A stretch of DNA of 64,000 bases from Streptomyces sp. NRRL WC-3618 (GTDB lineage: Bacteria > Actinomycetota > Actinomycetes > Streptomycetales > Streptomycetaceae): contig NZ_LGDW01000119.1 in the NCBI RefSeq assembly GCF_001280005.1, forward strand, positions 1 to 64,000, in the 5' to 3' direction. Made by a program: the position numbers and the translations under genes. Under the pieces are notes generated by a model. That model worked only from the letters and a program-made list of their open reading frames with translations, was not told the origin of the DNA and ran no database searches. Below are positions 1 through 64,000 of this stretch, in pieces; position 1 is the first letter of the stretch; each line of letters begins with the position of its first letter.

Positions 1-267
1 GGCCTCTTCCATCCGGGCGATCAGCCGGGTCAGGCCGCCGGAGGTGAAGGAGAGGTCCTCCGCGAGGCGGGCGCTGGTGGTACGACGTTGCGGATGCCGT
101 GCCAGACGCAGCAGCACTTCGAACTCGGAGCCGCCGAGCCCGGTGGCCTCGCGGATCGTGCGGTCGGCCCGTCCACCGAAGGCGTCGGTCAGCCGCAGGA
201 TGTCGCCGTACAGGACGACTGCCTCATCGGGTGACATCTGCTCGGCCCCCTCGGCCCACCTCGTCAT
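1..267 (-). CDS. MarR-family transcriptional regulator, N-terminal part (cut by window edge)
   Basis: Reading the minus strand from ATG at 267 gives 89 codons running off the left edge. The protein begins MTRWAEGAEQ and continues with residues typical of a MarR winged helix: a conserved GGSEFEVLLRLARHP stretch, then RRTTSARLAEDL and SGGLTRLIARMEE for the recognition helix. MarR proteins are dimeric repressors of nearby genes, often responding to small phenolic ligands; the target here is not visible. The frame is open throughout. The family is clear from the helix pattern, but the C-terminal half lies outside the window. Confidence 0.75.
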   Translation of the reverse strand, partial: MTRWAEGAEQMSPDEAVVLYGDILRLTDAFGGRADRTIREATGLGGSEFEVLLRLARHPQRRTTSARLAEDLSFTSGGLTRLIARMEEA

Positions 268-349
268 GCGGCGCCCTGTCCCGGCAGACCCTGAGCGGTC
301 GGCAACACGTGCTGAAAATAGCCTCTCCGGCGTTTGAGGAGCGGGGGTT

Positions 350-366
350 CGGGGGCAGCGCCCCCG
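350..366. repeat. GC hairpin in a Streptomyces-type intergenic repeat
   Basis: A perfect 7-bp stem (CGGGGGC, 3-nt loop, GCCCCCG) lies in a phrase reading 'cggcgtttgaggagcggggg', which I recognise as a common Streptomyces intergenic repeat. It sits between the start of the MarR gene and the end of fadB. No function is assigned. Confidence 0.4.
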
Positions 367-400
367 AGGACGGATGGGACGGGTAAGGGCGGCGGGGGCG

Positions 401-441
401 AAAAAACCAAGCGCCCCGCACACCACCTCGGTATGCGGGGC
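401..441 (-). terminator. Rho-independent terminator after fadB
   Basis: On the minus strand an 8-bp perfect stem (GCCCCGCA at 413-420 pairing with TGCGGGGC at 434-441) is followed by a run of six T at 406-401. It lies about 20 nt past the fadB stop codon and would end the fadA-fadB transcript. Confidence 0.7.
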
Positions 442-463
442 ACCCAGCGTTCAACGCAACCGG

Positions 464-2590
464 TCACACCGGGACGGAAGCCACCCCGGCCTCCAGGAAC
501 CGCTTCCCGTTCACCCGCTCGGAGACACCCTCACGGTCCAGGTAAGGCGTGATCCCACCCAGGTGGAAGGGCCACCCCGCACCGGTGATCAGACACAGGT
601 CGATGTCCTGCGCCTCGGCCACCACACCCTCGTCGAGCATGAGCCCGATCTCCTGCGCGACAGCGTCGAGCACCCGCTCCCGCACCTGCTCCTCGCTCAG
701 GACGACGTCCCCCTGCTGAAGCAGCGCGGCAACCTCGGGGTCCAACTCGGGCTTCCCGCTGTCGTACACGTAGAAGCCGCGCTTGCCGGCCTTGACGACG
801 GCGGCGAGGTTCGGGGACACCGTGAAGCGGTCCGGGAACGCCCGGTTGAGGGTCTCCGAGACGTGCAGACCGATCGCCGGACCGACCAGCTCCAGGAGTA
901 CCAACGGCGACATCGGCAGCCCCAGCGGCTCCACCGCCTTCTCCGCGACCTCGACCGGCGTACCCTCGTCGATCACGTTCTGGATCTCGCCCATGAAGCG
1001 GGTAAGGATACGGTTCACGACGAACGCCGGGGCGTCCTTCACGAGCACCGCGGTCTTCTTCAGCTTCTTGGCGACGCCGAACGCCGTGGCGAGCGAAGCG
1101 TCGTCCGTCTGCTCGCCGCGCACGATCTCCAGGAGCGGCAGGATCGCGACCGGGTTGAAGAAGTGGAAGCCCACGACCCGCTCGGGGTTCTTCAGCTTCG
1201 ACGCCATCTCGGTGACGGACAGCGAGGAGGTGTTGGTCGCCAGGATCGCGTGCGCCGGGGCGACCGCCTCGACCTCCGCGAACACCTGCTGCTTGACGCC
1301 GATCTCCTCGAAGACGGCCTCGATGATGAAGTCGGCGTCGGCGAAGCCCTCCGCCTTGTCCAGGACACCGGTGACCAGCGCCTTGAGGCGGTTGGCCTTG
1401 TCCTGGTTGATACGGCCCTTGCCGAGCAGCTTGTCGATCTCGGCGTGGACGTAGCCCACACCCTTGTCGACGCGCTCCTGGTCGATGTCGGTCAGCACGA
1501 CCGGCACCTCGAGGCGGCGCAGGAAGAGCAGCGCGAGCTGCGAGGCCATCAGACCGGCACCGACCACGCCCACCTTGGTCACCGGACGGGCCAGCGACTT
1601 GTCCGGCGCGCCGGCCGGACGCTTGCCCCGCTTCTGGACGAGGTTGAACGCGTAGATGCCGGAGCGGAGTTCGCCGCCCATGATCAGGTCGGCGAGGGCC
1701 ACGTCCTCGGCGTCGTACCCCTGCTGGAGGTCGCCGTTCTTGGCCGCGGCGATGATGTCGAGGGCGCGGTAGGCGGCCGGAGCCGCACCGTGCACCTTGC
1801 TGTCCGCGATGAAGCGGCCCTTGGCGACCGCCTGGTCCCAGGCCTCGCCGCGGTCGATGGCCGGGCGCTCGACCTTGATGTCGCCCTTGACGACGGAAGC
1901 CGTCCAGATCAGCGACTGCTCCAGGAAGTCCGCGCCCTCGAACAGCGCGTCGGCGATCCCCAGGTCGAGGACCTGCTGCCCCTTGAGCTGCTTGTTCTGG
2001 TTGAGCGAGTTCTCGATGATCACGCTCACCGCGCGGTCCGCGCCGATGAGGTTGGGCAGGATCGTGCAGCCGCCCCAGCCGGGGACCAGGCCGAGGAAGA
2101 CCTCGGGGAGGGAGAAGGCCGCGATGGACTTCGACACGGTCCGGTACGAGCAGTGCAGACCGACCTCGACGCCGCCGCCCATGGCGGCACCGTTGTAGTA
2201 GCCGAAGGTCGGGACCGCGAGCCCGGCGAGGCGCTTGAAGACCTCGTGGCCGCCCTTGCCGATGGCGAGCGCGTCGGAGTGGTTCTTCAGGAGCTCTACG
2301 CCCTTGAGGTCCGCGCCGACGGCGAAGATGAACGGCTTGCCGGTGATGCCGACACCGACGATCTCGCCGGCCGTAGCCTCCTTCTCGACCTGGTCGATGG
2401 CGATGCTCAGGTTCGCCAGCGAGGCCGGGCCGAAGGTGGTCGGCTTGGTGTGGTCGAAGCCGTTGTCGAGGGTGATCAGCGCGAAACGGCCGGCGCCGAA
2501 CGGCAGGTCGAGGTGGCGTACGTGCGCGGACGTCACGACCTCGTCGGGGAACAGCTCGGCCGCGCCCTTGAGGAGTTCGGTGGTGCTCAC
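464..2590 (-). CDS. fadB: Fatty-acid oxidation multifunctional protein (enoyl-CoA hydratase / 3-hydroxyacyl-CoA dehydrogenase)
   Basis: A 708-residue FadB-type protein. The N-terminal crotonase domain (about residues 1-300) contains GADLKGVELLKN and the oxyanion region YNGAAMGGGVE. The central Rossmann domain carries VGVVGAGLMASQ, and the 3-hydroxyacyl-CoA dehydrogenase signature GFHFFNPVA follows. It hydrates and oxidises enoyl-CoA in beta-oxidation. The GTG start at 2590 overlaps the stop of the upstream thiolase as GTGA, so the two are translationally coupled. Length and domain order match the actinobacterial FadB family. It is a core metabolic gene unrelated to the cluster further right. 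Confidence 0.93.
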   Translation of the reverse strand: MSTTELLKGAAELFPDEVVTSAHVRHLDLPFGAGRFALITLDNGFDHTKPTTFGPASLANLSIAIDQVEKEATAGEIVGVGITGKPFIFAVGADLKGVELLKNHSDALAIGKGGHEVFKRLAGLAVPTFGYYNGAAMGGGVEVGLHCSYRTVSKSIAAFSLPEVFLGLVPGWGGCTILPNLIGADRAVSVIIENSLNQNKQLKGQQVLDLGIADALFEGADFLEQSLIWTASVVKGDIKVERPAIDRGEAWDQAVAKGRFIADSKVHGAAPAAYRALDIIAAAKNGDLQQGYDAEDVALADLIMGGELRSGIYAFNLVQKRGKRPAGAPDKSLARPVTKVGVVGAGLMASQLALLFLRRLEVPVVLTDIDQERVDKGVGYVHAEIDKLLGKGRINQDKANRLKALVTGVLDKAEGFADADFIIEAVFEEIGVKQQVFAEVEAVAPAHAILATNTSSLSVTEMASKLKNPERVVGFHFFNPVAILPLLEIVRGEQTDDASLATAFGVAKKLKKTAVLVKDAPAFVVNRILTRFMGEIQNVIDEGTPVEVAEKAVEPLGLPMSPLVLLELVGPAIGLHVSETLNRAFPDRFTVSPNLAAVVKAGKRGFYVYDSGKPELDPEVAALLQQGDVVLSEEQVRERVLDAVAQEIGLMLDEGVVAEAQDIDLCLITGAGWPFHLGGITPYLDREGVSERVNGKRFLEAGVASVPV

Positions 2591-3813
2591 TTGTCGCCTC
2601 CGGCGTCCTTGTGGTGCGGGTTCTCCCAGATGACCGTGGCGCCCATGCCGAAGCCGACGCACATGGTGGTGAGGCCGTAGCGGACCTCCGGCTGCTCCTC
2701 GAACTGGCGAGCGAGCTGCGTCATCAGACGCACACCTGACGAGGCCAGTGGGTGACCGAAGGCGATGGCACCGCCGTACTGGTTCACGCGCGCGTCGTCG
2801 TCGGCGATGCCGTAGTGGTCGAGGAAGGCCAGGACCTGGACGGCGAAGGCCTCGTTGACCTCGAACAGACCGATGTCACCGATGCCGAGGCCCGCCTTGG
2901 CGAGTGCCTTCTCGGTCGCCGGGATCGGCCCGTAGCCCATGACCTCGGGCTCGACGCCGACGAAGGCGTACGAGACGAGGCGCATCTTGACGGGCAGGTT
3001 GTTCTCGCGCGCGAAGTCCTCGGACGCGATGATCGACGCCGTGGCGCCGTCGTTCAGACCGGCCGCGTTACCGGCGGTGACCCGCCCGTGCACCCGGAAC
3101 GGCGTCTTGAGGCCGGCCAGGTTCTCCAGGGTGGTCCCCGGTCGCATCGGCTCGTCGGCGGTCACCAGACCCCAGCCGGTCTCGCCGGCCTCGGCATTGG
3201 TGTTCCGTACGGAGATCGGTACCAGGTCCTGCTGGATCTTGCCGTTGGCGTACGCCTTGGCGGCCTTCTCCTGCGAGCGCACCGCGTACTCGTCGGCGCG
3301 CTGCTTGGTGATGTGCGGGTAGCGGTCGTGCAGGTTCTCGGCGGTCATGCCCATGAACAGGGCCGACTCGTCGACGAGCTTCTCGCTCACGAACCGCGGG
3401 TTCGGGTCCACCCCCTCGCCCATGGGGTGACGGCCCATGTGCTCGACGCCGCCGGCGATGACGGCGTCGTAGGCGCCGAAGGCGATCGAACCGGCGGTGG
3501 CGGTGACTGCGGTCAGCGCGCCGGCGCACATGCGGTCGATGGAGTAGCCCGGCACGGACTGGGGCAGCCCGGCGAGGATGCCCGCCGTGCGGCCCAGGGT
3601 CAGTCCCTGGTCACCGATCTGCGTGGTCGCGGCGATGGCGACCTCGTCGATCTTCTTCGGGTCGAGACCCGGGTTGCGGCGCAGCAGTTCCCGGATCGCC
3701 TTAACGACGAGGTCGTCGGCGCGGGTCTCGTGGTAGATGCCCTTCGGGCCCGCCTTGCCGAACGGGGTGCGGACGCCGTCGACGAAGACGACATCCCTGA
3801 CGGTACGAGGCAC
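2587..3813 (-). CDS. fadA: Acetyl-CoA C-acyltransferase (thiolase)
   Basis: A 408-residue thiolase. The nucleophilic cysteine lies in DRMCAGALTAV, the GGVEHMGRHPMG region follows, and the C-terminal NEAFAVQ, GGAIAFGHPL and CVGFGMG motifs are intact. It cleaves 3-ketoacyl-CoA, the last step of beta-oxidation, and pairs with the overlapping fadB. I chose GTG at 3813 because GGAGG lies about 9 nt upstream; longer in-frame starts lack a ribosome site. The 167-bp gap to the LacI gene must hold the promoter; I could not identify a convincing operator there. Confidence 0.93.
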   Translation of the reverse strand: MPRTVRDVVFVDGVRTPFGKAGPKGIYHETRADDLVVKAIRELLRRNPGLDPKKIDEVAIAATTQIGDQGLTLGRTAGILAGLPQSVPGYSIDRMCAGALTAVTATAGSIAFGAYDAVIAGGVEHMGRHPMGEGVDPNPRFVSEKLVDESALFMGMTAENLHDRYPHITKQRADEYAVRSQEKAAKAYANGKIQQDLVPISVRNTNAEAGETGWGLVTADEPMRPGTTLENLAGLKTPFRVHGRVTAGNAAGLNDGATASIIASEDFARENNLPVKMRLVSYAFVGVEPEVMGYGPIPATEKALAKAGLGIGDIGLFEVNEAFAVQVLAFLDHYGIADDDARVNQYGGAIAFGHPLASSGVRLMTQLARQFEEQPEVRYGLTTMCVGFGMGATVIWENPHHKDAGGDK

Positions 3814-3980
3814 GATGGCTTTCCTCCAGAGGTGCGGGACGGCACTGCTGTATACGCAACCGCTGAGCGGGCGCTCAGGTTCCATGCTACTTGCGAGTAA
3901 CCGTGCTGCACACCCCTGGACGGGGGAGCGGTGAACGTCACACGGGATTCACATGTTACCGCCGGTTACACATGCTGGCC

Positions 3981-5018
3981 TCACGTCCTCGGCGGAGCGG
4001 TGGACCCCCGAGGAGTCAGTACGGGCGTGGCCACCGGATGCGACCCGCCCCCGCCCCCGGCGATCACCTCGAACAAGGTCCGGGCGACGTCCGCGCCGAA
4101 CCCGTGCACGTCGTGACTCATCGCCGACAGCGTGGGCCGTGTGAGCCGGCACAGCTGTGAGTCGTCCCAGGCCAGCAACGACACGTCACCCGGCACGGTG
4201 AGCCCCATCTCCGCGGCGACGGACAGGCTCGCCACAGCCATGATGTCGTTGTCGTACAGGATCGCCGTGGGCCGGTCAGTCGGCGAGGCGGACAGCAGCG
4301 AACGGGTGGCCCGCGCCCCCGCGTCACCGGAGTAGTCGGTCGCCACCTGCCACGCCCCGGCCAGCCCGAGCCCCCGCGCGGCCTCGTCGAAGGCCGCCGT
4401 ACGGATGGTCGTGTGGCCGAGCGCCGCCACGCCCCCCACCCGGGCGATCCGCCGGTGCCCGAGCGCCGCGAGATACCGCACCGCCTCCGTCACGGCCGTG
4501 GCGTCGTCGGTCCACACGGCGGTGAGCCCGCCGGTGAGCGACGGATGCCCGACCGCGATGGCGGGCATCCCGAGCCGCTCGACGGCCGGGACCCGGGGAT
4601 CGTCGGCCCGGAGGTCCACCAGGATCGTCCCGCCGATGAGCCGCCCCCTCCACCAGGACTCCTGAAGCCCGACCTCCTCCTCCAGGGTCCGTACGAGCCT
4701 GAGCAGCAGCGAGCACGCGTGCTCGGTCAGGACGCTCTCCACGCCCGAGATGAAGTCCATGTAGAACGGTTCGAGCCCGAGCAGCCGGGCCGGCCGGCAG
4801 ATCGCCAGCCCCACCACGTCCACCCGGGACCCGGCCAGCGACCGCGCGGTGAGGTTCGGCTCCCAGCCCAGCTCCCGTGCGGCGGTGAAGATCCGGTCCC
4901 GGGTCGCCTCGGCGAGCCCCGGCTTGTGGTTGAAGGCGAGGGACACGGCCCCCTTGGACACGCCGGCGCGCGCGGCGACGTCCTTGATGGTGACGCGGGG
5001 GGTCGGTGATGCCGTCAT
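3981..5018 (-). CDS. LacI-family transcriptional regulator
   Basis: A 345-residue LacI/GalR repressor. The N-terminal helix-turn-helix reads VTIKDVAARAGVSKGAVSLAFN, followed by the hinge (EPNLTARSLAG) and a periplasmic-binding-like sugar domain ending with the DDSQLCRLTRPTLS region typical of the family. Its ATG overlaps the mannosidase stop (ATGA at 5015-5018), so it is cotranscribed with that gene. It most likely represses the mannosidase operon and the divergent sugar transporter, through the near-palindromes listed at 7455 and 7521. The ligand, perhaps a mannoside, is inferred from context only. Confidence 0.9.
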   Translation of the reverse strand: MTASPTPRVTIKDVAARAGVSKGAVSLAFNHKPGLAEATRDRIFTAARELGWEPNLTARSLAGSRVDVVGLAICRPARLLGLEPFYMDFISGVESVLTEHACSLLLRLVRTLEEEVGLQESWWRGRLIGGTILVDLRADDPRVPAVERLGMPAIAVGHPSLTGGLTAVWTDDATAVTEAVRYLAALGHRRIARVGGVAALGHTTIRTAAFDEAARGLGLAGAWQVATDYSGDAGARATRSLLSASPTDRPTAILYDNDIMAVASLSVAAEMGLTVPGDVSLLAWDDSQLCRLTRPTLSAMSHDVHGFGADVARTLFEVIAGGGGGSHPVATPVLTPRGSTAPPRT

Positions 5019-7444
5019 CCGGCGGGCTCCACGCAGTACAGGGCCGACCGGGCGGTCTCGGCGTCCGGAGTCCGCCAGCCGCGCACCCCGATCGTCACCC
5101 GCTCCCCGGGCAACAGGGTCACCAGCCCGCGATCGGCCCGCGCTCCCGGGTCCAGCCGGTCCGCCTGCAACAGCAGATCCCGTACGAGGGTACGAGCCGT
5201 GACGGTGACCGCCCCCGGCGCCACACTCACGTCGAACTCGGGCCGGGGATAAGGGATTTCACGGTCCGGCACGGGAAAGTACAGCGCCCGCAGCCCCTCC
5301 TGGTCCGGCCCCTCCCCGTACGCCCCCTCGGCGTCCGCCACCAGGAACTCCTTGGCCCCCGTCGGCACGAGTTCCCCCGGCACCCGCACCTCGGCGACCG
5401 CCCGCCGCTCCGCCGCGAACGGGACCCGCACCGACTCACCGACAGCGCCCCCGTCCACGGACAGCCGCCGCAGCTCCACCGTCCCCGACCACCGCTCCGC
5501 CGCCTGGTTGACGACGGCCAACACGACCTCCTCACCCCGCACTTGAAGGGTGAGCAGCCGGTCCGCGTACAGCCGCCGCAGCTCGTGGTAGAGCGGCTTC
5601 TCCCGTCCGTCCCCGTCGACCGCCGCCCACGACGTCACCGGCCAGCAGTCGTTGAGCTGCCACACGATCGTCCCCGCGCACACCGGCCAGTGCGCACGCC
5701 AGTGCTCGATCCCGGCGGCGACGGCACGGGCCTGGTTGACCTGGGTGAGGTAGTGCCACCGGTCGAAGTCCCCCTCGTGGAGGGGGAAATGCCGGGCGAG
5801 CCCGCGCGCCAGCTTGCCGTTCCCGTCCTCCGCCTTCTGGTGGTGCAGCATGCCGGGGGAGTCGGAGGCGAGCCGCTCGCCCGGCAGCGCGCGCCGCAGC
5901 GTGGCGTACGCGGCCGGTGCCTGCCACCCGAACTCGGCCACGAAACGCGGGACTTCGAGCCGGTAGTCGGCATAGTCCTCGCGGTTCCACACCTCCCACG
6001 AGTGGTGCGTCCCGTGCGCCGGATCGTTCGGATGCCGATCCCAGGACCCGGACCAGGGACTGCCCGCCGTATAGGGCCGCGTGGGGTCCAACTCGGCCAC
6101 CACACGCGGCAGTACGCCCAGGTAGTACCCCTCGCCCCACGACTCCCCGGCGAGCGTTCGCTCCCATCCCCAGTCCCGGAAGCCCCACAGGTTCTCGTTG
6201 TTGCCGTTCCACAGCACGAGCGAGGGATGCGGCATCAGCCGTACGACGTTCTCCCGGGCCTCCGCCTCGACCTCACCCCGCAGTGGCTGCTCCTCCGGAT
6301 ATGCGGCGCACGCGAACGGGAAGTCCTGCCAGACCAGCAGCCCCAACTCGTCGCAGACGTCGTAGAAATCCTCGCTCTCGTAGATCCCGCCGCCCCACAC
6401 GCGGACGAGGTCCACCCCGGCGCCCGCCGCCTGCGTCAGCCGCGTGCGGTACCGCTCCGGCGTGATCCGGGACGGGAACACGTCGTCCGGGATCCAGTTG
6501 ACGCCCCGCGCGAACAGCCGCTCCCCGTTGACGACCAGGGTGAACCCGGTCCCGTGGGCATCGGCGGAGGTGTCGAGCCCGACGGTCCGGAACCCGACCC
6601 GCCGCCGCCAGCCGTCCAGGGCCAGTTCGCCCTGCCTGAGCGTCAACTCGACGTCGTACAGCGGCTGTTGACCGTACCCGCGCGGCCACCACAGTTCCAC
6701 GTCGGGCACTTCGAGCCGCACGACACCGCTGCTCCCGTCGACCGTGCCCCGCGCCAGCACCTCACCGCCACCCAAGAGGCCGCGGCCACTCACCCGCGCC
6801 TCCAGGGTGAGCCCGGCCTCGACTCTGGTGCGCTCCACGTCGACCGCCAACTCGACATGTCCCAGCCCGTGTTCGTCGACCGTCACCTCGGGGCGCACCC
6901 GGGCGATCCGGGCCGTCGACCAGTGCTCCAGACGCGCCGGCCGCCAGATCCCGGCGGTGACGAGGGTCGGACCCCAGTCCCAGCCGAAGGAGCAGGCCAT
7001 CTTCCGGATGTACTGATAGGGCTCGGCATAGGCGCCGGGCCGCTCGCCCAGCCGCTCCCGCACGGCCTCGGCCTCGGCGTACGCGGAGGCGAACCGCACG
7101 GACAGCAGCCCGGTCAGACCGGTCACGTCGAAGCGGTACGACCGGTGCATGTTCCGTACCCGGCCAAGGAGTTGACCGTCGAGCCGGATCTCGGCGGCGG
7201 TGTCGAGCCCGTCGAATACGAGGTCGGTCTGCTCATGTGCCGAGGAAGTCCCGAGCTGTCTCTCGTACGTCCAGTCCCGGCGCCCCACCCACGCGACCTC
7301 GGTCTCGTTCCGGCCGGTGAAGGGGTCCGGGATCACTCCGGCCGCCAGCAGGTCGGTGTGGACGCAGCCGGGGACGCTGGCGGGCAGTTCGCCCCCCTCG
7401 TACCGCACGGTCCAGCCCTCGGTGAGTGGTGTGGCCTCCAGCAT
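5015..7444 (-). CDS. Glycoside hydrolase family 2, beta-mannosidase type
   Basis: An 809-residue GH2 protein. The jelly-roll domain (GWTVRYEGGELPASVPGCVHTDLL) is followed by an immunoglobulin-like domain and a TIM barrel. The general acid/base glutamate is in WNGNNENLWG and the nucleophile glutamate is in VAEFGWQAP. The WGGGIYE segment is typical of beta-mannosidases. It would release mannose from beta-mannosides in the cytoplasm, as it has no signal peptide. ATG at 7444 is preferred over the start six bases upstream. It is divergent from a sugar ABC transporter and followed by a LacI gene, a standard uptake and degradation locus. Confidence 0.88.
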   Translation of the reverse strand: MLEATPLTEGWTVRYEGGELPASVPGCVHTDLLAAGVIPDPFTGRNETEVAWVGRRDWTYERQLGTSSAHEQTDLVFDGLDTAAEIRLDGQLLGRVRNMHRSYRFDVTGLTGLLSVRFASAYAEAEAVRERLGERPGAYAEPYQYIRKMACSFGWDWGPTLVTAGIWRPARLEHWSTARIARVRPEVTVDEHGLGHVELAVDVERTRVEAGLTLEARVSGRGLLGGGEVLARGTVDGSSGVVRLEVPDVELWWPRGYGQQPLYDVELTLRQGELALDGWRRRVGFRTVGLDTSADAHGTGFTLVVNGERLFARGVNWIPDDVFPSRITPERYRTRLTQAAGAGVDLVRVWGGGIYESEDFYDVCDELGLLVWQDFPFACAAYPEEQPLRGEVEAEARENVVRLMPHPSLVLWNGNNENLWGFRDWGWERTLAGESWGEGYYLGVLPRVVAELDPTRPYTAGSPWSGSWDRHPNDPAHGTHHSWEVWNREDYADYRLEVPRFVAEFGWQAPAAYATLRRALPGERLASDSPGMLHHQKAEDGNGKLARGLARHFPLHEGDFDRWHYLTQVNQARAVAAGIEHWRAHWPVCAGTIVWQLNDCWPVTSWAAVDGDGREKPLYHELRRLYADRLLTLQVRGEEVVLAVVNQAAERWSGTVELRRLSVDGGAVGESVRVPFAAERRAVAEVRVPGELVPTGAKEFLVADAEGAYGEGPDQEGLRALYFPVPDREIPYPRPEFDVSVAPGAVTVTARTLVRDLLLQADRLDPGARADRGLVTLLPGERVTIGVRGWRTPDAETARSALYCVEPAG

Positions 7445-7454
7445 GCGCACTCCT

Positions 7455-7466
7455 AAACCGTTTCAT
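7455..7466. promoter_or_regulatory. Probable LacI operator (mannosidase side)
   Basis: TAAACCGTTTCA is a 12-bp near-palindrome centred on CG, the form typical of LacI/GalR sites. It lies 10 bp upstream of the mannosidase start. A similar site is found at 7521. Confidence 0.5.
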
Positions 7467-7520
7467 TCTCGCGTGAGTCAAGCGCGGAAAACGTGGTGGC
7501 ACCCTTGGCGAAATAGGGAC

Positions 7521-7532
7521 TGTACCGGTTCA
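7521..7532. promoter_or_regulatory. Probable LacI operator (transporter side)
   Basis: TGTACCGGTTCA is a near-palindrome centred on CG, resembling the site at 7455. It lies 70 bp upstream of the solute-binding protein start, so one regulator could control both divergent transcripts. Confidence 0.5.
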
Positions 7533-7602
7533 GTAAGTGGTGTCAGAGTGCCGAATCAGCCATCCCAGTAGTGCTCGTCCGTCCCGAACGGAGCTGATGC
7601 AC

Positions 7603-8916
7603 ATGAACCGCCGCACGATTCCCGCACTCCTCACCGCCGGCCTGCTGCTCTCCGCGTGCACGGGAACCGCAGGAACATCAAAGGGCGCTGACGCCAAGCC
7701 AGTTGACGATCCGTCAAAGGTGACCGGCACCATCAAGGTCCTGACCCAGCGGACCGATCTCGTGCAGGACGGCACGATGAAGAAGTACGCCGACGACTTC
7801 CGGAAGACGTATCCGAAGGTGAAGGTCGAGTTCGAGGGCCTCACCAATTACGAGGCCGACGTCAAGATCCGGATGAACACCGAGAACTACGGCGATGTCC
7901 TGCTGATCCCCGGGGTGATCAAGAAGAGCGACTACCCGAAGTTCTTCGCCTCGCTGGGTACCCAGGCGGAGCGCGCGAAGAAGTACCGCTTCACCGGCTT
8001 CACCACGGTCGGCGGCAAGGTCTACGGCCAGAGCCCGATCGGGGTGACCCCCGGGTTCGTCTACAACAAGAGGGTCTGGCGGGAGGCCGGGATCACCGAC
8101 TGGCCCACCACACCAGGAGAGTTCATCACCGCCCTGAAGGCGATCAAGGAGAAGACGGACGCGGACCCGTACTACACCAACTTCGCCGCCCAGTGGCCGC
8201 TGACGTCATGGACGTACCTCAACGGCTCGGTCGGCTGCGACACCGGCGCGACCACGAAGCTGGTCGAGGGCGACCCCTGGGCCAAGGGCGCGGACCTGCG
8301 CGTCGGCGACACCCTGCTGTACGACATCGTGCACGACGGGCTCGCCGAGAAGGACCCGACGACCACCAACTGGGAGGCGTCCAAGCCCCGGTTGGCGAAG
8401 GGGCAGATCGCCACGCAGTGGCTCGGCACCTGGGCGGTCATCCAGTTCCGGGACGCGGCCAAGAAAGCCGGTGTCGACCCCGCCGACATCGGGTTCATGC
8501 CCTTCCCGGCCCAAGTGGGCGGAAAGTTCTGCGCGGTGGTGGGGCCCGACTACAACCAGGCCGTCAACGTCCACAGCGAGCACAAGGCGGCGGCCCGCGC
8601 CTGGATCGACTGGTTCACCGACAAGTCCGGCTACGGCGAGGACAACCTGGCCATCTCCCCGCTCAAGGACGCTCCGCTGCCCGACGTGCTCCAGCCGTAC
8701 ACGGACGCCGGAGTGAAGTTCATCGAGGTCGACGACACCGCCGGCGCACAACTCAAGCTCATCGACGCCGAGTCGGAGGTCGGTCTCTACGGCCCCGACT
8801 ACCGTCAGGATCTCGTCGACCTGGCCCGTGGCGCCCGCAAGGGGAGCCTCGACGGCTTCCTCGGGGACCTCGGCAAGCGCTGGACCGACGCCCAGCGGTC
8901 CGTGGGGACGCGGTGA
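7603..8916 (+). CDS. Sugar ABC transporter solute-binding lipoprotein (family 1)
   Basis: A 437-residue extracellular solute-binding protein. A short basic N-terminus and hydrophobic segment end in the lipobox LLSAC, so the mature protein is lipid-anchored. Family features include GTIKVLTQRTDL at the start of domain 1 and the late AINPL-like region ISPLKDAPLP. I chose ATG 7603 (GGAG nine bases upstream) over GTG/ATG starts further left. It captures an oligosaccharide, probably a mannoside by context, for the two permeases that follow with overlapping starts. No ATPase gene is present, as is usual for Streptomyces sugar systems that share MsiK. Confidence 0.9.
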   Translation: MNRRTIPALLTAGLLLSACTGTAGTSKGADAKPVDDPSKVTGTIKVLTQRTDLVQDGTMKKYADDFRKTYPKVKVEFEGLTNYEADVKIRMNTENYGDVLLIPGVIKKSDYPKFFASLGTQAERAKKYRFTGFTTVGGKVYGQSPIGVTPGFVYNKRVWREAGITDWPTTPGEFITALKAIKEKTDADPYYTNFAAQWPLTSWTYLNGSVGCDTGATTKLVEGDPWAKGADLRVGDTLLYDIVHDGLAEKDPTTTNWEASKPRLAKGQIATQWLGTWAVIQFRDAAKKAGVDPADIGFMPFPAQVGGKFCAVVGPDYNQAVNVHSEHKAAARAWIDWFTDKSGYGEDNLAISPLKDAPLPDVLQPYTDAGVKFIEVDDTAGAQLKLIDAESEVGLYGPDYRQDLVDLARGARKGSLDGFLGDLGKRWTDAQRSVGTR

Positions 8917-9890
8917 CGGACACCACCGAGGCCGGTCTGACCGGTCGCAGCGCGGCGCGCCGGAAGGAACCGCCGCCCGCGCCCGCCACCAACAGCCCCG
9001 TACCGCCGCCGGCCCCGCGCGGCACCCGCCTGTGGCGGGGCGTGACCCCCTGGCTGTTCCTGCTCGCCCCGCTCGCGCTGCTCCTCACCTTCACCTACGC
9101 GCCGATCGTCAACATGGTCGCGTACAGCTTCACCGACTGGGACGGCGTCAGCCCCGAACTCCACTACACGGGCGCCGGGAACTACACCGAACTCCTCACG
9201 CGCCCCGAGCTGTTCGAGGTGTTCTTCGTCAGCGGCTACTACCTGGCCGCCTCCGCCCTGCAGATCGTCGCCGCGCTCTACTTCGCGACGATCCTCAGCT
9301 TCAACGTCCGGTTCCGGAACTTCTTCAAGGGCGTGCTGTTCTTCCCGTACCTGATCAACGGGGTCGCGATCGGCTTCGTCTTCCTCTACTTCTTCCAGGA
9401 CGGCGGCACCCTCGACTCGGTGCTGAGCCTGTTCGGCGTGCACACGGACCACGCCTGGCTGGGCACCCCGACGTCGGCGAACATCTCGCTCGCCGGCGTC
9501 TCGGTCTGGCGCTACATGGGCCTGAACTTCGTGCTGTTCCTGGGCGCGATCCAGTCCATCCCGGGGGAGTTGTACGAGGCCGCGGAACTCGACGGGGCGA
9601 ACCGCTGGCACCAGTTCCGGTACATCATCGCGCCGGGCATCAGACCGGTGCTGAGTCTGTCGGTGATCCTGTCGATCTCGGGTTCGCTGTCGGTCTTCGA
9701 GATCCCGTACATCATGACCGGCGGGGCGACCGGCACCGAGACGTTCGTGATCCAGACGGTGAAGCTGGCCTTCCAGTTCAACAAGACGGGGCTCGCCTCG
9801 GCAGCGGCCGTCGTACTGCTGCTGATCGTGCTCGCCGCGACTTGGGTGCAGCGGCGGCTCGTCCCGGACGACAGGGTGGATCTCGTATGA
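8913..9890 (+). CDS. Sugar ABC transporter permease, MalF type
   Basis: A 325-residue integral membrane protein with a proline-rich cytoplasmic N-terminus, then six hydrophobic segments. The EAA loop reads YEAAELDGANRWHQFRYIIAPGI, the ATPase contact typical of binding-protein-dependent permeases. GTG at 8913 overlaps the binding-protein stop (GTGA). It forms the membrane channel with the next gene. Confidence 0.9.
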   Translation: MTDTTEAGLTGRSAARRKEPPPAPATNSPVPPPAPRGTRLWRGVTPWLFLLAPLALLLTFTYAPIVNMVAYSFTDWDGVSPELHYTGAGNYTELLTRPELFEVFFVSGYYLAASALQIVAALYFATILSFNVRFRNFFKGVLFFPYLINGVAIGFVFLYFFQDGGTLDSVLSLFGVHTDHAWLGTPTSANISLAGVSVWRYMGLNFVLFLGAIQSIPGELYEAAELDGANRWHQFRYIIAPGIRPVLSLSVILSISGSLSVFEIPYIMTGGATGTETFVIQTVKLAFQFNKTGLASAAAVVLLLIVLAATWVQRRLVPDDRVDLV

Positions 9891-10717
9891 CGCGCCGAGC
9901 GGTTGCCCGTACGTTCGTGTACCTGTCCCTGGTCCTCGCGACGGTGGTCGTCCTGCTGCCGCTGGGCGTGATCGTGCTGACCTCGTTCAAGTCCGAGCGG
10001 GAGATGGCGGACGACAGCGGGGCGCTCTCGCTGCCGGGCGACCTGCTGAACCTCCACAACTACGTGACGGCGTTCCAGGACGGCGAGATGCTGTCCGCGT
10101 TCGCCAACACGGCCTTCATCCTGCTGTTCGCCGTCTCGGGAACCGTCCTCATCGGCTCGATGACGGCGTACGCGATCGACCGCTTCACCTTCCGCTTCCG
10201 GAAGCTGGTGATCGCCCTGTTCCTGGTGGCGACCCTGGTCCCCGGCGTCACGACACAGGTGGCGACGTTCCGACTCGTCAACAGCTTCGGCATGTTCGAC
10301 ACCCTCTGGGCGCCGATCGCGCTCTACATGGGCACCGACATCGTGTCGATCTACATCTTCCTGCAGTTCGTCCGCTCGATCCCGGTCTCCCTGGACGAGT
10401 CGGCACGCCTCGACGGAGCCAACGCCTTCACGATCTACCGGAAGATCATTTTCCCGCTGCTCAGGCCGGCGATCGCCACGGTCGTGATCGTGAAGGGGAT
10501 CACCGTCTACAACGACTTCTACATCCCCTTCCTCTACATGCCGTCCGAAGATCTTGGCGTGATTTCGACGTCCCTTTTCCGCTTCAAAGGCCCCTTCGCC
10601 GCCCACTGGGAGACGATCTCGGCGGGTGCGGTGCTGGTGATCCTGCCGACGCTGGTCGCTTTCCTGTCGCTGCAGAGGTTCATCTACAACGGCTTCACGA
10701 AGGGGGCGACGCGGTGA
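9887..10717 (+). CDS. Sugar ABC transporter permease, MalG type
   Basis: A 276-residue permease with about six membrane segments and an EAA loop (DESARLDGANAFTIYRKIIFP). The ATG overlaps the previous stop (ATGA at 9887-9890). It is the second half of the transmembrane channel. The operon ends here at a hairpin terminator. Confidence 0.9.
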   Translation: MTRRAVARTFVYLSLVLATVVVLLPLGVIVLTSFKSEREMADDSGALSLPGDLLNLHNYVTAFQDGEMLSAFANTAFILLFAVSGTVLIGSMTAYAIDRFTFRFRKLVIALFLVATLVPGVTTQVATFRLVNSFGMFDTLWAPIALYMGTDIVSIYIFLQFVRSIPVSLDESARLDGANAFTIYRKIIFPLLRPAIATVVIVKGITVYNDFYIPFLYMPSEDLGVISTSLFRFKGPFAAHWETISAGAVLVILPTLVAFLSLQRFIYNGFTKGATR

Positions 10718-10743
10718 GTACGGCGGGCTCGCACCCGCCGTAC
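10718..10743. terminator. Hairpin between transporter operon and rnd
   Basis: A perfect 10-bp stem (GTACGGCGGG at 10718-10727 with CCCGCCGTAC at 10734-10743, 6-nt loop) lies between two convergent genes. There is no T run, but stem-only terminators are common in Streptomyces. Confidence 0.6.
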
Positions 10744-10753
10744 CACAGGGTTC

Positions 10754-12043
10754 CTACGGCGTCTTGGCGGACAGCGCCTCGACCAGAACAGGCGTCACCT
10801 GCTCCACCTGCCAGGCCCGGGCCCCGTACCCCTCAAGAGCCGCCGCGACGGACTCGGCGTCAGGAGCGGCGGGCGGCTCCCAGCAGACCCTTCTCACCGT
10901 GTCCGGGGTGATCAGGTTCTCCTGAGGCATGTTCAGCCGCTCGGCCAGCGCGGACACCCCGGCCCGCGCGGCGGACAGCCGCGCCGCGGCCACCGGGTCC
11001 TTGTCGGCCCACGCCCGTGGCGGCGGCGGCCCGACCACAGGCTGCCCCGGCTGGGGCAGCTGTGCGTCGGTGAGCGCCTTCACGCTGTCCACGGCTTCCT
11101 GCCACTGCTCCAACTGCCGTCGTCCCATCCGGTGCCCGAACCCGGTCAGCGCGGCCAGCGCGTGGACGTTGGCCGGCACGGCGAGCGCGGCCTCGACGAT
11201 GGCCGCGTCCGACAGCACCTTGCCCGGCGACACGTCCCGACGCTGCGCGATCCGGTCCCGGGTCTCCCACAGCTCCCGTACGACGGCCAGTTGCCGACGC
11301 CGACGCACCTTGTGCATGCCGGACGTACGGCGCCAGGGGTCCTTGCGGGGCTCCGGCGGCGGCGCCGACGCGATCGCGTCGAACTCCTCGCGGGCCCACT
11401 CCAGCTTGCCCTGCCGGTCCAGCTCCTTCTCCAGCGCGTCCCGCAGGTCGACCAGGAGTTCGACGTCAAGTGCCGCGTACCGCAGCCAGGGCTCGGGCAG
11501 GGGCCGGGTCGACCAGTCGACCGCGGAGTGGCCCTTCTCGAGTACGAAGCCGAGGACGCCCTCGACCATCGCGCCCAGGCCGACCCTGGGGAACCCGGCC
11601 AGCCGTCCGGCCAGTTCGGTGTCGAACAGGTGAGTGGGGATCATGCCTATCTCGCGGAGACAGGGCAGGTCCTGGGTGGCGGCGTGCAGTACCCATTCCA
11701 CACCGTCGAGCGCCTCGCCCAGGCCCGACAGGTCGGGGCAGGCGACGGGGTCGATGAGCGCGGTACCGGCGCCCTCGCGGCGCAGCTGCACCAGATAGGC
11801 ACGCTGGCCGTAGCGGTAACCGGACGCGCGTTCGGCGTCTACGGCGACCGGGCCGGTGCCGGCGGCGAACGCGGCGATCACTTCGGCGAGCGTGTTCTCG
11901 TCGGTGACGACCGGTGGAATTCCGTCACGGGGTTCGAGGAGGGGGATCGGCGCCGGAGCCTCAGAAGATCCGTTGTCGTCCGGAGGGGCGCCTCCGGTGG
12001 TTCGCAGTGAGCTGTCTGCTGCGGTCTCTTGGGCTTCGGTCAC
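10754..12043 (-). CDS. rnd: Ribonuclease D family 3'-5' exonuclease with HRDC domain
   Basis: A 429-residue protein. The DEDD exonuclease motifs are visible: VAVDAERASGYRYGQRAY (Exo I, D and E), LHAATQDLPCL (Exo II) and LRYAALDVELLVDL (Exo III with the Y of the DEDDy class). An HRDC domain follows, starting near WRRTSGMHKVRRR. It trims structured RNA 3' ends, including tRNA precursors. The gene sits in a conserved Streptomyces neighbourhood with the response regulator, DUF3000 and hemE. Confidence 0.9.
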   Translation of the reverse strand: MTEAQETAADSSLRTTGGAPPDDNGSSEAPAPIPLLEPRDGIPPVVTDENTLAEVIAAFAAGTGPVAVDAERASGYRYGQRAYLVQLRREGAGTALIDPVACPDLSGLGEALDGVEWVLHAATQDLPCLREIGMIPTHLFDTELAGRLAGFPRVGLGAMVEGVLGFVLEKGHSAVDWSTRPLPEPWLRYAALDVELLVDLRDALEKELDRQGKLEWAREEFDAIASAPPPEPRKDPWRRTSGMHKVRRRRQLAVVRELWETRDRIAQRRDVSPGKVLSDAAIVEAALAVPANVHALAALTGFGHRMGRRQLEQWQEAVDSVKALTDAQLPQPGQPVVGPPPPRAWADKDPVAAARLSAARAGVSALAERLNMPQENLITPDTVRRVCWEPPAAPDAESVAAALEGYGARAWQVEQVTPVLVEALSAKTP

Positions 12044-12260
12044 CTGTCAAGGGTATCTGTGTATGGACGGCGCCCGCCGACGGAACGTTCCGTCGCCGGG
12101 CGCCTTGGGGTCGTAAACCGGTCACGTGTCACACGTGTCAGTGAATTCTGTCGGTCATCTCGGTCAGGAGTGGTGGCGGAGCGGTCGTCAGCGGCCGGTC
12201 GCCGATGGTCGTCGGCGGGAGTCGTTCGATGGTGGTCGTCGGCTGGGGGAGGGTGTCGGC

Positions 12261-12343
12261 GGCGATCAGGATCGGTGATCAGGAGTCGGTGATCAGGGAT
12301 CAGGATCGGGGTGAGGTCGGGTGAGGTCAGGTCAGGATCAGTG
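12261..12343. repeat. Degenerate short repeats (GATCAGG / GAGGTCAGG)
   Basis: The stretch between rnd and the response regulator is built of repeated words: GATCAGG several times, then GTGAGGTCGG and GTGAGGTCAGG. Spacing is irregular (13, 14 and 7 bp between ATCAG words), so it does not match the 11-bp operator arrays in the cluster. The rest of 12044-12260 holds the presumed rnd promoter and nothing else I recognise. Confidence 0.45.
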
Positions 12344-13003
12344 TCAGTGGATGATTCCGGTCCGCAGGGCCACCGCCACCATCCCGGCGCGGTCGCCCGT
12401 GCCGAGCTTGCGGGCGATACGGGCGAGGTGGCTCTTGACGGTCAGTGCGGACAGGCCCATCGAGACGCCGATCGCCTTGTTCGACTGGCCCTCGGCGACC
12501 AGTCGCAGGACCTCGACCTCGCGGCCGGACAGTTCGCGGTAGCCGCCCGGGTGGCTCGGGGCACCCGGGGGGCGGCGGTGCATACGGGCACCGGCACCGA
12601 TGGGGGCGGCGCCGGGCCGGCCGGGGAGGCCGACATTGTTGCGGGTGCCGGTGACGACGTAACCCTTCACACCGCCCGCGAGGGCGTTGCGTACGGCTCC
12701 GATGTCGTCGGCGGCGGACAGGGCCAGGCCGTTGGGCCAGCCTGCGGCACGGGTCTCGGACAGCAGGGTGAGCCCGCTGCCGTCGGGCAGGTGGACGTCG
12801 GCGACGCAGATGTCGCGGGGGTTGCCGATGCGGGGACGAGCCTCCGCGATGGACGAGGCCTCGATCACATCGCGCACACCGAGCGCCCACAGATGGCGGG
12901 TGACGGTGGAGCGGACGCGGGGGTCGGCCACGACCACCATGGCGGTCGGCTTGTTCGGGCGGTAGGCGACCAGGCTTGCGGGCTGCTCAAGAAGAACGGA
13001 CAC
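12344..13003 (-). CDS. NarL/LuxR-family response regulator
   Basis: A 219-residue protein with a receiver-like N-terminal domain (MVVVADPRVR, then CVADVHLPDGSGL with the candidate phospho-aspartate) and a C-terminal LuxR helix-turn-helix (LSGREVEVLRLVAEGQSNKAIG, LTVKSHLARIARKLG). GTG at 13003 follows AGGAGG by four bases. No histidine kinase is adjacent. The receiver is somewhat divergent, so phosphorylation is not certain. It belongs to the conserved block with DUF3000 and hemE. Confidence 0.85.
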   Translation of the reverse strand: MSVLLEQPASLVAYRPNKPTAMVVVADPRVRSTVTRHLWALGVRDVIEASSIAEARPRIGNPRDICVADVHLPDGSGLTLLSETRAAGWPNGLALSAADDIGAVRNALAGGVKGYVVTGTRNNVGLPGRPGAAPIGAGARMHRRPPGAPSHPGGYRELSGREVEVLRLVAEGQSNKAIGVSMGLSALTVKSHLARIARKLGTGDRAGMVAVALRTGIIH

Positions 13004-13223
13004 CAGGCCTCCTGGAGTGCGGTGCTTTCAAGGTCACAGAGGTCTTCGGCATCAAACCTGTGCTCCTTTAGAGAAAGATCACGATCTGGTGAGTAACAAT
13101 CCGTGCAATTCGGACACGCGATCGATCATCCGAAGATCGAACGGTTTCGCTCTACGTCGATACGCGGCCGAAAGTGGCCGTATCGACAAAGAGCTACTAA
13201 AAGAAGGCGTGGCGACGCATGAA

Positions 13224-13277
13224 AACGGCGAACGGCCTTGCGGACCCCTTCCGGGGTCCGCAAGGCCGTTCGCCGTT
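13224..13277. terminator. Long perfect hairpin terminator
   Basis: A 25-bp perfect stem (13224-13248 with 13253-13277) closes a 4-nt TTCC loop. It lies just past the DUF3000 stop on the minus strand and upstream of the response regulator, and would stop transcription from DUF3000. Confidence 0.85.
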
Positions 13278-13296
13278 CAGTGGAGCCAGGGCTGTC

Positions 13297-13962
13297 CTAG
13301 CGGGACTGGGGCCCCCGCCGCTGCGGGAGTGTCACCACCGACGCGTCTCCGGGGGCGGCCGGTGGCAGGCCCGCGATCTGGGCGAGGAGGTCGCACCAGG
13401 ACGCGAGGTGGGACGCGGTGTCCGGGACTCCGCCGAGACCCTCACGGGGCGTCCAGGAGGCGCGGATCTCGATCTGGGAGGCGGCCGGCCGCTCCGACAT
13501 CCCGCCGAAGTAGTGCGAACTCGCGCGCGTGACCGTGCCGCTGGCCTCCACGTACGACAGCCCGCGCGCCTGGAGCGCCCCGGTCAGCCAGGACCAGCAC
13601 ACGTCCGGCAGCAGCGGGTCGGCGGCCATCTCCGGCTCCAGCTCGGCGCGCACCAGCGTCACCAGCCGGAAGGTTCCCTCCCAGGCGTCGTGCCCGGCCG
13701 GGTCGTGCAGCAGGACGAGCCGGCCGTCGGCCAGATCCTCCTCGCCGTCGACGACCGCCGCCTCGAGGGCGTACGCGAACGGCGCCAGTCGCTGGGGCGC
13801 CCGCGTCGGTTCGATCTCGATCTGCGGCCTCAGCCGCGCGGACCGCAACGCGTCGACGGCAGTCCGGAAGGGCAACGGAGCCGTGTCCGCATCCCGGTCT
13901 CCCCCCTTCGCGTCGTCCATTCCGCCAGCGCCGTCCGACAGTCGTCCCTGTGCCGCAGCCAT
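13297..13962 (-). CDS. DUF3000 family protein
   Basis: A 221-residue protein of the actinobacterial DUF3000 family, recognised by its place next to hemE and by segments such as [36 protein letters not shown] and [24 protein letters not shown]. Function is unknown. I picked ATG at 13962; no clear ribosome site precedes it, and an internal ATG at 13920 is possible. It is divergent from hemE. Confidence 0.85.
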
Positions 13963-14091
13963 GCCGGGAAGATTAAGGGGCACGGAGCCTTCGCGCGGGG
14001 AGGGACACCCGTGGGACGGACCACAGTCGCACAAGGGCCGTCGGCAGGGCTGTTCGCGGGAGTGTCGGTGGGGCGTGCGAGACTTCTTGTC

Positions 14092-15186
14092 GTGAGCGCC
14101 AACCAGAGCCCTGCGGGCCAGCAGCCGACAGAGACGTCCGCCGCCGTGAAGAACGACGCAGTGCGGGATTCCGCCTTCCTGAAGGCATGCCGCCGCGAGC
14201 CGGTGCCGCACACGCCCGTGTGGTTCATGCGCCAGGCGGGGCGCTCCCTGCCCGAGTACCGCAAGGTCCGCGAGGGCATCCCGATGCTGGAGTCCTGCGC
14301 CCGGCCCGAGCTGGTCACCGAGATCACCCTCCAGCCGGTGCGTCGGCACAACGTGGATGCGGCGATCTACTTCAGCGACATCGTCGTCCCGCTCAAGGCC
14401 ATCGGCGTCGACCTCGACATCAAGCCCGGCGTCGGCCCGGTCGTCGAGAAGCCGATCCGCACCCGCGCGGACCTCGCCCAGCTCCGCGACCTCACCCCCG
14501 AGGACGTCCCGTACGTCACCGAGGCCATCGGTCTGCTCACCCGCGAGCTCGGCGCCACCCCGCTCATCGGCTTCGCCGGCGCGCCCTTCACCCTCGCGAG
14601 CTACCTCGTCGAGGGCGGCCCGTCCCGGACGTACGAGAACGCCAAGGCGATGATGTACGGCGACCCGCAGCTCTGGGCCGACCTCCTCGACCGCCTCGCC
14701 GACATCACGGCGGCCTTCCTCAAGGTCCAGATCGAGGCGGGCGCCTCCGCTGTCCAGCTGTTCGACTCCTGGGCCGGCGCCCTCGCCCCCGTCGACTACC
14801 GCCGCTCGGTGCTCCCCGCCTCCCAGAAGGTCTTCACGGCGGTCGAGGGGTACGGCGTGCCGCGTATCCACTTCGGTGTCGGCACCGGCGAGCTGCTGAC
14901 CCCCATGAGTGAGGCCGGCGTGGACGTCATGGGCGTCGACTGGCGCGTCCCGCTCGACGAGGCCGCCCGCCGCGTCGGCCCCGGCAAGGCGCTCCAGGGC
15001 AACCTCGACCCGACGGTCCTGTTCGCCTCCACGGAGGCCGTCGAGGCGAAGACCCGCGAGGTCCTCGACTCCGCGAAGGGCCTCGAGGGCCACATCTTCA
15101 ACCTCGGGCACGGCGTCATGCCGAACACGCCCCCGGACGCCCTGACGCGCCTCGTGGACTACGTCCACACGCACACCGCCCGCTGA
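14092..15186 (+). CDS. hemE: Uroporphyrinogen decarboxylase
   Basis: A 364-residue protein that decarboxylates uroporphyrinogen III to coproporphyrinogen III in haem synthesis. The substrate-binding motif [16 protein letters not shown] and the second signature [17 protein letters not shown] are intact, as is the C-terminal [13 protein letters not shown] chose GTG 14092 (VSANQSPAG); the open frame upstream is a GC-rich artefact covering DUF3000. Its last 28 bases overlap the end of the condensation-domain stub on the other strand, so the biosynthetic region starts right at hemE. Confidence 0.95.
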
Positions 15187-15476
15187 GCCGCGGGCCCGGG
15201 CCCGCTCACATCGACGGTCTCCAGCCGGAACGGCGGCCGACCGGCCGGCCGCTGCCGCACCACCCCGTCCGCCTCCGCGAAGCACATGCCGAGCGCCTCG
15301 GTCTCCGCCACCATCCGGCGCAGCGCCTCCTGGAAGAGTCCCGGGTCCACGGCTCCGTGGATCTCCAGGTACTCGCCGACGGCATAGTCACGGCGCAGGG
15401 GGTCCAGTCGCTGCGCGAACCAGACACCGGCGTGCGCTGAGGTCAGGGGCAGCGCCCCGCGGTCATCTGTGGGCAT
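15159..15476 (-). pseudogene. NRPS condensation-domain N-terminal remnant
   Basis: A 105-residue frame starting at ATG 15476 (GGAG about 9 bases upstream). Residues 9-60 match the beginning of NRPS condensation domains: LPLTSAHAGVWFAQRLDP, then the YLEIHGAVDPGLFQEALRRMVAETEAL helix region. A full condensation domain is about 450 residues with an HHxxxDG motif; this ends long before it. The last codons overlap hemE. I read it as the stub of an NRPS gene cut off by rearrangement. Confidence 0.65.
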
Positions 15477-15521
15477 GGGGTGGGTCTCCTCGGGTTCGTT
15501 CGACGACGACGTGAGGCTCAC

Positions 15522-15841
15522 CTTCCGTGATGTCCAACAGCCCTGACAGTCCCCAGGATTCGCCTCTGACGGCGCTCGGGGCGGTCCGGAGCGTTCCCGG
15601 TCACGGGAATCCGTGACAACGCGTAGCCCCGGCCGGCCCTACTGACCCGGCCGCGCCCGCCTTCCCCACAGCGGGCCATGTGGTTCCGGTGGTGCCCGGG
15701 GTGCCGCCCAGTTCATCGACAGGTCGCCTTCGCGGTGTCCGTGGCCTACGCCAGTGACGGGAGGACTGCCGCCGGGGACGGCCGAGCAGTGTGGCGCATG
15801 TGAACGAGTTAGGGTGCCAACTCCCTGGTGGAGAAGCAGAG
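15522..15841. other. Intergenic region, no gene seen
   Basis: About 320 bases between the condensation-domain stub and the first LAL gene. Open frames here run through both neighbours and lack coding character. I see no hairpin or operator that stands out. Two CTGAC words at 15543 and 15566 are 23 bp apart and do not form a repeat array. Confidence 0.5.
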
Positions 15842-18709
15842 TCAGGAGTCGGGTCGGCGAGGGGGCCGGGGCTCGTACTGCCCTGTCACCACCGCGGTGG
15901 CCAGTTCCACGCGGGAGCGTACGCCGAGGTGGCGATAGAGCCGGTTCAGCCGGGTCGACACACTCGTCTCGCTCACCCTGAGCACCTCGGCGAGCCGGCG
16001 GTTCGACAGGCCCTCGGACACCAGCCGGGCCAGCAGCACCTCGGTCTCCTCGGCGGCGACCGGATCTCGCGGCGCCCCCGGTCCGGCGTCCGCGTCCCGC
16101 AGGGCCGCTCTGGTCCGGTGCCGCCACAGCGGCGCGTCCAGCTCTCCGAACAGGTCGTAGGCCTCCGCCAGGAGTCGTTCGGCAGGTGCTTCGCCGTACG
16201 TGTGCCCGCTGTCCGCCGCCTGCCCGGCGCGGGCGACCGCCAGCAACGTACGGGCCAGTTCGAACGGTTGCCCGAGCGAGCGGGCGACGGCAAGCGCCTC
16301 GCGCGCCTCCCGGACCCCGTCGGCGCGGTCCGGGTCGGCCGTGCGCGCTTCGACGCGGGTGCGCAGATATGTCAGGCGGTCGCTGTCCCGGCCGGTGAGG
16401 GCGATGCGGCGCAGCTCGCACAGACCGGAGGCGACGAGATCGGAGCGTCCCCGCTCGGCCTCGATGAGCGTCAGTTCCGACCACAGGGCCGCGGTACCCA
16501 GCGCGCACCCACCGTCGGCCGCCGTGGCGAGCCCCTGGCAGAGGATCTCGCGGGCCGCGTCGGTCCGGCCGAAGAATCGGTGCACCGCGGCCTGTTCGGC
16601 GGCCAACATGTACACCATCGGCGACCCGGCGGTGTTCGCGATGTCCAGCACGGTCCCGGCGCGCGAGGGCCAGCCCCGGGCGAGCAGCGCGGTGGATGCC
16701 TTGGCGTAGATCAGCATTCCCACCGGCCCCAGCGCCGTCGGCCGTGTGTTGGCCATGAGGGAGCCGGCCGTGGCCAGCGCCTCGGTCCAGGCGCCGGTGA
16801 GGAACCGGTGGAGGACGGCGGTCTGCTGCGGCAGGCGGTCCACTGTGGCCTCGCACTCGGTGAGCAGGGCCGTGACCGCCTGGGTGTCCTCCGCAAGCAG
16901 CAGAGCGTCGAACATGGCTGCCGTGGACGCGAAGTCTTCGGCACAGAACGGGAATTCGGCCGGCAAGGTGCGTGCGAGCTGCTGGAGGCCGGTCGGGTCG
17001 CCCGCAATGAGCTGGACCGCCGCGCGAGCCAGTCGGCCGACGAATCGTTCGAGTGGCACCGGGTGGCGTCCCGCCTCCGAGACGTCGATCAGGCGCGGGA
17101 TGTCGGACCACAGGCCCAGCAGGGAAGCGGCCCGCACGGCGGGGATGAACGGACGCGCGCCCGGGTCCGTGGCCGACACCCGGTAACGGGCGGCCAGTTC
17201 GGCCATGTCGCCGCACTCGGCCAGCTGGGCCATCTCCGTGGACAGCAACGACTGCCGGACAAAGGGGTCGAGCTGCCCGGAGAAGGTCCGCAGCATCGCC
17301 CACACGTTCTCGTCGAACGTCCGGACCTCGCGCTTGCGCCGCGCGTTCAGCACGTGGTCGAGCACGGCCGAGGCGCATCGCTGCTCGTCGTCGGACCACT
17401 CGACCGCGGTCGTCAGCCACCGGGCTGCCTGGCGCGGATGGGTGTCGCGCAGCCGCTCGACGACGCCGAACAGCTCGCGCGCGGCGCGCTGCCGGCTGAC
17501 CTGGCCGCCGGCGTCGACCAGACGTTCCGCCAGCCAGATGTCGTGCGCCGATTGGCCGTACCTCGTCTCCCTGGTGGTCCGGTCGGCCGCCTCCCAGTGG
17601 GCCTGTACGGCGACAGCCGAGACCACCCGGCGTTCGTAGGGGCCGACCCGGGCCCGCACGGTAAGGGCGACCAGCGGTATCCGGAACCTCCAGCCGGCGC
17701 CCGCGTTCCGCTCGGGGCCGGTCACCAGCCCACACTGCACCAAGCGCTCCAGTGCCTCGTCCACCGTGGGGCGGGACAGGTCGGTGACCGTCGCGATGAG
17801 CTCCGCCGTCCGGTCGGCAAGGGGCTCCAGCAGGCTCAGCGCCCGGGCCGTCCGCCAGACCGGGTCGCCGAGTTCGCGCAGCGTCGCCGTGAAGCGGTCG
17901 TTGGCCGGCGGCAGCGGCGGCGGGGGCTCGCCCTCCACCAGATGGGCGCGACCGATCAGTACCCGGACCGTTCCCGGTCCTTCGGGGCCGACGGCTGCCA
18001 CCGCCGCAGCCGGATTGCCCGCGCTGAGCCGGTGCACCTCGTCCACCAGCACATCGTCGGGGACGGCGCGCAGCCGGAGGGCGAGCAGCGGGATGAGGTC
18101 GTCGCGGGTGAGCGGCGGGAGGTCGACCGTACAGGCCGTGCCGTCCGGGCGGCCGATGCCGGCGACGCCCAGAACCAGCCGCACGGACGGCAGTTCGGAC
18201 AGCAGGGAGTGCAGCGGCGTGACCGTCTCCGGGTCCGCGTGCTGGGCGTCGTCGACCAGCAGGACGGCGGGCCCGTGCGCGCGCAGCGCCTGCGCCAGAC
18301 GGGCGGGGCAGCTCGTCGTGCCGGAGTCGGACGCTCCGGTGCACGGACGGGTGAGGGGACTCGCCCACTCTGCGGAGTGCCCGGCCGTCAGGGGCGCGGG
18401 CGGCGGCACGGCGAGGGCCAGGAGCAGCCGGTGCGCGAGCAGACCGGGCGTCAGTCGTTCACCGGGCAGGCATCTCACCTGGTAGGTGGGTGTCCGGGCG
18501 GCGCGCAGTCGGTGACCGAGAGCGTCAAGTACGGTGGTCCGCCCGGCCCCCACCTCGCCGCGCAGCAGCACGACGGGAGGGCCGGAAGGGGCGGTGACGG
18601 CCTCCAGCAGGCGGCGGATCTCCGCGTCCCGGCCGACCGGGTCGGAAGGCACGAGGGGGTACGGGGGAATTGCGCCCGGATCAGGACGAGCGGCGAAGCG
18701 CGTGGCCAC
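15842..18709 (-). CDS. LAL-type LuxR-family regulator (ATPase, large)
   Basis: A 955-residue regulator. A Walker A loop (RGEVGAGRTTVLDAL) lies near residue 50 and a Walker B-like VLLVDDAQHAD follows, as in LAL ATPases. The C-terminus is a LuxR helix-turn-helix (LVSEGLSNRRLAEVLRVSETSVSTRLNRLYRHLG). GTG at 18709 follows AGGGGG by about five bases; longer frames extend into the divergent gene's promoter. Such proteins activate secondary-metabolite clusters. It is divergent from a second LAL gene. Their target here is not proven; they may act above the SARP gene. Confidence 0.87.
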   Translation of the reverse strand: MATRFAARPDPGAIPPYPLVPSDPVGRDAEIRRLLEAVTAPSGPPVVLLRGEVGAGRTTVLDALGHRLRAARTPTYQVRCLPGERLTPGLLAHRLLLALAVPPPAPLTAGHSAEWASPLTRPCTGASDSGTTSCPARLAQALRAHGPAVLLVDDAQHADPETVTPLHSLLSELPSVRLVLGVAGIGRPDGTACTVDLPPLTRDDLIPLLALRLRAVPDDVLVDEVHRLSAGNPAAAVAAVGPEGPGTVRVLIGRAHLVEGEPPPPLPPANDRFTATLRELGDPVWRTARALSLLEPLADRTAELIATVTDLSRPTVDEALERLVQCGLVTGPERNAGAGWRFRIPLVALTVRARVGPYERRVVSAVAVQAHWEAADRTTRETRYGQSAHDIWLAERLVDAGGQVSRQRAARELFGVVERLRDTHPRQAARWLTTAVEWSDDEQRCASAVLDHVLNARRKREVRTFDENVWAMLRTFSGQLDPFVRQSLLSTEMAQLAECGDMAELAARYRVSATDPGARPFIPAVRAASLLGLWSDIPRLIDVSEAGRHPVPLERFVGRLARAAVQLIAGDPTGLQQLARTLPAEFPFCAEDFASTAAMFDALLLAEDTQAVTALLTECEATVDRLPQQTAVLHRFLTGAWTEALATAGSLMANTRPTALGPVGMLIYAKASTALLARGWPSRAGTVLDIANTAGSPMVYMLAAEQAAVHRFFGRTDAAREILCQGLATAADGGCALGTAALWSELTLIEAERGRSDLVASGLCELRRIALTGRDSDRLTYLRTRVEARTADPDRADGVREAREALAVARSLGQPFELARTLLAVARAGQAADSGHTYGEAPAERLLAEAYDLFGELDAPLWRHRTRAALRDADAGPGAPRDPVAAEETEVLLARLVSEGLSNRRLAEVLRVSETSVSTRLNRLYRHLGVRSRVELATAVVTGQYEPRPPRRPDS

Positions 18710-18911
18710 GGCCACCCCCTGAAGGCGCTGGCGAGCCGCAGCCCCCCGCTGTCTGCGTGGTATGCCGGACAGCCAACGGTCTCCTTGACGTTTCAAACAA
18801 TGATAGATCAACTTTGCGTGAGTCGGATAGCCGGTCCGGCGGCGATACCCCTGGCACGAGATCGTATTCCAGACCCGCTCGGACCCCACTCCCACCCGGA
18901 GGTGCTGACCG

Positions 18912-21605
18912 TTGTCACCGATGTCGAGCCGACGCGGCACCCTGTTGATCGGACGCGAGGAAGAGCTCGAACAACTCGGCGCGGCACTGCGTGCCGCCGG
19001 CCGTCAGGGGCAACTGCTGGTCGTGGACGGGTGTTTCGGGACGGGCAAGACCGCACTGGTCGAGACGGCGCTGCGCACGGCCTCGACCGACAACCAGCTC
19101 GTCATCCGGCTGTGGCCGGGAGCGCGGGGCTCTGCGGGGATCGACGTCCTGCTGGATCAGGTCTGCGACACTCTGATCAAGGAAACCGGCACGGGATCAC
19201 GGGCACTGGTGATGGCGGTCCGGCGCAGACAGACCCAGGCGGCACGGGAAGGCCGGCAGAACCTCCCCCTGATGCTGGAGGCCCTGTCGGCCCTGGTGCA
19301 GGCCGCCGGGACCCGGCCGATGGCGGTGGTGCTCGACGACGCCCACCTCGTCAAGGACGAAGACCTGGGCGCGGTGAGCGGACTGCTGCAGGGCCTGCGC
19401 TCCGCCGGAGCATGCGTGGTGATCTGCGGGGCGATGGGGGCGGTGGGCCCGAGCGGGGCCACGGGGCTCGGTGTGACGGCCGACCGGGTGCTGCGCCTGC
19501 CGCCGCTCAGCCGGGAGCAGAGCGCCGCCCTGATCGCGCGCCGCCTCGGAATGCCGGCGGCCGACGACCTGGTGGCCGCGGTCCGCCGGGGCCTGGGCAT
19601 GGTCGCGGGCTTCCCCGGGCCACTGCTCGACGCGATCGGCTCCTTACAGGACCACGACCGGCTGGTCGTCGTCGACGGGCGCGCCTATCTGGGCGATCCG
19701 GCCACTCCGATACCCATGCCCCGCTTCCGCACGGAACTGCTGAAGTGGCTGCCGGACGTCGACTCGCACGCGTCGGACCGCGACCTCTGGCCCGGTGCGG
19801 TGCTGGCCCTGCTCACCCGACTGACCGCGGCCGGGGAGACGACCGTGGACGACTTCCTGAACCTGGCACGCGAACTGGGCACCACCACAGACCGTTTGGG
19901 ACGCGACCTCGACACCCTCGCCGGCCTCGGCCTCGTCGCCGTCGCCGACGGAGGGCGGCTGACCTGCGCCATCCCCGCGATCGCCGCCGAGCTCCCGGCC
20001 CATCACACGGACATCCGCCTCGCCCGGCTGCACGCCCGGCTGGTGCTCGACGCGACCCGGGGAGCATGGGAGGGCGTCCGACTTCCCGCCCCCCGCCTCA
20101 TCGACCATGCCCTGGCCGCCGGGCCCGAACTGCCCGCCCCGCTGCGCACCGGACTGCTGCTGGCAGCCACCCGCGAGGGCGGCGGCCGGCAGCCGCACCG
20201 CGCCCTGCGCGCATGCCGCGTCCTGCTGCAGACGCTGCCTCCCGACGACACGCGGCTGCCGCAGCTCCTGGCGGCCGCCGTGCCCCTGATGCTCCGTCAC
20301 GGCAGCCCCGCCGACCTGCTCGCCCTCGGCGACCGGTTGCTTCCCCACCTCGCCGAGAGCACCTCCGAACCCCACTCGGCCCGGGCGCTGCTCGCCTCGG
20401 CCCGGGCGCTGGCCGCCGCCCACGACCAGTGGCTGGGCACCCGCGCCGCGGCCGATCACGACTCCTGGGCCGGCCCTGTCCCGGTCGATGGGATCGGACT
20501 GTTGCGGCGTGCGCTGGGCCGTGCTCGCACCGAACATGGGGACGGCCCGCGGTCCGCTCTCCTCGAACGGCTGCGGGAGGCGCTGGCACTCGGTGACCTG
20601 GCGAGCGCGTGGGAGATGCTGCCGGAGGAGCATGGCACCGTGTTCCCGGAGAGTCCCGTGCACATCCACCAATCCCTTGTCCGCGAGTACCTCACCGGAT
20701 CCTGGGCCACCGCACTCGCCTTGGCGGGCAGCCTGGAGGCGACCCCGGGCGCCACCGGGCACGGCCCGCTGTACGCGTACAGCCGCAGTCTCGCCGCAGA
20801 GATCTGCCGACGGCAGGGCGAGAACGCGCGGGCGCAGGCTTGGCTGGACCGGGTCACGGATGGCGCGGGCCGCCTGCCGCTGCTGAGCTGGGCCCGGATG
20901 GGACTGCTGTACAGCCGAGGTGACACGGCGGGCGCGTGGCGGCAGGGCCGAAGGGACTGCCAGGCGCTGTGGCGCGGTGGCCTTACCGCCGGATTGGAGA
21001 GACCCCTGCTGCGGCTGCTGTCCTATGCGGTGCGTGACACGGAGGGCGCTACCGCTGTCCGAGGCGCCCTGGAGCTGCTGGAGGAGCTCGACCGGGCCGC
21101 TCCCTCACGGCTGACCCGGGCCGGCACGCTGCTCGGGCGCGGTATCGCGGCGGACGACGTGGACAGCGCCATGGAGGGCTTCGGCGTGCTGGCCGACGAC
21201 GGAGGGCGGCAACTGTCCTTCAGCACCGCGGTGTGGCTGCTGCGGCGGACCCGTGAGCAGAAGTGGCTCCAGGAGGCCTGGCGGCAGAGCGAGGGCATGT
21301 CCAGTCGACCGGCCCGGGAGGCTCTCGTCCGGCTCGCCGGCGACTTCGGTCTGACCGTGCCGCAGCCGAGAGACGAACGTCCCCTTCTGGGCCGGCTGGA
21401 TCTGAGGATCATCGAGATGGTCGTCGCCGGGCAGACCAACCGGCAGATCGCGGCCACGCTCAGGCGCAGCGAGAAGAGCGTCGAGGCGTATCTCGCCAAG
21501 ATCTTCAAGCTCACCGGCTGCCGCTCCCGCGTGGAACTGGCCACCGCGAGGCTCGGCGGCGGCCTTTCGCGGACCGCCGCTTCGCAATGGCACTCGGCGA
21601 CCTGA
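18912..21605 (+). CDS. LAL-type LuxR-family regulator with TTA codon
   Basis: An 897-residue regulator with Walker A (DGCFGTGKTALVE), Walker B-like (PMAVVLDDAHLVKD) and a C-terminal LuxR helix-turn-helix (VVAGQTNRQIAATLRRSEKSVEAYLAKIFKLTG). The TTG start at 18912 has GGAGG nine bases upstream; ATG at 18921 is an alternative. Codon 245 (19644-19646) is TTA, the rare leucine codon read by the bldA tRNA, so translation is probably developmentally limited. Similar overall architecture to the divergent gene suggests an old duplication. Confidence 0.87.
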   Translation: MSPMSSRRGTLLIGREEELEQLGAALRAAGRQGQLLVVDGCFGTGKTALVETALRTASTDNQLVIRLWPGARGSAGIDVLLDQVCDTLIKETGTGSRALVMAVRRRQTQAAREGRQNLPLMLEALSALVQAAGTRPMAVVLDDAHLVKDEDLGAVSGLLQGLRSAGACVVICGAMGAVGPSGATGLGVTADRVLRLPPLSREQSAALIARRLGMPAADDLVAAVRRGLGMVAGFPGPLLDAIGSLQDHDRLVVVDGRAYLGDPATPIPMPRFRTELLKWLPDVDSHASDRDLWPGAVLALLTRLTAAGETTVDDFLNLARELGTTTDRLGRDLDTLAGLGLVAVADGGRLTCAIPAIAAELPAHHTDIRLARLHARLVLDATRGAWEGVRLPAPRLIDHALAAGPELPAPLRTGLLLAATREGGGRQPHRALRACRVLLQTLPPDDTRLPQLLAAAVPLMLRHGSPADLLALGDRLLPHLAESTSEPHSARALLASARALAAAHDQWLGTRAAADHDSWAGPVPVDGIGLLRRALGRARTEHGDGPRSALLERLREALALGDLASAWEMLPEEHGTVFPESPVHIHQSLVREYLTGSWATALALAGSLEATPGATGHGPLYAYSRSLAAEICRRQGENARAQAWLDRVTDGAGRLPLLSWARMGLLYSRGDTAGAWRQGRRDCQALWRGGLTAGLERPLLRLLSYAVRDTEGATAVRGALELLEELDRAAPSRLTRAGTLLGRGIAADDVDSAMEGFGVLADDGGRQLSFSTAVWLLRRTREQKWLQEAWRQSEGMSSRPAREALVRLAGDFGLTVPQPRDERPLLGRLDLRIIEMVVAGQTNRQIAATLRRSEKSVEAYLAKIFKLTGCRSRVELATARLGGGLSRTAASQWHSAT

Positions 21606-21780
21606 TGTGCGGCTGCCGCCCGTGGGCTGGCGAAAACGTGTGGCGCAAAGACAACTGATCACGTGTGTGACTTTTCCCTACAACCGGTCGGCCGGGCGCA
21701 CGAAGAGTGCGACAGCCGTGATTCCTGTGCCACCATCGACTGCGTTCGGAGGGTTCTTGCTGTTGAACCGGGAGACCTTC

Positions 21781-22257
21781 ATGCCTGCTCTGCGAGTGGC
21801 GGTCCACGCGGAGGACGCCTTCTCCTTCCTCGGGCTCGTCGGCTCGCTGGAGGACCCGCCCGGCACCGCGTTGGTCGGCCCTGCTTCGGGTGAGGAGACC
21901 GGCGTCCCCGTCGTGTCCCGGCTTTCGGGTTTCTCATCATCGTCGGCAGCGTACGGAAGGCCAACCACTGGGAGACCTTCGGATTCGGAGTTCGCGCGAT
22001 AATGCGGCGCGCCGACTTCACCAGGGAAGGAAATTCTGGCGACCATCGACCTCGTGGCGGACGGTCAGACCGCACATTCTCGCCCCGCGCACTCTTGCCG
22101 CTTCGGGTCTTTCCCTGAGGATAATCGACGTTCCGTGGACGGCGGTCGACGGGTACGGCAACGTAGGTATATCCAAGGAATTGACCTATTCCGAACGCAC
22201 CATCCAGAACGCGCCATCCGGACGTTTTCTACGGCCTGCTGAAACGCCTCCGGCGGT
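21781..22257 (+). pseudogene. Frameshifted NarL/LuxR response-regulator remnant
   Basis: Pieces of one response regulator appear in successive frames. The start MPALRVAVHAEDAFSFLGL is at 21781. FLIIVGSVRKANHWETFGFGVRAI is at about 21931-22005. ILATIDLVADGQTAH follows after a frame change, and RIIDVPWTAV with GISKELTYSERTIQN (the LuxR recognition-helix region) comes after another. At least three shifts separate them and no single frame is open. The 21606-21780 stretch before it holds no recognisable gene. Confidence 0.6.
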
Positions 22258-23562
22258 TCAGGAGCCGGTCAGCAGCGCGAAGTTGTCGATGCCGAGCCAG
22301 AGTGCCACAGTCAGCCCGGCGAAACTCAGAATTGCTGCGGCGAAGCGCTGCCACGATACTCCCGCGAACCGGCGGCTGACGCGGACGACCGACAGCGCGG
22401 CGGCGGCCTGGAGCGCCACGATGCCCAGCGTGCCCAGGCCCAGCATGGTGGTGGTCATCCCGGTGTACGGATCTCGGCCGGCCAGAGCGAACCCCGCGAC
22501 CGCGGCGACGTTGAGCGCCGTCTGCACCAGTCCCGCCCGGTACGGCGAGGCGTGCCGAGGGTGCGACTCCGCGAGCGGAGCGGGCAGCAGACGGTCGCCG
22601 GCGAGGGTCTGGGCGTACCGGTTGGCGGCGCTGTGCAGCGCGAGGGTGGCGGCGAACAGGCTGGTGCAGAGCATGATCTGCATGCCCGTGGCGGCGGCCG
22701 AGCCCAGATAGGTGTCGGTGAGGGCGAAAAAGAGCCCGCCGAGCTGCCGGCCCGCCTCCTCGCGCACTTCGCCCACGCCCAGGGCGCCGACCGCGATCCA
22801 GCTGGTGAGCGCGTAGAACACGGTGATGAGGGCCACCGCGACATAGGTGGCGCGCACGACGCTGCGGCGCGGGTCCCTCGCCTCCTTGCCGTACAGCGCG
22901 GCGGACTCGAACCCGATGAACGAGATGGCGGCGAACATCACCGACACGCCGAAGCCGGGGCCGAACACCTCGTGCGGCGCGAACGACGCGGCAGGGAGAG
23001 CCGACGGGATTCCGTCACGGACGACGACGGCGACGTCCAGGGCGCACAGGATCGCCAGCTCGCCCACCATCATCACGGCCACGGTGCGCGCCCCGGACCC
23101 GATCTCGCGGTACCCGAGCCAGCCGACCGCGGCCGCACCGGCCAGCGCACAGACCCACCACGTCAGATGCGCGCCGTGGTCGGCCAGCGCCAGCGAGGTG
23201 AAGTAGCCGAAGGCCCCGAGCAGTCCGATCGTCGCGAGGTTGTAGGCGGCGACGGCGACATACCCGCTGACCACGCTCATCGGGCGGCCGAGCCCCTCCA
23301 TGGCGGCGGAGTAGAAGCCGCCGTGACCGCCGGTCCGGCGGGCGATCACGGCGTAACCGGCGGAGAAGCACAGCAGGACGAGTCCCGTCAGCACGAATGC
23401 GGCCGGAACCCCGGCGCCGTTTCCGAACGCGAACGCCAGCGGAACGGTGCCGGCCATCGCTGACAGCGGAGCGGCCGCGGAGACGATGAGATAGACGATG
23501 TGCCGGGTGGTGAGTGTCGGCGATCGTGTGGTCACCGTATTCGACGGAGCATGGTCGAGCAT
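22258..23562 (-). CDS. APC-superfamily amino-acid permease
   Basis: A 434-residue membrane protein with about twelve hydrophobic segments. The consensus start LTTRHIVYLIVSAAAPLSAMAG and the FIGFESAALYGKEARDPRRSV segment (substrate-site region and the conserved E-A-x-x-P loop) are typical of APC amino-acid transporters. ATG at 23562 follows GAGGAG by five bases. It lies between the regulators and the SARP gene; whether it imports a precursor such as serine or exports something cannot be told from sequence. No SARP-type repeat array precedes it. Confidence 0.85.
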   Translation of the reverse strand: MLDHAPSNTVTTRSPTLTTRHIVYLIVSAAAPLSAMAGTVPLAFAFGNGAGVPAAFVLTGLVLLCFSAGYAVIARRTGGHGGFYSAAMEGLGRPMSVVSGYVAVAAYNLATIGLLGAFGYFTSLALADHGAHLTWWVCALAGAAAVGWLGYREIGSGARTVAVMMVGELAILCALDVAVVVRDGIPSALPAASFAPHEVFGPGFGVSVMFAAISFIGFESAALYGKEARDPRRSVVRATYVAVALITVFYALTSWIAVGALGVGEVREEAGRQLGGLFFALTDTYLGSAAATGMQIMLCTSLFAATLALHSAANRYAQTLAGDRLLPAPLAESHPRHASPYRAGLVQTALNVAAVAGFALAGRDPYTGMTTTMLGLGTLGIVALQAAAALSVVRVSRRFAGVSWQRFAAAILSFAGLTVALWLGIDNFALLTGS

Positions 23563-23849
23563 TATTCTCCTCGGAGTGTCAAGGTAATGGAATGCATGAC
23601 TGGAATCGGGTTTACGGGCCCGATTCTCGACTCTGTGCTTCAACGGTGGAATGCCAATTAACTCTCGGGCAATGGAGGTGGGCGACTGCCTGATGAAGCC
23701 GACGCAGCTGCCTGTATGGAGACGTGCTCCGAGTTGAATCGGCCAATAACGACTCCGACCCCCGTGGTCCTCTTGCCTTCGGCTTGGCGCGTTGCATTAA
23801 TTGACCCGTACACGAAGACGCGCTGTGCGGGTGTGATCGGAGAAAAGCA

Positions 23850-24755
23850 GTGTTTCAGCAGGTTGCAGAGAATGTGAATCGTCCCAAGAGTGCGAGTATG
23901 TTGAGCTTCAGGCTTCTCGGGCCGTTGGAAATACGGGTCGGGGAGCGCGTGAGCAGGCTCGCCGGCGCAAGGCAGCGGACCCTGCTGGCCGTTCTGCTCG
24001 TCGACAGCGGACGGCTGCTCCCCGTCGAGCAGCTTTACGACGAACTGTGGGGCGAGACACCGCCGCCGACGGTGGGTAACTCCTTACAGGCGCACGTCTA
24101 TCGGCTGAGGCGTACGCTCAATGAGCTGTCGGACAGTCCGGCGACCCGCCCCCGGCTGATCACCCGCCCCTCGGGCTACGTTCTGGAACTCAACGGGGCC
24201 ACCGTCGACACGGATGCCTTCCAACGGTCGATCTCCCTGGCCCGCTCCCTCATGCACACCGATCCGGCCGCCGCCCACGCCCTGTTCGAGGAGGCGCTGG
24301 AGCTCTGGCAGGGCGACCCGCTGCAGGACGTGGTCCAGGGACCGATGTGCCGCAGCGTCGCCCTCCAGTTGAAGGAGGAGTACCTCACCGCGGTCGAGGA
24401 CAAGCTGTCGCTCGGCATCGACATCGCCGACCCGGTCCGCACCATCGGCGAGCTCAAGCGCATGAGCGTCGCCCACCCCTGGCGCGAACGGATCACCGAA
24501 CTCCTCATGCTCGCCCTCTACCGGGCGGGCCGTCAGGCGGAGGCGCTCGAGACCTACAACTGCGCCCGTCGTAGGCTCGTCGAGGAGCTGGGCATCGAAC
24601 CCTCCATCCAACTGCGGCAGCGGCTGCGGGAGATCCTCAACCAGGTGCCCGGCGTGAGCGGTCATCTGAACGCGCACAGGTCCAGAATCCCGGGGGCCGG
24701 CCACGATCAGTCGCTCGTGGTGCCGTCCGGCAGGATGCGGCCGAAGCCCGCGTAG
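23850..24755 (+). CDS. SARP-family transcriptional activator (probable pathway-specific regulator)
   Basis: A 301-residue SARP: an OmpR-type winged helix ([20 protein letters not shown], then [17 protein letters not shown] and [13 protein letters not shown]) followed by a bacterial transcriptional activation domain ([13 protein letters not shown] to [20 protein letters not shown]). GTG at 23850 has GGAG seven bases upstream. Codon 79 (24084-24086) is TTA, implying bldA dependence. SARPs bind direct repeats at 11-bp spacing upstream of -10 boxes; seven such arrays precede the cluster transcripts. The 3' end overlaps serS convergently by 49 bp. The 23563-23849 gap holds divergent promoters for this gene and the permease. 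Confidence 0.92.
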
Positions 24756-25987
24756 GGCACGAGAGCCTTGGGCAGCGCCACCGAACCGTCCGGCCGTACC
24801 CCCTGTTCGAGAAGCGCTGCCATCGTGCGTCCGATCGGCAGTGCGGAGCCGTTGAGTGTCACGACGGGTGATTTCCGGGAGCCCGGGCCGCGCAGGCGGA
24901 TGCCGGCCCGCCTCGCCTGGAAGGTGCCGCAGTCGGACACCGAGGAGATCTCCCGGAAGGCGCCGCCGCCCGGCATCCACACCTCGAGGTCGTATGTCAT
25001 CCGGGCCGAGAAGCCGAGATCCCCGGCCGGCAGCAGCACCACCCTGTACGTCAGCTCCAACGCCCGTAGGCATTCCTCGACATGGCTGACCATCAGCTCC
25101 AGTTCCCGCCGCGCGTCGTCCGGCGCGCACAGCCGGACCAGTTCCACCTTCTCGAACTGGTGCAGCCGCAGGATGCCCCGGCTGTCTCGGCCGTAGGAAC
25201 CCGCCTCGGCCCGGAAGCAGGGGGAGCGGGCGGTGACGGCGAGCGGCAGCTGCGCCGGGTCGAGCACCTCACCGGCGAACAGGTTCGTCAGCGGCACCTC
25301 GGCGGTGGGGATCAGCATGAGTTCCCGGTCGCCCACGCGCGTCGAGAACAGGTCCTCCTCGAACTTGGGTAGCTGCCCCGTGCCGGTCATCGTCTCCCGG
25401 GTCACCAGATACGGCACCGAGTACTCGGTGTAGTCGTGGGCGCCGGTGTGCAGGTCCAGGAAGAAGGCGGCCAGCGCCCGCTCCAGCCGGGCCCCGGCGC
25501 CGCGGGCCACCGAGAATCTGGCCCCGGACAGCCGGGCCGCGCGGTCGCCGTCCAGGATGCCCAGTGAGGCGCCGACCGCCGCGTGATGACGGGCCTCGTC
25601 CGCCGCGGCCGGCGGCGGGCCGCACCGGCGCACCTCCACCGCCTCGGCCTCGGTGCGCCCGTCGGGGACTTCGTCCAGCGGGATGTTCGGAATCGTCAGC
25701 AGCAGGTCGGAGAGGCGTTCTCGGGCGTCCCTGGAACGCGCCTCGGCCCTCTGTACCCGTTCCCGCAACACCCGGGCCGCCGCCCGCCGTTCCTCCGGGA
25801 CGACGTCCCGGCCGCCGCCCTTGGACGAGCGGTTGAGCTCCGCCCGCGCTCCGTCCATCTCCTCCGCCGCCGCGGTCCGCTCCCGGTACAGCGCCTCCAG
25901 CTCCTTCAGCCGCAGCGCGTAACCGCGCCGGGCGAGCCGGGCCACCGCATCCTCGCCCAGCGCCAGCAGCTCACGTGCATCGTGCAT
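24707..25987 (-). CDS. serS: Seryl-tRNA synthetase, cluster-associated copy (VlmL-like)
   Basis: A 426-residue class II synthetase. An N-terminal helical arm (about residues 25-110, rich in R, E and A) is the coiled coil that grips the long variable arm of tRNA-Ser. Catalytic motif 2 is [26 protein letters not shown] and motif 3 is [20 protein letters not shown] at 25987 has GGAAGGGA eight bases upstream. Last gene of the 11-gene operon, 41 bp after the KAS II gene. In valanimycin biosynthesis the cluster synthetase VlmL supplies Ser-tRNA to VlmA; a housekeeping serS should exist elsewhere. SerRS does not read the anticodon, which matters for the anticodon-less RNAs at 39635. Confidence 0.93.
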
Positions 25988-26028
25988 CGCTTGTCCCTTC
26001 CTCTGCCGATATGCCAGGCCGGGCGCGT

Positions 26029-27252
26029 TCAGGCCGCCGCGATGGCGAGTACGGCGTTCTGCCCGCCGAAGCCGAAGGAGTTGCACAGTGCCAGCTCGGC
26101 CCTCGTCGCGGTGGCGGTGGTCGCGACCTCGATGTCGAGCCGTGGATCGAGGCAGGACAGACCCGCCGTCGGGGGCACCACTCCCTGTTCCAGGCTCAGC
26201 ACCGTCAGCGCGGCCTCCACCGCCCCGGCCGCACCCAGCAGATGCCCGGTCACCCCCTTGGTGGAGGTGACCAGCGGGCTCCCGGTCAGCACCCGGCTCA
26301 GCATCTGTCCCTCGGCCAGGTCGTTGAGCGGGGTCGACGTGCCGTGGGCGTTGACATGGCCGACCTCCGACGCGGCGGCGCCGGCGTCCGCCAGGGCCGC
26401 CCGCACCGCCGACTCGGCGCCCACACCCTGGGGATGCGGGCTCGTCACGTGGTGGGCGTCGGCGCTCGCCCCGTACCCCACCACCCGGCCCCTGACCCGG
26501 GCCGAGCGGGCGCGTGCGTCGGCGGCCCGCTCCAGCACCAGCACCCCGGCGCCCTCCGCGGCGACGAACCCGTCCCGCTCGACGTCGAAGGGCCGGGACG
26601 CGCTGTCCGGGTCGTGTTCCCGCGCGGACAGCGCGCCCATCTGCGCGAACCCGGCCATCACCAGCGGCGTGATCATCGCCTCGCTGCCGCCGGCCAGCAC
26701 GATGTCACAGCGGTCCAGCGTCAGCAGGTCCCGGGCGGTACCCACGGCAGTCGCGCCGGACGCGCAGGCGGTCGCCACCACCAGATTGGGTCCCCTGGCC
26801 CCCAGCGCGATGGCGAGCTGCCCGGCCAGCATGTTCGGCAGTTGCATGGGGAGCAGCAGCGGCGAGACCCGGCGCGCCTCCTCGGTGATCAGCACCAGGT
26901 GCTGTTCCTCCACGGTGCCCGGCCCGCCGTCGGCCGACCCCATGACCACACCGACCCGGGCGCCGTCCCAGGTCGCCGGGTCCAACCCGGCGTCCGCCAC
27001 CGCCTCCTGGGCCGCCACCAGAGCGAACTGCACGAACCGGTCCAGCCGCAGCGCCCGCCGGGCGCCGAGCAGGGCGTCGGCGTCGAACCCCGGCACCCGG
27101 CAGGACAGCCGTACGGAATTGCCTTCCAGCGTCGGGTCCAGGGCCGCCGTCGGCCGCCCCGCGAGCACCGCCGCCCAGGTGGCGGCGGTGCTCGTACCGG
27201 CCGGTGTCACCAGTCCCACACCGGTGACCGCGATGTCGGCACCGACGGTCAT
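26029..27252 (-). CDS. Beta-ketoacyl-ACP synthase II (FabF-like)
   Basis: A 407-residue condensing enzyme with the full triad: Cys in [13 protein letters not shown], His in [11 protein letters not shown] and His in [17 protein letters not shown]. It elongates acyl-ACP with malonyl-ACP. ATG at 27252 overlaps the ACP stop (ATGA). With the adjacent ACP and KAS III it forms a minimal dissociated fatty-acid set lacking reductases and dehydratase, which would be borrowed from primary metabolism. In this operon it most likely builds the alkyl chain that becomes the amine side of the azoxy product. Confidence 0.92.
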
Positions 27253-27479
27253 GCCGCGGCACTCCGCTCCTCCATCAGCCGGACCATGTCGCCGACGGTG
27301 GCCGCCTCCAGCAGCTCGTCGTCGCTGATGGTCAGCCCCAGCTCCTTCTCCAGCACGAGCGAGAGCTCCACCACAGCCAGCGAGTCCAGCTCGATGTCCT
27401 CCCGTGTGGCGTCGGGGGTGACGGTCTCCGGCGTCACCTTGAGCTTGCTGACGAGCATTTCCTTGAGGGTGTCGAACAT
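27249..27479 (-). CDS. Acyl carrier protein
   Basis: A 76-residue acyl carrier protein. The phosphopantetheine serine lies in IELDSLAVVEL and is followed by the acidic helix II (ELSLVLEKELG). Net acidic and of normal ACP length. It lies between KAS III and KAS II and is translationally coupled to the latter. It presumably carries the growing fatty chain; a different ACP (44683) serves the modular PKS. Confidence 0.93.
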   Translation of the reverse strand: MFDTLKEMLVSKLKVTPETVTPDATREDIELDSLAVVELSLVLEKELGLTISDDELLEAATVGDMVRLMEERSAAA

Positions 27480-27522
27480 GATCTCTCCCTTTGTCTGGTA
27501 AGTCGGTTGTCTGGTAAGTCGG

Positions 27523-28539
27523 TCATAGGGCCTTCACGTCGGGCCAGACCAGCGCGGTCGCCCCCCACGTGAGGCCGCCGCCGAACGCGGTCAGCAGCAG
27601 CCGGTGGCCGGCCGTCAGGGTGCCCTCGGCGGCGGCCTGCGCGAGCAGCACCGCGAGTGACGCCGCCCCGGTGTTGCCCACCCGCTCGATGTTGGACAGC
27701 CGTCGCTCGTGCGCGATGCCCAGGTCGTCGGCGACGGTGGCCAGGATGCGGGCGTTCGCCTGATGCGCGGCGAACCGGTCGGCCGCCGCCGGAGTGTCCC
27801 AGCCCGCCGCCTCGGCGGCCTGCCGGGACGAGGTGGTCATCCGTTCCACCGCGTGCCGGTACACCTCGCGTCCGGCCATCCGGAAGAACTCCTCGCCGGG
27901 CTCCGGCGCGACCCCCGAGGAGCGCTGCCGTGAGCCGCCCGCCGGTACCTGGATCAGTCGGTTCAGCCCGCCGTCGCTGCCCAGCACCACCCGGCCGACG
28001 GCGCCGGGCTCGCTCGCGTCCCCGGCCCGCAGGACGACGGCTCCGGCGCCGTCGGCGAAGATCACCGCGGTGCCGCGGTCCTGCGGATCGATGATCGTGG
28101 TGAACGCGTCGGCGGCGATCAGCAGCACCCGCTCGGCCGTGCCGGAGGCGATGAACCCGGCGGCCGCGGCGAGGCCGTACAGGAAGCCGCTGCACACCGC
28201 CGACACGTCGAACGCCGCGACACCGCCCAGCCCGAGCCGGTGGGCCACGTCCGGGGCGGTGGCCGGGCATGGCCGGTCGGGCGTGGTGGTGGCCAGCACG
28301 ACGGCGTCCGCGCCGCCGCCGGCCGACTCCAGTGCGCGCCGGCCCGCCTCGACCGCCAGGTCGGAGGTGGCGACCCCGGGCGCGACCATGTGCCGGGTCG
28401 CGATCCCGGTCCGGGAGCGGATCCACTCGTCGGACGTCTCGAGGCGGCGGGTCAGTTCCTCGTTGGTCACCACGTCCGGCGGCAGGTGACACCCGATCCC
28501 GGCGATGACCGCCGCCCGCCCGCCGGACGCACCGCTCAT
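27523..28539 (-). CDS. Beta-ketoacyl-ACP synthase III (FabH-like)
   Basis: A 338-residue KAS III. The N-terminal IAGIGCHLPPDVVTN, the active-site Cys in DVSAVCSGFLYGLA, His in AAHQANARIL and Asn in ERVGNTGAAS are all present. It starts chain synthesis by condensing an acyl-CoA with malonyl-ACP. The ATG at 28539 overlaps the diiron-protein stop (ATGA). Its starter preference would fix whether the chain is straight or branched; sequence alone does not tell. Confidence 0.92.
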   Translation of the reverse strand: MSGASGGRAAVIAGIGCHLPPDVVTNEELTRRLETSDEWIRSRTGIATRHMVAPGVATSDLAVEAGRRALESAGGGADAVVLATTTPDRPCPATAPDVAHRLGLGGVAAFDVSAVCSGFLYGLAAAAGFIASGTAERVLLIAADAFTTIIDPQDRGTAVIFADGAGAVVLRAGDASEPGAVGRVVLGSDGGLNRLIQVPAGGSRQRSSGVAPEPGEEFFRMAGREVYRHAVERMTTSSRQAAEAAGWDTPAAADRFAAHQANARILATVADDLGIAHERRLSNIERVGNTGAASLAVLLAQAAAEGTLTAGHRLLLTAFGGGLTWGATALVWPDVKAL

Positions 28540-29543
28540 ACGGAGCCCCCGGTGCCGCCCAGCAGCTCCGGCGGCAGCCCCATGTACGCCATGCGGACCT
28601 CGGCCATCTGCTCGGTCCACCGCTCGGCCATGTCGTACCGCTGTTCGGGAGTGGTGTCGAGCATCCGTACGCCCGGCCAGATCTCGTAGTCGCCGATCCT
28701 GTCCGCGTGGGCGGCCATGCCCTCCTGGAAGAGCTTCTCGCGGTGGATCACGAACTCCCGGTCGGGGACCTCGTCCCACATCTTGACCCCGGCCTGGATG
28801 ATCTCCACGATCCGGTCCCGGGACTCGGGGTGCGCGGCCAGATGGTCCTTCAGGATCGTGCTCGCCACCGTCAGATGCCGGATCTCGTCGATCGCGGTGC
28901 CCCGGGAGATCTCGCCGGTCGCTGGGGAGAGCGGGGTCCACTTGCGCTCGCTCAGCTCGGCGGCGGGCGCCAGGACGCCCTCGATGACGATGGCGAAGAC
29001 GGCCACCCCGCCGGCGAAGTCCTGCTGCTCCCGCACGATCTCCAGGGTGAAGTCCACCACCGGCTGGAGCACCCGGGCGCGGTAGTCGGCGGAGAGTTCC
29101 GTCACGTCCCGCAGCAGGGTGTCGGCCGGCATGCCCAGCTCCACCAGGTGGTTGCGGAACACCCGGGCGTGCCGGGCCTCGTCGAGCAGTTGGGTCGCGT
29201 AGAACTCCATCTCCGGAATGCTCGGGGCGAGTTCGACGTACGGGGCGAGCAGCCGGGTGGCTATCTCCTCGGACACGCCGCGGAAACCGAACTCCAGGAT
29301 CAGCGCATCTCGCAGCGGACCGGGCTCCTTGAGGAAGTCCGGTACCCGCGCGTCCGCATGATGGCCTGTCACCCCTCGGTCACGCAGGGTGCCCTGGGCG
29401 ACCGAGGTGATCCAGTACGGGAGGTCGCAGTCGGTCGGCCCGAGGGTCAGCTGCATGGCGCCGTCCAGGAGCCCGGGAGCGGCGTCCCAGTCGGCCTCCG
29501 GAGCGACGGCTGCCTCGGTCCGGGCCGTGTTGTCGATGCTCAC
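28536..29543 (-). CDS. Nonheme diiron protein, probable azoxy synthase (VlmB-like)
   Basis: A 335-residue ferritin-like protein with two ExxH metal motifs, DEARH (residues 121-125) and DEIRH (219-223), plus glutamates at about 84 and 188 that complete a four-helix diiron site. For valanimycin, a membrane-bound hydrazine synthase and a diiron azoxy synthase act in sequence through hydrazine and azo stages; this protein and its operon partner at 30097 fit those roles. GTG at 29543 has AGGAG about ten bases upstream and overlaps the flavin reductase stop (GTGA). Assignment as VlmB-like rests on fold, length and neighbours, not on an alignment. Confidence 0.75.
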   Translation of the reverse strand: MSIDNTARTEAAVAPEADWDAAPGLLDGAMQLTLGPTDCDLPYWITSVAQGTLRDRGVTGHHADARVPDFLKEPGPLRDALILEFGFRGVSEEIATRLLAPYVELAPSIPEMEFYATQLLDEARHARVFRNHLVELGMPADTLLRDVTELSADYRARVLQPVVDFTLEIVREQQDFAGGVAVFAIVIEGVLAPAAELSERKWTPLSPATGEISRGTAIDEIRHLTVASTILKDHLAAHPESRDRIVEIIQAGVKMWDEVPDREFVIHREKLFQEGMAAHADRIGDYEIWPGVRMLDTTPEQRYDMAERWTEQMAEVRMAYMGLPPELLGGTGGSV

Positions 29544-30100
29544 AGTGCTGCTTTCTCCTTCTCCTTCGGATGGATCACGGAAGAGTCCGGCACCCACGGC
29601 GCATGCGCCACGTCCCTCCGGGGCGCGCCGGCCACCAGCTCACCGGCGTAGCTGAGCAGCGGCGCCCCGGACGGGCCCACGTCCGCCCGGACCACGAGCC
29701 CCAGCAGGACCTCGTGGTCGCCGACCAGGAGGCTGCCGCGCACCCGACAGGCGTAGTGCGCCAACGCCCCTTCCAGCAGGGGTGCGCCCGAGTACCGGTC
29801 GCGCCGCCAGGCGAGACCGTCGAACTGCGCGGCGCCCGCCGGGCGGTCGCGATCGGCGAACCGCCTGGCCACCGAGTCCTGACCGCCGCTGAGTACGTTG
29901 ACCGCGAACCGCCCCTCGACGAGCGCGAGGTGGACGAAGGACGAGCCCTCCTCAAGGCTCGCGGCGAGCAGTGGCGGCGCGTGCGACACCGTCGTCAGCG
30001 AGGACACCGTCGTCCCGTGCGTCCGCCCGTCATGACACACCGTCAGCACGGCGACCGGCGCCGCGAGCCGGTCCACCACGGTGGCGAAGCCGGCGTTCAT
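29540..30100 (-). CDS. Flavin reductase (VlmR-like, FMN-binding split barrel)
   Basis: A 186-residue protein of the flavin reductase-like family: LAAPVAVLTVCHDGRTHGTTVSSLTTVS at the start, FAVNVLSGGQ in the middle and the barrel strand VRGSLLVGDHEVLLGLV near the end. It would supply reduced FMN or FAD to the N-hydroxylase candidate at 32486, as VlmR does for VlmH. Start and stop overlap both neighbours by ATGA and GTGA. Confidence 0.87.
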   Translation of the reverse strand: MNAGFATVVDRLAAPVAVLTVCHDGRTHGTTVSSLTTVSHAPPLLAASLEEGSSFVHLALVEGRFAVNVLSGGQDSVARRFADRDRPAGAAQFDGLAWRRDRYSGAPLLEGALAHYACRVRGSLLVGDHEVLLGLVVRADVGPSGAPLLSYAGELVAGAPRRDVAHAPWVPDSSVIHPKEKEKAAL

Positions 30101-30627
30101 CGCACGACCCGTTGCGGCTCCCGGCGAGACGCCGGCAGGTGCCCCACGGGAACAGGGTCGCCTCCGTGGCCGACCGGTTTCGGGTGGGCGAGACCCAGGT
30201 CGTCCAGCAGCCGCAGATAGCCGTCCTGCCGCACCGGCTCGAAGGGCAGGGCGAACGACTTCATGAAGTTGCCGAACAGGCCCCGGTCGCCGAACAGATG
30301 GAACGGGATGGCCAACAGCGCCCACTCCGGCCCGGCCAGCCAGCACCACAGGCCGATCACGATGCCCTGGGTGATCAGGCTGTGCATCACGTTGTAGAGG
30401 ACGTAGTACGCCTTGTGGATGGGGCGGCCCTGGGCCCGCTTGAACGCGACGGCGCCCGGGATGTAGCCGATGAGGTCGATGTAGAGGAACAGCCCGACGA
30501 AGGGCAGCCATCGGATGTCTCCGAGGTGAGCGATGATCAGGCCCGTGGACACCGCGAAGCCGGCCAGGTATTCGGCGCGGTGCAGGGAGTAGGTCCGGGG
30601 GGTCTCGAACGGATTTGCCTGGTCCAT
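30097..30627 (-). CDS. Small integral membrane protein, probable hydrazine synthase (VlmO-like)
   Basis: A 176-residue protein with about four hydrophobic segments (roughly residues 20-35, 39-62, 76-98 and 100-115). Histidine and acidic residues sit at membrane edges: H16, H34, D36, D51, H71, H82, H110 and D114, suggesting a metal site. The last 30 residues are basic and Pro-rich. AGGAGG lies ten bases before the ATG at 30627. In valanimycin the N-N bond is made by a membrane-bound metalloenzyme acting before the diiron azoxy synthase; the pairing here, two genes upstream of the diiron protein, supports that role. Assignment is by size, topology and context. Confidence 0.65.
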   Translation of the reverse strand: MDQANPFETPRTYSLHRAEYLAGFAVSTGLIIAHLGDIRWLPFVGLFLYIDLIGYIPGAVAFKRAQGRPIHKAYYVLYNVMHSLITQGIVIGLWCWLAGPEWALLAIPFHLFGDRGLFGNFMKSFALPFEPVRQDGYLRLLDDLGLAHPKPVGHGGDPVPVGHLPASRREPQRVVR

Positions 30628-30643
30628 GACGTTTTGCCTCCTG

Positions 30644-31117
30644 TCATGCGGTGGCGGGCACGCCGGGCTGCTCGCCGACGACCTCGCTGTCGGGGAACAT
30701 CCCGGTGACGGCCCAGGCGACGGTCTCCCTGATGACCCGCTCGGCGATCGGGTCGAGGATGCCTTCGAGGCTCGGGATGCCGAAGTCGAACTCGGCGACG
30801 AAGCGCACGGTCACGTCAGCGCCGTCCTGCGCGATCCGCCAGGCGCCCTGGAAGGAGTCGAAGTCGCCGTCCATCTGCTCGAAGCGGATCTCCAGGGTCT
30901 CGGTGCAGAAGACGTCCCGCTCCGTCCAGCGCAACAGGCCGCTGCGGAAGTGCAGTTCCCAGCTGGAGGAGCAGTCGGGGTCGGGGTGGGTGGCGTGCAC
31001 GGTGGTGGCCTCCACGTGCGGGGCCAGTTCGGGGAAGCGCTCCCAGCGCCGTACGGCGTGGAAGACGCTCTCGGCGCTCTCCGCGCGCACCAGCGCCTCA
31101 AGGGTTACCTCTCGCAC
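30644..31117 (-). CDS. SRPBCC-family (polyketide cyclase/START-like) protein
   Basis: A 157-residue single-domain SRPBCC protein: SAESVFHAVRRWERFPEL near the start, then FEQMDGDFDSFQGAWRI and a final amphipathic helix (PIAERVIRETVAWAVTG). Similar proteins bind hydrophobic ligands or act as cyclases. Its place between the aminotransferase and the membrane protein suggests it binds or shuttles an alkyl intermediate; no catalytic residue is evident. GTG at 31117 is my start; TTG at about 31099 with GAGAGG upstream is an alternative. Confidence 0.75.
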   Translation of the reverse strand: MREVTLEALVRAESAESVFHAVRRWERFPELAPHVEATTVHATHPDPDCSSSWELHFRSGLLRWTERDVFCTETLEIRFEQMDGDFDSFQGAWRIAQDGADVTVRFVAEFDFGIPSLEGILDPIAERVIRETVAWAVTGMFPDSEVVGEQPGVPATA

Positions 31118-31122
31118 GGTCC

Positions 31123-32436
31123 CTACCGCCTTTCGGGCATCGTGGCGGAGCCGCTGACCAGGTCGCGGGTCGCCTTGTCGAAGGAGTCGAGCAGATGGTT
31201 CACGTCGGTGTCGGTCAGGATCGCGGGCGGGGTGAAGCGGACCACCGCGCTGCCGTTCATCGAGTGGTTGGCCACCACCCCGTGGTTGAACAGCTCGATC
31301 AGCAGCTCGCCGGCCAGCCCCGCCTCGACCAGCTCCACTCCGATCAGCAGCCCGCGCCCCCGCACCTCCACCAGCAGTCCGGGCAGGTTGCGGTGGGCGA
31401 TCTCGGTGATCCGGGGCAGCAGCCGGGCGCCCAGTTCCATCGACCGGGTGACCAGACGTTCCTCCTGCACCGCGCGGATCGCCCCTTGGACGGCGGCCAT
31501 CAGCAGCGGCTGCCCGGAGAAGGTGCCGGTGTGAATGTAGGGGTCCTTGTCGAACGGGCGGAACGCCTTGCGGGTGGCGACCACCGCGGACACCGGAGCA
31601 ACTCCGCCGCCGAGTGCCTTCCCGGCCAGCAGCACGTCCGGGACGATGCCGTCGATGTCGGCGCCCCACCACTCGCCGAGCCGCCCGAACCCGGTCTGCA
31701 CCTCGTCCAGGATCAGGAAGCCGTCGTACTCCCGGACGAGCGCCTCCACTTCCTTCAGGAAGCCCTTCGGCGGGATGATCACGCCGCCCTCGCCCTGCAC
31801 CGGCTCCAGGATCACGCAGACCTCGCCCGGATGCGCGGCCAACTGCTCGCGCAGGGCGTCCGCATCGCCGTACGGGATGTGCGTGAAGTCGGGCAGGAGC
31901 GGTCGGAAGGGGTCCTGGTAGACCTTCTTGGCGGTGGCCGAGAGGGCGCCCATGGTCTTGCCGTGGTAGCCGCCGAACATCGAGACCGTGCGCCGTCGGC
32001 CACTCGCCCGGGCCAGCTTGAGCCCGGCCTCGACCGCCTCGGTGCCGGACAGCGCGAAGTGGACGCGGTCCAGGCCCGCGGGCATCACCGAGACCAGGGC
32101 CTCGGCCGCCTGCGCCACCGTGGGTTCCAGCAGGATGCGGGTGGCCACCGGGTGCCGGTGCAGCTGGCGCTCGACCGCCTCCACGACGAGCGGATGCCGG
32201 GCGCCCATGATGAAGACGCCGTAGCCGCCCGCGTTGAGGAAGCGCTCGCCGTCGCTGGTGGTGAGCCAGGCGCCGGACGACTCGACCTCCATATGACTGC
32301 CGAAGAGTTCGGCGACGGTGGCCCGCCCCTTGCTCAGATGCGCCCGGTACAGGCCGAGGACCTTCTCCTCGGAGATCTCGGAGATCTCGGAGATCTCGGA
32401 GACCTCGGCGGCGGAGGGCTGTGCGGTGGTGGTCAT
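31123..32436 (-). CDS. Class III PLP-dependent aminotransferase
   Basis: A 437-residue aminotransferase. LSGTEAVEAGLKLARA, the FGGYHGKTMGALS cofactor-phosphate loop, LILDEVQTGFGRLGEWWG and the lysine in LLAGKALGGGVAPVSAV are all intact. It probably converts a fatty aldehyde into the primary amine that enters N-hydroxylation. The N-terminus carries a Ser-Glu-Ile tandem repeat encoded by GAGATCTCG units at 32371-32405. GGAGTGACCTC precedes the ATG. It lies downstream of the acyl-CoA-dehydrogenase-like gene in the operon. Confidence 0.9.
   Translation of the reverse strand: MTTTAQPSAAEVSEISEISEISEEKVLGLYRAHLSKGRATVAELFGSHMEVESSGAWLTTSDGERFLNAGGYGVFIMGARHPLVVEAVERQLHRHPVATRILLEPTVAQAAEALVSVMPAGLDRVHFALSGTEAVEAGLKLARASGRRRTVSMFGGYHGKTMGALSATAKKVYQDPFRPLLPDFTHIPYGDADALREQLAAHPGEVCVILEPVQGEGGVIIPPKGFLKEVEALVREYDGFLILDEVQTGFGRLGEWWGADIDGIVPDVLLAGKALGGGVAPVSAVVATRKAFRPFDKDPYIHTGTFSGQPLLMAAVQGAIRAVQEERLVTRSMELGARLLPRITEIAHRNLPGLLVEVRGRGLLIGVELVEAGLAGELLIELFNHGVVANHSMNGSAVVRFTPPAILTDTDVNHLLDSFDKATRDLVSGSATMPERR
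32371..32406. repeat. Four 9-bp tandem repeats in the aminotransferase gene
   Basis: The unit GGAGATCTC (with GGAGACCTC as the fourth) repeats head to tail and encodes Ser-Glu-Ile steps at residues 12-23. It keeps the frame, so copy number could vary without harm. Confidence 0.8.
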
Positions 32437-32485
32437 GAGGTCACTCCTGTGGCTTTTGTGACGCCGGGCCGGGGGACGTGTTCGG

Positions 32486-33625
32486 TCATGACAGCTCCAG
32501 GGACCCGCCTGTGAACCACTTCAGCAGCGGCTCGGCGGCCGAAGCCCGGCCCGGGGGATGGAAGGCGAGGGGCCGTACGGAGTCGGCGAGCCGGGTGTGC
32601 TCGCCGCCCCGGATGAAGTCGATGCCGCCCAGCAGCTCCAGTGCCTGGTCGGCGGCCCGGACGAGGGCCTCCTGGGCGGCGTACCTGGCGACCAGCACCG
32701 CCGCCACCGCCGGCTCACCGGCCAGCCCGTCCTGTACGGCCCGCGCGGCGCCCTCCAGCAGGGCGAACGCCGACTCCACGCCGACCGCGAGCGCGGCACG
32801 CTCACCGGCGCTGCCGCGCTCCCGCTCCAGCACGGTGGCGACGAGGGCCGTCGCGGCGCCCGCGTAACCCGCGGAGATCAGCAGCTCGAACCAGATGAAC
32901 CCGGTCGTCTGCAGGTCGTCCAGCAGATGCGGAGCCTCCGGCACGGTGCGTACCACCAGCTCCTCCGGGACGAACACATCGGTCAGCCGGACCTCGTCGC
33001 TCTCCGCTCCCGCGAGCACCTCGTTGCCCCAGAACGGGTGCACCGAGATGCCGGGGGAGTCGGCCGGCAGCAGGGCCAGCGCGAGCTCCGGGGCGCCGTC
33101 GGCGCCGGGGACCGCGATGCTCGCGGTGAGCAGGTCCATGGAACGCGCCAGGCTGCACGGCTTCTTGACGCCGTTCAGCACAAAGCCGCCCTCGGCCGCG
33201 GTGGCCGTCACGGACGGGATCAGGATGTTCTGCTGGGTACGGCCTTCCGCCCAGCCGGAGGCGAGCAGCAGCCGCTCCGGGGCTATGCCGTGCAACACCT
33301 TCGCCTGAGCGGGCGTCAGTCGCCCGGAGCCGGCGGCCATTTCGAACAGCATGGCGACGGTGAAGTGGTGCATCGCGGCCGCCGCGGCGAGCGAGGGCGA
33401 CACCGAGCCCACCGCACGCTGCACCCGGATCGCGTCCAAGGCGCCGGCGCCCCGCCCGCCGTGGTTCTCGGGGACCAGCAGACCCGCGCCGCCGTGCTCG
33501 CGCAGCAGCGCGGTCACGGGGGAGCCGGGTGCCTCGCGCTCGGCGAAGGGGAGGGCCTCCAGTGCCGTGAGGAGGCCGGGATGGTGGCGTTCGCACACCT
33601 CTCGGGCGTGACTGAGGGATCGCAT
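32486..33625 (-). CDS. Acyl-CoA-dehydrogenase-fold flavoprotein, probable amine N-hydroxylase (VlmH-like)
   Basis: A 379-residue acyl-CoA dehydrogenase-fold protein: LLREHGGAGLLVPENHGGRGAG at the front, WAEGRTQQNILIPSV and FVLNGVKKPCSLA in the beta domain, and helices ending LELLGGIDFIRGGEHTRLADSVRPL. Enzymes of this fold include two-component monooxygenases such as isobutylamine N-hydroxylase VlmH, which needs a separate flavin reductase; one is encoded in this operon. It would oxidise the alkylamine to an alkylhydroxylamine. AGGGAG lies about nine bases before the ATG. A true dehydrogenase role is possible but less likely here. Confidence 0.78.
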   Translation of the reverse strand: MRSLSHAREVCERHHPGLLTALEALPFAEREAPGSPVTALLREHGGAGLLVPENHGGRGAGALDAIRVQRAVGSVSPSLAAAAAMHHFTVAMLFEMAAGSGRLTPAQAKVLHGIAPERLLLASGWAEGRTQQNILIPSVTATAAEGGFVLNGVKKPCSLARSMDLLTASIAVPGADGAPELALALLPADSPGISVHPFWGNEVLAGAESDEVRLTDVFVPEELVVRTVPEAPHLLDDLQTTGFIWFELLISAGYAGAATALVATVLERERGSAGERAALAVGVESAFALLEGAARAVQDGLAGEPAVAAVLVARYAAQEALVRAADQALELLGGIDFIRGGEHTRLADSVRPLAFHPPGRASAAEPLLKWFTGGSLELS

Positions 33626-33664
33626 GGGGGGATCTCCCTACGGGGTCGGGTGGCGTCGGGCGGG

Positions 33665-35275
33665 TCAGGAACCGAAGACCGCCTCGTGCGGGCTGACGTC
33701 CCGCGCGATGCTCACGCCCTGGAGATGCGAGGTCTTGAGCATCGGGTAGTTGGCCTCGCCGAACGCGCCGCCGGTGAGCCCGGTTCCGCCGTGGCTGGGC
33801 AGGTACGGCAGGAAGCCGATGTGCGAGTCGTTGATCTTCAGCAGGCCGCCGTTGCCGATCCGGCGCACCACTGTGTCGATGACCTCGGGCGAGTCCGCCC
33901 ACAGTGAGTTGCGCAGGCCGTACTCGTTGGAGTTGACGAAGTCGATCATCCGTTCCAGGAGCTCGTCGTCGGTGCCCGCCTCGGGCACGACCACGGGCAG
34001 CAGCGGGAAGAACGTCTCGTCGCGGACGACGTCGTACTTTCGGGCCTCGGTCAGCCCCTCCACCCGCAGCACCGTCGGCTGGAGGAAGACGCCCGTGTCG
34101 GAGGGGGTGCCGTCCACCTCGGCCCGGCTGCCGCCGGTGACCAGCTCGGCGCCCCGGTCCAGGGCCTGCTGGAGCAGCGTGAAGAACCGCTCGCTGCGCC
34201 GCACCGGCGACAGCAGCACCTCCGGGTCCTCCGGATAGCCGGGCCGGATCGCCGCCGCTCGCTTGCTGACCTCCTCGATCAGCCGGTCGGCGATCGCCGG
34301 GTGCGCGAGTACGTAGTTGGGCACCATGCATATCTGCCCGGAGCCGTAGAACGCCTCCGCGATCGCCTCACCGGCCCGGACCGGGTCGGCGTCCCGCCAC
34401 ACCACGATGCCGTCGTTGCCCGCCAGTTCCAGGATCGGCTTCTTGCCGCGCGCCACGCACTGTTCCTGGAAACGCAGGCCCTCCTGGCTGCCGCCGATGT
34501 AGAAGATGTCGTCGATCAGCGGATCCTCCAGCCAGCGGTCCAGCGTCTGCCGGGGATTCGCGCAGATCGCGTTGAGCACCCCGGGCGGCGCGCCCACCTT
34601 CTCCAGCAGTGGCGCCACCACGTCTCGGATGAGCCACATCGTGCTGAGAGCGATACTGCGCGGCGCCCGCACCACCACGGCGTTGCCCGCCATCACCGCC
34701 AGCACCGCCAGGGCGGCGCTGGGGGCGGGTGCGTTCTGCGGCGGGTTGAAGGCGACCACGCCGTCCGGCTGCCGCCGCACGATGAGCCGCCGCGGACCGT
34801 GCTGGAACTCCGTGTGCATCTGCTGCCGGTACCAGCCGAGGCTCTCCTCGCTGTACACCTGGAGCAGACAGCTCAGCTCCCACCGGGCGAGCTTGACCGG
34901 GTGGCCCTCCACCATCAGCATCTCGGTGAACTCGTCCTGCCGGCGCAGGAGTTCCTCCCGGAACAGGGTGCCCAGCCGCATCCGCTCGTCCAGCGGCACA
35001 GCCGCCCACGCGGGAGCCGCGGCCGCCGCGGCGGTGGTCGCCCGGTCGATGTCCGAGTCGCTCGCGACAGCGCACCGGCCCGCCACATACGGATGACCCG
35101 CGGCCTCGGACTCCGGATGCCGCTCCAGCTCACGCTTCAGGCTGACGCTCGTGAAAACGTCCTCCAAAAGAGAACGTGAGCTGACCGTGTACACCCACTG
35201 ATCGCTCTCGACATCCTCGCCGCCAATGTAGAGCTGGTAGCTGCGGATTTCTGATGTATGCATCGACCGCCCCAT
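33665..35275 (-). CDS. Aldehyde dehydrogenase-family protein
   Basis: A 536-residue aldehyde dehydrogenase fold. The NAD-binding region holds GVVAFNPPQNAPAPSAAL, the glutamate is in ILELAGNDGIVV, and the catalytic cysteine is in FYGSGQICMVPNYVL. First gene of the 11-gene operon, directly behind a four-unit SARP array. In this pathway an acylating member could reduce the acyl thioester to the aldehyde used by the aminotransferase; ordinary oxidation is the alternative. Start is uncertain: ATG 35275 has GGAG at nine bases; ATGs at 35290 and 35263 are possible. Confidence 0.85.
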   Translation of the reverse strand: MGRSMHTSEIRSYQLYIGGEDVESDQWVYTVSSRSLLEDVFTSVSLKRELERHPESEAAGHPYVAGRCAVASDSDIDRATTAAAAAAPAWAAVPLDERMRLGTLFREELLRRQDEFTEMLMVEGHPVKLARWELSCLLQVYSEESLGWYRQQMHTEFQHGPRRLIVRRQPDGVVAFNPPQNAPAPSAALAVLAVMAGNAVVVRAPRSIALSTMWLIRDVVAPLLEKVGAPPGVLNAICANPRQTLDRWLEDPLIDDIFYIGGSQEGLRFQEQCVARGKKPILELAGNDGIVVWRDADPVRAGEAIAEAFYGSGQICMVPNYVLAHPAIADRLIEEVSKRAAAIRPGYPEDPEVLLSPVRRSERFFTLLQQALDRGAELVTGGSRAEVDGTPSDTGVFLQPTVLRVEGLTEARKYDVVRDETFFPLLPVVVPEAGTDDELLERMIDFVNSNEYGLRNSLWADSPEVIDTVVRRIGNGGLLKINDSHIGFLPYLPSHGGTGLTGGAFGEANYPMLKTSHLQGVSIARDVSPHEAVFGS

Positions 35276-35344
35276 AGATTGCGTCTCCATATGGCCATTC
35301 GATTCCTTGTGCAGCCTGTTCGGAAAACAGTCTTACAGTGTTCT

Positions 35345-35382
35345 CTGATACGGAACTGACGTGGGGCTGACCCTGTTCTGAC
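35345..35382 (-). promoter_or_regulatory. SARP-type operator, four repeats (main operon)
   Basis: CTGAT at 35345 and CTGAC at 35356, 35367 and 35378 are spaced exactly 11 bp apart; read on the minus strand they are GTCAG x3 then ATCAG. Eight bases downstream lies a GTAAGA-like -10. This points toward the aldehyde dehydrogenase gene and the whole 11-gene operon. It is the longest array in the window. Confidence 0.85.
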
Positions 35383-35445
35383 ATGTGCCTACTGCCCGAC
35401 CCGGTCCCCTTTCGGCGGCGAATTGGTCTCTGCTCTACTTCACTC

Positions 35446-36426
35446 ATGACCGAGACACTTCTGCACGCCATAAGGAACTGGACCGAGGCAGAAAACCCCA
35501 GTGCTTTTCTCGCGATGAACGACGACAAGGAGGTCTTCACCCTGCCCGGCGCAGAAGGAGTCGTGCTGCACCGGCAGGCCGGCCGGTATCTGGTGCAGTT
35601 CGGGGGCCCGTTCGCGCCGCCCGACTCCTACGACTCGCTGCTGGACGCCTTCCTCGCCCACGCCCGCCGACAGGGGCTTCGTGTGGTGGGTGTGCAGTTG
35701 CAGCGCTCCGACGCCGAGGCCTATGTCCGGCACGGCTTCACCGTCAACCAGATCGGCGCTTCCTGGGCCGTGCGGCTGCCTGAATTCAGCCTGCGCGGTA
35801 CGAAGTTCATGCAGCTGCGAAACAAGATCTCCCGGGCCCTGCGCAACGGGCTGAAGGTCCAGGAGGTCGAGGCCGGGCGCTGGCAGCACGCCATCGAGCA
35901 CATCGACTCGGCCTGGCTGAAATCGAAGGGAGAGAGCGCCCGTCCGCTGGAGTTCCTCGTCGGCCAGATCGGCGGCCCCGCGCAGGAACACCGCCGTCTC
36001 TTCCTCGGCACGATCGACGACGAACCGGTCGCCTACATCTCCTACTGCCCGGTCTACGGCAGCCGCGCGGGCTGGATGCACGACCTCAGCCGCCGGCTGC
36101 CGGGCGGCTCTCCCGGCCTGATGGAAGCCGTCAACGCGGCGGCGATCGAGATCTTCCGGGGTGAGGGAACGCCGTGGCTGCACTTCGGCTTCACTCCCTT
36201 CACCGGGCTCGACCCCGCCAGCGAGCTCCCGGGCCACAGCCCGGCCTTCAGCTGGCTGATGCAGTTCCTGTGGGCCGAGGGCGGCGCGTTGTACCCGGCG
36301 CAGACCCAGCTCGCCTACAAGGAGAAATGGGGGCCCGAGCTGGTGATCCCCGAGTACGTGGCCTTCGAGGGGCAGGCCTCGCTGCCGTCCTTCGCGCACA
36401 TCTTCCGCGCCTGCAACTCCTTCTGA
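35446..36426 (+). CDS. DUF2156 aminoacyl-tRNA-dependent transferase (VlmA-like seryl transferase)
   Basis: A 326-residue protein resembling the C-terminal domain of MprF lysyl-phosphatidylglycerol synthases: two GNAT-like halves, an FMQLRNKISRALRNGLKV basic stretch, then DLSRRLPGGSPGLMEAVNAAAIE and LHFGFTPFTGLDP, which matches the NLGxAPLxG region of that family. In valanimycin, VlmA moves serine from Ser-tRNA to an alkylhydroxylamine oxygen; this is the matching enzyme for the seryl-tRNA synthetase here and, I infer, the user of the tRNA-like RNAs at 39635. ATG at 35446 lacks a strong ribosome site. It is divergent from the main operon. Confidence 0.82.
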   Translation: MTETLLHAIRNWTEAENPSAFLAMNDDKEVFTLPGAEGVVLHRQAGRYLVQFGGPFAPPDSYDSLLDAFLAHARRQGLRVVGVQLQRSDAEAYVRHGFTVNQIGASWAVRLPEFSLRGTKFMQLRNKISRALRNGLKVQEVEAGRWQHAIEHIDSAWLKSKGESARPLEFLVGQIGGPAQEHRRLFLGTIDDEPVAYISYCPVYGSRAGWMHDLSRRLPGGSPGLMEAVNAAAIEIFRGEGTPWLHFGFTPFTGLDPASELPGHSPAFSWLMQFLWAEGGALYPAQTQLAYKEKWGPELVIPEYVAFEGQASLPSFAHIFRACNSF

Positions 36427-36477
36427 ACCGCGCCGCCCAGCCCGACCGTCCGAACCGCCTGATCCCAGGGAGATGCC

Positions 36478-36687
36478 ATGTCCATCGAGACGACGACCAC
36501 GGAGACGACGACCACGGAGACGACGACCACCGCGGCGACGAAGAGGAGTACCGACGAACTGCGCCACTCCGTGGTGGAGTTCCTGATGGCCGTCATCGGC
36601 GCCCCGGACGACGAGGAGATCGCCCGCACCGCGGACGACGCGGTCCGCGTGCTGGACGCCCGGCTCAGCGAAGAGCGGCAGGGCTGA
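36478..36687 (+). CDS. Small protein with Thr-Thr-Thr-Thr-Glu repeats
   Basis: A 69-residue protein. Residues 3-20 are TTTTE-type repeats encoded by 15-bp units; the rest is an acidic helical segment (ELRHSVVEFLMAVIGAPDDEEIARTADDAVRVLDARL). AGGGAG lies eight bases before the ATG, 51 bp after the DUF2156 gene, so the two are probably cotranscribed. The helical part looks like a small binding or carrier-like module, but it lacks a D-S-L phosphopantetheine site. Function unknown. Confidence 0.7.
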   Translation: MSIETTTTETTTTETTTTAATKRSTDELRHSVVEFLMAVIGAPDDEEIARTADDAVRVLDARLSEERQG

Positions 36688-36722
36688 CCGGCGGCCCGGC
36701 CGGCTGACCGGCCGACGCGCAC

Positions 36723-36769
36723 AGCCGTGGTGGCGGGACCCGGATCGACCGGGTCCCGCCACCACGGCT
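36723..36769. terminator. Bidirectional hairpin terminator
   Basis: A perfect 21-bp stem (36723-36743 with 36749-36769) and 5-nt loop lie between the small protein gene and the convergent MFS gene. Confidence 0.88.
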
Positions 36770-36788
36770 TTCGACATGCGCAGGGGCG

Positions 36789-38192
36789 TCAGCGGACCGG
36801 GATCCGGTCCACCGGGCGGCCTGTCGTACGGTCGCCGAGGACGGCGACGTCGAGCGACAGCAGCACCATCGCGCCCGCGATCACCGTGAACAGCAGCCCC
36901 GCCCCGCCCGAGTCCAGCAGCGGCAGCAGCAGGAACGGCAGTGCCGCCGCGGTCAGTTTGGACAGGGAGTAGGCGAGGCCGGAGGCGCCGGCCCGGATCG
37001 CCGTGGGGTACTGCTCGGACAGCAGGACGTGCGAGGCGGCAGAGAACACGTTGCTGACCAGCGTGTAGCCGAATCCGAAGGTCACGACCCAGCCGGGCGA
37101 GGCGGCGAACGCGAAGCCCAGGCCCGTCGCCGCCATCGTGCACGCGGAGGCCGAGACCAGCGTCTTCCGCTCGATCCGGTCCAACAAAGGCGCCGCGAGC
37201 AGGGAGCCCACCGGGTAGCCGAAGAACGCCACGGCGGTGTAGCCGAGCCCCTGGACCACGTCGAACCCCTTCGCGGCCAGCACCTGCGGGGCCAGTGTGC
37301 CGAACCCGTAGTACCCGACCGTGGACAGCAGGCAGAAGATCCACGTCATCACCGTCCGGCGGCGGTACGACGCCGAGAACACCGCCCGCAGCATGCCGCC
37401 CTCGGGTGACCGAGTCTCCGGGCCGACGACGGCCGGCGCCGGATCCGTCGTGACGTACGACGGCCCGGCCGACGCTTCCAGCCGCGCGGTGATCACCTCA
37501 GCCTCCTCGGCCCGGCCGACCGCGGCGAGCCAGCGCGGCGACTCGAACAGGCCCCGGCGCAAGCCCCACACCACCGCCGAGCCCAGTGCGCCGAGCAAGA
37601 ACAGCCAGCGCCAGCCCGCCACGCCGAACGGGCTGAGAGGCACCAGCCACACGGCGAGCAGACCGACGGCCGGCACCCCGCAGAAGCCGATGGTGTACGT
37701 CAATGCGATGAGGCGCCCGCGATGCCGGGAGGGCAGCACGTCGGCGAGGTAGCTGTCGGTCAGCGACTGCTCCGCGCCGATGCCGATCCCCGCCACGAAG
37801 CGAGTCGCCACCAGCCAGCCGACTGACGGGGAGAACGCGCCGGCCAGCGAAGCCCCCGAGTACAGCGCCAGGTTGAGCAGGAAGGCCCGCCGTCGGCCGA
37901 ACCGGTCGGCGAACCGGCCCAGCACCACCGCCCCCAGGAACTGGCCGAGGAATGCGGACGCGAGGACCAGTTTCAGGGTGGTGCCGTTGAGGGCGAAGTC
38001 CGCCTGGAGCACCTTGGACAGGACGCCGGACAGGTTGTTCTCGTACATGTCGAACATCAGGCCGACGCCGATGACGCCGGTGAGTCGGTGGTGCACCGGG
38101 GTGACCGGCAGCCGGTCCAGCCGGTCGCCGATGGACATGCGACGGCCCGCGGGCACGGGGGCCTGGACCGCCTTGGTTGTTTCTTCGGACAT
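36789..38192 (-). CDS. MFS transporter, probable product exporter
   Basis: A 467-residue major facilitator with twelve predicted membrane segments. The loop 2-3 motif GRFADRFGRRRAFLLN and the sugar-porter/acid-symporter-like features FVAGIGIGAEQSLTDSYLADVLPSRHRGR and YPTAIRAGASGLAYS are clear. It lies 114 bp behind the desaturase gene on the same strand and is probably driven by the array at 39494. Export or self-resistance for the cluster product is inferred from location. Confidence 0.87.
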   Translation of the reverse strand: MSEETTKAVQAPVPAGRRMSIGDRLDRLPVTPVHHRLTGVIGVGLMFDMYENNLSGVLSKVLQADFALNGTTLKLVLASAFLGQFLGAVVLGRFADRFGRRRAFLLNLALYSGASLAGAFSPSVGWLVATRFVAGIGIGAEQSLTDSYLADVLPSRHRGRLIALTYTIGFCGVPAVGLLAVWLVPLSPFGVAGWRWLFLLGALGSAVVWGLRRGLFESPRWLAAVGRAEEAEVITARLEASAGPSYVTTDPAPAVVGPETRSPEGGMLRAVFSASYRRRTVMTWIFCLLSTVGYYGFGTLAPQVLAAKGFDVVQGLGYTAVAFFGYPVGSLLAAPLLDRIERKTLVSASACTMAATGLGFAFAASPGWVVTFGFGYTLVSNVFSAASHVLLSEQYPTAIRAGASGLAYSLSKLTAAALPFLLLPLLDSGGAGLLFTVIAGAMVLLSLDVAVLGDRTTGRPVDRIPVR

Positions 38193-38306
38193 GGCGGAGG
38201 GGGACTCCTCTCTGGGATTGAGGGCCTTCAGGTGTCTTGGGGTGGTGCCGGACGCGCCGCGGCCCGGCTCCGGCGGGAGGTGCCGGGGCCGGGCCGAGGG
38301 GTCGAG

Positions 38307-39425
38307 TCAGGCCGCCTGGCTCGTGGCGCCTGCCCGGCCGTCGCGTACCGGTGCGCTGACCTCGTGCAGGAACGTCGCGACCTCCTTGTACGAGGCCCAG
38401 AAGCCGACCTCGTGGTACGGCATCCCGCGCTCGGCGCAGTAGGCCATGGTCAGCTCGCGGGCCCGCGCCAGGTTCTTCTGCGGCATCGCCGGGTACAGGT
38501 GGTGCTCGACCTGGTAGTTGAGGCCGCCGTACAGGAAGTCGATCACTAGGGACGGCCGGATGTTGCGGGAGGTCAGCACCTGGCGGGCGAGCCAGTCCAG
38601 GGACTCCTCCTCGCCGTCGCGCAGTTCCATGCCCTTGTGGTTGGGCGCGAACATCATCCCGAAGTACACGCCGAGCGTGGCGTTCTGCACGAGGAAGAAG
38701 GCCACGGCGAGCAGCGGCGACAGCACCGTGAACAGGAGCGTCAGGAAGATCGCCATACGCACGACCAGGAGGGTGGCCTCCAGCGTGGGGCGGCGCACCT
38801 CACGGCGCGCGATCATCTGCACGGCCGTTTTCCCCATCTTGTACGACTCCAGCACGAGCAGTACGAAGAACAGCACGCTCTGGTAGCGGACGATCAGCCG
38901 CTGCCGGCCCTTGCGACCCGGGTACTGCTTCATGTCGAAGATGACGGTGCGCCGGCCGATGTCCGGGTCCATGTCCAGGTGGTTGGGGTGGGAGTGATGC
39001 CGGTTGTGGTGGTTGACCCACCAGCCGTAGCTGACCCCGTTGACGAGGTTCGCGTGGATGTAGCCGACCAGGGAGGCGGCACGACGGTTTCGGAACATCG
39101 ACTTGTGGCCCGCGTCGTGCCACATGAACGCGCTCTGGCCGCCGCTGAAGCCCATCCAGACGGCGACGAGGAGCTGGAGCCAGGAGTCGCCGAGTGCGAA
39201 GAAGGCGGCGATGCCGACGGCGAAGATGGCGGCGTTCAGCGTCAGCCGGCCGAAGTAGTAGCGGGGGGCCAGGTCCAGGAGGCCTTCCGCTTTGACGCGC
39301 TGGAGCAGTTCGGCGAACGTGGCCGACGCTCCCCCAGCCCGCTCACCTTTGCCCTCGCCGGCCCGGACCGGTGCAGTCGGCCGGCTCTGATGCCCCAGTA
39401 AGGCATCGCCATAGGGATTGTTCAT
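38307..39425 (-). CDS. Membrane fatty-acid desaturase
   Basis: A 372-residue membrane desaturase with three histidine boxes: HDAGH (residues 103-107), HHNRHH (139-144) and QVEHH (305-309), separated by hydrophobic pairs. The Q-E-H-H third box is that of front-end/acyl-lipid desaturases. ATG at 39425 has GAGGGGA about ten bases upstream; the longer frame adds 19 residues. A three-unit SARP array lies 69 bp upstream. It could place the double bond in the alkyl chain next to the azoxy group, as in alkenyl-azoxy metabolites; timing and substrate are unknown. Confidence 0.87.
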   Translation of the reverse strand: MNNPYGDALLGHQSRPTAPVRAGEGKGERAGGASATFAELLQRVKAEGLLDLAPRYYFGRLTLNAAIFAVGIAAFFALGDSWLQLLVAVWMGFSGGQSAFMWHDAGHKSMFRNRRAASLVGYIHANLVNGVSYGWWVNHHNRHHSHPNHLDMDPDIGRRTVIFDMKQYPGRKGRQRLIVRYQSVLFFVLLVLESYKMGKTAVQMIARREVRRPTLEATLLVVRMAIFLTLLFTVLSPLLAVAFFLVQNATLGVYFGMMFAPNHKGMELRDGEEESLDWLARQVLTSRNIRPSLVIDFLYGGLNYQVEHHLYPAMPQKNLARARELTMAYCAERGMPYHEVGFWASYKEVATFLHEVSAPVRDGRAGATSQAA

Positions 39426-39493
39426 GCCTGGGTCCCCTCGCACGAGATGATCCGTCGTATGAGACGGGCGGAATTCCAGCATCGAGTAGCGCC

Positions 39494-39520
39494 CTGATAT
39501 CCAACTGACTGTGCCCTGAC
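39494..39520 (-). promoter_or_regulatory. SARP-type operator (desaturase side)
   Basis: CTGAT at 39494, CTGAC at 39505 and CTGAC at 39516, exactly 11 bp apart. Minus-strand reading is GTCAG, GTCAG, ATCAG, pointing to the desaturase-MFS transcript. Confidence 0.82.
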
Positions 39521-39539
39521 GGAGATATTCCGAAAGATC

Positions 39540-39566
39540 GTCAGAGAGATATCAGCAGCGTGTCAG
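39540..39566 (+). promoter_or_regulatory. SARP-type operator (tRNA-like / DAG kinase side)
   Basis: GTCAG at 39540, ATCAG at 39551 and GTCAG at 39562, exactly 11 bp apart, on the plus strand and back to back with the desaturase array. The first tRNA-like gene starts 68 bp downstream, so these RNAs are likely transcribed under the pathway activator. Confidence 0.82.
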
Positions 39567-39634
39567 AGGACTGCTGCAGAGTTGTACTCGAGAACGGCGC
39601 CGGAGAGTGCGAACTCACCGGAACCGGAATCGCT

Positions 39635-39726
39635 GGAGAGGTGCCCGGAGTGGTTATCGGGGATCGGGATTCGTCTCGGTCGGGTGGTTTTGCCCGCCTG
39701 CGCAGGTTCGAATCCTGCCCTCTCCG
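39635..39726 (+). tRNA. tRNA-Ser-like RNA without an anticodon loop, copy 1
   Basis: 92 nt that fold as a class II tRNA. The acceptor is GGAGAGG/CCTCTCC (7 bp) with G discriminator, and the D stem is CCCG/CGGG. The T arm is GCAGG-TTCGAAT-CCTGC, fully canonical. The variable arm, 39681-39687 with 39694-39700, is 7 bp as in tRNA-Ser. Where the anticodon arm belongs, 39663-39669 pairs with 39674-39680 around TTCG at 39670-39673, giving a 7-bp stem and tetraloop. A conventional 5-bp reading leaves a 6-nt loop, also abnormal. CCA is not encoded. SerRS could charge it, since it reads acceptor and variable arm. Inferred role: seryl donor for the DUF2156 enzyme. Confidence 0.8.
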
Positions 39727-39729
39727 CTT

Positions 39730-39821
39730 GGAGAGGTGCCCGGAGTGGTTATCGGGGGCCGGGATTCGTCTCGGTCGGGTGGTTTTGCCCGCCTGCGCAG
39801 GTTCGAATCCTGCCCTCTCCG
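39730..39821 (+). tRNA. tRNA-Ser-like RNA without an anticodon loop, copy 2
   Basis: A second 92-nt copy, three bases after the first (95-bp period). It differs at two positions only: 39758 A to G and 39759 T to C. Both lie in the replaced anticodon-arm stem and keep pairing (A-U becomes G-U; U-G becomes C-G), which suggests selection on the stem. All other arms are identical. It ends 60 nt before the DAG kinase-like ATG and is probably processed from that gene's leader. Confidence 0.8.
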
Positions 39822-39881
39822 CTCGTCTACCGCAGTGCTGTCCGTTCCATCGGCATCCCCATCGACTTCCGGAGAGTTTCC

Positions 39882-40871
39882 ATGACCGAGGAGTCCCAGG
39901 CGCTCGTTCGGAGCGTGCTCGTCGTCGCCAACCCCGCTGCCGGAACCACGAGCGATCGGCTCACGGCAGACGTCCTCGCCGAGTGCGCGAACCGCGCGGC
40001 CGACGTGCGCCTGTACCGCACCACCGGTCGAGGCGACGCCACCGCGGCGGTGAGCGCGGCCCGTTCGGAAACCGTCGGGCACCGCGTGCCCGACCTGGTG
40101 GTGGCGGTCGGCGGCGACGGCACGGTGCACGAGGTGGTCGCCGGTCTCGTCGCCCAGGGTCCCGCGGCCCGCCCCGCACTGGCCATCGTGCCGGCGGGCA
40201 CCGGCAACTCCGGCTACAAGATGCTCTGGTCGGACCGCCCCTGGCGGACGGCGCTCACCGCTGTCCTCGACGGCCCCCGCCACGGCGCCCGACTGCGCCG
40301 CATCGACCTCGCCCACCTCACGGAGACCGGCGCGAAGGTGTTCCTCGGCGCCTGTTCCGGCGTCATCGCCGACGCCCTGAGGGTGGCGCGGTCGGTGCCG
40401 CAGAGTGGCCGCGACCGCTACACCACGGCCTTCGCCGATGCTGCCGCCGCCTTCACGCCGTATCCCGGCCGGGTCACCGTCGACGGCACGCCTCTGTACG
40501 AGGGGCCCACCGTGCTCGCCAACGTCGGCGGCGGGCGCTTCCGCGGCGGGCGCTACCAGGTGCTGCCGCACTCGGAACTGGACGACGGCCTGCTCGACGT
40601 CTGCGTCATCGGCTCGCCCATATCCCCCGCCGAGGTCCCTGAACTCACCCGACGCGCCGCCCACCTCGGTCTGCCCGGCGTCCACTACGGCCGCGGCCGG
40701 CGCATCGTCGTGGAGCGCCTCGACGGCGTACCCCTGTGCTTCGAGCACGACGGCAACCTCCAGCCTCCCGACCTGGCCCGGCTCACCTTCGAGGTGTTGC
40801 CCGGCGCCCTCCCGGTATGGGGCGCCGACACCGCCGTACTCGCCGCCCCGGCGGCCGAGGCGCGGGCGTGA
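39882..40871 (+). CDS. Diacylglycerol kinase-like protein (VlmJ-like)
   Basis: A 329-residue lipid-kinase-fold protein with VVANPAAGT and the catalytic VAVGGDGTVHEVV motif, then IVPAGTGNS. In valanimycin, VlmJ phosphorylates the serine-derived hydroxyl and VlmK eliminates phosphate to give the alkene. The next gene is a VlmK homologue with a GTGA overlap, which makes the same two-step dehydration very likely here. GGAGAG lies six bases before the ATG. The open frame upstream reads through the tRNA-like repeats and is not coding. Confidence 0.88.
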   Translation: MTEESQALVRSVLVVANPAAGTTSDRLTADVLAECANRAADVRLYRTTGRGDATAAVSAARSETVGHRVPDLVVAVGGDGTVHEVVAGLVAQGPAARPALAIVPAGTGNSGYKMLWSDRPWRTALTAVLDGPRHGARLRRIDLAHLTETGAKVFLGACSGVIADALRVARSVPQSGRDRYTTAFADAAAAFTPYPGRVTVDGTPLYEGPTVLANVGGGRFRGGRYQVLPHSELDDGLLDVCVIGSPISPAEVPELTRRAAHLGLPGVHYGRGRRIVVERLDGVPLCFEHDGNLQPPDLARLTFEVLPGALPVWGADTAVLAAPAAEARA

Positions 40872-42382
40872 CGCTCCTGGAGGAACTGTGCGCGTGGGCG
40901 GCCCGGTTGACGTACGACGACATCCCGGACCGGGTCCGTGCGCTGGCCGCCAGCCAGGTCCTGTCCCAGGTCGCGTCCATCAGAGCCGGAGCCGTCCACC
41001 CGCTGGGCGGCCGCATGATCGCCGCGTTCGGTGAGCCGTTCCAGCCCGACGCCCGGCAGGCCGCCTGTGTGCTGGCCGGACTCGGCTCGTGGCTCAACCT
41101 CGACGACACCGCGTACGCCGGACACCTCTCCAACTCGACGGTTGCCGTCCCCCTCGCGTTCGCCCACGCCCGCCGGCTGACCGGCGCCGCGCTGCTCACG
41201 GCGGTGGTCGCCGCCAACGAGTGCGCGGCCCGCGTCACCGCCGCCGCGACCCTCGGACCGCTGCGCGGACAGAGCGCGGTCCACACCCATCTGGTGGGCG
41301 CCGTCTGCGGACGGCTGCACTGCGAGGGCGTCAAGGATCCCAGGCGGTGGGCGGACGCCCTGGGCCTGGCCCTCGCCATGCCGCACCGGCCGCTGATGCG
41401 GGCGTTCCTGGCCAGCGACGCCCGGCTCCTGAACGCCTTCGCCCCGGTGCGGGCCGGCATGGACGCCTGCGACGCCGCCACCGCCGGACTGCGCGGCGCA
41501 CCGGATCTCCTGGAACACCCCGACGGCTTTCTCGCCGCGCTGGCCACGGTGCCGCTGCCCGACGAGGTCACCGACGGCCTCGGCCGGCGCTGGCACACCG
41601 ACACGCTGTCCTTCAAGATGCGCCCCGGCGGCCCCGGCATCGACGCGGCCGTGGACTGCGCCATCGACCTCCACCGCGAACTGCGGTCGGACGTCGGCCG
41701 GTCGGCCCCGCCCGTCGACCCGGCTTCGGTGGCGGAGGTACTGGTGGAGACATCCCTGTACACCCTGTACGCGGGCCGCCGTGCCGACCGCTACGTCACC
41801 GGCCCCGACGCACCCCTGGGCGCACTGGTGCTGCACACGCCCTACCCGGTCGCCACGGCGCTGCTCACCGGTGGCCTGACGGTCGCCGACTTCGAGCGGC
41901 CCGCCCTGGCGGACCCGGCCCGCTGGCAGCTGGCGCAGCGGGTCCGGCTCGCTCACGACCCCGCCCTCACCCGGGAACTGTTCGCGTCCGCCGCGCCTTT
42001 CGGCGCCGCGGTCCGCCGGGCGGGAGCCGCCGCAGAGCCCTGGCTGTTCGACTTCGGCGGCTCCGAGACCGCCCGCATGGCACTCGACGCGGCCGAGCCG
42101 CCCGAGCCCGACTTCACGGCCGCCACCAAGGCGACCGGCGCCCGCGTCACCGTACGCCTGCGTGACGGCCGCGCGTTCACCCGTGAACGGCTCGTCCCCC
42201 TGGGCGCCGCCGGCCCGCACACCCGGGCCTGTCACGACGAGCTGGTCCGGGAGAAGTTCGTGTCCCTCGGTGGTGACGTGGACACCGCGAAGGCCGCTGT
42301 CGAGCTCGGCGCGATGGGCGCTGTCCGACTGCGCGACTGGCTGCACGCGGCACTCGCCGTCCAGCGGCCCGCGCCGAGGTAA
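40868..42382 (+). CDS. MmgE/PrpD-family protein (VlmK-like)
   Basis: A 504-residue MmgE/PrpD-fold protein. The front helix region (LCAWAARLTYDDIPDRVRALAASQVLSQVASI) and the LDDTAYAGHLSNSTVAVPLAFAHA segment are typical of the family. Family members include 2-methylcitrate dehydratase; VlmK performs the phosphate elimination after VlmJ. GTG at 40868 overlaps the kinase stop. Paired with the kinase it should turn the seryl CH2OH into a methylene. Confidence 0.87.
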   Translation: MTLLEELCAWAARLTYDDIPDRVRALAASQVLSQVASIRAGAVHPLGGRMIAAFGEPFQPDARQAACVLAGLGSWLNLDDTAYAGHLSNSTVAVPLAFAHARRLTGAALLTAVVAANECAARVTAAATLGPLRGQSAVHTHLVGAVCGRLHCEGVKDPRRWADALGLALAMPHRPLMRAFLASDARLLNAFAPVRAGMDACDAATAGLRGAPDLLEHPDGFLAALATVPLPDEVTDGLGRRWHTDTLSFKMRPGGPGIDAAVDCAIDLHRELRSDVGRSAPPVDPASVAEVLVETSLYTLYAGRRADRYVTGPDAPLGALVLHTPYPVATALLTGGLTVADFERPALADPARWQLAQRVRLAHDPALTRELFASAAPFGAAVRRAGAAAEPWLFDFGGSETARMALDAAEPPEPDFTAATKATGARVTVRLRDGRAFTRERLVPLGAAGPHTRACHDELVREKFVSLGGDVDTAKAAVELGAMGAVRLRDWLHAALAVQRPAPR

Positions 42383-42425
42383 CACGCGGAGCGCGCGGTC
42401 GGGCCCGCGCCCACGAGGGACGTGT

Positions 42426-42459
42426 GTGGGGCCCCTCCGCGACTGCTTCGGGGCCCCAC
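42426..42459. terminator. Hairpin between convergent genes
   Basis: A 10-bp stem (GTGGGGCCCC at 42426-42435 with GGGGCCCCAC at 42450-42459) and 14-nt loop follow the PrpD-like gene and face the carboxymuconolactone decarboxylase-like gene. Confidence 0.65.
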
Positions 42460-42484
42460 GCTCAACGGAGTTTCCCGGGTGGCG

Positions 42485-43042
42485 TCACCCGGCCCGCATC
42501 TCCTGCGCCATGCGGAGCACCTCGTCGCCCTCAGGCGCGTCGATCTCCACGTCGAGCACCGTGCACACCCGGGCCACGAGGAAGTAGAAGCCCGCCAGAA
42601 TCAGCGTCTCCACGACCTGCTCCTCGTCGTAGTGCTCCCTGAGTCGCGCGTAGCGGATGTCGTCGACGAGCGGGCCGTCGGCCACGGCCGAGGCGAACGC
42701 CACGAGCGCTCGCTGCGCCGGGGTGAAGACGGCCGAGTCGTGGTCCGCGCGGCGCAAAGCCGCCCGCTGCTCGTCGGTGACGCCGACGGCCCGCGAGATG
42801 GGGACGTGCTGGGCCCATTCGTACTCGGACCGGAAGCCGGTGGCGTAGGTCAGTATGAGCAGTTCGCGTTCCACCGCGCTGAGGCCGCCCTCCGTGAAGA
42901 GCGCGGCGCCGAGCCGGGCGATCTGCTCGACCGACTGCGGTGCGTGGCCGAGGACCCGGTAGAGATTGATGACGCGTCCCTGGGCGAGGGAACGCAAGGA
43001 TTCGGGGAGCGCCTCGGTGTCGAGGCAAGGGATGCGGGACAT
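42485..43042 (-). CDS. Carboxymuconolactone decarboxylase-family protein
   Basis: A 185-residue CMD-family protein: INLYRVLGHAPQSVEQ, ERELLILTYATGFRSEYEWAQHVP and VETLILAGFYFLVARV. The CxxC pair of AhpD-type members is absent; the R-x-E-Y-E-W-x-x-H pattern is the non-redox form. AGGAGAG lies about nine bases before the ATG at 43042. It follows the CaiB-type gene. Role in the pathway is unknown; decarboxylation of a beta-keto acid after PKS extension is one possibility. Confidence 0.8.
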   Translation of the reverse strand: MSRIPCLDTEALPESLRSLAQGRVINLYRVLGHAPQSVEQIARLGAALFTEGGLSAVERELLILTYATGFRSEYEWAQHVPISRAVGVTDEQRAALRRADHDSAVFTPAQRALVAFASAVADGPLVDDIRYARLREHYDEEQVVETLILAGFYFLVARVCTVLDVEIDAPEGDEVLRMAQEMRAG

Positions 43043-43089
43043 GACGAGTTCTCTCCTCGTGCGATGCGGGTGGTGTGGGGCGGCGGGGA

Positions 43090-44550
43090 TCAGACGGTCA
43101 CCGTCTCGAGCCAGCGGGGCTGCGAGGAGCCGCGGGGCACGAGAAGGGGGCCGCGCCAGGACGGAGGCGTCTCGCTCAGCCGCACGGGAGGTGCGACCAG
43201 GCCGAACTCGCCGAGCGGAGTGGAGCGGGTGATCCGCTCGGCCGGGGGCAGCAGGTCGGTCGGCACGGACCGGGCCGTCTCCTGGCCGAACGTGCCCAGG
43301 CCGTAGGTCCAGTTGGACACGCCGGCGAGGGACACGCGCACCTCGTAGCTGCCGCCTTCCCGGGCCCGGCGCAGGACCGCGCTCATGACGCCCGCGGCCG
43401 CGAGGGAGGCGGCCAGGTAGTCGTTGACCATCCGCCCGTACGGGAGCCTGGGCTCGTCGCCCTGCCGTTCGCTCCAGTTGATGCCGGTCAGTGCCTGGGC
43501 GTGCTGGTCGAAGCCGCCGCGATCCTGCCACGGCCCGCTGTGGCCGTAACAGCGCACCGACACGTTGATGATCCCGGGCGAGATCTCCGCGCACTCCTGT
43601 GGGCCGAGGCCGAGACGGTCCATCTTCGACGCCCGGTGGTTGTGGACGAAGACGTCGGTCGTGCGCAGCAGTTGGTCGAAGGTCCGGCGCCCGTCGCTGT
43701 CGCGCCGCACGTCGAGCCGGGCGGAGCGCATGCCGACCCCGCACTCGTTCCAGCACAGGTCGTGGTCGAAGGCGTTCGGCTCGCACACGTGCAGGACGTC
43801 CGCACCCTGCTCCGCGAGGACCCGGCCGGCCGCCGTGCCCGCGAAGACATGGGTGAACTGGAGGCTGCGCAGGCCCGACAGTGGCTGTGCGCCCACCGGC
43901 AGGGGGCGCGGCGGGGCGTCGCCGATGCGCTCGACCGAGACGAGTGGCTCGGCCAGCACGGCCTGCCCCTGAGGGTGGTCGAGGAACTCCTGCCTGCTGC
44001 GGACGACGGCCAGCGGCACTCCGCGCGCCGCCGCCGCCTCCTCCAACTCCCACGCGTTCCACCGGGCGATGGCAGCGGCGAAGTGCTCACGGGTGTGCGC
44101 GGTGTTCAGCAGGGCGGTGAACTCGTCACGGGAGCGCGCGTAGCAGGCGATGGGGATGACCCACCGGTCGTCCGCCGTGCGGTACAGGTCCCACAGGGCG
44201 GGCATGGGGGTGCCGTCCCGGCCGAGCACGCTGCCCATGTTGGAGCCGTATCCGTTCAGCGTGTTGCCACCGCCGAGGTACGGCGTGATCTGGTGCATCG
44301 CCTGCCCCAGATCCAGCGCCAGCCGCTGCGGACGCCCCGTGCCGGCCTGCCAGATCTGTGCGGCGCCGACGGCTGCGGACAGCAGGGCGATGCCCATCGC
44401 CGAACCCAGTCTGATGGTGGACGGCACGAGGGGATCGCTTCCGCTGACGGCGATCTCGCTGACCGCCGGGTCCCGGGAGAGCCCCAATACCTTCAGAGTC
44501 CTGTCTAATTCACCCAGGAGGTCGAATTCGTTTTCATCCATGCCGGGCAT
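43090..44550 (-). CDS. CaiB/BaiF-family CoA-transferase
   Basis: A 486-residue family III CoA-transferase-like protein. Recognisable segments are LQFTHVFAGTAAGRVLAEQGADVLHVCEP, DVFVHNHRASKMDRLGL and INVSVRCYGHSGPW. The N-terminal third (residues 1-200) also resembles the second half of a CoA-transferase, so the order looks permuted or the protein is a fusion. It would move CoA between acids. It is divergent from the ACP/PKS transcript. A TACGAT box about 20 bp upstream of its start may be its -10. Confidence 0.8.
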   Translation of the reverse strand: MPGMDENEFDLLGELDRTLKVLGLSRDPAVSEIAVSGSDPLVPSTIRLGSAMGIALLSAAVGAAQIWQAGTGRPQRLALDLGQAMHQITPYLGGGNTLNGYGSNMGSVLGRDGTPMPALWDLYRTADDRWVIPIACYARSRDEFTALLNTAHTREHFAAAIARWNAWELEEAAAARGVPLAVVRSRQEFLDHPQGQAVLAEPLVSVERIGDAPPRPLPVGAQPLSGLRSLQFTHVFAGTAAGRVLAEQGADVLHVCEPNAFDHDLCWNECGVGMRSARLDVRRDSDGRRTFDQLLRTTDVFVHNHRASKMDRLGLGPQECAEISPGIINVSVRCYGHSGPWQDRGGFDQHAQALTGINWSERQGDEPRLPYGRMVNDYLAASLAAAGVMSAVLRRAREGGSYEVRVSLAGVSNWTYGLGTFGQETARSVPTDLLPPAERITRSTPLGEFGLVAPPVRLSETPPSWRGPLLVPRGSSQPRWLETVTV

Positions 44551-44613
44551 CGTAGCCTTAATTCGGCGGCGATAAACCGGTCGGAGGTAACTCCAGGGCC
44601 TCGGACAACTGTC

Positions 44614-44640
44614 GTCAGTCGCCTGTCAGTTGGTTATCAG
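44614..44640 (+). promoter_or_regulatory. SARP-type operator (ACP-PKS-ligase operon)
   Basis: GTCAG at 44614, GTCAG at 44625 and ATCAG at 44636, exactly 11 bp apart, followed eight bases later by GTTTCGAT. It points to the ACP gene at 44683. Confidence 0.85.
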
Positions 44641-44682
44641 TAACGGCTGTTTCGATGGGGGAGTCGCAGTCGATTCGGAGAG

Positions 44683-44979
44683 GTGGTGGCCGGAGTGCCG
44701 CACGATTTCCCCACCATGGAGAAGCTGACGCTCATGCCCAGGCACGAGCGTCGGGACGTCATCGAGAGCCTGGTGGTCGAGGAGTTCAAAGCAGCACTTT
44801 TCATGACGGACGATGATGAATTCGCGCTCGATGTCGGCTTCTTCGATCTCGGTCTCACCTCGTTGCGTCTCAGCGAGCTGAAACTCGCTTTGGAACAGAA
44901 GCTGGAATGTGAAATTTCGACGGCCGACCTTTTCGGGCATCCGACTGCGGGCCATCTGATCGACCACCTTTCCGAATGA
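44683..44979 (+). CDS. Acyl carrier protein (PKS loading/partner ACP)
   Basis: A 98-residue carrier protein with the phosphopantetheine serine in FFDLGLTSLRLSELKLALEQ, where Thr replaces the usual Asp before Ser. The GTG at 44683 is a provisional start; GGAGAG lies very close to it, and ATG at 44716 gives 87 residues. It is first in an operon with the PKS and acyl ligase, so it likely receives the azoxy acid from the ligase and presents it to the ketosynthase. Confidence 0.85.
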   Translation: MVAGVPHDFPTMEKLTLMPRHERRDVIESLVVEEFKAALFMTDDDEFALDVGFFDLGLTSLRLSELKLALEQKLECEISTADLFGHPTAGHLIDHLSE

Positions 44980-45000
44980 CGTCCCGGCTGGAGACCATCA

Positions 45001-48000
45001 ATGTCCAGAGAGTCTGAGCCGAGGCAGGACGAGCTGGCCGCCGCACTGGCCGAGTTGCGGTGCGCGAAGGAAGAGCTCGCCGAGCTGACGCGTGAGAAGT
45101 ACGAGCCCATCGCCATCGTGGGAATGGGGCTGCGCTACCCGGGTGGGAACAGCAGCGCCGACGAATTCGCCGACTTCCTCCGGGAGGGGCGCTCGGGCAT
45201 CCGCGCCCTGCCGGCCGACGAGCGTCGGCAACTGGCGCCCGACCCCGAATCCGACAAGGGACCCACCGGGGAGCGGCCCAGCGGTGGCTTCCTGAACGAC
45301 GTCGACCGGTTCGACGCCGCCTTCTTCTCGGTGTCACCCAAGGAAGCCCCGTACATCGACCCCCAGCAGCGCCTCGCCCTGGAGACGGCCTGGGCGGCGC
45401 TGGAGCACGCGGGCATCGACCCCACCTCCCTGCGGCACGGCGACACCGGCGTGTTCATGGGCGTCACCACCCTCGACTACATCTTCGAATCCACCGACCT
45501 CGAGTCCGCCGATGTGGACGCCTACCTCGCACCGGGGCTGACCCACAGCGCCGTGTCGGGCCGGCTGTCGTACTTCCTGGGCCTGCGCGGGCCGTGCATG
45601 ACCGTCGACACCACCTGCTCCTCGTCCCTCACCGCGACCCACCTCGCCGTGCAGGCCCTGCGCGGCGGGGAGTGCGGCGTCGCGCTGAGCGGCGGGGTCA
45701 ACGTGATCCACAACGCGCACAACCACAACATCCTGGCCCTCGGCGGGGTCCTGGCCGCCGACGGCCAGTGCAAAACCTTCGACGAACGAGCCGACGGATA
45801 CGCCCGCGCCGAGGGTTGCGGTGTGCTGGTCCTCAAGAGGCTCTCCGACGCACACCGCGACGGCGACACCGTGCACGCCGTGATCCGCGGCTCCGCGGTC
45901 GGTCAGGACGGCGAGAGCGCGGGCCTGGTGGCCCCCAACGGCGCGGCTCAGGAACAGGTCATGCACTCGGCCCTGGCCCGGTGCCGCATGACACCCGCGG
46001 ACATCCAGTACGTCGAGGCGCATGGCACCGGCACCGCGCTCGGCGACCCCACGGAGATGGACGCGATCATCGACGTCTTCAGCCGGTCGCACACCACGGA
46101 CCGGCCTGTCGTCGTCGCCTCGCTGAAGACGAACTTCGGCCACATGGAGGGCGCGGCCGGGGTGGGCGGGATCATCAAGACGGCCCTCCAGCTGCGGGAG
46201 AAGGTGATTTTCCCGCACCTGAACCTCGTCACCCCCTCCCGCCGCATCGCCTGGGCCGACGCCCCCGTCACCGTCCCCACCGAGATCCGCCCGTGGCCCG
46301 CCGCCGACACCAGGCGCGCCCTGGTGAACGGCTTCGGTGTGACGGGCACCATCGCGTCGATCGTCCTGGAGGAGGCGCCGCCCTCCCCGGCCGCGCCCGA
46401 GCAACCCGAGCCGGCCGTCGACGAGCGTCCCGGCGAGCTGCTCACCCTCTCCGCCAAGAGCCGCAAGTCCCTGCGCGGGCTCGCCGAACGCCATCTCGAC
46501 CATCTCGCGCGCAACCGGGACCTGGCGGTCGCCGACCTGTGCCGGACCTCGAACATCGGCCGGGCACATTTCCGGCACCGGATCGCCGAGGTGGTGCGTG
46601 ACCAGGAGGGCGCCGTCCGGCTGCTACGCAAGCGGCTCGCGGCGCTCGAACAGGGGGATACCCGGGGAGGCGGATCCGGCGCCCCGAAGGTGGCGTTCCT
46701 CTTCCCCGGCGCTGGGGCGCAGTACCCCGGGATGGGCGCCGTGCTCTACCGGCAGTACCCCGCCTTCCGTACCGCTCTCGACGCGGCCGACCGCATCCTC
46801 ACACCGCTGACCGGAGTCCCGATCGGTGAGCTGGTGCGCGGCGAGTGCACCGCGCCCGAGCGCATCCACGAGGCCCGCTACCAGCAGCCCGCCCTGTTCA
46901 GCCTCGAATACGCCATGGGGCAGCTCTGGCTGTCCTGGGGCGTCCGCCCCTCCGTGCTGATCGGTCACAGCCTGGGCGAGTTCGCCGCCGCGGTGACCGC
47001 CGGCCTGTTCTCGCTCGAGGACGCCGCTCGTGTGGTGGCCGCCCGCGGACGGCTCAGCGACCGGGTGCAGGGCAAGGGAGGCATGGCGGCGGTAGGCGCG
47101 GCGGCCGCCGAGATCGCCCCGCTCGTCGAGGGGTACCCGGACCTGGTGATCGGCGCCGTCAACGGGCCCGGCCAGTGCCTGCTGACCGGGGGGAGCGACT
47201 CCCTGGCCGACGCACAAGGGCGCCTGACGGAGCGGGGCGTCAAGGTCACCCTGCTGCGGGGGGCGGCGCCCTACCACTCCCCGCTCATGGCGGAGATCGC
47301 CGACGAGTACCGCGAGGTGCTCGCCTCCGTGGAGTTCCACCCGCCGACCATGACCCTCGTTTCCAACGTCACCGGCCGCGTGGCCAGGGGCGGTGAGATG
47401 GGAAACCCCGAGTACTGGGTACGCCATCTGCTCGAACCGGTGCAGTTCGAGTCCGGTGTTCAGGCGGTGGCCAAGCGCGGACGGCACGTCTTCGTCGAGG
47501 TGGGCCCCTCGACCGCGCTCACCGCGCTCGCCAGGACCTCGGCGAGCGACCCGGACCACGTCTGGCTGAGCAGCACCTTCCGCGACGACCACGACGGCGA
47601 CATGATCCGCCGCTCGCTGGCCAAGGCGTACGAGGCCGGTGTTCCCGTCTCCTGGGCGGGATACCACCTGGGCGCGCCGCAGGGCAGGGTGACGATCCCC
47701 TCGTATCCGTTCGACGGGAAGCGGTACTGGCTGCCCACCCCGCAGCGCCGGGCGGCCGAGGCGGCCCGGCTGGCCGGAGGGCGGCCCGAGGAGGAGCGGG
47801 ACGCGAACGGCCGTCTGTTCTACGAGCAGCACTGGGTGACCCGGCCGCTGCCCGACAGCCGGCACGACAAGCGCCGCGTGCTGCTCCTCGGAGACCCGGC
47901 GAACCGGCCCGCCGCGTTGGAGAACGCCGCCGCCAGGGCCGGCGTCGACCTCGTCCTCGCGGCCGACGCACAGGCCCTGGGTGCCGCGCTGGACGAGGCG

Positions 48001-49530
48001 CCGCCCACCGACCTGTGCTGGTTCTGGCGCGCCGACCCGGACGACGGTATCGGTGCCGAGGGGCTGCGCGCCGCGTGCGAACGCAACTACCGCGATCTGC
48101 TCGCGGTCCTCGACACCCTGGCGCGCAAGGGCTTCGGCCGGGGCCAGCGCCTGTGGCTGGTCACCGAGGGCGCACAGCGGCTGCCCGGCGACAAAACCCC
48201 GCAGCCGCTGACCGCCGCGGCCACCCTGTGGGGCTTCGGCCGGGCCCTGGGCGTCGAATGCCCCGGATACCAGGTGACGCTGGTGGACCTGCAACCCGGC
48301 GAGAACAGTGCCGCGGGGCTGGTGGACGAGTGGATGGCGGCTGAGGAGACGGAGTTCGAGGTCGTCCACCGTGCCAAAGAGCGTTGGGTACGCCGGCTGC
48401 GTTCCGCCGAACCGGTGCCCGAGCCGTCCCTGCCGATCGCGGTCCGCCCCGACCGCACCTACGTGGTGGCCGGCGGACTCGGCATGGTCGGGCTGGCCGT
48501 CGTGCGGCAGTTGGCCGCCCTGGGAGCCCGCCGCCTCGCACTGCTGAGCCGCACCGGCGGTACTGCCCCCGCCCTCGGCGACGGCGTCACGGTCACGGTC
48601 CACCGGTGCGACATCGGCTCCGCCCAGGACATCGACCGCGTCTGGGCCGAACTCGCGGACGCCGGGCAGCCGGTGGGCGGCCTGGTGCACGCGGCCGGCG
48701 AGGCGGAGGACCTCCCGGTGGCCCAGCAGAGCTGGGAGAGCCTCGACACCGTGTTCCGGGCGAAGGTCTACGGCGCCTGGCTGCTGCACGAGGCGGCGGC
48801 CCGCCTGCCCGAGCTGGACTTCTTCCTCGGCTGCTCCACGGCCGGCGCGCTGCTCGGCGCCACGACCCAGACCAACTCCGGCGCGGGCAACGCCTTCCTC
48901 GACCAGCTGATGTCCTGGCGGGCCGGCGCCGGTCTGCCCGCCACCGCGGTCAACTGGGGCCCGTGGGCGCCGCAGGGCCCCTCCCGGCAGCTCAGCTCCT
49001 CCCTCGTCAGGAGCTGGCAGGGCCAGGGCATCACGCTCCTCGACCGGTCGGAGGCCATGGACGCGCTCCCGGCGCTGCTCGACCGCGGCCGGGCCCAGGT
49101 CCTCATGGGCCTGTGCGACTGGAACCGTTTCGTGTCCCGGCGGACGCAGAGCGCGCTCTTCGACGAGCTGGTGACGGATCGCGGACGGGCCGCGGGCGGG
49201 CCGGTGACCGACATCGGTGACCTGCCCGCGGAAGCGGGGCCGGCCCGGTCGGCGGGGATCAACACGATCGTCCGAGCCCGGCTCGCCGACGTCCTCCGCT
49301 TCGAGGGCCCCGACGACCTGGAGCCCGACGCGGAACTGGCGGCGTTGGGAATGGACTCGCTCAACTCGGTCGAGATCCGCAACTCCCTGGAAGCGGCCTT
49401 CCGGGTCACGCTCCCGGTCTCGGTCGCCTTCGACCGGCCCAGCGTCGACCTGCTCAGCGAATACATCGAAGAGCTGCTGCCCACGGCAGCGGCACCGGCA
49501 CATCAGCCGGAGACGGGAGCACAGCGATGA
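45001..49530 (+). CDS. Type I PKS module, KS-AT-KR(inactive?)-ACP
   Basis: A 1509-residue single module. An N-terminal helix (residues 8-32) resembles a docking coiled coil. The KS (about 36-460) has Cys206 in DTTCSSSL plus EAHGTGTALGD and NFGHMEG histidines. The AT (about 560-870) has Ser657 in GHSLGE; its specificity loop is APYHSP, nearer to malonyl (HAFH) than methylmalonyl (YASH). The KR has GGLGMVG near 1157 but the catalytic Tyr before NAF is Ser1293, so reduction is doubtful. The ACP has Ser1453 in LGMDSL. There is no DH, ER or TE. One malonyl extension of a serine-derived acid is inferred. Confidence 0.92.
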   Translation: MSRESEPRQDELAAALAELRCAKEELAELTREKYEPIAIVGMGLRYPGGNSSADEFADFLREGRSGIRALPADERRQLAPDPESDKGPTGERPSGGFLNDVDRFDAAFFSVSPKEAPYIDPQQRLALETAWAALEHAGIDPTSLRHGDTGVFMGVTTLDYIFESTDLESADVDAYLAPGLTHSAVSGRLSYFLGLRGPCMTVDTTCSSSLTATHLAVQALRGGECGVALSGGVNVIHNAHNHNILALGGVLAADGQCKTFDERADGYARAEGCGVLVLKRLSDAHRDGDTVHAVIRGSAVGQDGESAGLVAPNGAAQEQVMHSALARCRMTPADIQYVEAHGTGTALGDPTEMDAIIDVFSRSHTTDRPVVVASLKTNFGHMEGAAGVGGIIKTALQLREKVIFPHLNLVTPSRRIAWADAPVTVPTEIRPWPAADTRRALVNGFGVTGTIASIVLEEAPPSPAAPEQPEPAVDERPGELLTLSAKSRKSLRGLAERHLDHLARNRDLAVADLCRTSNIGRAHFRHRIAEVVRDQEGAVRLLRKRLAALEQGDTRGGGSGAPKVAFLFPGAGAQYPGMGAVLYRQYPAFRTALDAADRILTPLTGVPIGELVRGECTAPERIHEARYQQPALFSLEYAMGQLWLSWGVRPSVLIGHSLGEFAAAVTAGLFSLEDAARVVAARGRLSDRVQGKGGMAAVGAAAAEIAPLVEGYPDLVIGAVNGPGQCLLTGGSDSLADAQGRLTERGVKVTLLRGAAPYHSPLMAEIADEYREVLASVEFHPPTMTLVSNVTGRVARGGEMGNPEYWVRHLLEPVQFESGVQAVAKRGRHVFVEVGPSTALTALARTSASDPDHVWLSSTFRDDHDGDMIRRSLAKAYEAGVPVSWAGYHLGAPQGRVTIPSYPFDGKRYWLPTPQRRAAEAARLAGGRPEEERDANGRLFYEQHWVTRPLPDSRHDKRRVLLLGDPANRPAALENAAARAGVDLVLAADAQALGAALDEAPPTDLCWFWRADPDDGIGAEGLRAACERNYRDLLAVLDTLARKGFGRGQRLWLVTEGAQRLPGDKTPQPLTAAATLWGFGRALGVECPGYQVTLVDLQPGENSAAGLVDEWMAAEETEFEVVHRAKERWVRRLRSAEPVPEPSLPIAVRPDRTYVVAGGLGMVGLAVVRQLAALGARRLALLSRTGGTAPALGDGVTVTVHRCDIGSAQDIDRVWAELADAGQPVGGLVHAAGEAEDLPVAQQSWESLDTVFRAKVYGAWLLHEAAARLPELDFFLGCSTAGALLGATTQTNSGAGNAFLDQLMSWRAGAGLPATAVNWGPWAPQGPSRQLSSSLVRSWQGQGITLLDRSEAMDALPALLDRGRAQVLMGLCDWNRFVSRRTQSALFDELVTDRGRAAGGPVTDIGDLPAEAGPARSAGINTIVRARLADVLRFEGPDDLEPDAELAALGMDSLNSVEIRNSLEAAFRVTLPVSVAFDRPSVDLLSEYIEELLPTAAAPAHQPETGAQR

Positions 49531-51101
49531 CCACGTCAACGCGACCGCGGACGTTGCAGGGCGTGATCGCCCACCAGGCGCGGCTGCGGCCGGACCACCA
49601 GGCCGTCGTCTGCGCCGGCCAGGCCGTCACCTACGCGGAACTGCACCGGGACAGCGACCGTACGGCGCAGGTCCTGCGTGCGACCGGCGTCGGAAGCGGC
49701 TCCCGGGTCGGGTATCTCGGCAAGGAGTCGGTGCAGTACTGGGAACTGGCCTTCGCCTGCGCCAAGACCGGCGCGGTGCTCGTACCCGTCAACTGGCGGC
49801 TGACCGCGCAGGAAGTGGACCACATCCTGCGCGACTCGGACACCGAGGCGCTCCTGGTGGACGAGGAACACCTGCCGGTCGTCGCCGAGGTGCGGGCCGG
49901 CCTGCCCACCCTGCACACGGTCCTGCGCGTGGACGCCCCCGCCGACGACCCCGACGGGCTGATGGCACGCAAGGCGGCCGTCGGCGACGACACCATCGAC
50001 GCGGCGGGGGACGACGACGAGAGCCCGGTCGTGCAGATCTACACCAGCGGCACCAGCGGCCTGCCCAAGGGTGTCGTCCTGCCGCACCGCAGCTTCTTCA
50101 ACGTCGCGGAGGCGATGGACGCCCACGGACTGGACTGGTTCGACTGGAAGCCCGGCGACCGAAGCCTGTGCGGACTGCCGGGCTTCCACATCGGCGGGCT
50201 GTCGTACGGGATGCAGGCGTTCAACGCGGGCGTCACCGTGGTGTCCCTGCCCGCCTTCATCAGCTCCGACGCGGTGCGGGTGATCGAGGAGGAGCGGGTC
50301 ACCACCGCCATCGTGGCCCCGGCGATGCTGGAACTGATGCTCGCCGAGCCCGCCGTCGGCCGGGGTGCTCTCAGCACTCTGCGCAAGGTGGTCTACGGCG
50401 GCTCCCCGATCGGCGAGGACCTGCTGCGCCGGGCGCTGGACGTCCTGGACTGTGATTTCCTGCAGATCTACGGCAGCAGCGAGACCGGCAACTTCGCGGT
50501 CTGTCTGCCCCCGGCCGACCACGTCGTCGGCAGCCCCCTGCTGCGGGCGGCGGGCCGGCCCTACCCGGGCATCGAGGTGCGGATCGAGGACCAGGACGGC
50601 AAGCCGTTGCCGGTCGGCGAGGTCGGGGAGATCTGTGTGCGCACCCCTGCCAGGATGCTCGGCTACTGGCGGCTGCCCGAGGCCACGGCACAAACCGTGG
50701 TCGACGGCTGGGTCCGGATGGGGGACGCCGGCTGTCTGGACGAGGATGGGTACGTCCACGTCCGCGACCGGGTCAACGACATGATCATCGTGGCCGGGGA
50801 GAACGTCTACCCGGCCGAGATCGAGGATGCCCTGGCCCGGCATCCGGCCGTGGCCGGGGCGGCCGTGGTGGGCCTTCCGCACGAACGGTGGGGCGAGTCC
50901 GTGCACGCCCGGGTGGTCCTGGAGCCCGGACAGCGGGCCGGGGCCCGGGACCTGCTGCTGTTCCTGCGCGGCCGACTGGCCGACTTCAAGATCCCCACCT
51001 CGTACGACTTCGCCGAGGCGCTGCCGCGCAACCCCAGCGGCAAGATCCTGCGCCGGGCGATCCGGGCGGAACTGAGCGCCCCCGCGACCACGACCGGCTG
51101 A
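49527..51101 (+). CDS. AMP-dependent acyl-CoA/ACP ligase
   Basis: A 524-residue ANL-family ligase. The phosphate loop is QIYTSGTSGLPKGV, the later motifs are YGSSETGN and the GYVHVRDRVNDMIIVAGENVYP hinge, and the catalytic lysine is in PRNPSGKILRR. ATG at 49527 overlaps the PKS stop. It activates a carboxylic acid as adenylate and transfers it to CoA or to the ACP at 44683. The best candidate substrate in this pathway is the azoxy-linked serine-derived acid or acrylate. Confidence 0.9.
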   Translation: MTTSTRPRTLQGVIAHQARLRPDHQAVVCAGQAVTYAELHRDSDRTAQVLRATGVGSGSRVGYLGKESVQYWELAFACAKTGAVLVPVNWRLTAQEVDHILRDSDTEALLVDEEHLPVVAEVRAGLPTLHTVLRVDAPADDPDGLMARKAAVGDDTIDAAGDDDESPVVQIYTSGTSGLPKGVVLPHRSFFNVAEAMDAHGLDWFDWKPGDRSLCGLPGFHIGGLSYGMQAFNAGVTVVSLPAFISSDAVRVIEEERVTTAIVAPAMLELMLAEPAVGRGALSTLRKVVYGGSPIGEDLLRRALDVLDCDFLQIYGSSETGNFAVCLPPADHVVGSPLLRAAGRPYPGIEVRIEDQDGKPLPVGEVGEICVRTPARMLGYWRLPEATAQTVVDGWVRMGDAGCLDEDGYVHVRDRVNDMIIVAGENVYPAEIEDALARHPAVAGAAVVGLPHERWGESVHARVVLEPGQRAGARDLLLFLRGRLADFKIPTSYDFAEALPRNPSGKILRRAIRAELSAPATTTG

Positions 51102-51130
51102 CCGGCCCGGCGCCGACCCGCACACGCGAA

Positions 51131-51163
51131 GCGGTGGCCGCCCCGGGCAGGGGCGGCCACCGC
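51131..51163. terminator. Bidirectional hairpin terminator
   Basis: A 14-bp perfect stem (51131-51144 with 51150-51163) lies between the convergent ligase and monooxygenase genes. Confidence 0.85.
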
Positions 51164-51186
51164 CGCGTTGTCGCCGGTCCGTGCGC

Positions 51187-52668
51187 TCACTCCTGGACGT
51201 AGTCCTGCGGTGTGAAGACCGCCGTGCGCTCCCGGTACGTCCTGAGGTCGGACGGCCAGTTGTTGACCACCCTGCCGTCCGCCGTCTTGTACCAGCTCGC
51301 GCAGCCGGCGCTGAAAGCGGTCTTCGCCAGCTCTCGCTGGAGTTCCTCGTTGTAGCGCCGCTGCACCTCGGGGTCCACGTCCAGGCGCCGGGCCGGTTCG
51401 GCGTCGAGTGCCCGCAGCGCCTGCAGCACGTACGCGATCTGGTTCTCCACCATGAAGAGGATCGAGTGATGGCCCACGTTGGTGTTCGGGCCGTAGAGCA
51501 TGAACATGTTGGGAAAGCCGCTGACCGCCATACCGAGATACGCCTGGGGACCTTCCTTCCACACCTCGCGCAGCGACCGCAGATCCTTCCCGACGATCTC
51601 CACTCCACCGGTCCGGTCGAGCGGCTGGAAGCCTGTGGCGTGCACGATGACATCGACGTCGTGCCGACGACCGTCCGCGGTCCGAATGCCCTCAGGCTCG
51701 ATGCGGGTGATGCGCTCGGTGACGAGCTCGACGTTGTCACGGCCGAGCGCCGGGTAGTAGTCGTCGCTGATGAGCACCCGCTTGCAGCCGAACGCGTAGT
51801 CAGGGGTGAGCAGTTCCCGCAGCGGCCCGTCCGGTACCTGGGTCTCGAGCAGTTCCCCGGCCGCCTGCACGAACTGCGCACGGACAGGGTTGGCGTCGTC
51901 GCGCAGGCCGACGGCCCACCCGTCGCGCTCGTCGTGGAGAGCGTCGCGCATGGCCTGGTAACGGTCCGGCTCGGCGAGGAGGGCCGCGCGCTCCTCGTCG
52001 GAGAGCGCGCGGTCCTGACGGGCGAGCAGATAGTTCGCGGACCGCTGGAACACCGTCAGTCGCTCGGTCGCCGGGGCGATCGTGGGCACCAGCTGGACGG
52101 CGCTGGCCGCGGTGCCGATGCAGGCCACCCGCTTGCCGGTGAGATCGAGGTCGTCGGGCCAGCGCGCGGTGTGCGCCTGCACCCCCGTGAAGCTGTCCGC
52201 CCCTTCGATCCGCGCCAGAGCCGGCCTGCTGAGCTGCCCCCACGCCGTGATCAGGACCCGGGCACGCAGCCGCTCGCCGCGCGCGGTGAGCACGGTCCAG
52301 CCGCCCTCCCGCGGTGACCACGACGCCTGCGTGACCTCCGTGCCGAAGCGGATGTGTCCGCCGAGGTCATGGGTCTCGGCGAAGCGTTCGAGGTTGCGCA
52401 GGATCTCTGGCTGTCCGGCGTAGACGTGGCTCCAGTCGGGCTGCTCACCGAAGGAGTACCAGTACAGGTGGGACTGCACGTCGCAGGCAGCGCCGGGATA
52501 GGTGTTGTCACGCCAGGTGCCCCCGACCGACGAGGCCTTCTCCAGCACCCTGAACGAGTGCCGTCCCGCCTCCTTCAGCCGGGCGGCCATGCCGAGGCCC
52601 GACATGCCGGCGCCGATGATGACCACTTCATAGTCTTCGTCCACGGCTTTCCCTTCGTCGATCTTCAT
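51187..52668 (-). CDS. Flavin-dependent monooxygenase, Baeyer-Villiger type
   Basis: A 493-residue class B monooxygenase. FAD site VIIGAGMSGLGMAARL, the Baeyer-Villiger fingerprint FTGVQAHTARWP and NADPH site GKRVACIGTAASAVQLVP are present, as is the ATG(F) motif HATGFQPLD. It would insert oxygen next to a ketone. If PKS extension and decarboxylation give a methyl ketone, this enzyme could turn it into an acetate ester; N- or S-oxidation is also possible. An 11-bp repeat array lies just upstream. Confidence 0.9.
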   Translation of the reverse strand: MKIDEGKAVDEDYEVVIIGAGMSGLGMAARLKEAGRHSFRVLEKASSVGGTWRDNTYPGAACDVQSHLYWYSFGEQPDWSHVYAGQPEILRNLERFAETHDLGGHIRFGTEVTQASWSPREGGWTVLTARGERLRARVLITAWGQLSRPALARIEGADSFTGVQAHTARWPDDLDLTGKRVACIGTAASAVQLVPTIAPATERLTVFQRSANYLLARQDRALSDEERAALLAEPDRYQAMRDALHDERDGWAVGLRDDANPVRAQFVQAAGELLETQVPDGPLRELLTPDYAFGCKRVLISDDYYPALGRDNVELVTERITRIEPEGIRTADGRRHDVDVIVHATGFQPLDRTGGVEIVGKDLRSLREVWKEGPQAYLGMAVSGFPNMFMLYGPNTNVGHHSILFMVENQIAYVLQALRALDAEPARRLDVDPEVQRRYNEELQRELAKTAFSAGCASWYKTADGRVVNNWPSDLRTYRERTAVFTPQDYVQE

Positions 52669-52680
52669 CCGTCGCCCACT

Positions 52681-52720
52681 CTGATCACCGGTGCTGACCG
52701 GAGACTGAGCGGCGACTGAC
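52681..52720 (-). promoter_or_regulatory. SARP-type operator (monooxygenase)
   Basis: CTGAC at 52716, CTGAG at 52705 and CTGAC at 52694 are 11 bp apart; CTGAT at 52681 is 13 bp further. Minus-strand reading is GTCAG, CTCAG, GTCAG, ATCAG toward the monooxygenase start, which lies only 12 bp on, so the transcript leader would be very short. Confidence 0.7.
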
Positions 52721-52731
52721 GCTCGGCCGAC

Positions 52732-53217
52732 TCAGTCCGCGGAGGCCGTCCGCCGGGCGCGGTCGCCGCCGAGAACGGCCTGCGACTGAATGGTGAGACC
52801 GACGCTCCGGCCCTCGTCGTCGCTCAACTCCGTCTGGACGACGACGAACGACGACCCCACGTGCAGCGGACGGGCCACCGCGTTGAGCGTCCCGGACCGT
52901 ACGCCGCGGAAGAAGTTGGTCTTGGACTCGACCGTCGAGGTGGCGGCGCCCGGCGGCAGATTCAGAAAGGCGCACACCGCTCCCACGGTGTCCGCCAGGG
53001 ACATCACAGCACCTCCGTGCAGCAGTCCCCCCGCCGTGCACAGCTCCGCCGCCCACGGCAGACTGCCGCGCACCAGACCGGGCCCGGCCTCCTCCAGCCT
53101 GATTCCGGTTGCCTGTGCGTACGGCATCAGGGCGAGCATCTCTTCCAGACCGACGGCGGACTGCGTCAAGGTGGCCTCCAGCGCGATGGGGGGATGGACG
53201 GGGGATACAGACTGCAC
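52732..53217 (-). CDS. PaaI-type hotdog thioesterase
   Basis: A 161-residue hotdog-fold protein with the HGG active-site loop in TAGGLLHGGAVMSLADTVGA and a following ESKTNFFRGVRSG strand. It would hydrolyse a small acyl thioester. It is divergent from the type II thioesterase and upstream of the monooxygenase. Within the pathway it may release the beta-keto acid from the PKS product thioester. Confidence 0.85.
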   Translation of the reverse strand: MQSVSPVHPPIALEATLTQSAVGLEEMLALMPYAQATGIRLEEAGPGLVRGSLPWAAELCTAGGLLHGGAVMSLADTVGAVCAFLNLPPGAATSTVESKTNFFRGVRSGTLNAVARPLHVGSSFVVVQTELSDDEGRSVGLTIQSQAVLGGDRARRTASAD

Positions 53218-53222
53218 GATTT

Positions 53223-53249
53223 TTCAGTGAGCGATCAGGCACGTATCAG
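53223..53249 (+). promoter_or_regulatory. SARP-type operator (type II thioesterase)
   Basis: TTCAG at 53223, ATCAG at 53234 and ATCAG at 53245, exactly 11 bp apart, followed after eight bases by GATTGGAT. It points to the thioesterase at 53304. Confidence 0.8.
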
Positions 53250-53303
53250 ACACGGTTGATTGGATGTCGGCGACCGCTTCCCACGACCCGAGAGAGGTGC
53301 GCG

Positions 53304-54080
53304 ATGGGCGTCTCCCGTCAGCCGCTCCGCCGCCGGTGGTTCACGACGTCCGGCGCTGACCCCAACGCCCCTTACCAGGTGTTCCTGTTCCCGCATGCCG
53401 GCGGCACCGCCTCCATGTACCAGGCGTGGGCCGCCACCCTGCCGTCCAGCATGGACGTACGCACCCTGCAACTGCCAGGGCGTCAGGAGAGGCTGGACGA
53501 GGAGCCGTTCTGTGATGTGACACCGCTGCTGGAGGCGCTTCAGGAGGCGTTCGAGGCCGAACTCGACGGTAGGCCTTACCTGTTGTTCGGGCACAGCTTC
53601 GGCGGGCTCCTCGCCTACCGGCTGTCCGTGGCCGCCGAGGACGCCGGCATCCCGCTTCCCACGCTCCTCGCGGTCTCCGGCTGGGCCCCTGGACTGAGAT
53701 CGTCCGAAGAGCTGGAGGCCGTCGCCGGGATGTCCGACGACGCGCTGCTGGCCCGGGTGGCGGAGCTGGGCCTGATGCCGGAGGGCACGACGCTCGACCC
53801 GGCCACACTGTCCACGATCATGCCCGCCATGCGCGGTGACTTCCTGGCGGCCGGCAGCGTCAAGAACGACGGAGCCATGGTGCCCTGTCCCGTTGCCGCC
53901 TACTGCGGCACCACTGATCCGATCCTCCGACCCCAGGACATGGCCGGCTGGGCGGAACTCTCCACTGACTTCCTCGGCGTCACGGAGTTCCCCGGCGGCC
54001 ACTTCTACCACTTCGACCACGCAGCCGCAGTCCACCACGGCCTGGACCGCCAGCTGCGCCGACTGGCCACGCAGGTGTAA
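53304..54080 (+). CDS. Type II thioesterase (alpha/beta hydrolase)
   Basis: A 258-residue PKS/NRPS-type editing thioesterase. FPHAGGTASMYQAWA is the family start, the nucleophile Ser is in LLFGHSFGGLLAYRL, Asp in CGTTDPILRP and His in FPGGHFYHFDH. GAGAGG lies about eight bases before the ATG. The PKS has no built-in thioesterase, so this or the hotdog enzyme must unload the chain. Confidence 0.92.
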   Translation: MGVSRQPLRRRWFTTSGADPNAPYQVFLFPHAGGTASMYQAWAATLPSSMDVRTLQLPGRQERLDEEPFCDVTPLLEALQEAFEAELDGRPYLLFGHSFGGLLAYRLSVAAEDAGIPLPTLLAVSGWAPGLRSSEELEAVAGMSDDALLARVAELGLMPEGTTLDPATLSTIMPAMRGDFLAAGSVKNDGAMVPCPVAAYCGTTDPILRPQDMAGWAELSTDFLGVTEFPGGHFYHFDHAAAVHHGLDRQLRRLATQV

Positions 54081-54157
54081 GGACACCGAGGGTACCCGGG
54101 CCGGGACCGACCGAATGCGGAGTGTTGGTACTCGCACGCTGGAGCTAATGTTCTTCA

Positions 54158-54991
54158 ATGATCACCCAGTTACTGCGGTCGCCTGGTACCCCCGACGTCG
54201 GAGTGCTGTTGCGCAGATGGCGTGACCGACGCGGGGTCAGCCAGCTCGAACTAGCATCTCGAGCCGACAGCTCTGCCCGGCATATCAGCTTCATCGAGAC
54301 CGGCCGGGCCAAACCCAGCCACACCCTGCTGATGCGGTTCGCCGAGCAGTTGGACGTGCCCGTACGCGAACGCAACGCCCTTCTGATCGCCGCCGGGTTC
54401 GCCCCGGTCTTCTCCGAGACCCCGCTGAACGACCCGGCGATGGAGACGTTCAGCGGCGAACTCGACCGCCTGCTCGCCGTTCACGAACCGAATCCGGCTC
54501 TCGTCCACGACGGCCTCTACAACGTTGTGGGCGCCAACCGCACGCTGCTCGCGCTGATCTCGGGCATAGCCGACCATCTGCTGAAGCCGCCCATCAACAC
54601 GATGCGCCTGACGCTTCACCCGGAGGGCCTGGCTCCCCGGATTCTCAACTTCGCCCAGTGGCGCGCCCATCTGCTGGGGCAGATGGAACGGCAGATCTCG
54701 GTGACCGGCTCGGCAGCCCTGGCCGACCTCTATCAGGAGGTGGCCGCCCATCCCGTCCCCGATGGAGAGCCCGTGCTGCCGGCCGCCTACGCGCTGCCGC
54801 TGTACATCGAGTGGGAGGGGCGGCAGCTGTCGTTCATCTCTATGCTGACGACCTTCAACACCCCGCTGGACGTGACCGTTTCCGAGCTGGCGATCGAGAC
54901 TTTCCTGCCCTCGGACCCGGAGACGGCCGCCGCCCTGCGCGATATGTCGGGTGAGGTCAGGCCCCCGGAACCCGGTCCAGGAAGCCGCTGA
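54158..54991 (+). CDS. XRE-family regulator with MmyB-like ligand domain
   Basis: A 277-residue protein. Residues 14-70 are an XRE helix-turn-helix (LLRRWRDRRGVSQLELASRADSS, HISFIETGRAKPS). The remainder is the MmyB-like ligand-binding domain with the NPALVHDGLYNVVGANRTLLAL pattern. Such genes usually regulate a neighbouring small enzyme, here the convergent SnoaL-like gene, with which it overlaps by 35 bp. It has no SARP array and may mark the edge of a passenger pair inside the cluster. Confidence 0.9.
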   Translation: MITQLLRSPGTPDVGVLLRRWRDRRGVSQLELASRADSSARHISFIETGRAKPSHTLLMRFAEQLDVPVRERNALLIAAGFAPVFSETPLNDPAMETFSGELDRLLAVHEPNPALVHDGLYNVVGANRTLLALISGIADHLLKPPINTMRLTLHPEGLAPRILNFAQWRAHLLGQMERQISVTGSAALADLYQEVAAHPVPDGEPVLPAAYALPLYIEWEGRQLSFISMLTTFNTPLDVTVSELAIETFLPSDPETAAALRDMSGEVRPPEPGPGSR

Positions 54992-55325
54992 CGGTGATGA
55001 TGCGGCCGTCGTCGGCCAGCGTGATGACGTCGGAACCGCCGGCCGGGGAGGAGCCGTCGGCCTTCGACACAAGGTCCCACGAGAAGCGGGCGATGTTGTG
55101 GTTGCCGTCCACCGACCCCTTCATCCGGAACTCGAAGCCCGGGAACTGGGCCTGGGCGCCGGCGATCGCGGCGGCGAGGCCCTCGTGGCCCGCCACGTCG
55201 GCCAGCGGGTCGGTGTAGGTGGCGTCCTCCGTGAAGGCGTCGGACACGGCCTTGGCGATCGCCTCGTCCCCCTCGGCGTTCCAGGCCGCGAAGTAGCGCT
55301 CGGCCGCGGTTGCATACGTCGACAT
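54957..55325 (-). CDS. SnoaL-like (NTF2-fold) protein
   Basis: A 122-residue NTF2-like protein: AERYFAAWNAEGDEAIAKAV, AFTEDATYTDPLADVAGHEGL and DLVSKADGSSPAGGSDVITLADDGRI. This pattern is common in actinobacterial SnoaL-like proteins of unknown role that sit next to MmyB-type regulators. ATG at 55325 has a GAGGAGAAACTCC leader. No evidence ties it to azoxy synthesis. Confidence 0.85.
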   Translation of the reverse strand: MSTYATAAERYFAAWNAEGDEAIAKAVSDAFTEDATYTDPLADVAGHEGLAAAIAGAQAQFPGFEFRMKGSVDGNHNIARFSWDLVSKADGSSPAGGSDVITLADDGRIITVSGFLDRVPGA

Positions 55326-55645
55326 GGAGTTTCTCCTCAGTTGTGGTTCGTAGCCGCGGTGTCGGCGCGGCCGCGTGATCACTGTGCAGGGCACGGGGGG
55401 TGCCAGTCGATTACCCGTCAGGTAATCGTCGACCGAGTGAACGGCCCGAGAGCCGACGGCGCCGGCTCTCGGACCGCTCACTCATGCTGTTTCGCGAGGC
55501 CCGGGCGGCGGGGCCCGACCGCAGGGCGGACGCCGCCCACGGCGTACGTCGGCCAGGCCCCGTGGCGTGACGGTACGGCCGCGCCGGAGCCGCCGCGCTT
55601 CCCGCGCGACGGTGACCGCCGGTGCCCAGCCCCCGGCCGTACGCG
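55326..55645. other. Intergenic region with inverted repeat and terminator-like hairpin
   Basis: The 320-base gap contains the inverted repeat GATTACC/GGTAATC (55409-55415, 55421-55427), a candidate operator about 85-95 bp before the SnoaL-like start, and a 10-bp hairpin at 55446-55472 (CCGAGAGCCG with CGGCTCTCGG) that could end the 58194-55646 operon on one side. I see no gene. Confidence 0.55.
55409..55427. promoter_or_regulatory. Inverted repeat, candidate operator of the SnoaL-like gene
   Basis: GATTACC-CGTCA-GGTAATC is a 7-bp perfect inverted repeat in the upstream region of the SnoaL-like gene. The nearby MmyB-like regulator is the obvious candidate to bind it. Confidence 0.4.
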
Positions 55646-56542
55646 TCACGCCATCACGTTCGCCAGCCAGTGCTCCAGCAGCCGCGCATCGCCCGTGATG
55701 TCCACCGCGGCCTGCTTCATCGGAACGCGTCGCTTGAGCAGCATCAGCAGATCGCCGGCCCGGCCGCTCACGGTCGTCCCGGCCCGCCTGTCGTCGTCCT
55801 CGGCCGCCAGGGCCGGCCCCTCGGGCGTACGCAGCAGCAGCCACTCGGCCTCTGCCACGTCTGCCACGTCCGTCGCCCGGAAGCGCAGCGACTCGCCCTC
55901 GCCGGCCATCGCGGCGAGCCGCGGCCCGAAGAACGCCTCGGCGCCGGGCGCGGTGATCATTCGCAGCCAGAGCTGCACGCTTTCCACCGAGAGATCCGAG
56001 CGCAGGCGTAAGGCGTCGGGGGCCCGACCGAGCAGCAACTCCGTGTCCGCCCGGTGCACCATGGTCTCCAGGGCACCCCAGCTCGCCCAGAACCGGGTGC
56101 CGTCGGCCCCGACGGAGTTCCAGACGTCGCCATCCGGTCCGGCGTCGCGCAGGGCGACGACCAGGCTGTCTGCCGCCGCCAGCACCCATCGCGCGCGTGC
56201 CTCGCCACCGTCGAACTCGGCGACCTCGTCGAACGACACCTTGATCAGGTCGTTGACATATTCCGGCCAGGTCCCGCCGTGCGTCGCCCACCGCTCCTCG
56301 TCGCCCCCCGCCACGAACAGGTGCGGCGGCAGGAACTCCTTCGCCCGGGTCTCCACCATGCCGGCCGCCCAGGTGAACGCCTGGAACAGGTGGGCCATCA
56401 GATGGCTCGTGGTCCACCCCGGACAGGTGCCGACCGGCTCCTCGGGACCCACGTCCCGCAGAATTCCCGCGAGCAGCCGGGCCTCGCTCTCGATGCCGGC
56501 ACAGAGCTGCTCGTAGCTGATCTCGTCACGGATCTTGTTCAA
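55646..56542 (-). CDS. Maleylpyruvate isomerase-like (DinB-fold, mycothiol-dependent type) protein
   Basis: A 298-residue protein with an N-terminal DinB-type helix bundle (CPGWTTSHLMAHLFQAFTWAAG with a metal-type His) and a C-terminal MDMPI domain (GETMVHRADTE-like ALETMVHRADTELLLGRAPDAL). Family members use mycothiol as cofactor. The TTG start at 56542 is chosen because GGAGAAG lies six bases upstream and there is no nearby ATG/GTG with a site. It is the last gene behind the luciferase-like and flavin reductase genes. Confidence 0.8.
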   Translation of the reverse strand: MNKIRDEISYEQLCAGIESEARLLAGILRDVGPEEPVGTCPGWTTSHLMAHLFQAFTWAAGMVETRAKEFLPPHLFVAGGDEERWATHGGTWPEYVNDLIKVSFDEVAEFDGGEARARWVLAAADSLVVALRDAGPDGDVWNSVGADGTRFWASWGALETMVHRADTELLLGRAPDALRLRSDLSVESVQLWLRMITAPGAEAFFGPRLAAMAGEGESLRFRATDVADVAEAEWLLLRTPEGPALAAEDDDRRAGTTVSGRAGDLLMLLKRRVPMKQAAVDITGDARLLEHWLANVMA

Positions 56543-56567
56543 GGATCTTCTCCTTCGCGATCGACGT

Positions 56568-57101
56568 TCACCTGGTCTCCAGGGCGGGTGGTACGGCGAT
56601 CCGTGGCCCCGGGCGACGGAAGTCGCCGTCCTGGAAGAGCAGCGGCTCACCGGAGGTGTGAGCGAAGTCCTGCACCTCGCCCAGGAAGAGGACGTGGTCG
56701 CCTCCGTCGTACGTGCGCCACGGCCGGCACAGCAGCCAGGCCACAGTGCTGTCGAGCCGAGGCACACCGTCCTGGTCCAGCCAGGGAACGGCGAGCGCGG
56801 ACTGCGGCCGGCCGGCGAAATGCAGGGCCAGCGGCGCCTGGTCGGCGGCCAGGACGTTGACCACGAACGGTGCGCCGCGCAGCCCCGCGCAGGACCGCGA
56901 CCGGCGGCTGACGCTGACCAGCACGAGTGAGGGGTCGAGGGAGACGGAGGTGAACGAGCTGATGGTGACGCCCCGGAAACCGTTGCTTCCGGCATAGGTC
57001 ACCGTGCTCACGCCCGTGCCGAACCTGCCCAGGCAGTCGCGCAGTTGCCGCGGGTCCGGTCCGGGCTGCCGGGGAGGCGGTCCGGTCAGTGCTGGCTGCA
57101 T
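56568..57101 (-). CDS. Flavin reductase, second copy
   Basis: A 177-residue flavin reductase-like split-barrel protein: LRDCLGRFGTGVSTVTYAG, GVTISSFTSVSLDPSLVLVSVS and DHVLFLGEVQDF. It supplies reduced flavin, most simply to the luciferase-like monooxygenase one gene upstream. It is not close in sequence to the reductase at 29540, suggesting each serves its own oxygenase. Confidence 0.87.
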   Translation of the reverse strand: MQPALTGPPPRQPGPDPRQLRDCLGRFGTGVSTVTYAGSNGFRGVTISSFTSVSLDPSLVLVSVSRRSRSCAGLRGAPFVVNVLAADQAPLALHFAGRPQSALAVPWLDQDGVPRLDSTVAWLLCRPWRTYDGGDHVLFLGEVQDFAHTSGEPLLFQDGDFRRPGPRIAVPPALETR

Positions 57102-57216
57102 GAACCCTCCAGTGGAAGTGGCGGATGCGGGCGGTGGCGCTTTCCGATCCGGAACGCGAACACGCGCCGACGTCAGGTCGGTCGGCAGGACGGGGCGCCC
57201 CGCTGCCCCTCGGCGC

Positions 57217-58194
57217 TCAGGCCGTGAGGGTCCGCACGGTCGGCAGCATCGCCTCGGCGATCTTCTTCAACTGCGGCTCAGGACGCAGCGACCCGATCCG
57301 GACCACGATGTGCCGGGCCCCCGCCCGAACATAATCGGCCAGCCACTCGGCGCAGTGCTCGGCGGTACCCCAGGCGTACGCCTGGATCGCCGACATCTGC
57401 TCCAGCGTGCGGCCGTAGTAGTGCTCGATGTAGTGCTCCAGTTCCGCCTTCGCGCGGCCCTCGTCCGGGCCGACCGTGATCGTGGCGTAGAACCCGGGCG
57501 TCACCGCGCCCTCGGGGCGCCCGGCCTCGGCCCGCAACGACTCCAGCCGCCGCCAGGCCGCCCCGTACGCCTCGGCTGACGGCAGGAACGGCAGCCACCC
57601 GTCGTACAGCCGGGCCACCCGGTCCAGCACCCGGGGTGTGTCACTGCCCGCCAGCCATAGGGGGGGACCGCCCGGCCGGGGCGGGCGGGGCAGCCGGTCG
57701 AGCTGCCCGGCCTGCCAGTACCGTCCGCTGAACGCCTCGTCCCCCGCTTCACCCCAGGCGGTCCGCCACAGCGCGACGGTCTCGTCGAGCCGTCCGGCAC
57801 GCCCCGTGAACGACGCGCCCACGGCAGCGAATTCGGCCTCGGTCTCGGGGACCGGGAAACCCGACCCCAGACCCATGATCAGCCGGCCCCCGCAGACATG
57901 GTCGAGGCTGCTCACCATGTTGGCCCCGATGAGGGGATGCCGGAGCGCCGGCGTGAGTGCGGCGGTCCCGAGCGTGATGGATCGTGTCACCGCGCCGGCC
58001 GCGGACAGCACCACCAGCGGGTCGAGCCGGGGCCGTGCGGTCAGCGAGTCGCCCGTCCACAACGAGTCAAAACCGAGTCCCTCCGCCTGGCGGGCGAACT
58101 CCAGCAGCGGAGAGGCGGTGAAGTCGCCGAGGATGGCCTGCTCACGGGTCGGCAGCAGGACACCGAGACGGGCGGACTGATCGGGGATCGCCAT
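57217..58194 (-). CDS. Luciferase-like (LLM-class) flavin-dependent oxidoreductase
   Basis: A 325-residue bacterial-luciferase-fold protein: LLEFARQAEGLGFDSLWTGDSL, ITLGTAALTPALRHPLIGANMVSSLDHVCGGRLIMGLGSGF and PLWLAGSDTPRVLDRVARLYDGWLP. ATG at 58194 has GAGAGG seven bases upstream. First gene of a three-gene operon under a SARP array, so it belongs to the cluster by regulation. It may oxygenate, or reduce with F420, a late intermediate. Confidence 0.88.
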   Translation of the reverse strand: MAIPDQSARLGVLLPTREQAILGDFTASPLLEFARQAEGLGFDSLWTGDSLTARPRLDPLVVLSAAGAVTRSITLGTAALTPALRHPLIGANMVSSLDHVCGGRLIMGLGSGFPVPETEAEFAAVGASFTGRAGRLDETVALWRTAWGEAGDEAFSGRYWQAGQLDRLPRPPRPGGPPLWLAGSDTPRVLDRVARLYDGWLPFLPSAEAYGAAWRRLESLRAEAGRPEGAVTPGFYATITVGPDEGRAKAELEHYIEHYYGRTLEQMSAIQAYAWGTAEHCAEWLADYVRAGARHIVVRIGSLRPEPQLKKIAEAMLPTVRTLTA

Positions 58195-58262
58195 CGCGTG
58201 CCTCTCTTCTAGGGGGCTCTCAGGATCTGGACAATGTCTCTCACGGATCCAAACACCGGCCC

Positions 58263-58289
58263 CTGACGCGCGACTGACCTGCGCCTGAG
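58263..58289 (-). promoter_or_regulatory. SARP-type operator (luciferase-like operon), right edge of regulon
   Basis: CTGAC at 58263, CTGAC at 58274 and CTGAG at 58285, exactly 11 bp apart; minus-strand reading CTCAG, GTCAG, GTCAG, followed after eight bases by GTTTGGAT. This is the rightmost array. Confidence 0.8.
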
Positions 58290-58447
58290 AGCGGCAGCCG
58301 CGGTAATGGCCGGGCAGTCCAGCCCACCCACACGGCGACGGCGCCCGCCCGCACCCCCGCACCCGAGCCCACACCGACACCATGACCGGGACTTGGGGTA
58401 TCGCCGAGGTCGAGCCCGGAAGCCGCCAATAGTTGATCTTGGAGGCG

Positions 58448-58570
58448 TCAGCCCTTCCGCCGGGCTGCGGGGTCGCCTTCGGCGACGTGCCGAGCGACCG
58501 CGTCGACGCCGGGACGGGCGTAGCGCTCCAGGGAGCGGACGGAGGCGTGCCGGGAGCGGGCCAGCAGCAT
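58448..58570 (-). pseudogene. Tyrosine-recombinase (integrase) C-terminal remnant
   Basis: A 40-residue tail, MLLARSRHASVRSLERYARP then GVDAVARHVAEGDPAARRKG, that matches the C-terminal end of phage/element integrases, including the late tyrosine context SLERYARPG. No integrase body exists on either side. It marks an old insertion or recombination junction at the right end of the cluster. Confidence 0.55.
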
Positions 58571-58607
58571 CGGCGACGCGGTCGACCTGCCCAACGTCAA
58601 GGGCGCG

Positions 58608-58802
58608 ATGGAGAACTCGACACCGGTCGCCACCTTCGGCACCGGCGAGGACCGGATCGAGATCCGCAGGATCGAGGCCGGCGGCGACGAACGGGCGCGC
58701 GACACCGAGGCAGCCGGCACGGACGAACGGGCGCGACAGACCGAGGCGGCCGGCGACGTCGACCGGATCCGCGATGCCAAGGCCGCTGGAGGCGACCGAT
58801 GA
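58608..58802 (+). CDS. Short acidic ORF, probably the 3' end of a lost gene
   Basis: A 64-codon frame whose stop overlaps the glycosyltransferase start (ATGA at 58799). The frame is open upstream to about 58569 (VDLPNVKGAMENSTPVATFG). The C-terminal half is a charged repeat of the form ER-A-R-D/Q-TEAAG, three times. The coupling to the next gene suggests a genuine operon whose first gene lost its N-terminus to the junction at about 58568. Product unknown. Confidence 0.4.
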   Translation: MENSTPVATFGTGEDRIEIRRIEAGGDERARDTEAAGTDERARQTEAAGDVDRIRDAKAAGGDR

Positions 58803-59650
58803 ACAGCGGAAGCTACGAGTCCACCGCCCCCGAAAGGCTGGGCGACCCAGCCGTGCACGGGGTCGAGATCCCCGAGCCCGGGGCCGTCACCATCGTCGTA
58901 CCGACCTTCAACGAGTCCGCCAACGTGCGGGAGCTGCTGCACCGGATCACGGAGACGGTGCCGTCCCGGCTGCCCTGCGAGGTCGTCTTCGTGGAGGACT
59001 CCACCGACGACACCCCCAAGGTGATCGACGAGGCCGCGCAGGACTGCCCGTTCCCGGTCACCGTGCTGCACCGCGACGAACCGGCCGGCGGCCTCGGCGG
59101 CGCGGTAGTCGAGGGCATCAAGGCGGCCACCTCCGACTGGATCGTCGTCATGGACAGCGACCTGCAGCACCCGCCGTCACTGGTACCGGAGCTGGTGGCG
59201 ACCGGGGAGCGGTCGTCAGCGGAGCTGGTGGTCGCCTCCCGCTACACCAAGGGCGGCAGCCGCGCCGGGCTCGCGGGCAGCTACCGTGTGGCCATCTCAC
59301 GCGGGGCGACCTGGCTCACCAAGTCCCTCTTCCCGCGCCGGCTGCATGGCATCAGCGCCCCGATGAGCGGCTTCTTCGCGATCCGCCGCAGCGCGGTCAC
59401 CGCCGACATCCTCCAGCCGCTCGGCTACAAGATCCTCCTCGAACTCGCCGTGCACAGCCGCCCGCGCCAGGTCACGGAAGTGCCGTTCGTCTTCCAGGAC
59501 CGGTACGCCGGCGAGTCCAAGTCGACCGCGCAGGAGGGCATCAGGTTCCTGCGCCACCTCGTCGGACTGCGCACCGCCTCCCCCGTGGCCCGCATGCTCG
59601 TCTTCGGGCTGATCGGCGTCACCGGTTTCCTGCCGAACCTGGCCGGCTGA
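58799..59650 (+). CDS. GT2 glycosyltransferase, dolichol-phosphate-mannose synthase type, C-terminally truncated
   Basis: A 283-residue family 2 glycosyltransferase: VTIVVPTFNESANV, the DSDLQHPP metal motif, GYKILLELAVH and FQDRYAGESK. These enzymes move a sugar from a nucleotide donor to a polyprenyl phosphate. The frame ends right after MLVFGLIGVTGFLPNLA, the first helix of the GtrA-like membrane domain that actinobacterial homologues carry, so the C-terminus appears cut. GGAGG lies six bases before the ATG. Confidence 0.8.
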   Translation: MNSGSYESTAPERLGDPAVHGVEIPEPGAVTIVVPTFNESANVRELLHRITETVPSRLPCEVVFVEDSTDDTPKVIDEAAQDCPFPVTVLHRDEPAGGLGGAVVEGIKAATSDWIVVMDSDLQHPPSLVPELVATGERSSAELVVASRYTKGGSRAGLAGSYRVAISRGATWLTKSLFPRRLHGISAPMSGFFAIRRSAVTADILQPLGYKILLELAVHSRPRQVTEVPFVFQDRYAGESKSTAQEGIRFLRHLVGLRTASPVARMLVFGLIGVTGFLPNLAG

Positions 59651-60125
59651 AGCGGCTGGTCGAACGCGGGATCCTGACCGAGCCCGAGCAGGGGTTGTTC
59701 ACCCAGCCACGGCCATAGCCACCCGGAGAGGCCACCGCCAGCCCGCCAGCCCCAACTACAAGCGCGAAACGGGCAACACGTCACTTACCGCCCTCTGAGG
59801 TGTTGCAACGACCGCTAGAACCCAGATGGTCTCCCCGACCATGACGGCGCGCGCACCGCTTCAGCGCACGATGGCGGACTCGCCCATCGCCAGGTCCAGA
59901 GTCGCTACGGGGCGGCGCTGGTCGTGCTCGCATGCGGCGCAGCGGCCGTGGTCGCGCGCCAGCCGCCAGCGCACGCATTCGTCTTGGTCGGTCGGCTGCG
60001 GGAGCATGGGGACGGGACGACGGCGGAGTTCGCCGACGCACACGCAGGCTCGGTGGGAGTGCTCTTCGCTGACGGCAGCGATCCGGTCCCATTGTCGATT
60101 CTCTTCAAGGGACGTCGGTCTATCC
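59651..60125. other. Region behind truncated glycosyltransferase, no confident gene
   Basis: From 59647 to 59718 a short frame (LKRLVERGILTEPEQGLFTQ and three more codons) directly replaces the lost glycosyltransferase tail; it looks like the C-terminus of another protein, probably a mobile-element remnant. A minus-strand frame ending at 59861 contains CVRWRLARDHGRCAACEHDQ, which could be a small zinc-binding protein of about 48 residues from 60007, but it has no ribosome site. Confidence 0.4.
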
Positions 60126-60752
60126 TCACTTGTCGCAGTGCTCGGCTGGTTCTTGCCGGGCTGGCGCGACGCCGACGTCCTCGCCATCCTTCCTCTCGTT
60201 CTCGGCCGCCCGAAGCCCGTCCGGGTCGCGCAACCACTGCTGTCCGTCGCTATCGAAGAACTGGACAGCGCGAATCGGTGCCCCGCCCTGCGCAATGCCG
60301 TAGCCCTTCAGGAAGTCGTCGATAGCGCGGGGGGCAAAGGTCAGCCGGGTACAGGGCGGGATGGCATCGAAACCCATGAAAACCCATTCGTACCCATCGA
60401 CACCCGCGTCCGGCGCATAGAACCACAGGTCGACTCGGGTGACCGGGTCCAGCGAGCGATTCGCGACGATCACTGTCTCGCTCATACCGCTGGCGTCCTC
60501 GGTCCAGTAACTGACCCGTCCGGCCTGCTGCCGCCGGTCCCGCTCCAACTGCTTACGCGTCGCGTCCACGCTCGACGATGCCACCGTGGCGCTGAAGAAC
60601 AGACCGATTGCCGCCGCGACAGCCGACAGCGCTGTCGCCCAGGGCGCCAGGTTGTGGCCGAAAGAGCGCCGTGGCGTTGCGCCGATCTGGGTACGCCGCC
60701 GGAGGGACGACTGCCGCCGGGCCCTGACGGTGCGGGAGGTCGCTCGATGCAT
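60126..60752 (-). CDS. Hypothetical membrane-anchored protein
   Basis: A 208-residue protein. The N-terminus is very basic (residues 1-30), then one hydrophobic segment (about 33-58, WATALSAVAAAIGLFFSATVA), then a soluble domain with YWTEDASGMSETVIVANRSLDPVTRVDLWFY. The domain resembles small beta-rich actinobacterial hypothetical proteins that follow a single helix. It appears real by codon bias, but I recognise no family. Confidence 0.6.
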   Translation of the reverse strand: MHRATSRTVRARRQSSLRRRTQIGATPRRSFGHNLAPWATALSAVAAAIGLFFSATVASSSVDATRKQLERDRRQQAGRVSYWTEDASGMSETVIVANRSLDPVTRVDLWFYAPDAGVDGYEWVFMGFDAIPPCTRLTFAPRAIDDFLKGYGIAQGGAPIRAVQFFDSDGQQWLRDPDGLRAAENERKDGEDVGVAPARQEPAEHCDK

Positions 60753-60877
60753 GACAACAGCATCGGCCAGAAGTCACATCCCGGCCATCGGGGATGCGCC
60801 GAGTGCCTCCGCTGGCCGGCTTGGCCACTGCAGCCTCACCGGCCGCGGTCCATACCGATCTACTCGTTGGACCAAAG

Positions 60878-61693
60878 TCAGGCGGAGGGTGCGTTCCAGT
60901 ATGCCTGGCCCGGTTCGGGGCGGTGGGGGGCGAAGAGCTGGGAGACGGTCACGGGGGTGAGGCCGCGCCGCCTCAGACCGTCGATGATCCCGGGCACGGC
61001 GGGAACAGTGCCTGGGTACACGTCGTGCAAGAGGATGATCCCGTTGCGCCGGGCCCCTTGCAGGACACGGCTCGTGATGACCTTGGGATCGTGGTCTCGG
61101 TAATCCTTGGCTGTGACGGACCACAGGATCTGCGCGAGCCCCAGGGAGCGGCAGACCTCGGCGACACTCGGGTTCGTCAGTCCCTGCGGTGGACGCATCA
61201 GGGTGGGAGTCCGGCCGGTGAGCTCTTTGACGCGTTCCTGGAGGAGGACGAGCTCGCGGCGGACCTCCTTCGCCGATGCCTTGGTCAGAAGCCGGTGCGT
61301 CCAGGTGTGATTGGCCAACTCATGCCCCTCAGTCGTCTCTCTCCGAACCAGGTCGGGACGGCGGGTCACGTTCTTGCCCAGTAGGAAGAAAGTCGCGTTG
61401 ACGCGTTTGGCCTGGAGGATGTCCAGCAGTCGGGTCGTGTCGGGGCCGGGTCCTGCGTCGAAGGTCAGAGCGACGCACTGAGTCTTTTGGCAATCGACGG
61501 GGTGTGGCTTCTGAGCAGTCGGTAAGGGTGTCGCGCTAGGGGCTGGCCGTGAAACGTGAGAGGACGCCGGAGGAGTCTTGGCGCCAGGGGCCGAAGCCGG
61601 CTGCGCCGAGCCGCAGGCGCCAAGGGCTACGGCCGCGGTCACGGCGGCCGCGACACCAGTCAGGATTTTTCTAAGATGGCGGTGTGTGCTCAT
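60878..61693 (-). CDS. Polysaccharide deacetylase (NodB-domain) lipoprotein
   Basis: A 271-residue secreted protein with a lipobox (AVALGAC) after a hydrophobic signal, a Pro/Ala/Ser linker (residues 30-65) and a NodB domain. Motif 1 is LTFDAGPGPDT: the first Asp (base) is kept and the second, normally a metal ligand in TFDDGP, is Ala. Motif 2 HELANHTWTH, motif 3 RPPQG and late motif ILLHDVYPG are intact. It would deacetylate a cell-wall or extracellular polysaccharide. ATG at 61693 is preferred over upstream starts because the signal peptide follows at once. Confidence 0.85.
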   Translation of the reverse strand: MSTHRHLRKILTGVAAAVTAAVALGACGSAQPASAPGAKTPPASSHVSRPAPSATPLPTAQKPHPVDCQKTQCVALTFDAGPGPDTTRLLDILQAKRVNATFFLLGKNVTRRPDLVRRETTEGHELANHTWTHRLLTKASAKEVRRELVLLQERVKELTGRTPTLMRPPQGLTNPSVAEVCRSLGLAQILWSVTAKDYRDHDPKVITSRVLQGARRNGIILLHDVYPGTVPAVPGIIDGLRRRGLTPVTVSQLFAPHRPEPGQAYWNAPSA

Positions 61694-62052
61694 ACTCACA
61701 GAACTATCAGTATCAAAAGGCATGAAACGGACGGCGCTCGACACGGCGGAGGCAGCCTCTCAGCAGGCATGACGTCGTGAACAGCAGATGCACGACGTCA
61801 TGCGCAGGCCGCGGTGGATGCAGCCGGCCGGCGAGCACGGCCGCCATCCGGGTGCTCAGCACATAGCTGGTGTGGGCGAGAAGGACGAGGGGTCCGGTTC
61901 CTTGCGGTGACAGCCATGGCAGTCGTGCGACAAGCCCGCGACTGCAGGCGCTGGTCCGAGTGCCGTACAGCGGAAGGCGGAGGCTGCTGTCCGGCGGCAC
62001 CGTGGTGGTTAAACGCCAGGTCCGATACCCGACAGACCAGTGGGGTCCAGCC
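61694..62052. other. Divergent intergenic region, no gene seen
   Basis: About 360 bases between the divergent NodB lipoprotein and GT-C-like genes. Frames crossing it have no recognisable domain or consistent codon bias. It must hold both promoters; I identify no operator. Confidence 0.45.
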
Positions 62053-63579
62053 GTGACGCAGATATCAGCCAGACCGGGCAGCCCGAGGGCAGAGCAGCCC
62101 CGCTCCCGCAGATACCGGGCGATGGTTCGCGATGTCCGATGGCCCGTTGGCATCGCGGCGGCGTACACCGTCGCCCAGCTGTTGCTCGTCGTGCCGGGGG
62201 CGGGCCTGGGATGGGACGAAGCCGTCTATGTCAGCCAGGTCAGCCCGCATGCCCCCGCCGCGTTCTTCAGCGCCCCGCGTGCCCGTGGCATCACCTTTCT
62301 TATCGCTCCCGTAGTGGGATTGACGGGTTCGCTGGAGGCGCTCCGCGTCTATCTTGCTGTCCTCTCGGGCGCCGGTCTCCTGCTGTCGATGTGCATATGG
62401 CGTCGGCTCCTCTCCCCCCGTGTCGCCGCTCTCGCGGGTGCGCTTCTCGCCGGCCTGTGGATCACCATGCTCTACGGCTCGCAGGCCATGCCCAACTTGT
62501 GGGTCGCGTACGGGGCGCTGATCGCGGTCGGCTGTTTCCTGAGAGCGGCGCAGGACCGATCGGACCGTGCGGCGCTGGCCGGTCTCGGCACAGCTGTGGC
62601 CTTCACCGCGCTCATGCGGCCGGGTGACGCGTTCTGGCTCCTCTTGCCGCTCTTTGGTGCCGCGTTGTCCGTTCGGGCGTGGCGGCGTCCGGCCGTGCTG
62701 CTCGTGCTGGTTGCGGGAGCGGTCCTCGGCAGCGCCGAATGGGTCATCGAGGCGTACCTCCGCTACGGCGGTCTCCCCGCCCGGCTCAGCCGTGCGGGCG
62801 AGATCCAGGGGCACTTCGGATGGCACCTCGCATTTGACGACCATGTACGGGCGCTGCAGGGGCGGACCCTGTGCCGCCCGTGCAATGTGCCGTTGCGGGA
62901 ACCGCTCTCCGCTGCGTGGTGGTTCGTTCTGCCGCTGCTCACTGCAGGCGGCCTCGTGGCCGCGGTCCGCGCGCGCAAGACGGCCCTCATCCTCGTGCCG
63001 ACGGTGGTCGGACTGTCCCTCGCGGTGCCGTACCTGCTCCTGGTCGGTTACGCGGCACCCCGCTTCCTGCTGCCTGCCTACGCGCTGCTCTCGCTCCCGG
63101 CAGCGCTGAGCCTGATGTGGCTGGCTGGTGCCGCGCGGCCACGCGCGGTCGTCGTCACCGCCCTGGTGCTGGCGCTGGCCGCTCACCTGACCGTCCAATA
63201 CTTGGTCCTCGAAGCAGCCGTCTCCCGCAGCCGGTCGAGCCAGACGGCATTCGGGCGGGTGGCCACGGAACTCCGCCGCCAAGGGCTTCGCCCCCCGTGC
63301 GTCGTCAGCGGGGAGGAAGCCGTCCGAGTCGCGTTCCGCTCCGGCTGCGCGTCTCGCCAGACCGGTGGCCACGACGGCAGCATCACCCCGGCCGAGATGG
63401 GGGTCACTGCGCGGAGCCGACCTGTTGCCGTCCTCGTACGAGGCGACGCGCACCCACCTCCGTACGCCCGGGCCTGGCGGCACCACCCCCTCCCAGGCCT
63501 GCCTGGCATGCCGGGCCTTCTCGCCTACCTCGGGCCTGCGACGCTGCCGGCCCCGGCCAGGAAGCAGCATGCGCCGTAG
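62053..63579 (+). CDS. Polytopic membrane protein, GT-C glycosyltransferase-like (GT39/ArnT type)
   Basis: A 508-residue protein with about ten hydrophobic segments. After the first helix a large-loop motif GLGWDEAVYVSQVSPHAP holds the acidic pair (D-E) typical of GT-C enzymes that use lipid-linked sugars. The C-terminal third is a soluble domain. GTG at 62053 is my start; the longer frame begins in sequence without coding bias. The product acted on is unknown; a cell-envelope polymer is likely, given the neighbouring deacetylase. Confidence 0.75.
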   Translation: MTQISARPGSPRAEQPRSRRYRAMVRDVRWPVGIAAAYTVAQLLLVVPGAGLGWDEAVYVSQVSPHAPAAFFSAPRARGITFLIAPVVGLTGSLEALRVYLAVLSGAGLLLSMCIWRRLLSPRVAALAGALLAGLWITMLYGSQAMPNLWVAYGALIAVGCFLRAAQDRSDRAALAGLGTAVAFTALMRPGDAFWLLLPLFGAALSVRAWRRPAVLLVLVAGAVLGSAEWVIEAYLRYGGLPARLSRAGEIQGHFGWHLAFDDHVRALQGRTLCRPCNVPLREPLSAAWWFVLPLLTAGGLVAAVRARKTALILVPTVVGLSLAVPYLLLVGYAAPRFLLPAYALLSLPAALSLMWLAGAARPRAVVVTALVLALAAHLTVQYLVLEAAVSRSRSSQTAFGRVATELRRQGLRPPCVVSGEEAVRVAFRSGCASRQTGGHDGSITPAEMGVTARSRPVAVLVRGDAHPPPYARAWRHHPLPGLPGMPGLLAYLGPATLPAPARKQHAP

Positions 63580-64000
63580 AGCCTTGCGAGGAGCCGGCCG
63601 AACGGATCTGCCGTCGGCGGTGCCACGCGGGGGAGGGCACCGTTGTTGACGCTTTCGTATTTCACGCAATCGTCCACAGGGCTGGCACCGAAGCGGCCCC
63701 GACTGGCTGGGTGAAGAAGCGCCAGGTGATTGTGCCGCTCCGTGCAGGTGGTGAAGCGGCTGCCGGGTGGTCACCGTGTCGCCCTGCGATCGGTGACCAC
63801 GGTCTGGAGCGTCGCCAGCCGCGCGCACGACCGGGTCCAGGACGTCATCAGGGCGAGCCGCAGTTCGCAGGTTCAGGCGAAGACCACCGAGAGGGTCACT
63901 TTTGATCCGCCGTCAGAGGGTCAGAATTCAGGCGTAGCCGAGACACTGACCACCTTGGATGTGGATGAGCTGAGAGCGCAGCAGTTCCGGTGCTGACCCG
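63580..64000. other. Right-end region, no confident gene
   Basis: About 420 bases to the window edge. A plus-strand frame 63730-63996 (88 codons) has no recognisable domain and no good ribosome site. GTCAG words at 63913 and 63921 are 8 bp apart and do not form an 11-bp array. Confidence 0.4.

Follow-up and report, generated by a model that had tools for sequence, protein, structure and literature searches.

VlmA condenses a hydroxylamine with seryl-tRNA, according to the accessible parts of three reports (PMC12945691, PMC9379638, PMC11705231). How an aminoacyl-tRNA escapes translation to supply the valanimycin enzyme is stated to be unknown in the accessible text of a further paper (PMC4052509), and a 2022 survey of azoxy clusters, as far as its text is accessible, names SerRS, VlmJ/VlmK pairs and others as recurrent neighbours, with no tRNA gene among them (PMC9379638). 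The present work concerns a stretch of 64,000 nucleotides from Streptomyces sp. NRRL WC-3618 (contig NZ_LGDW01000119.1; hereafter the window), in which an azoxy cluster surrounds two tandem genes for putative RNAs resembling tRNA-Ser. The pair are members of a conserved family of predicted tRNA-Ser-like RNAs in which a closed hairpin replaces the anticodon arm, and we consider it quite probable that these RNAs are charged with serine, hand it to the VlmA-type transferase and are unable to decode mRNA.

The RNA pair and the surrounding cluster

Direct reading of the sequence bears out much of a preliminary description of this locus: both copies are 92 nt long and lie in tandem with a period of 95 bp, and each has a perfect 7-bp acceptor stem (GGAGAGG/CCTCTCC), the T loop TTCGAAT and G73 as discriminator. 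A D arm with GG, a variable arm and a T arm are all present; the anticodon arm alone is absent. The hairpin closed by TTCG that was said to stand in its place is indeed there, with a stem of 8 bp in the fold rather than the 7 bp first given, and the variable arm, also put at 7 bp, folds as 6 bp. Just two bases distinguish the copies (39663-39664 versus 39758-39759); as had been noted, both lie inside the hairpin and both preserve pairing, A-U becoming G-U and U-G becoming C-G.

Unconstrained minimum-energy folds, of the exact 92 nt and of stretches shifted by one base, contain the D arm, the TTCG hairpin, the variable arm and the T arm. The folding energy is unexceptional and is weak evidence: for the shifted stretches the z-scores are -1.5 and -1.7, and 20 and 15 of 200 shuffles are equally stable. 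The case for an RNA was therefore built on relatives. Existing tools give the pair no settled name. ARAGORN calls both copies tRNAs of undefined type with an 'anticodon' of 2 nt, and Rfam, run with an E-value threshold, assigns copy 1 to tRNA (33.8 bits, cut-off 29) and copy 2 to tRNA-Sec (35.2 bits, below the cut-off of 47). An Rfam scan of the whole window at gathering thresholds returned no entries.

Table 1. Features of the window discussed in the text, with positions counted from its first nucleotide
Feature	Position	Strand	Basis or remark
Amino-acid permease	22258-23535	-	adjoins the SARP and SerRS genes
SARP regulator	23949-24755	+	Trans_reg_C and BTAD domains
Second (cluster) SerRS	24707-25987	-	both SerRS domains; TIGR00414 above cut-off
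VlmB homologue	28536-29543	-	alignment; named VlmB-like in related records
VlmO-like protein	30097-30627	-	place beside VlmB and recurrence in related clusters; no match in Pfam or NCBIfam
VlmA-type transferase	35515-36426	+	PF09924 (DUF2156)
SARP-operator-type triple TCAG repeat (putative)	39541-39566	+	11-bp period, 5' of the RNA pair; geometry as in the accessible part of PMC10936776
tRNA-Ser-like RNA without anticodon arm, copy 1 (predicted)	39635-39726	+	sequence, ARAGORN, folding
Hairpin at anticodon-arm position, copy 1	39662-39681	+	8 bp; loop TTCG at 39670-39673
tRNA-Ser-like RNA without anticodon arm, copy 2 (predicted)	39730-39821	+	sequence, ARAGORN, folding
Hairpin at anticodon-arm position, copy 2	39757-39776	+	8 bp; loop TTCG
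VlmJ-type kinase	39882-40871	+	DAGK_cat and YegS_C domains; directly 3' of the RNA pair
VlmK-type protein	40868-42382	+	MmgE/PrpD

The surrounding genes (Table 1) are those of an aliphatic azoxy cluster, with a PF09924 protein, a VlmB homologue identified by alignment, and flavin reductase and acyl-CoA-dehydrogenase-like genes; the labels VlmO and VlmH in the window rest on place and recurrence. The preliminary description was right that the cluster has its own SerRS and DUF2156 transferase, and the cluster SerRS is 38% identical to the genome's other SerRS. APC permeases recur in related clusters.

Conservation of the family and its association with VlmA and VlmB

A DNA search of 199 genomes (that of the window and its relatives) matched the RNA over its full length in 10 other genomes, the remaining matches being mostly short T-arm stretches. 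Plasmid records yielded further copies, two of them in the gap beside a DUF2156 gene, in a cluster with a 'VlmB-like protein'. The identities that ARAGORN assigns to these relatives are scattered (Met, Ala, Ser, Leu, Arg, Val, Asp, Cys and undefined), as expected when the anticodon is missing.

Among the first 34 distinct sequences the letters of the acceptor, D stem and T stem are near-identical, and the hairpin at the anticodon position varies in length and sequence. Its stem is GATCGGGA/TCTCGGTC in the window, GTCCGG/CCGGAC with the loop GAAA in Saccharothrix (L173) and TTCCTG/CAGGAA in Actinokineospora. When these 34 sequences were aligned, 98.0% of cells were paired and 6 of 24 pairs had changed on both sides; none of 500 shuffles matched the observed pairing or covariation score. 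For a second set of 31 distinct sequences, which was fitted to the covariance model, the figures are 98.4% and 5 of 24; counts from an alignment fitted in this way (A4) lean toward the structure.

One might suppose that RNAs of this kind are relics of tRNA-Ser whose anticodon was lost by decay. Decay of the anticodon arm does happen, as in a tRNA-Ser(GCT)-like gene near serS in two genomes (G027 and G009; loci L302 and L301), and the family itself has one decayed member (L226). The compensatory changes in the hairpin, an acceptor and T arm that are nearly invariant across five actinobacterial families, the conserved operator and the tandem duplication all speak against relics, an explanation that we find hardly credible.

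The tRNA-Ser(GCT)-like gene is a separate one. In several Streptomyces it adjoins SerRS-like and HAD-type genes (named from their translations). Its GCT anticodon is normal in L300 and L303; L302 (1501-1587, minus strand) has a 3-nt loop on a 7-bp stem and L301 (1501-1606, minus strand) a rearranged arm, and these two represent a loss of the anticodon independent of that in the family.

In total 175 records were gathered, which hold 149 distinct copies free of N; L140, with a masked run of N, was excluded from sequence counts, and L170, a 26-bit match that is itself a tRNA-Gly, was removed before counting. G73 is present in all 149 distinct copies and the acceptor sequence of the window in 144. 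By pattern, GG18-19 of the D loop is kept in 148, and the canonical letters of the T loop are kept too. An encoded CCA follows G73 in 21 of 140 copies free of N, so that most copies would need to have it added. The loop of the first hairpin, in 149 constrained folds, has 3 nt in 24 copies, 4 in 71, 5 in 44, 6 in 6 and 7 in 4; loops of 3–5 nt thus account for 139 of 149, and the 71 tetraloops include 21 GNRA and 11 UNCG. The four 7-nt loops belong to L061 and L037 (A33), L272 (C33) and L156 (T33; one arm of its fold is rearranged).

These folds also bear on whether the second hairpin might be the true anticodon arm and the first an insertion, making the RNA a class I tRNA that still decodes. 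The sequence CCTGC that precedes the T arm in the window can be read as a short variable loop, in favour of that arrangement. Nevertheless, all 149 constrained folds place two hairpins between the D and T arms; the second has changing pairs and small loops (CTC in L061), like the variable arm of a class II tRNA, and neither loop holds a consistent triplet. A decoding class I tRNA is, in our judgement, extremely improbable.

Other observations concern single records. One copy (L226, 301-398, in G360) is degenerate, scoring 63.8 bits with an altered T arm. In plasmid records L034, L060 and L061 the locus tags skip one number at the RNA (e.g., OG844_RS00465, OG338_RS00150, OG295_RS00755). This suggests that an RNA gene is annotated at that point in the original records, possibly with an incorrect tRNA name. 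Viral contigs searched with a T-arm/acceptor pattern gave three loci: in L002 the pattern lies inside a named ordinary tRNA-Ser, and in L001 and L003 it falls outside the genes named by ARAGORN.

To define the distribution of the family, a covariance model (R1) was run over 392 Streptomyces genomes. Matches of at least 63.8 bits formed a strong set, found in 51 genomes; all other matches scored 57.8 bits or less. With no more than 10 candidates scored in each genome, copy numbers in this survey are lower bounds. VlmB was present in 58 of the same genomes. Both occurred in 45, the RNA only in 6, VlmB only in 13 and neither in 328 (Fisher p = 1.5e-40, a value that overstates independence, the genomes being related). 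The RNA, which the preliminary description had proposed to look for in Streptomyces azoxy clusters, is present in 45 of 58 VlmB genomes. The six RNA-only genomes all have a VlmA homologue, about 40% identical in two of them, while at E 1e-15 none was found in six control genomes without the RNA. Every one of the 51 Streptomyces bearers accordingly has a cluster of VlmA/VlmB type.

The reverse does not hold: 13 of the 58 VlmB genomes are without the RNA, which shows that VlmA-type chemistry can run without it. In these 13 loci (L186-L198) VlmA is present, no R1 match occurs in the 20 kb fetched and no SerRS lies in the fetched piece; ten of them have the most divergent VlmB (44–49% identical). 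These RNA-less clusters may use an ordinary tRNA or another amino acid.

Beyond this survey, 80 VlmB loci from named records were fetched. The RNA lies within 10 kb of VlmB, inside the fetched piece, in 39; for the other 41, whole-genome searches detected it in 18 of 20 and 19 of 21 genomes, giving 76 of 80, the exceptions being L104, L123, L168 and L174. Bearing genomes have one to fifteen copies and include Streptomyces, Kitasatospora, Actinokineospora, Saccharothrix, Actinosynnema, Actinocrispum, Actinomadura, Sphaerisporangium and Micromonospora, representing five families (Streptomycetaceae, Pseudonocardiaceae, Thermomonosporaceae, Streptosporangiaceae and Micromonosporaceae). Most of the examined actinobacteria with an azoxy cluster also carry the RNA.

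Of 97 loci, 41 include a SerRS gene. The RNA lies in the same piece in 21 of them and is absent from it in 20; 18 of these 20 have the RNA elsewhere in the genome, a total of 39 of 41. Among 43 RNA-bearing loci 22 have no SerRS in the fetched piece, so charging cannot rest on the cluster SerRS alone. The SerRS genes, together with the unvarying G73, also weigh against a carrier of some amino acid other than serine: host tRNA-Ser shares G73, whereas host tRNA-Tyr and tRNA-Leu have A73. Another amino acid would fit the weaker R1 matches, since among 30 inspected in 20 genomes 19 were tRNA-Tyr and only 6 tRNA-Ser (with 2 tRNA-Cys and 3 odd), and would fit the alanyl-tRNA proposed for azodyrecin in the accessible text of PMC9379638. 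We consider such a carrier very unlikely.

Putative operator repeats and dispersed copies

Operators of SARP regulators, in the accessible part of the study used for comparison, are direct repeats 11 bp apart (PMC10936776). The same arrangement, direct repeats 11 bp apart and upstream of a -10 region, is found by sequence 5' of the RNA pair and marks a putative operator. Read toward the RNA, the TCAG repeats are followed by a stretch such as CACTGT, and some 40 nt separate this from the RNA. At least two TCAG repeats occur within 150 nt 5' of the RNA in 132 of 140 scorable copies, a count that leaves out non-first tandem copies and copies with less than 120 nt upstream. The same repeats were found in 183 of 20,000 random stretches (0.9%), which were drawn from fetched loci that themselves hold such clusters.

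In the window the triple TCAG pattern has 9 matches (one with a mismatch) against 0.14 expected. They precede an aldehyde-dehydrogenase operon, a desaturase gene, the RNA pair, a PKS gene at 45001, genes at 51187-52668 and 57217-58194, and a thioesterase gene at 53304. The triple repeats are likely to mark a SARP regulon of about 35 kb and, with it, the putative extent of the cluster. The triple repeats at 35345-35381, 39494-39519, 44615-44640, 52694-52730, 53224-53249 and 58263-58288 stand ahead of six genes or operons other than the RNA pair.

Copies of the RNA are not confined to clusters. Whole-genome searches counted 15 each for S. griseofuscus DSM 40191 and S. misionensis, many of them far from the cluster; the genome of the window, by contrast, shows just the tandem pair. 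Comparison of the neighbourhoods of 13 copies showed no gene family in common beyond pairs of loci. Within each of five genomes, pairwise homology begins at a median of 61–78 nt upstream of the RNA (0 to 207 for single pairs) and stops at a median of 1–3 nt past it (up to 57 for single pairs), with a median identity of 80–84%. The dispersed unit, as delimited by these alignments, is the putative operator plus the RNA, the flanks being mostly unrelated. Some dispersed copies are decayed (L226) or without the operator pattern (L210).

Units of this kind might belong to a selfish, SINE-like repeat that derives from a tRNA, is propagated along with its own promoter and contributes nothing to the pathway. 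As many as 15 scattered copies in a genome, homology that stops at the operator and just past the RNA, and neighbouring families unshared beyond pairs of loci are what such a repeat predicts. Yet copies that have diverged to the median identity given above still keep fold and operator, every multi-copy genome in the survey has VlmB, copy numbers are low in most bearers and a copy lies close to VlmB in 39 of 80 VlmB loci. We hold a selfish repeat to be highly improbable.

Several individual copies may be recorded here. L210 (in G466) has an intact RNA, and TCAG repeats are absent upstream. In S. griseofuscus DSM 40191 (G484:C1) two copies recur with equal scores near both chromosome ends (30.5–33 kb and 8.688–8.690 Mb), as if in terminal inverted repeats. 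Two plasmids carry a copy whose listed neighbours include no azoxy gene: S. collinus pSCO1 (L036, 16001-16095) and a plasmid of Streptomyces sp. NBC_00158 (L059, 10001-10091).

Predicted function and relation to known RNAs

SerRS does not read the anticodon. The RNA keeps the features that SerRS and a Fem-type transferase would be expected to recognise and lacks those needed at the decoding site, its occurrence follows the transferase and its putative operator follows the operons of the cluster, which together argue for a dedicated seryl carrier. Ordinary tRNA-Ser genes for the GCT, TGA, CGA and GGA anticodons are present in the host, which therefore would not need the anticodon-less RNA for decoding. 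G73 and context are the grounds for a serine identity, and we infer from sequence that the RNA is charged and used by VlmA. Dedicated seryl carriers unable to decode, the reading put forward in the preliminary description, are favoured as the best interpretation, given family-wide loss of the loop, tracking of VlmA/VlmB and the shared operator.

If this is correct, the SARP of the azoxy cluster would activate the biosynthetic operons and, along with them, both local and dispersed copies. After trimming, and addition of CCA to those that do not encode it, the transcripts would be serylated by the cluster SerRS if the cluster has such a gene and otherwise by the ordinary SerRS. VlmA would then move serine onto the hydroxylamine intermediate. 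A charged RNA with no anticodon would spend no serine at the ribosome, and would thereby constitute a private carrier pool for the pathway.

The RNA might alternatively be a charged decoy or regulator that occupies SerRS or ties up serine, slowing translation or signalling how much serine is available during production; VlmA would then draw on ordinary Ser-tRNA. An inducible operator and features that face SerRS are equally expected of a decoy, and the accessible text of one report has VlmA taking serine from seryl-tRNA, such an RNA being unmentioned there (PMC12945691). A general decoy, however, should occur elsewhere, and the RNA is found only with VlmA/VlmB-type clusters (all 51 Streptomyces bearers); its link to the transferase would also be left unexplained. 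We therefore think a decoy unlikely.

One candidate for a mark against EF-Tu was dropped. The pair A51-U63, linked to weak EF-Tu binding in the accessible part of PMC4052509, is present in 148 of 149 copies; it is not distinctive, being shared by 2 of 10 distinct ordinary tRNA-Ser. The RNA, with its D-loop GG and T-loop letters retained, may still bind EF-Tu.

Returning to the seryl carrier, we regard it as likely that tRNAs without an anticodon form a new RNA class: a lineage of inducible amino-acid carriers for small-molecule biosynthesis, often scattered and yet within one SARP regulon, which provide a private charged pool for a single pathway. Its members are built on the body of a class II tRNA, with a predicted function. 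No description of a tRNA-Ser-like RNA lacking the anticodon arm was found in the accessible literature that was searched, and an account may exist beyond it; the preliminary description, too, knew of no such tRNA in an azoxy cluster. The carrier role would offer a direct answer to how an aminoacyl-tRNA is withheld from translation and given to a biosynthetic enzyme. It would mean a natural tRNA freed from decoding, which pathway engineering could use as an orthogonal seryl donor. The RNA also serves as a short tag by which azoxy clusters can be recognised in sequence, and its dispersed copies are RNA genes across the chromosome that appear to belong to the regulon of one gene cluster.

The family resembles bacterial tRNA-Ser (class II) in its 7-bp acceptor, D arm with GG, long variable arm, T arm and G73. 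It differs in having no 5-bp stem with a 7-nt loop, T33 and a serine anticodon, the loops in the window being TTCG; T precedes the anticodon in 10 of 10 ordinary tRNA-Ser, and among 149 family members one modelled 7-nt loop has T33 (L156, in its rearranged fold). Both allo-tRNAs and tRNA-Sec are class II, serylated and of unusual shape. Class II structure and an unusual shape are shared with tRNA-Sec, to which copy 2 gave its match below the cut-off, but tRNA-Sec has a 6-bp D stem with a 4-nt loop (accessible text of PMC7609411) and the RNA a D stem of 4–5 bp and a 7/5 acceptor/T branch. Like tmRNA, which the accessible text of PMC3985003 describes as charged, it has a tRNA-like body and no anticodon; unlike tmRNA, it is 92 nt in all, has no mRNA (tag-encoding) part and carries G73. 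ARAGORN searches for tmRNA as well and lists none in the window, and ribosome rescue by the anticodon-less RNA is not expected. Closest in its predicted carrier role is the non-proteinogenic tRNA-Gly of Staphylococcus aureus, set aside as donor for a Fem-type transferase in FemX-type cell-wall synthesis. That tRNA, in the accessible text of PMC4052509, avoids translation by weak EF-Tu binding and changes in the D loop, whereas in the family described here GG18-19 is kept and it is the anticodon loop that is gone.
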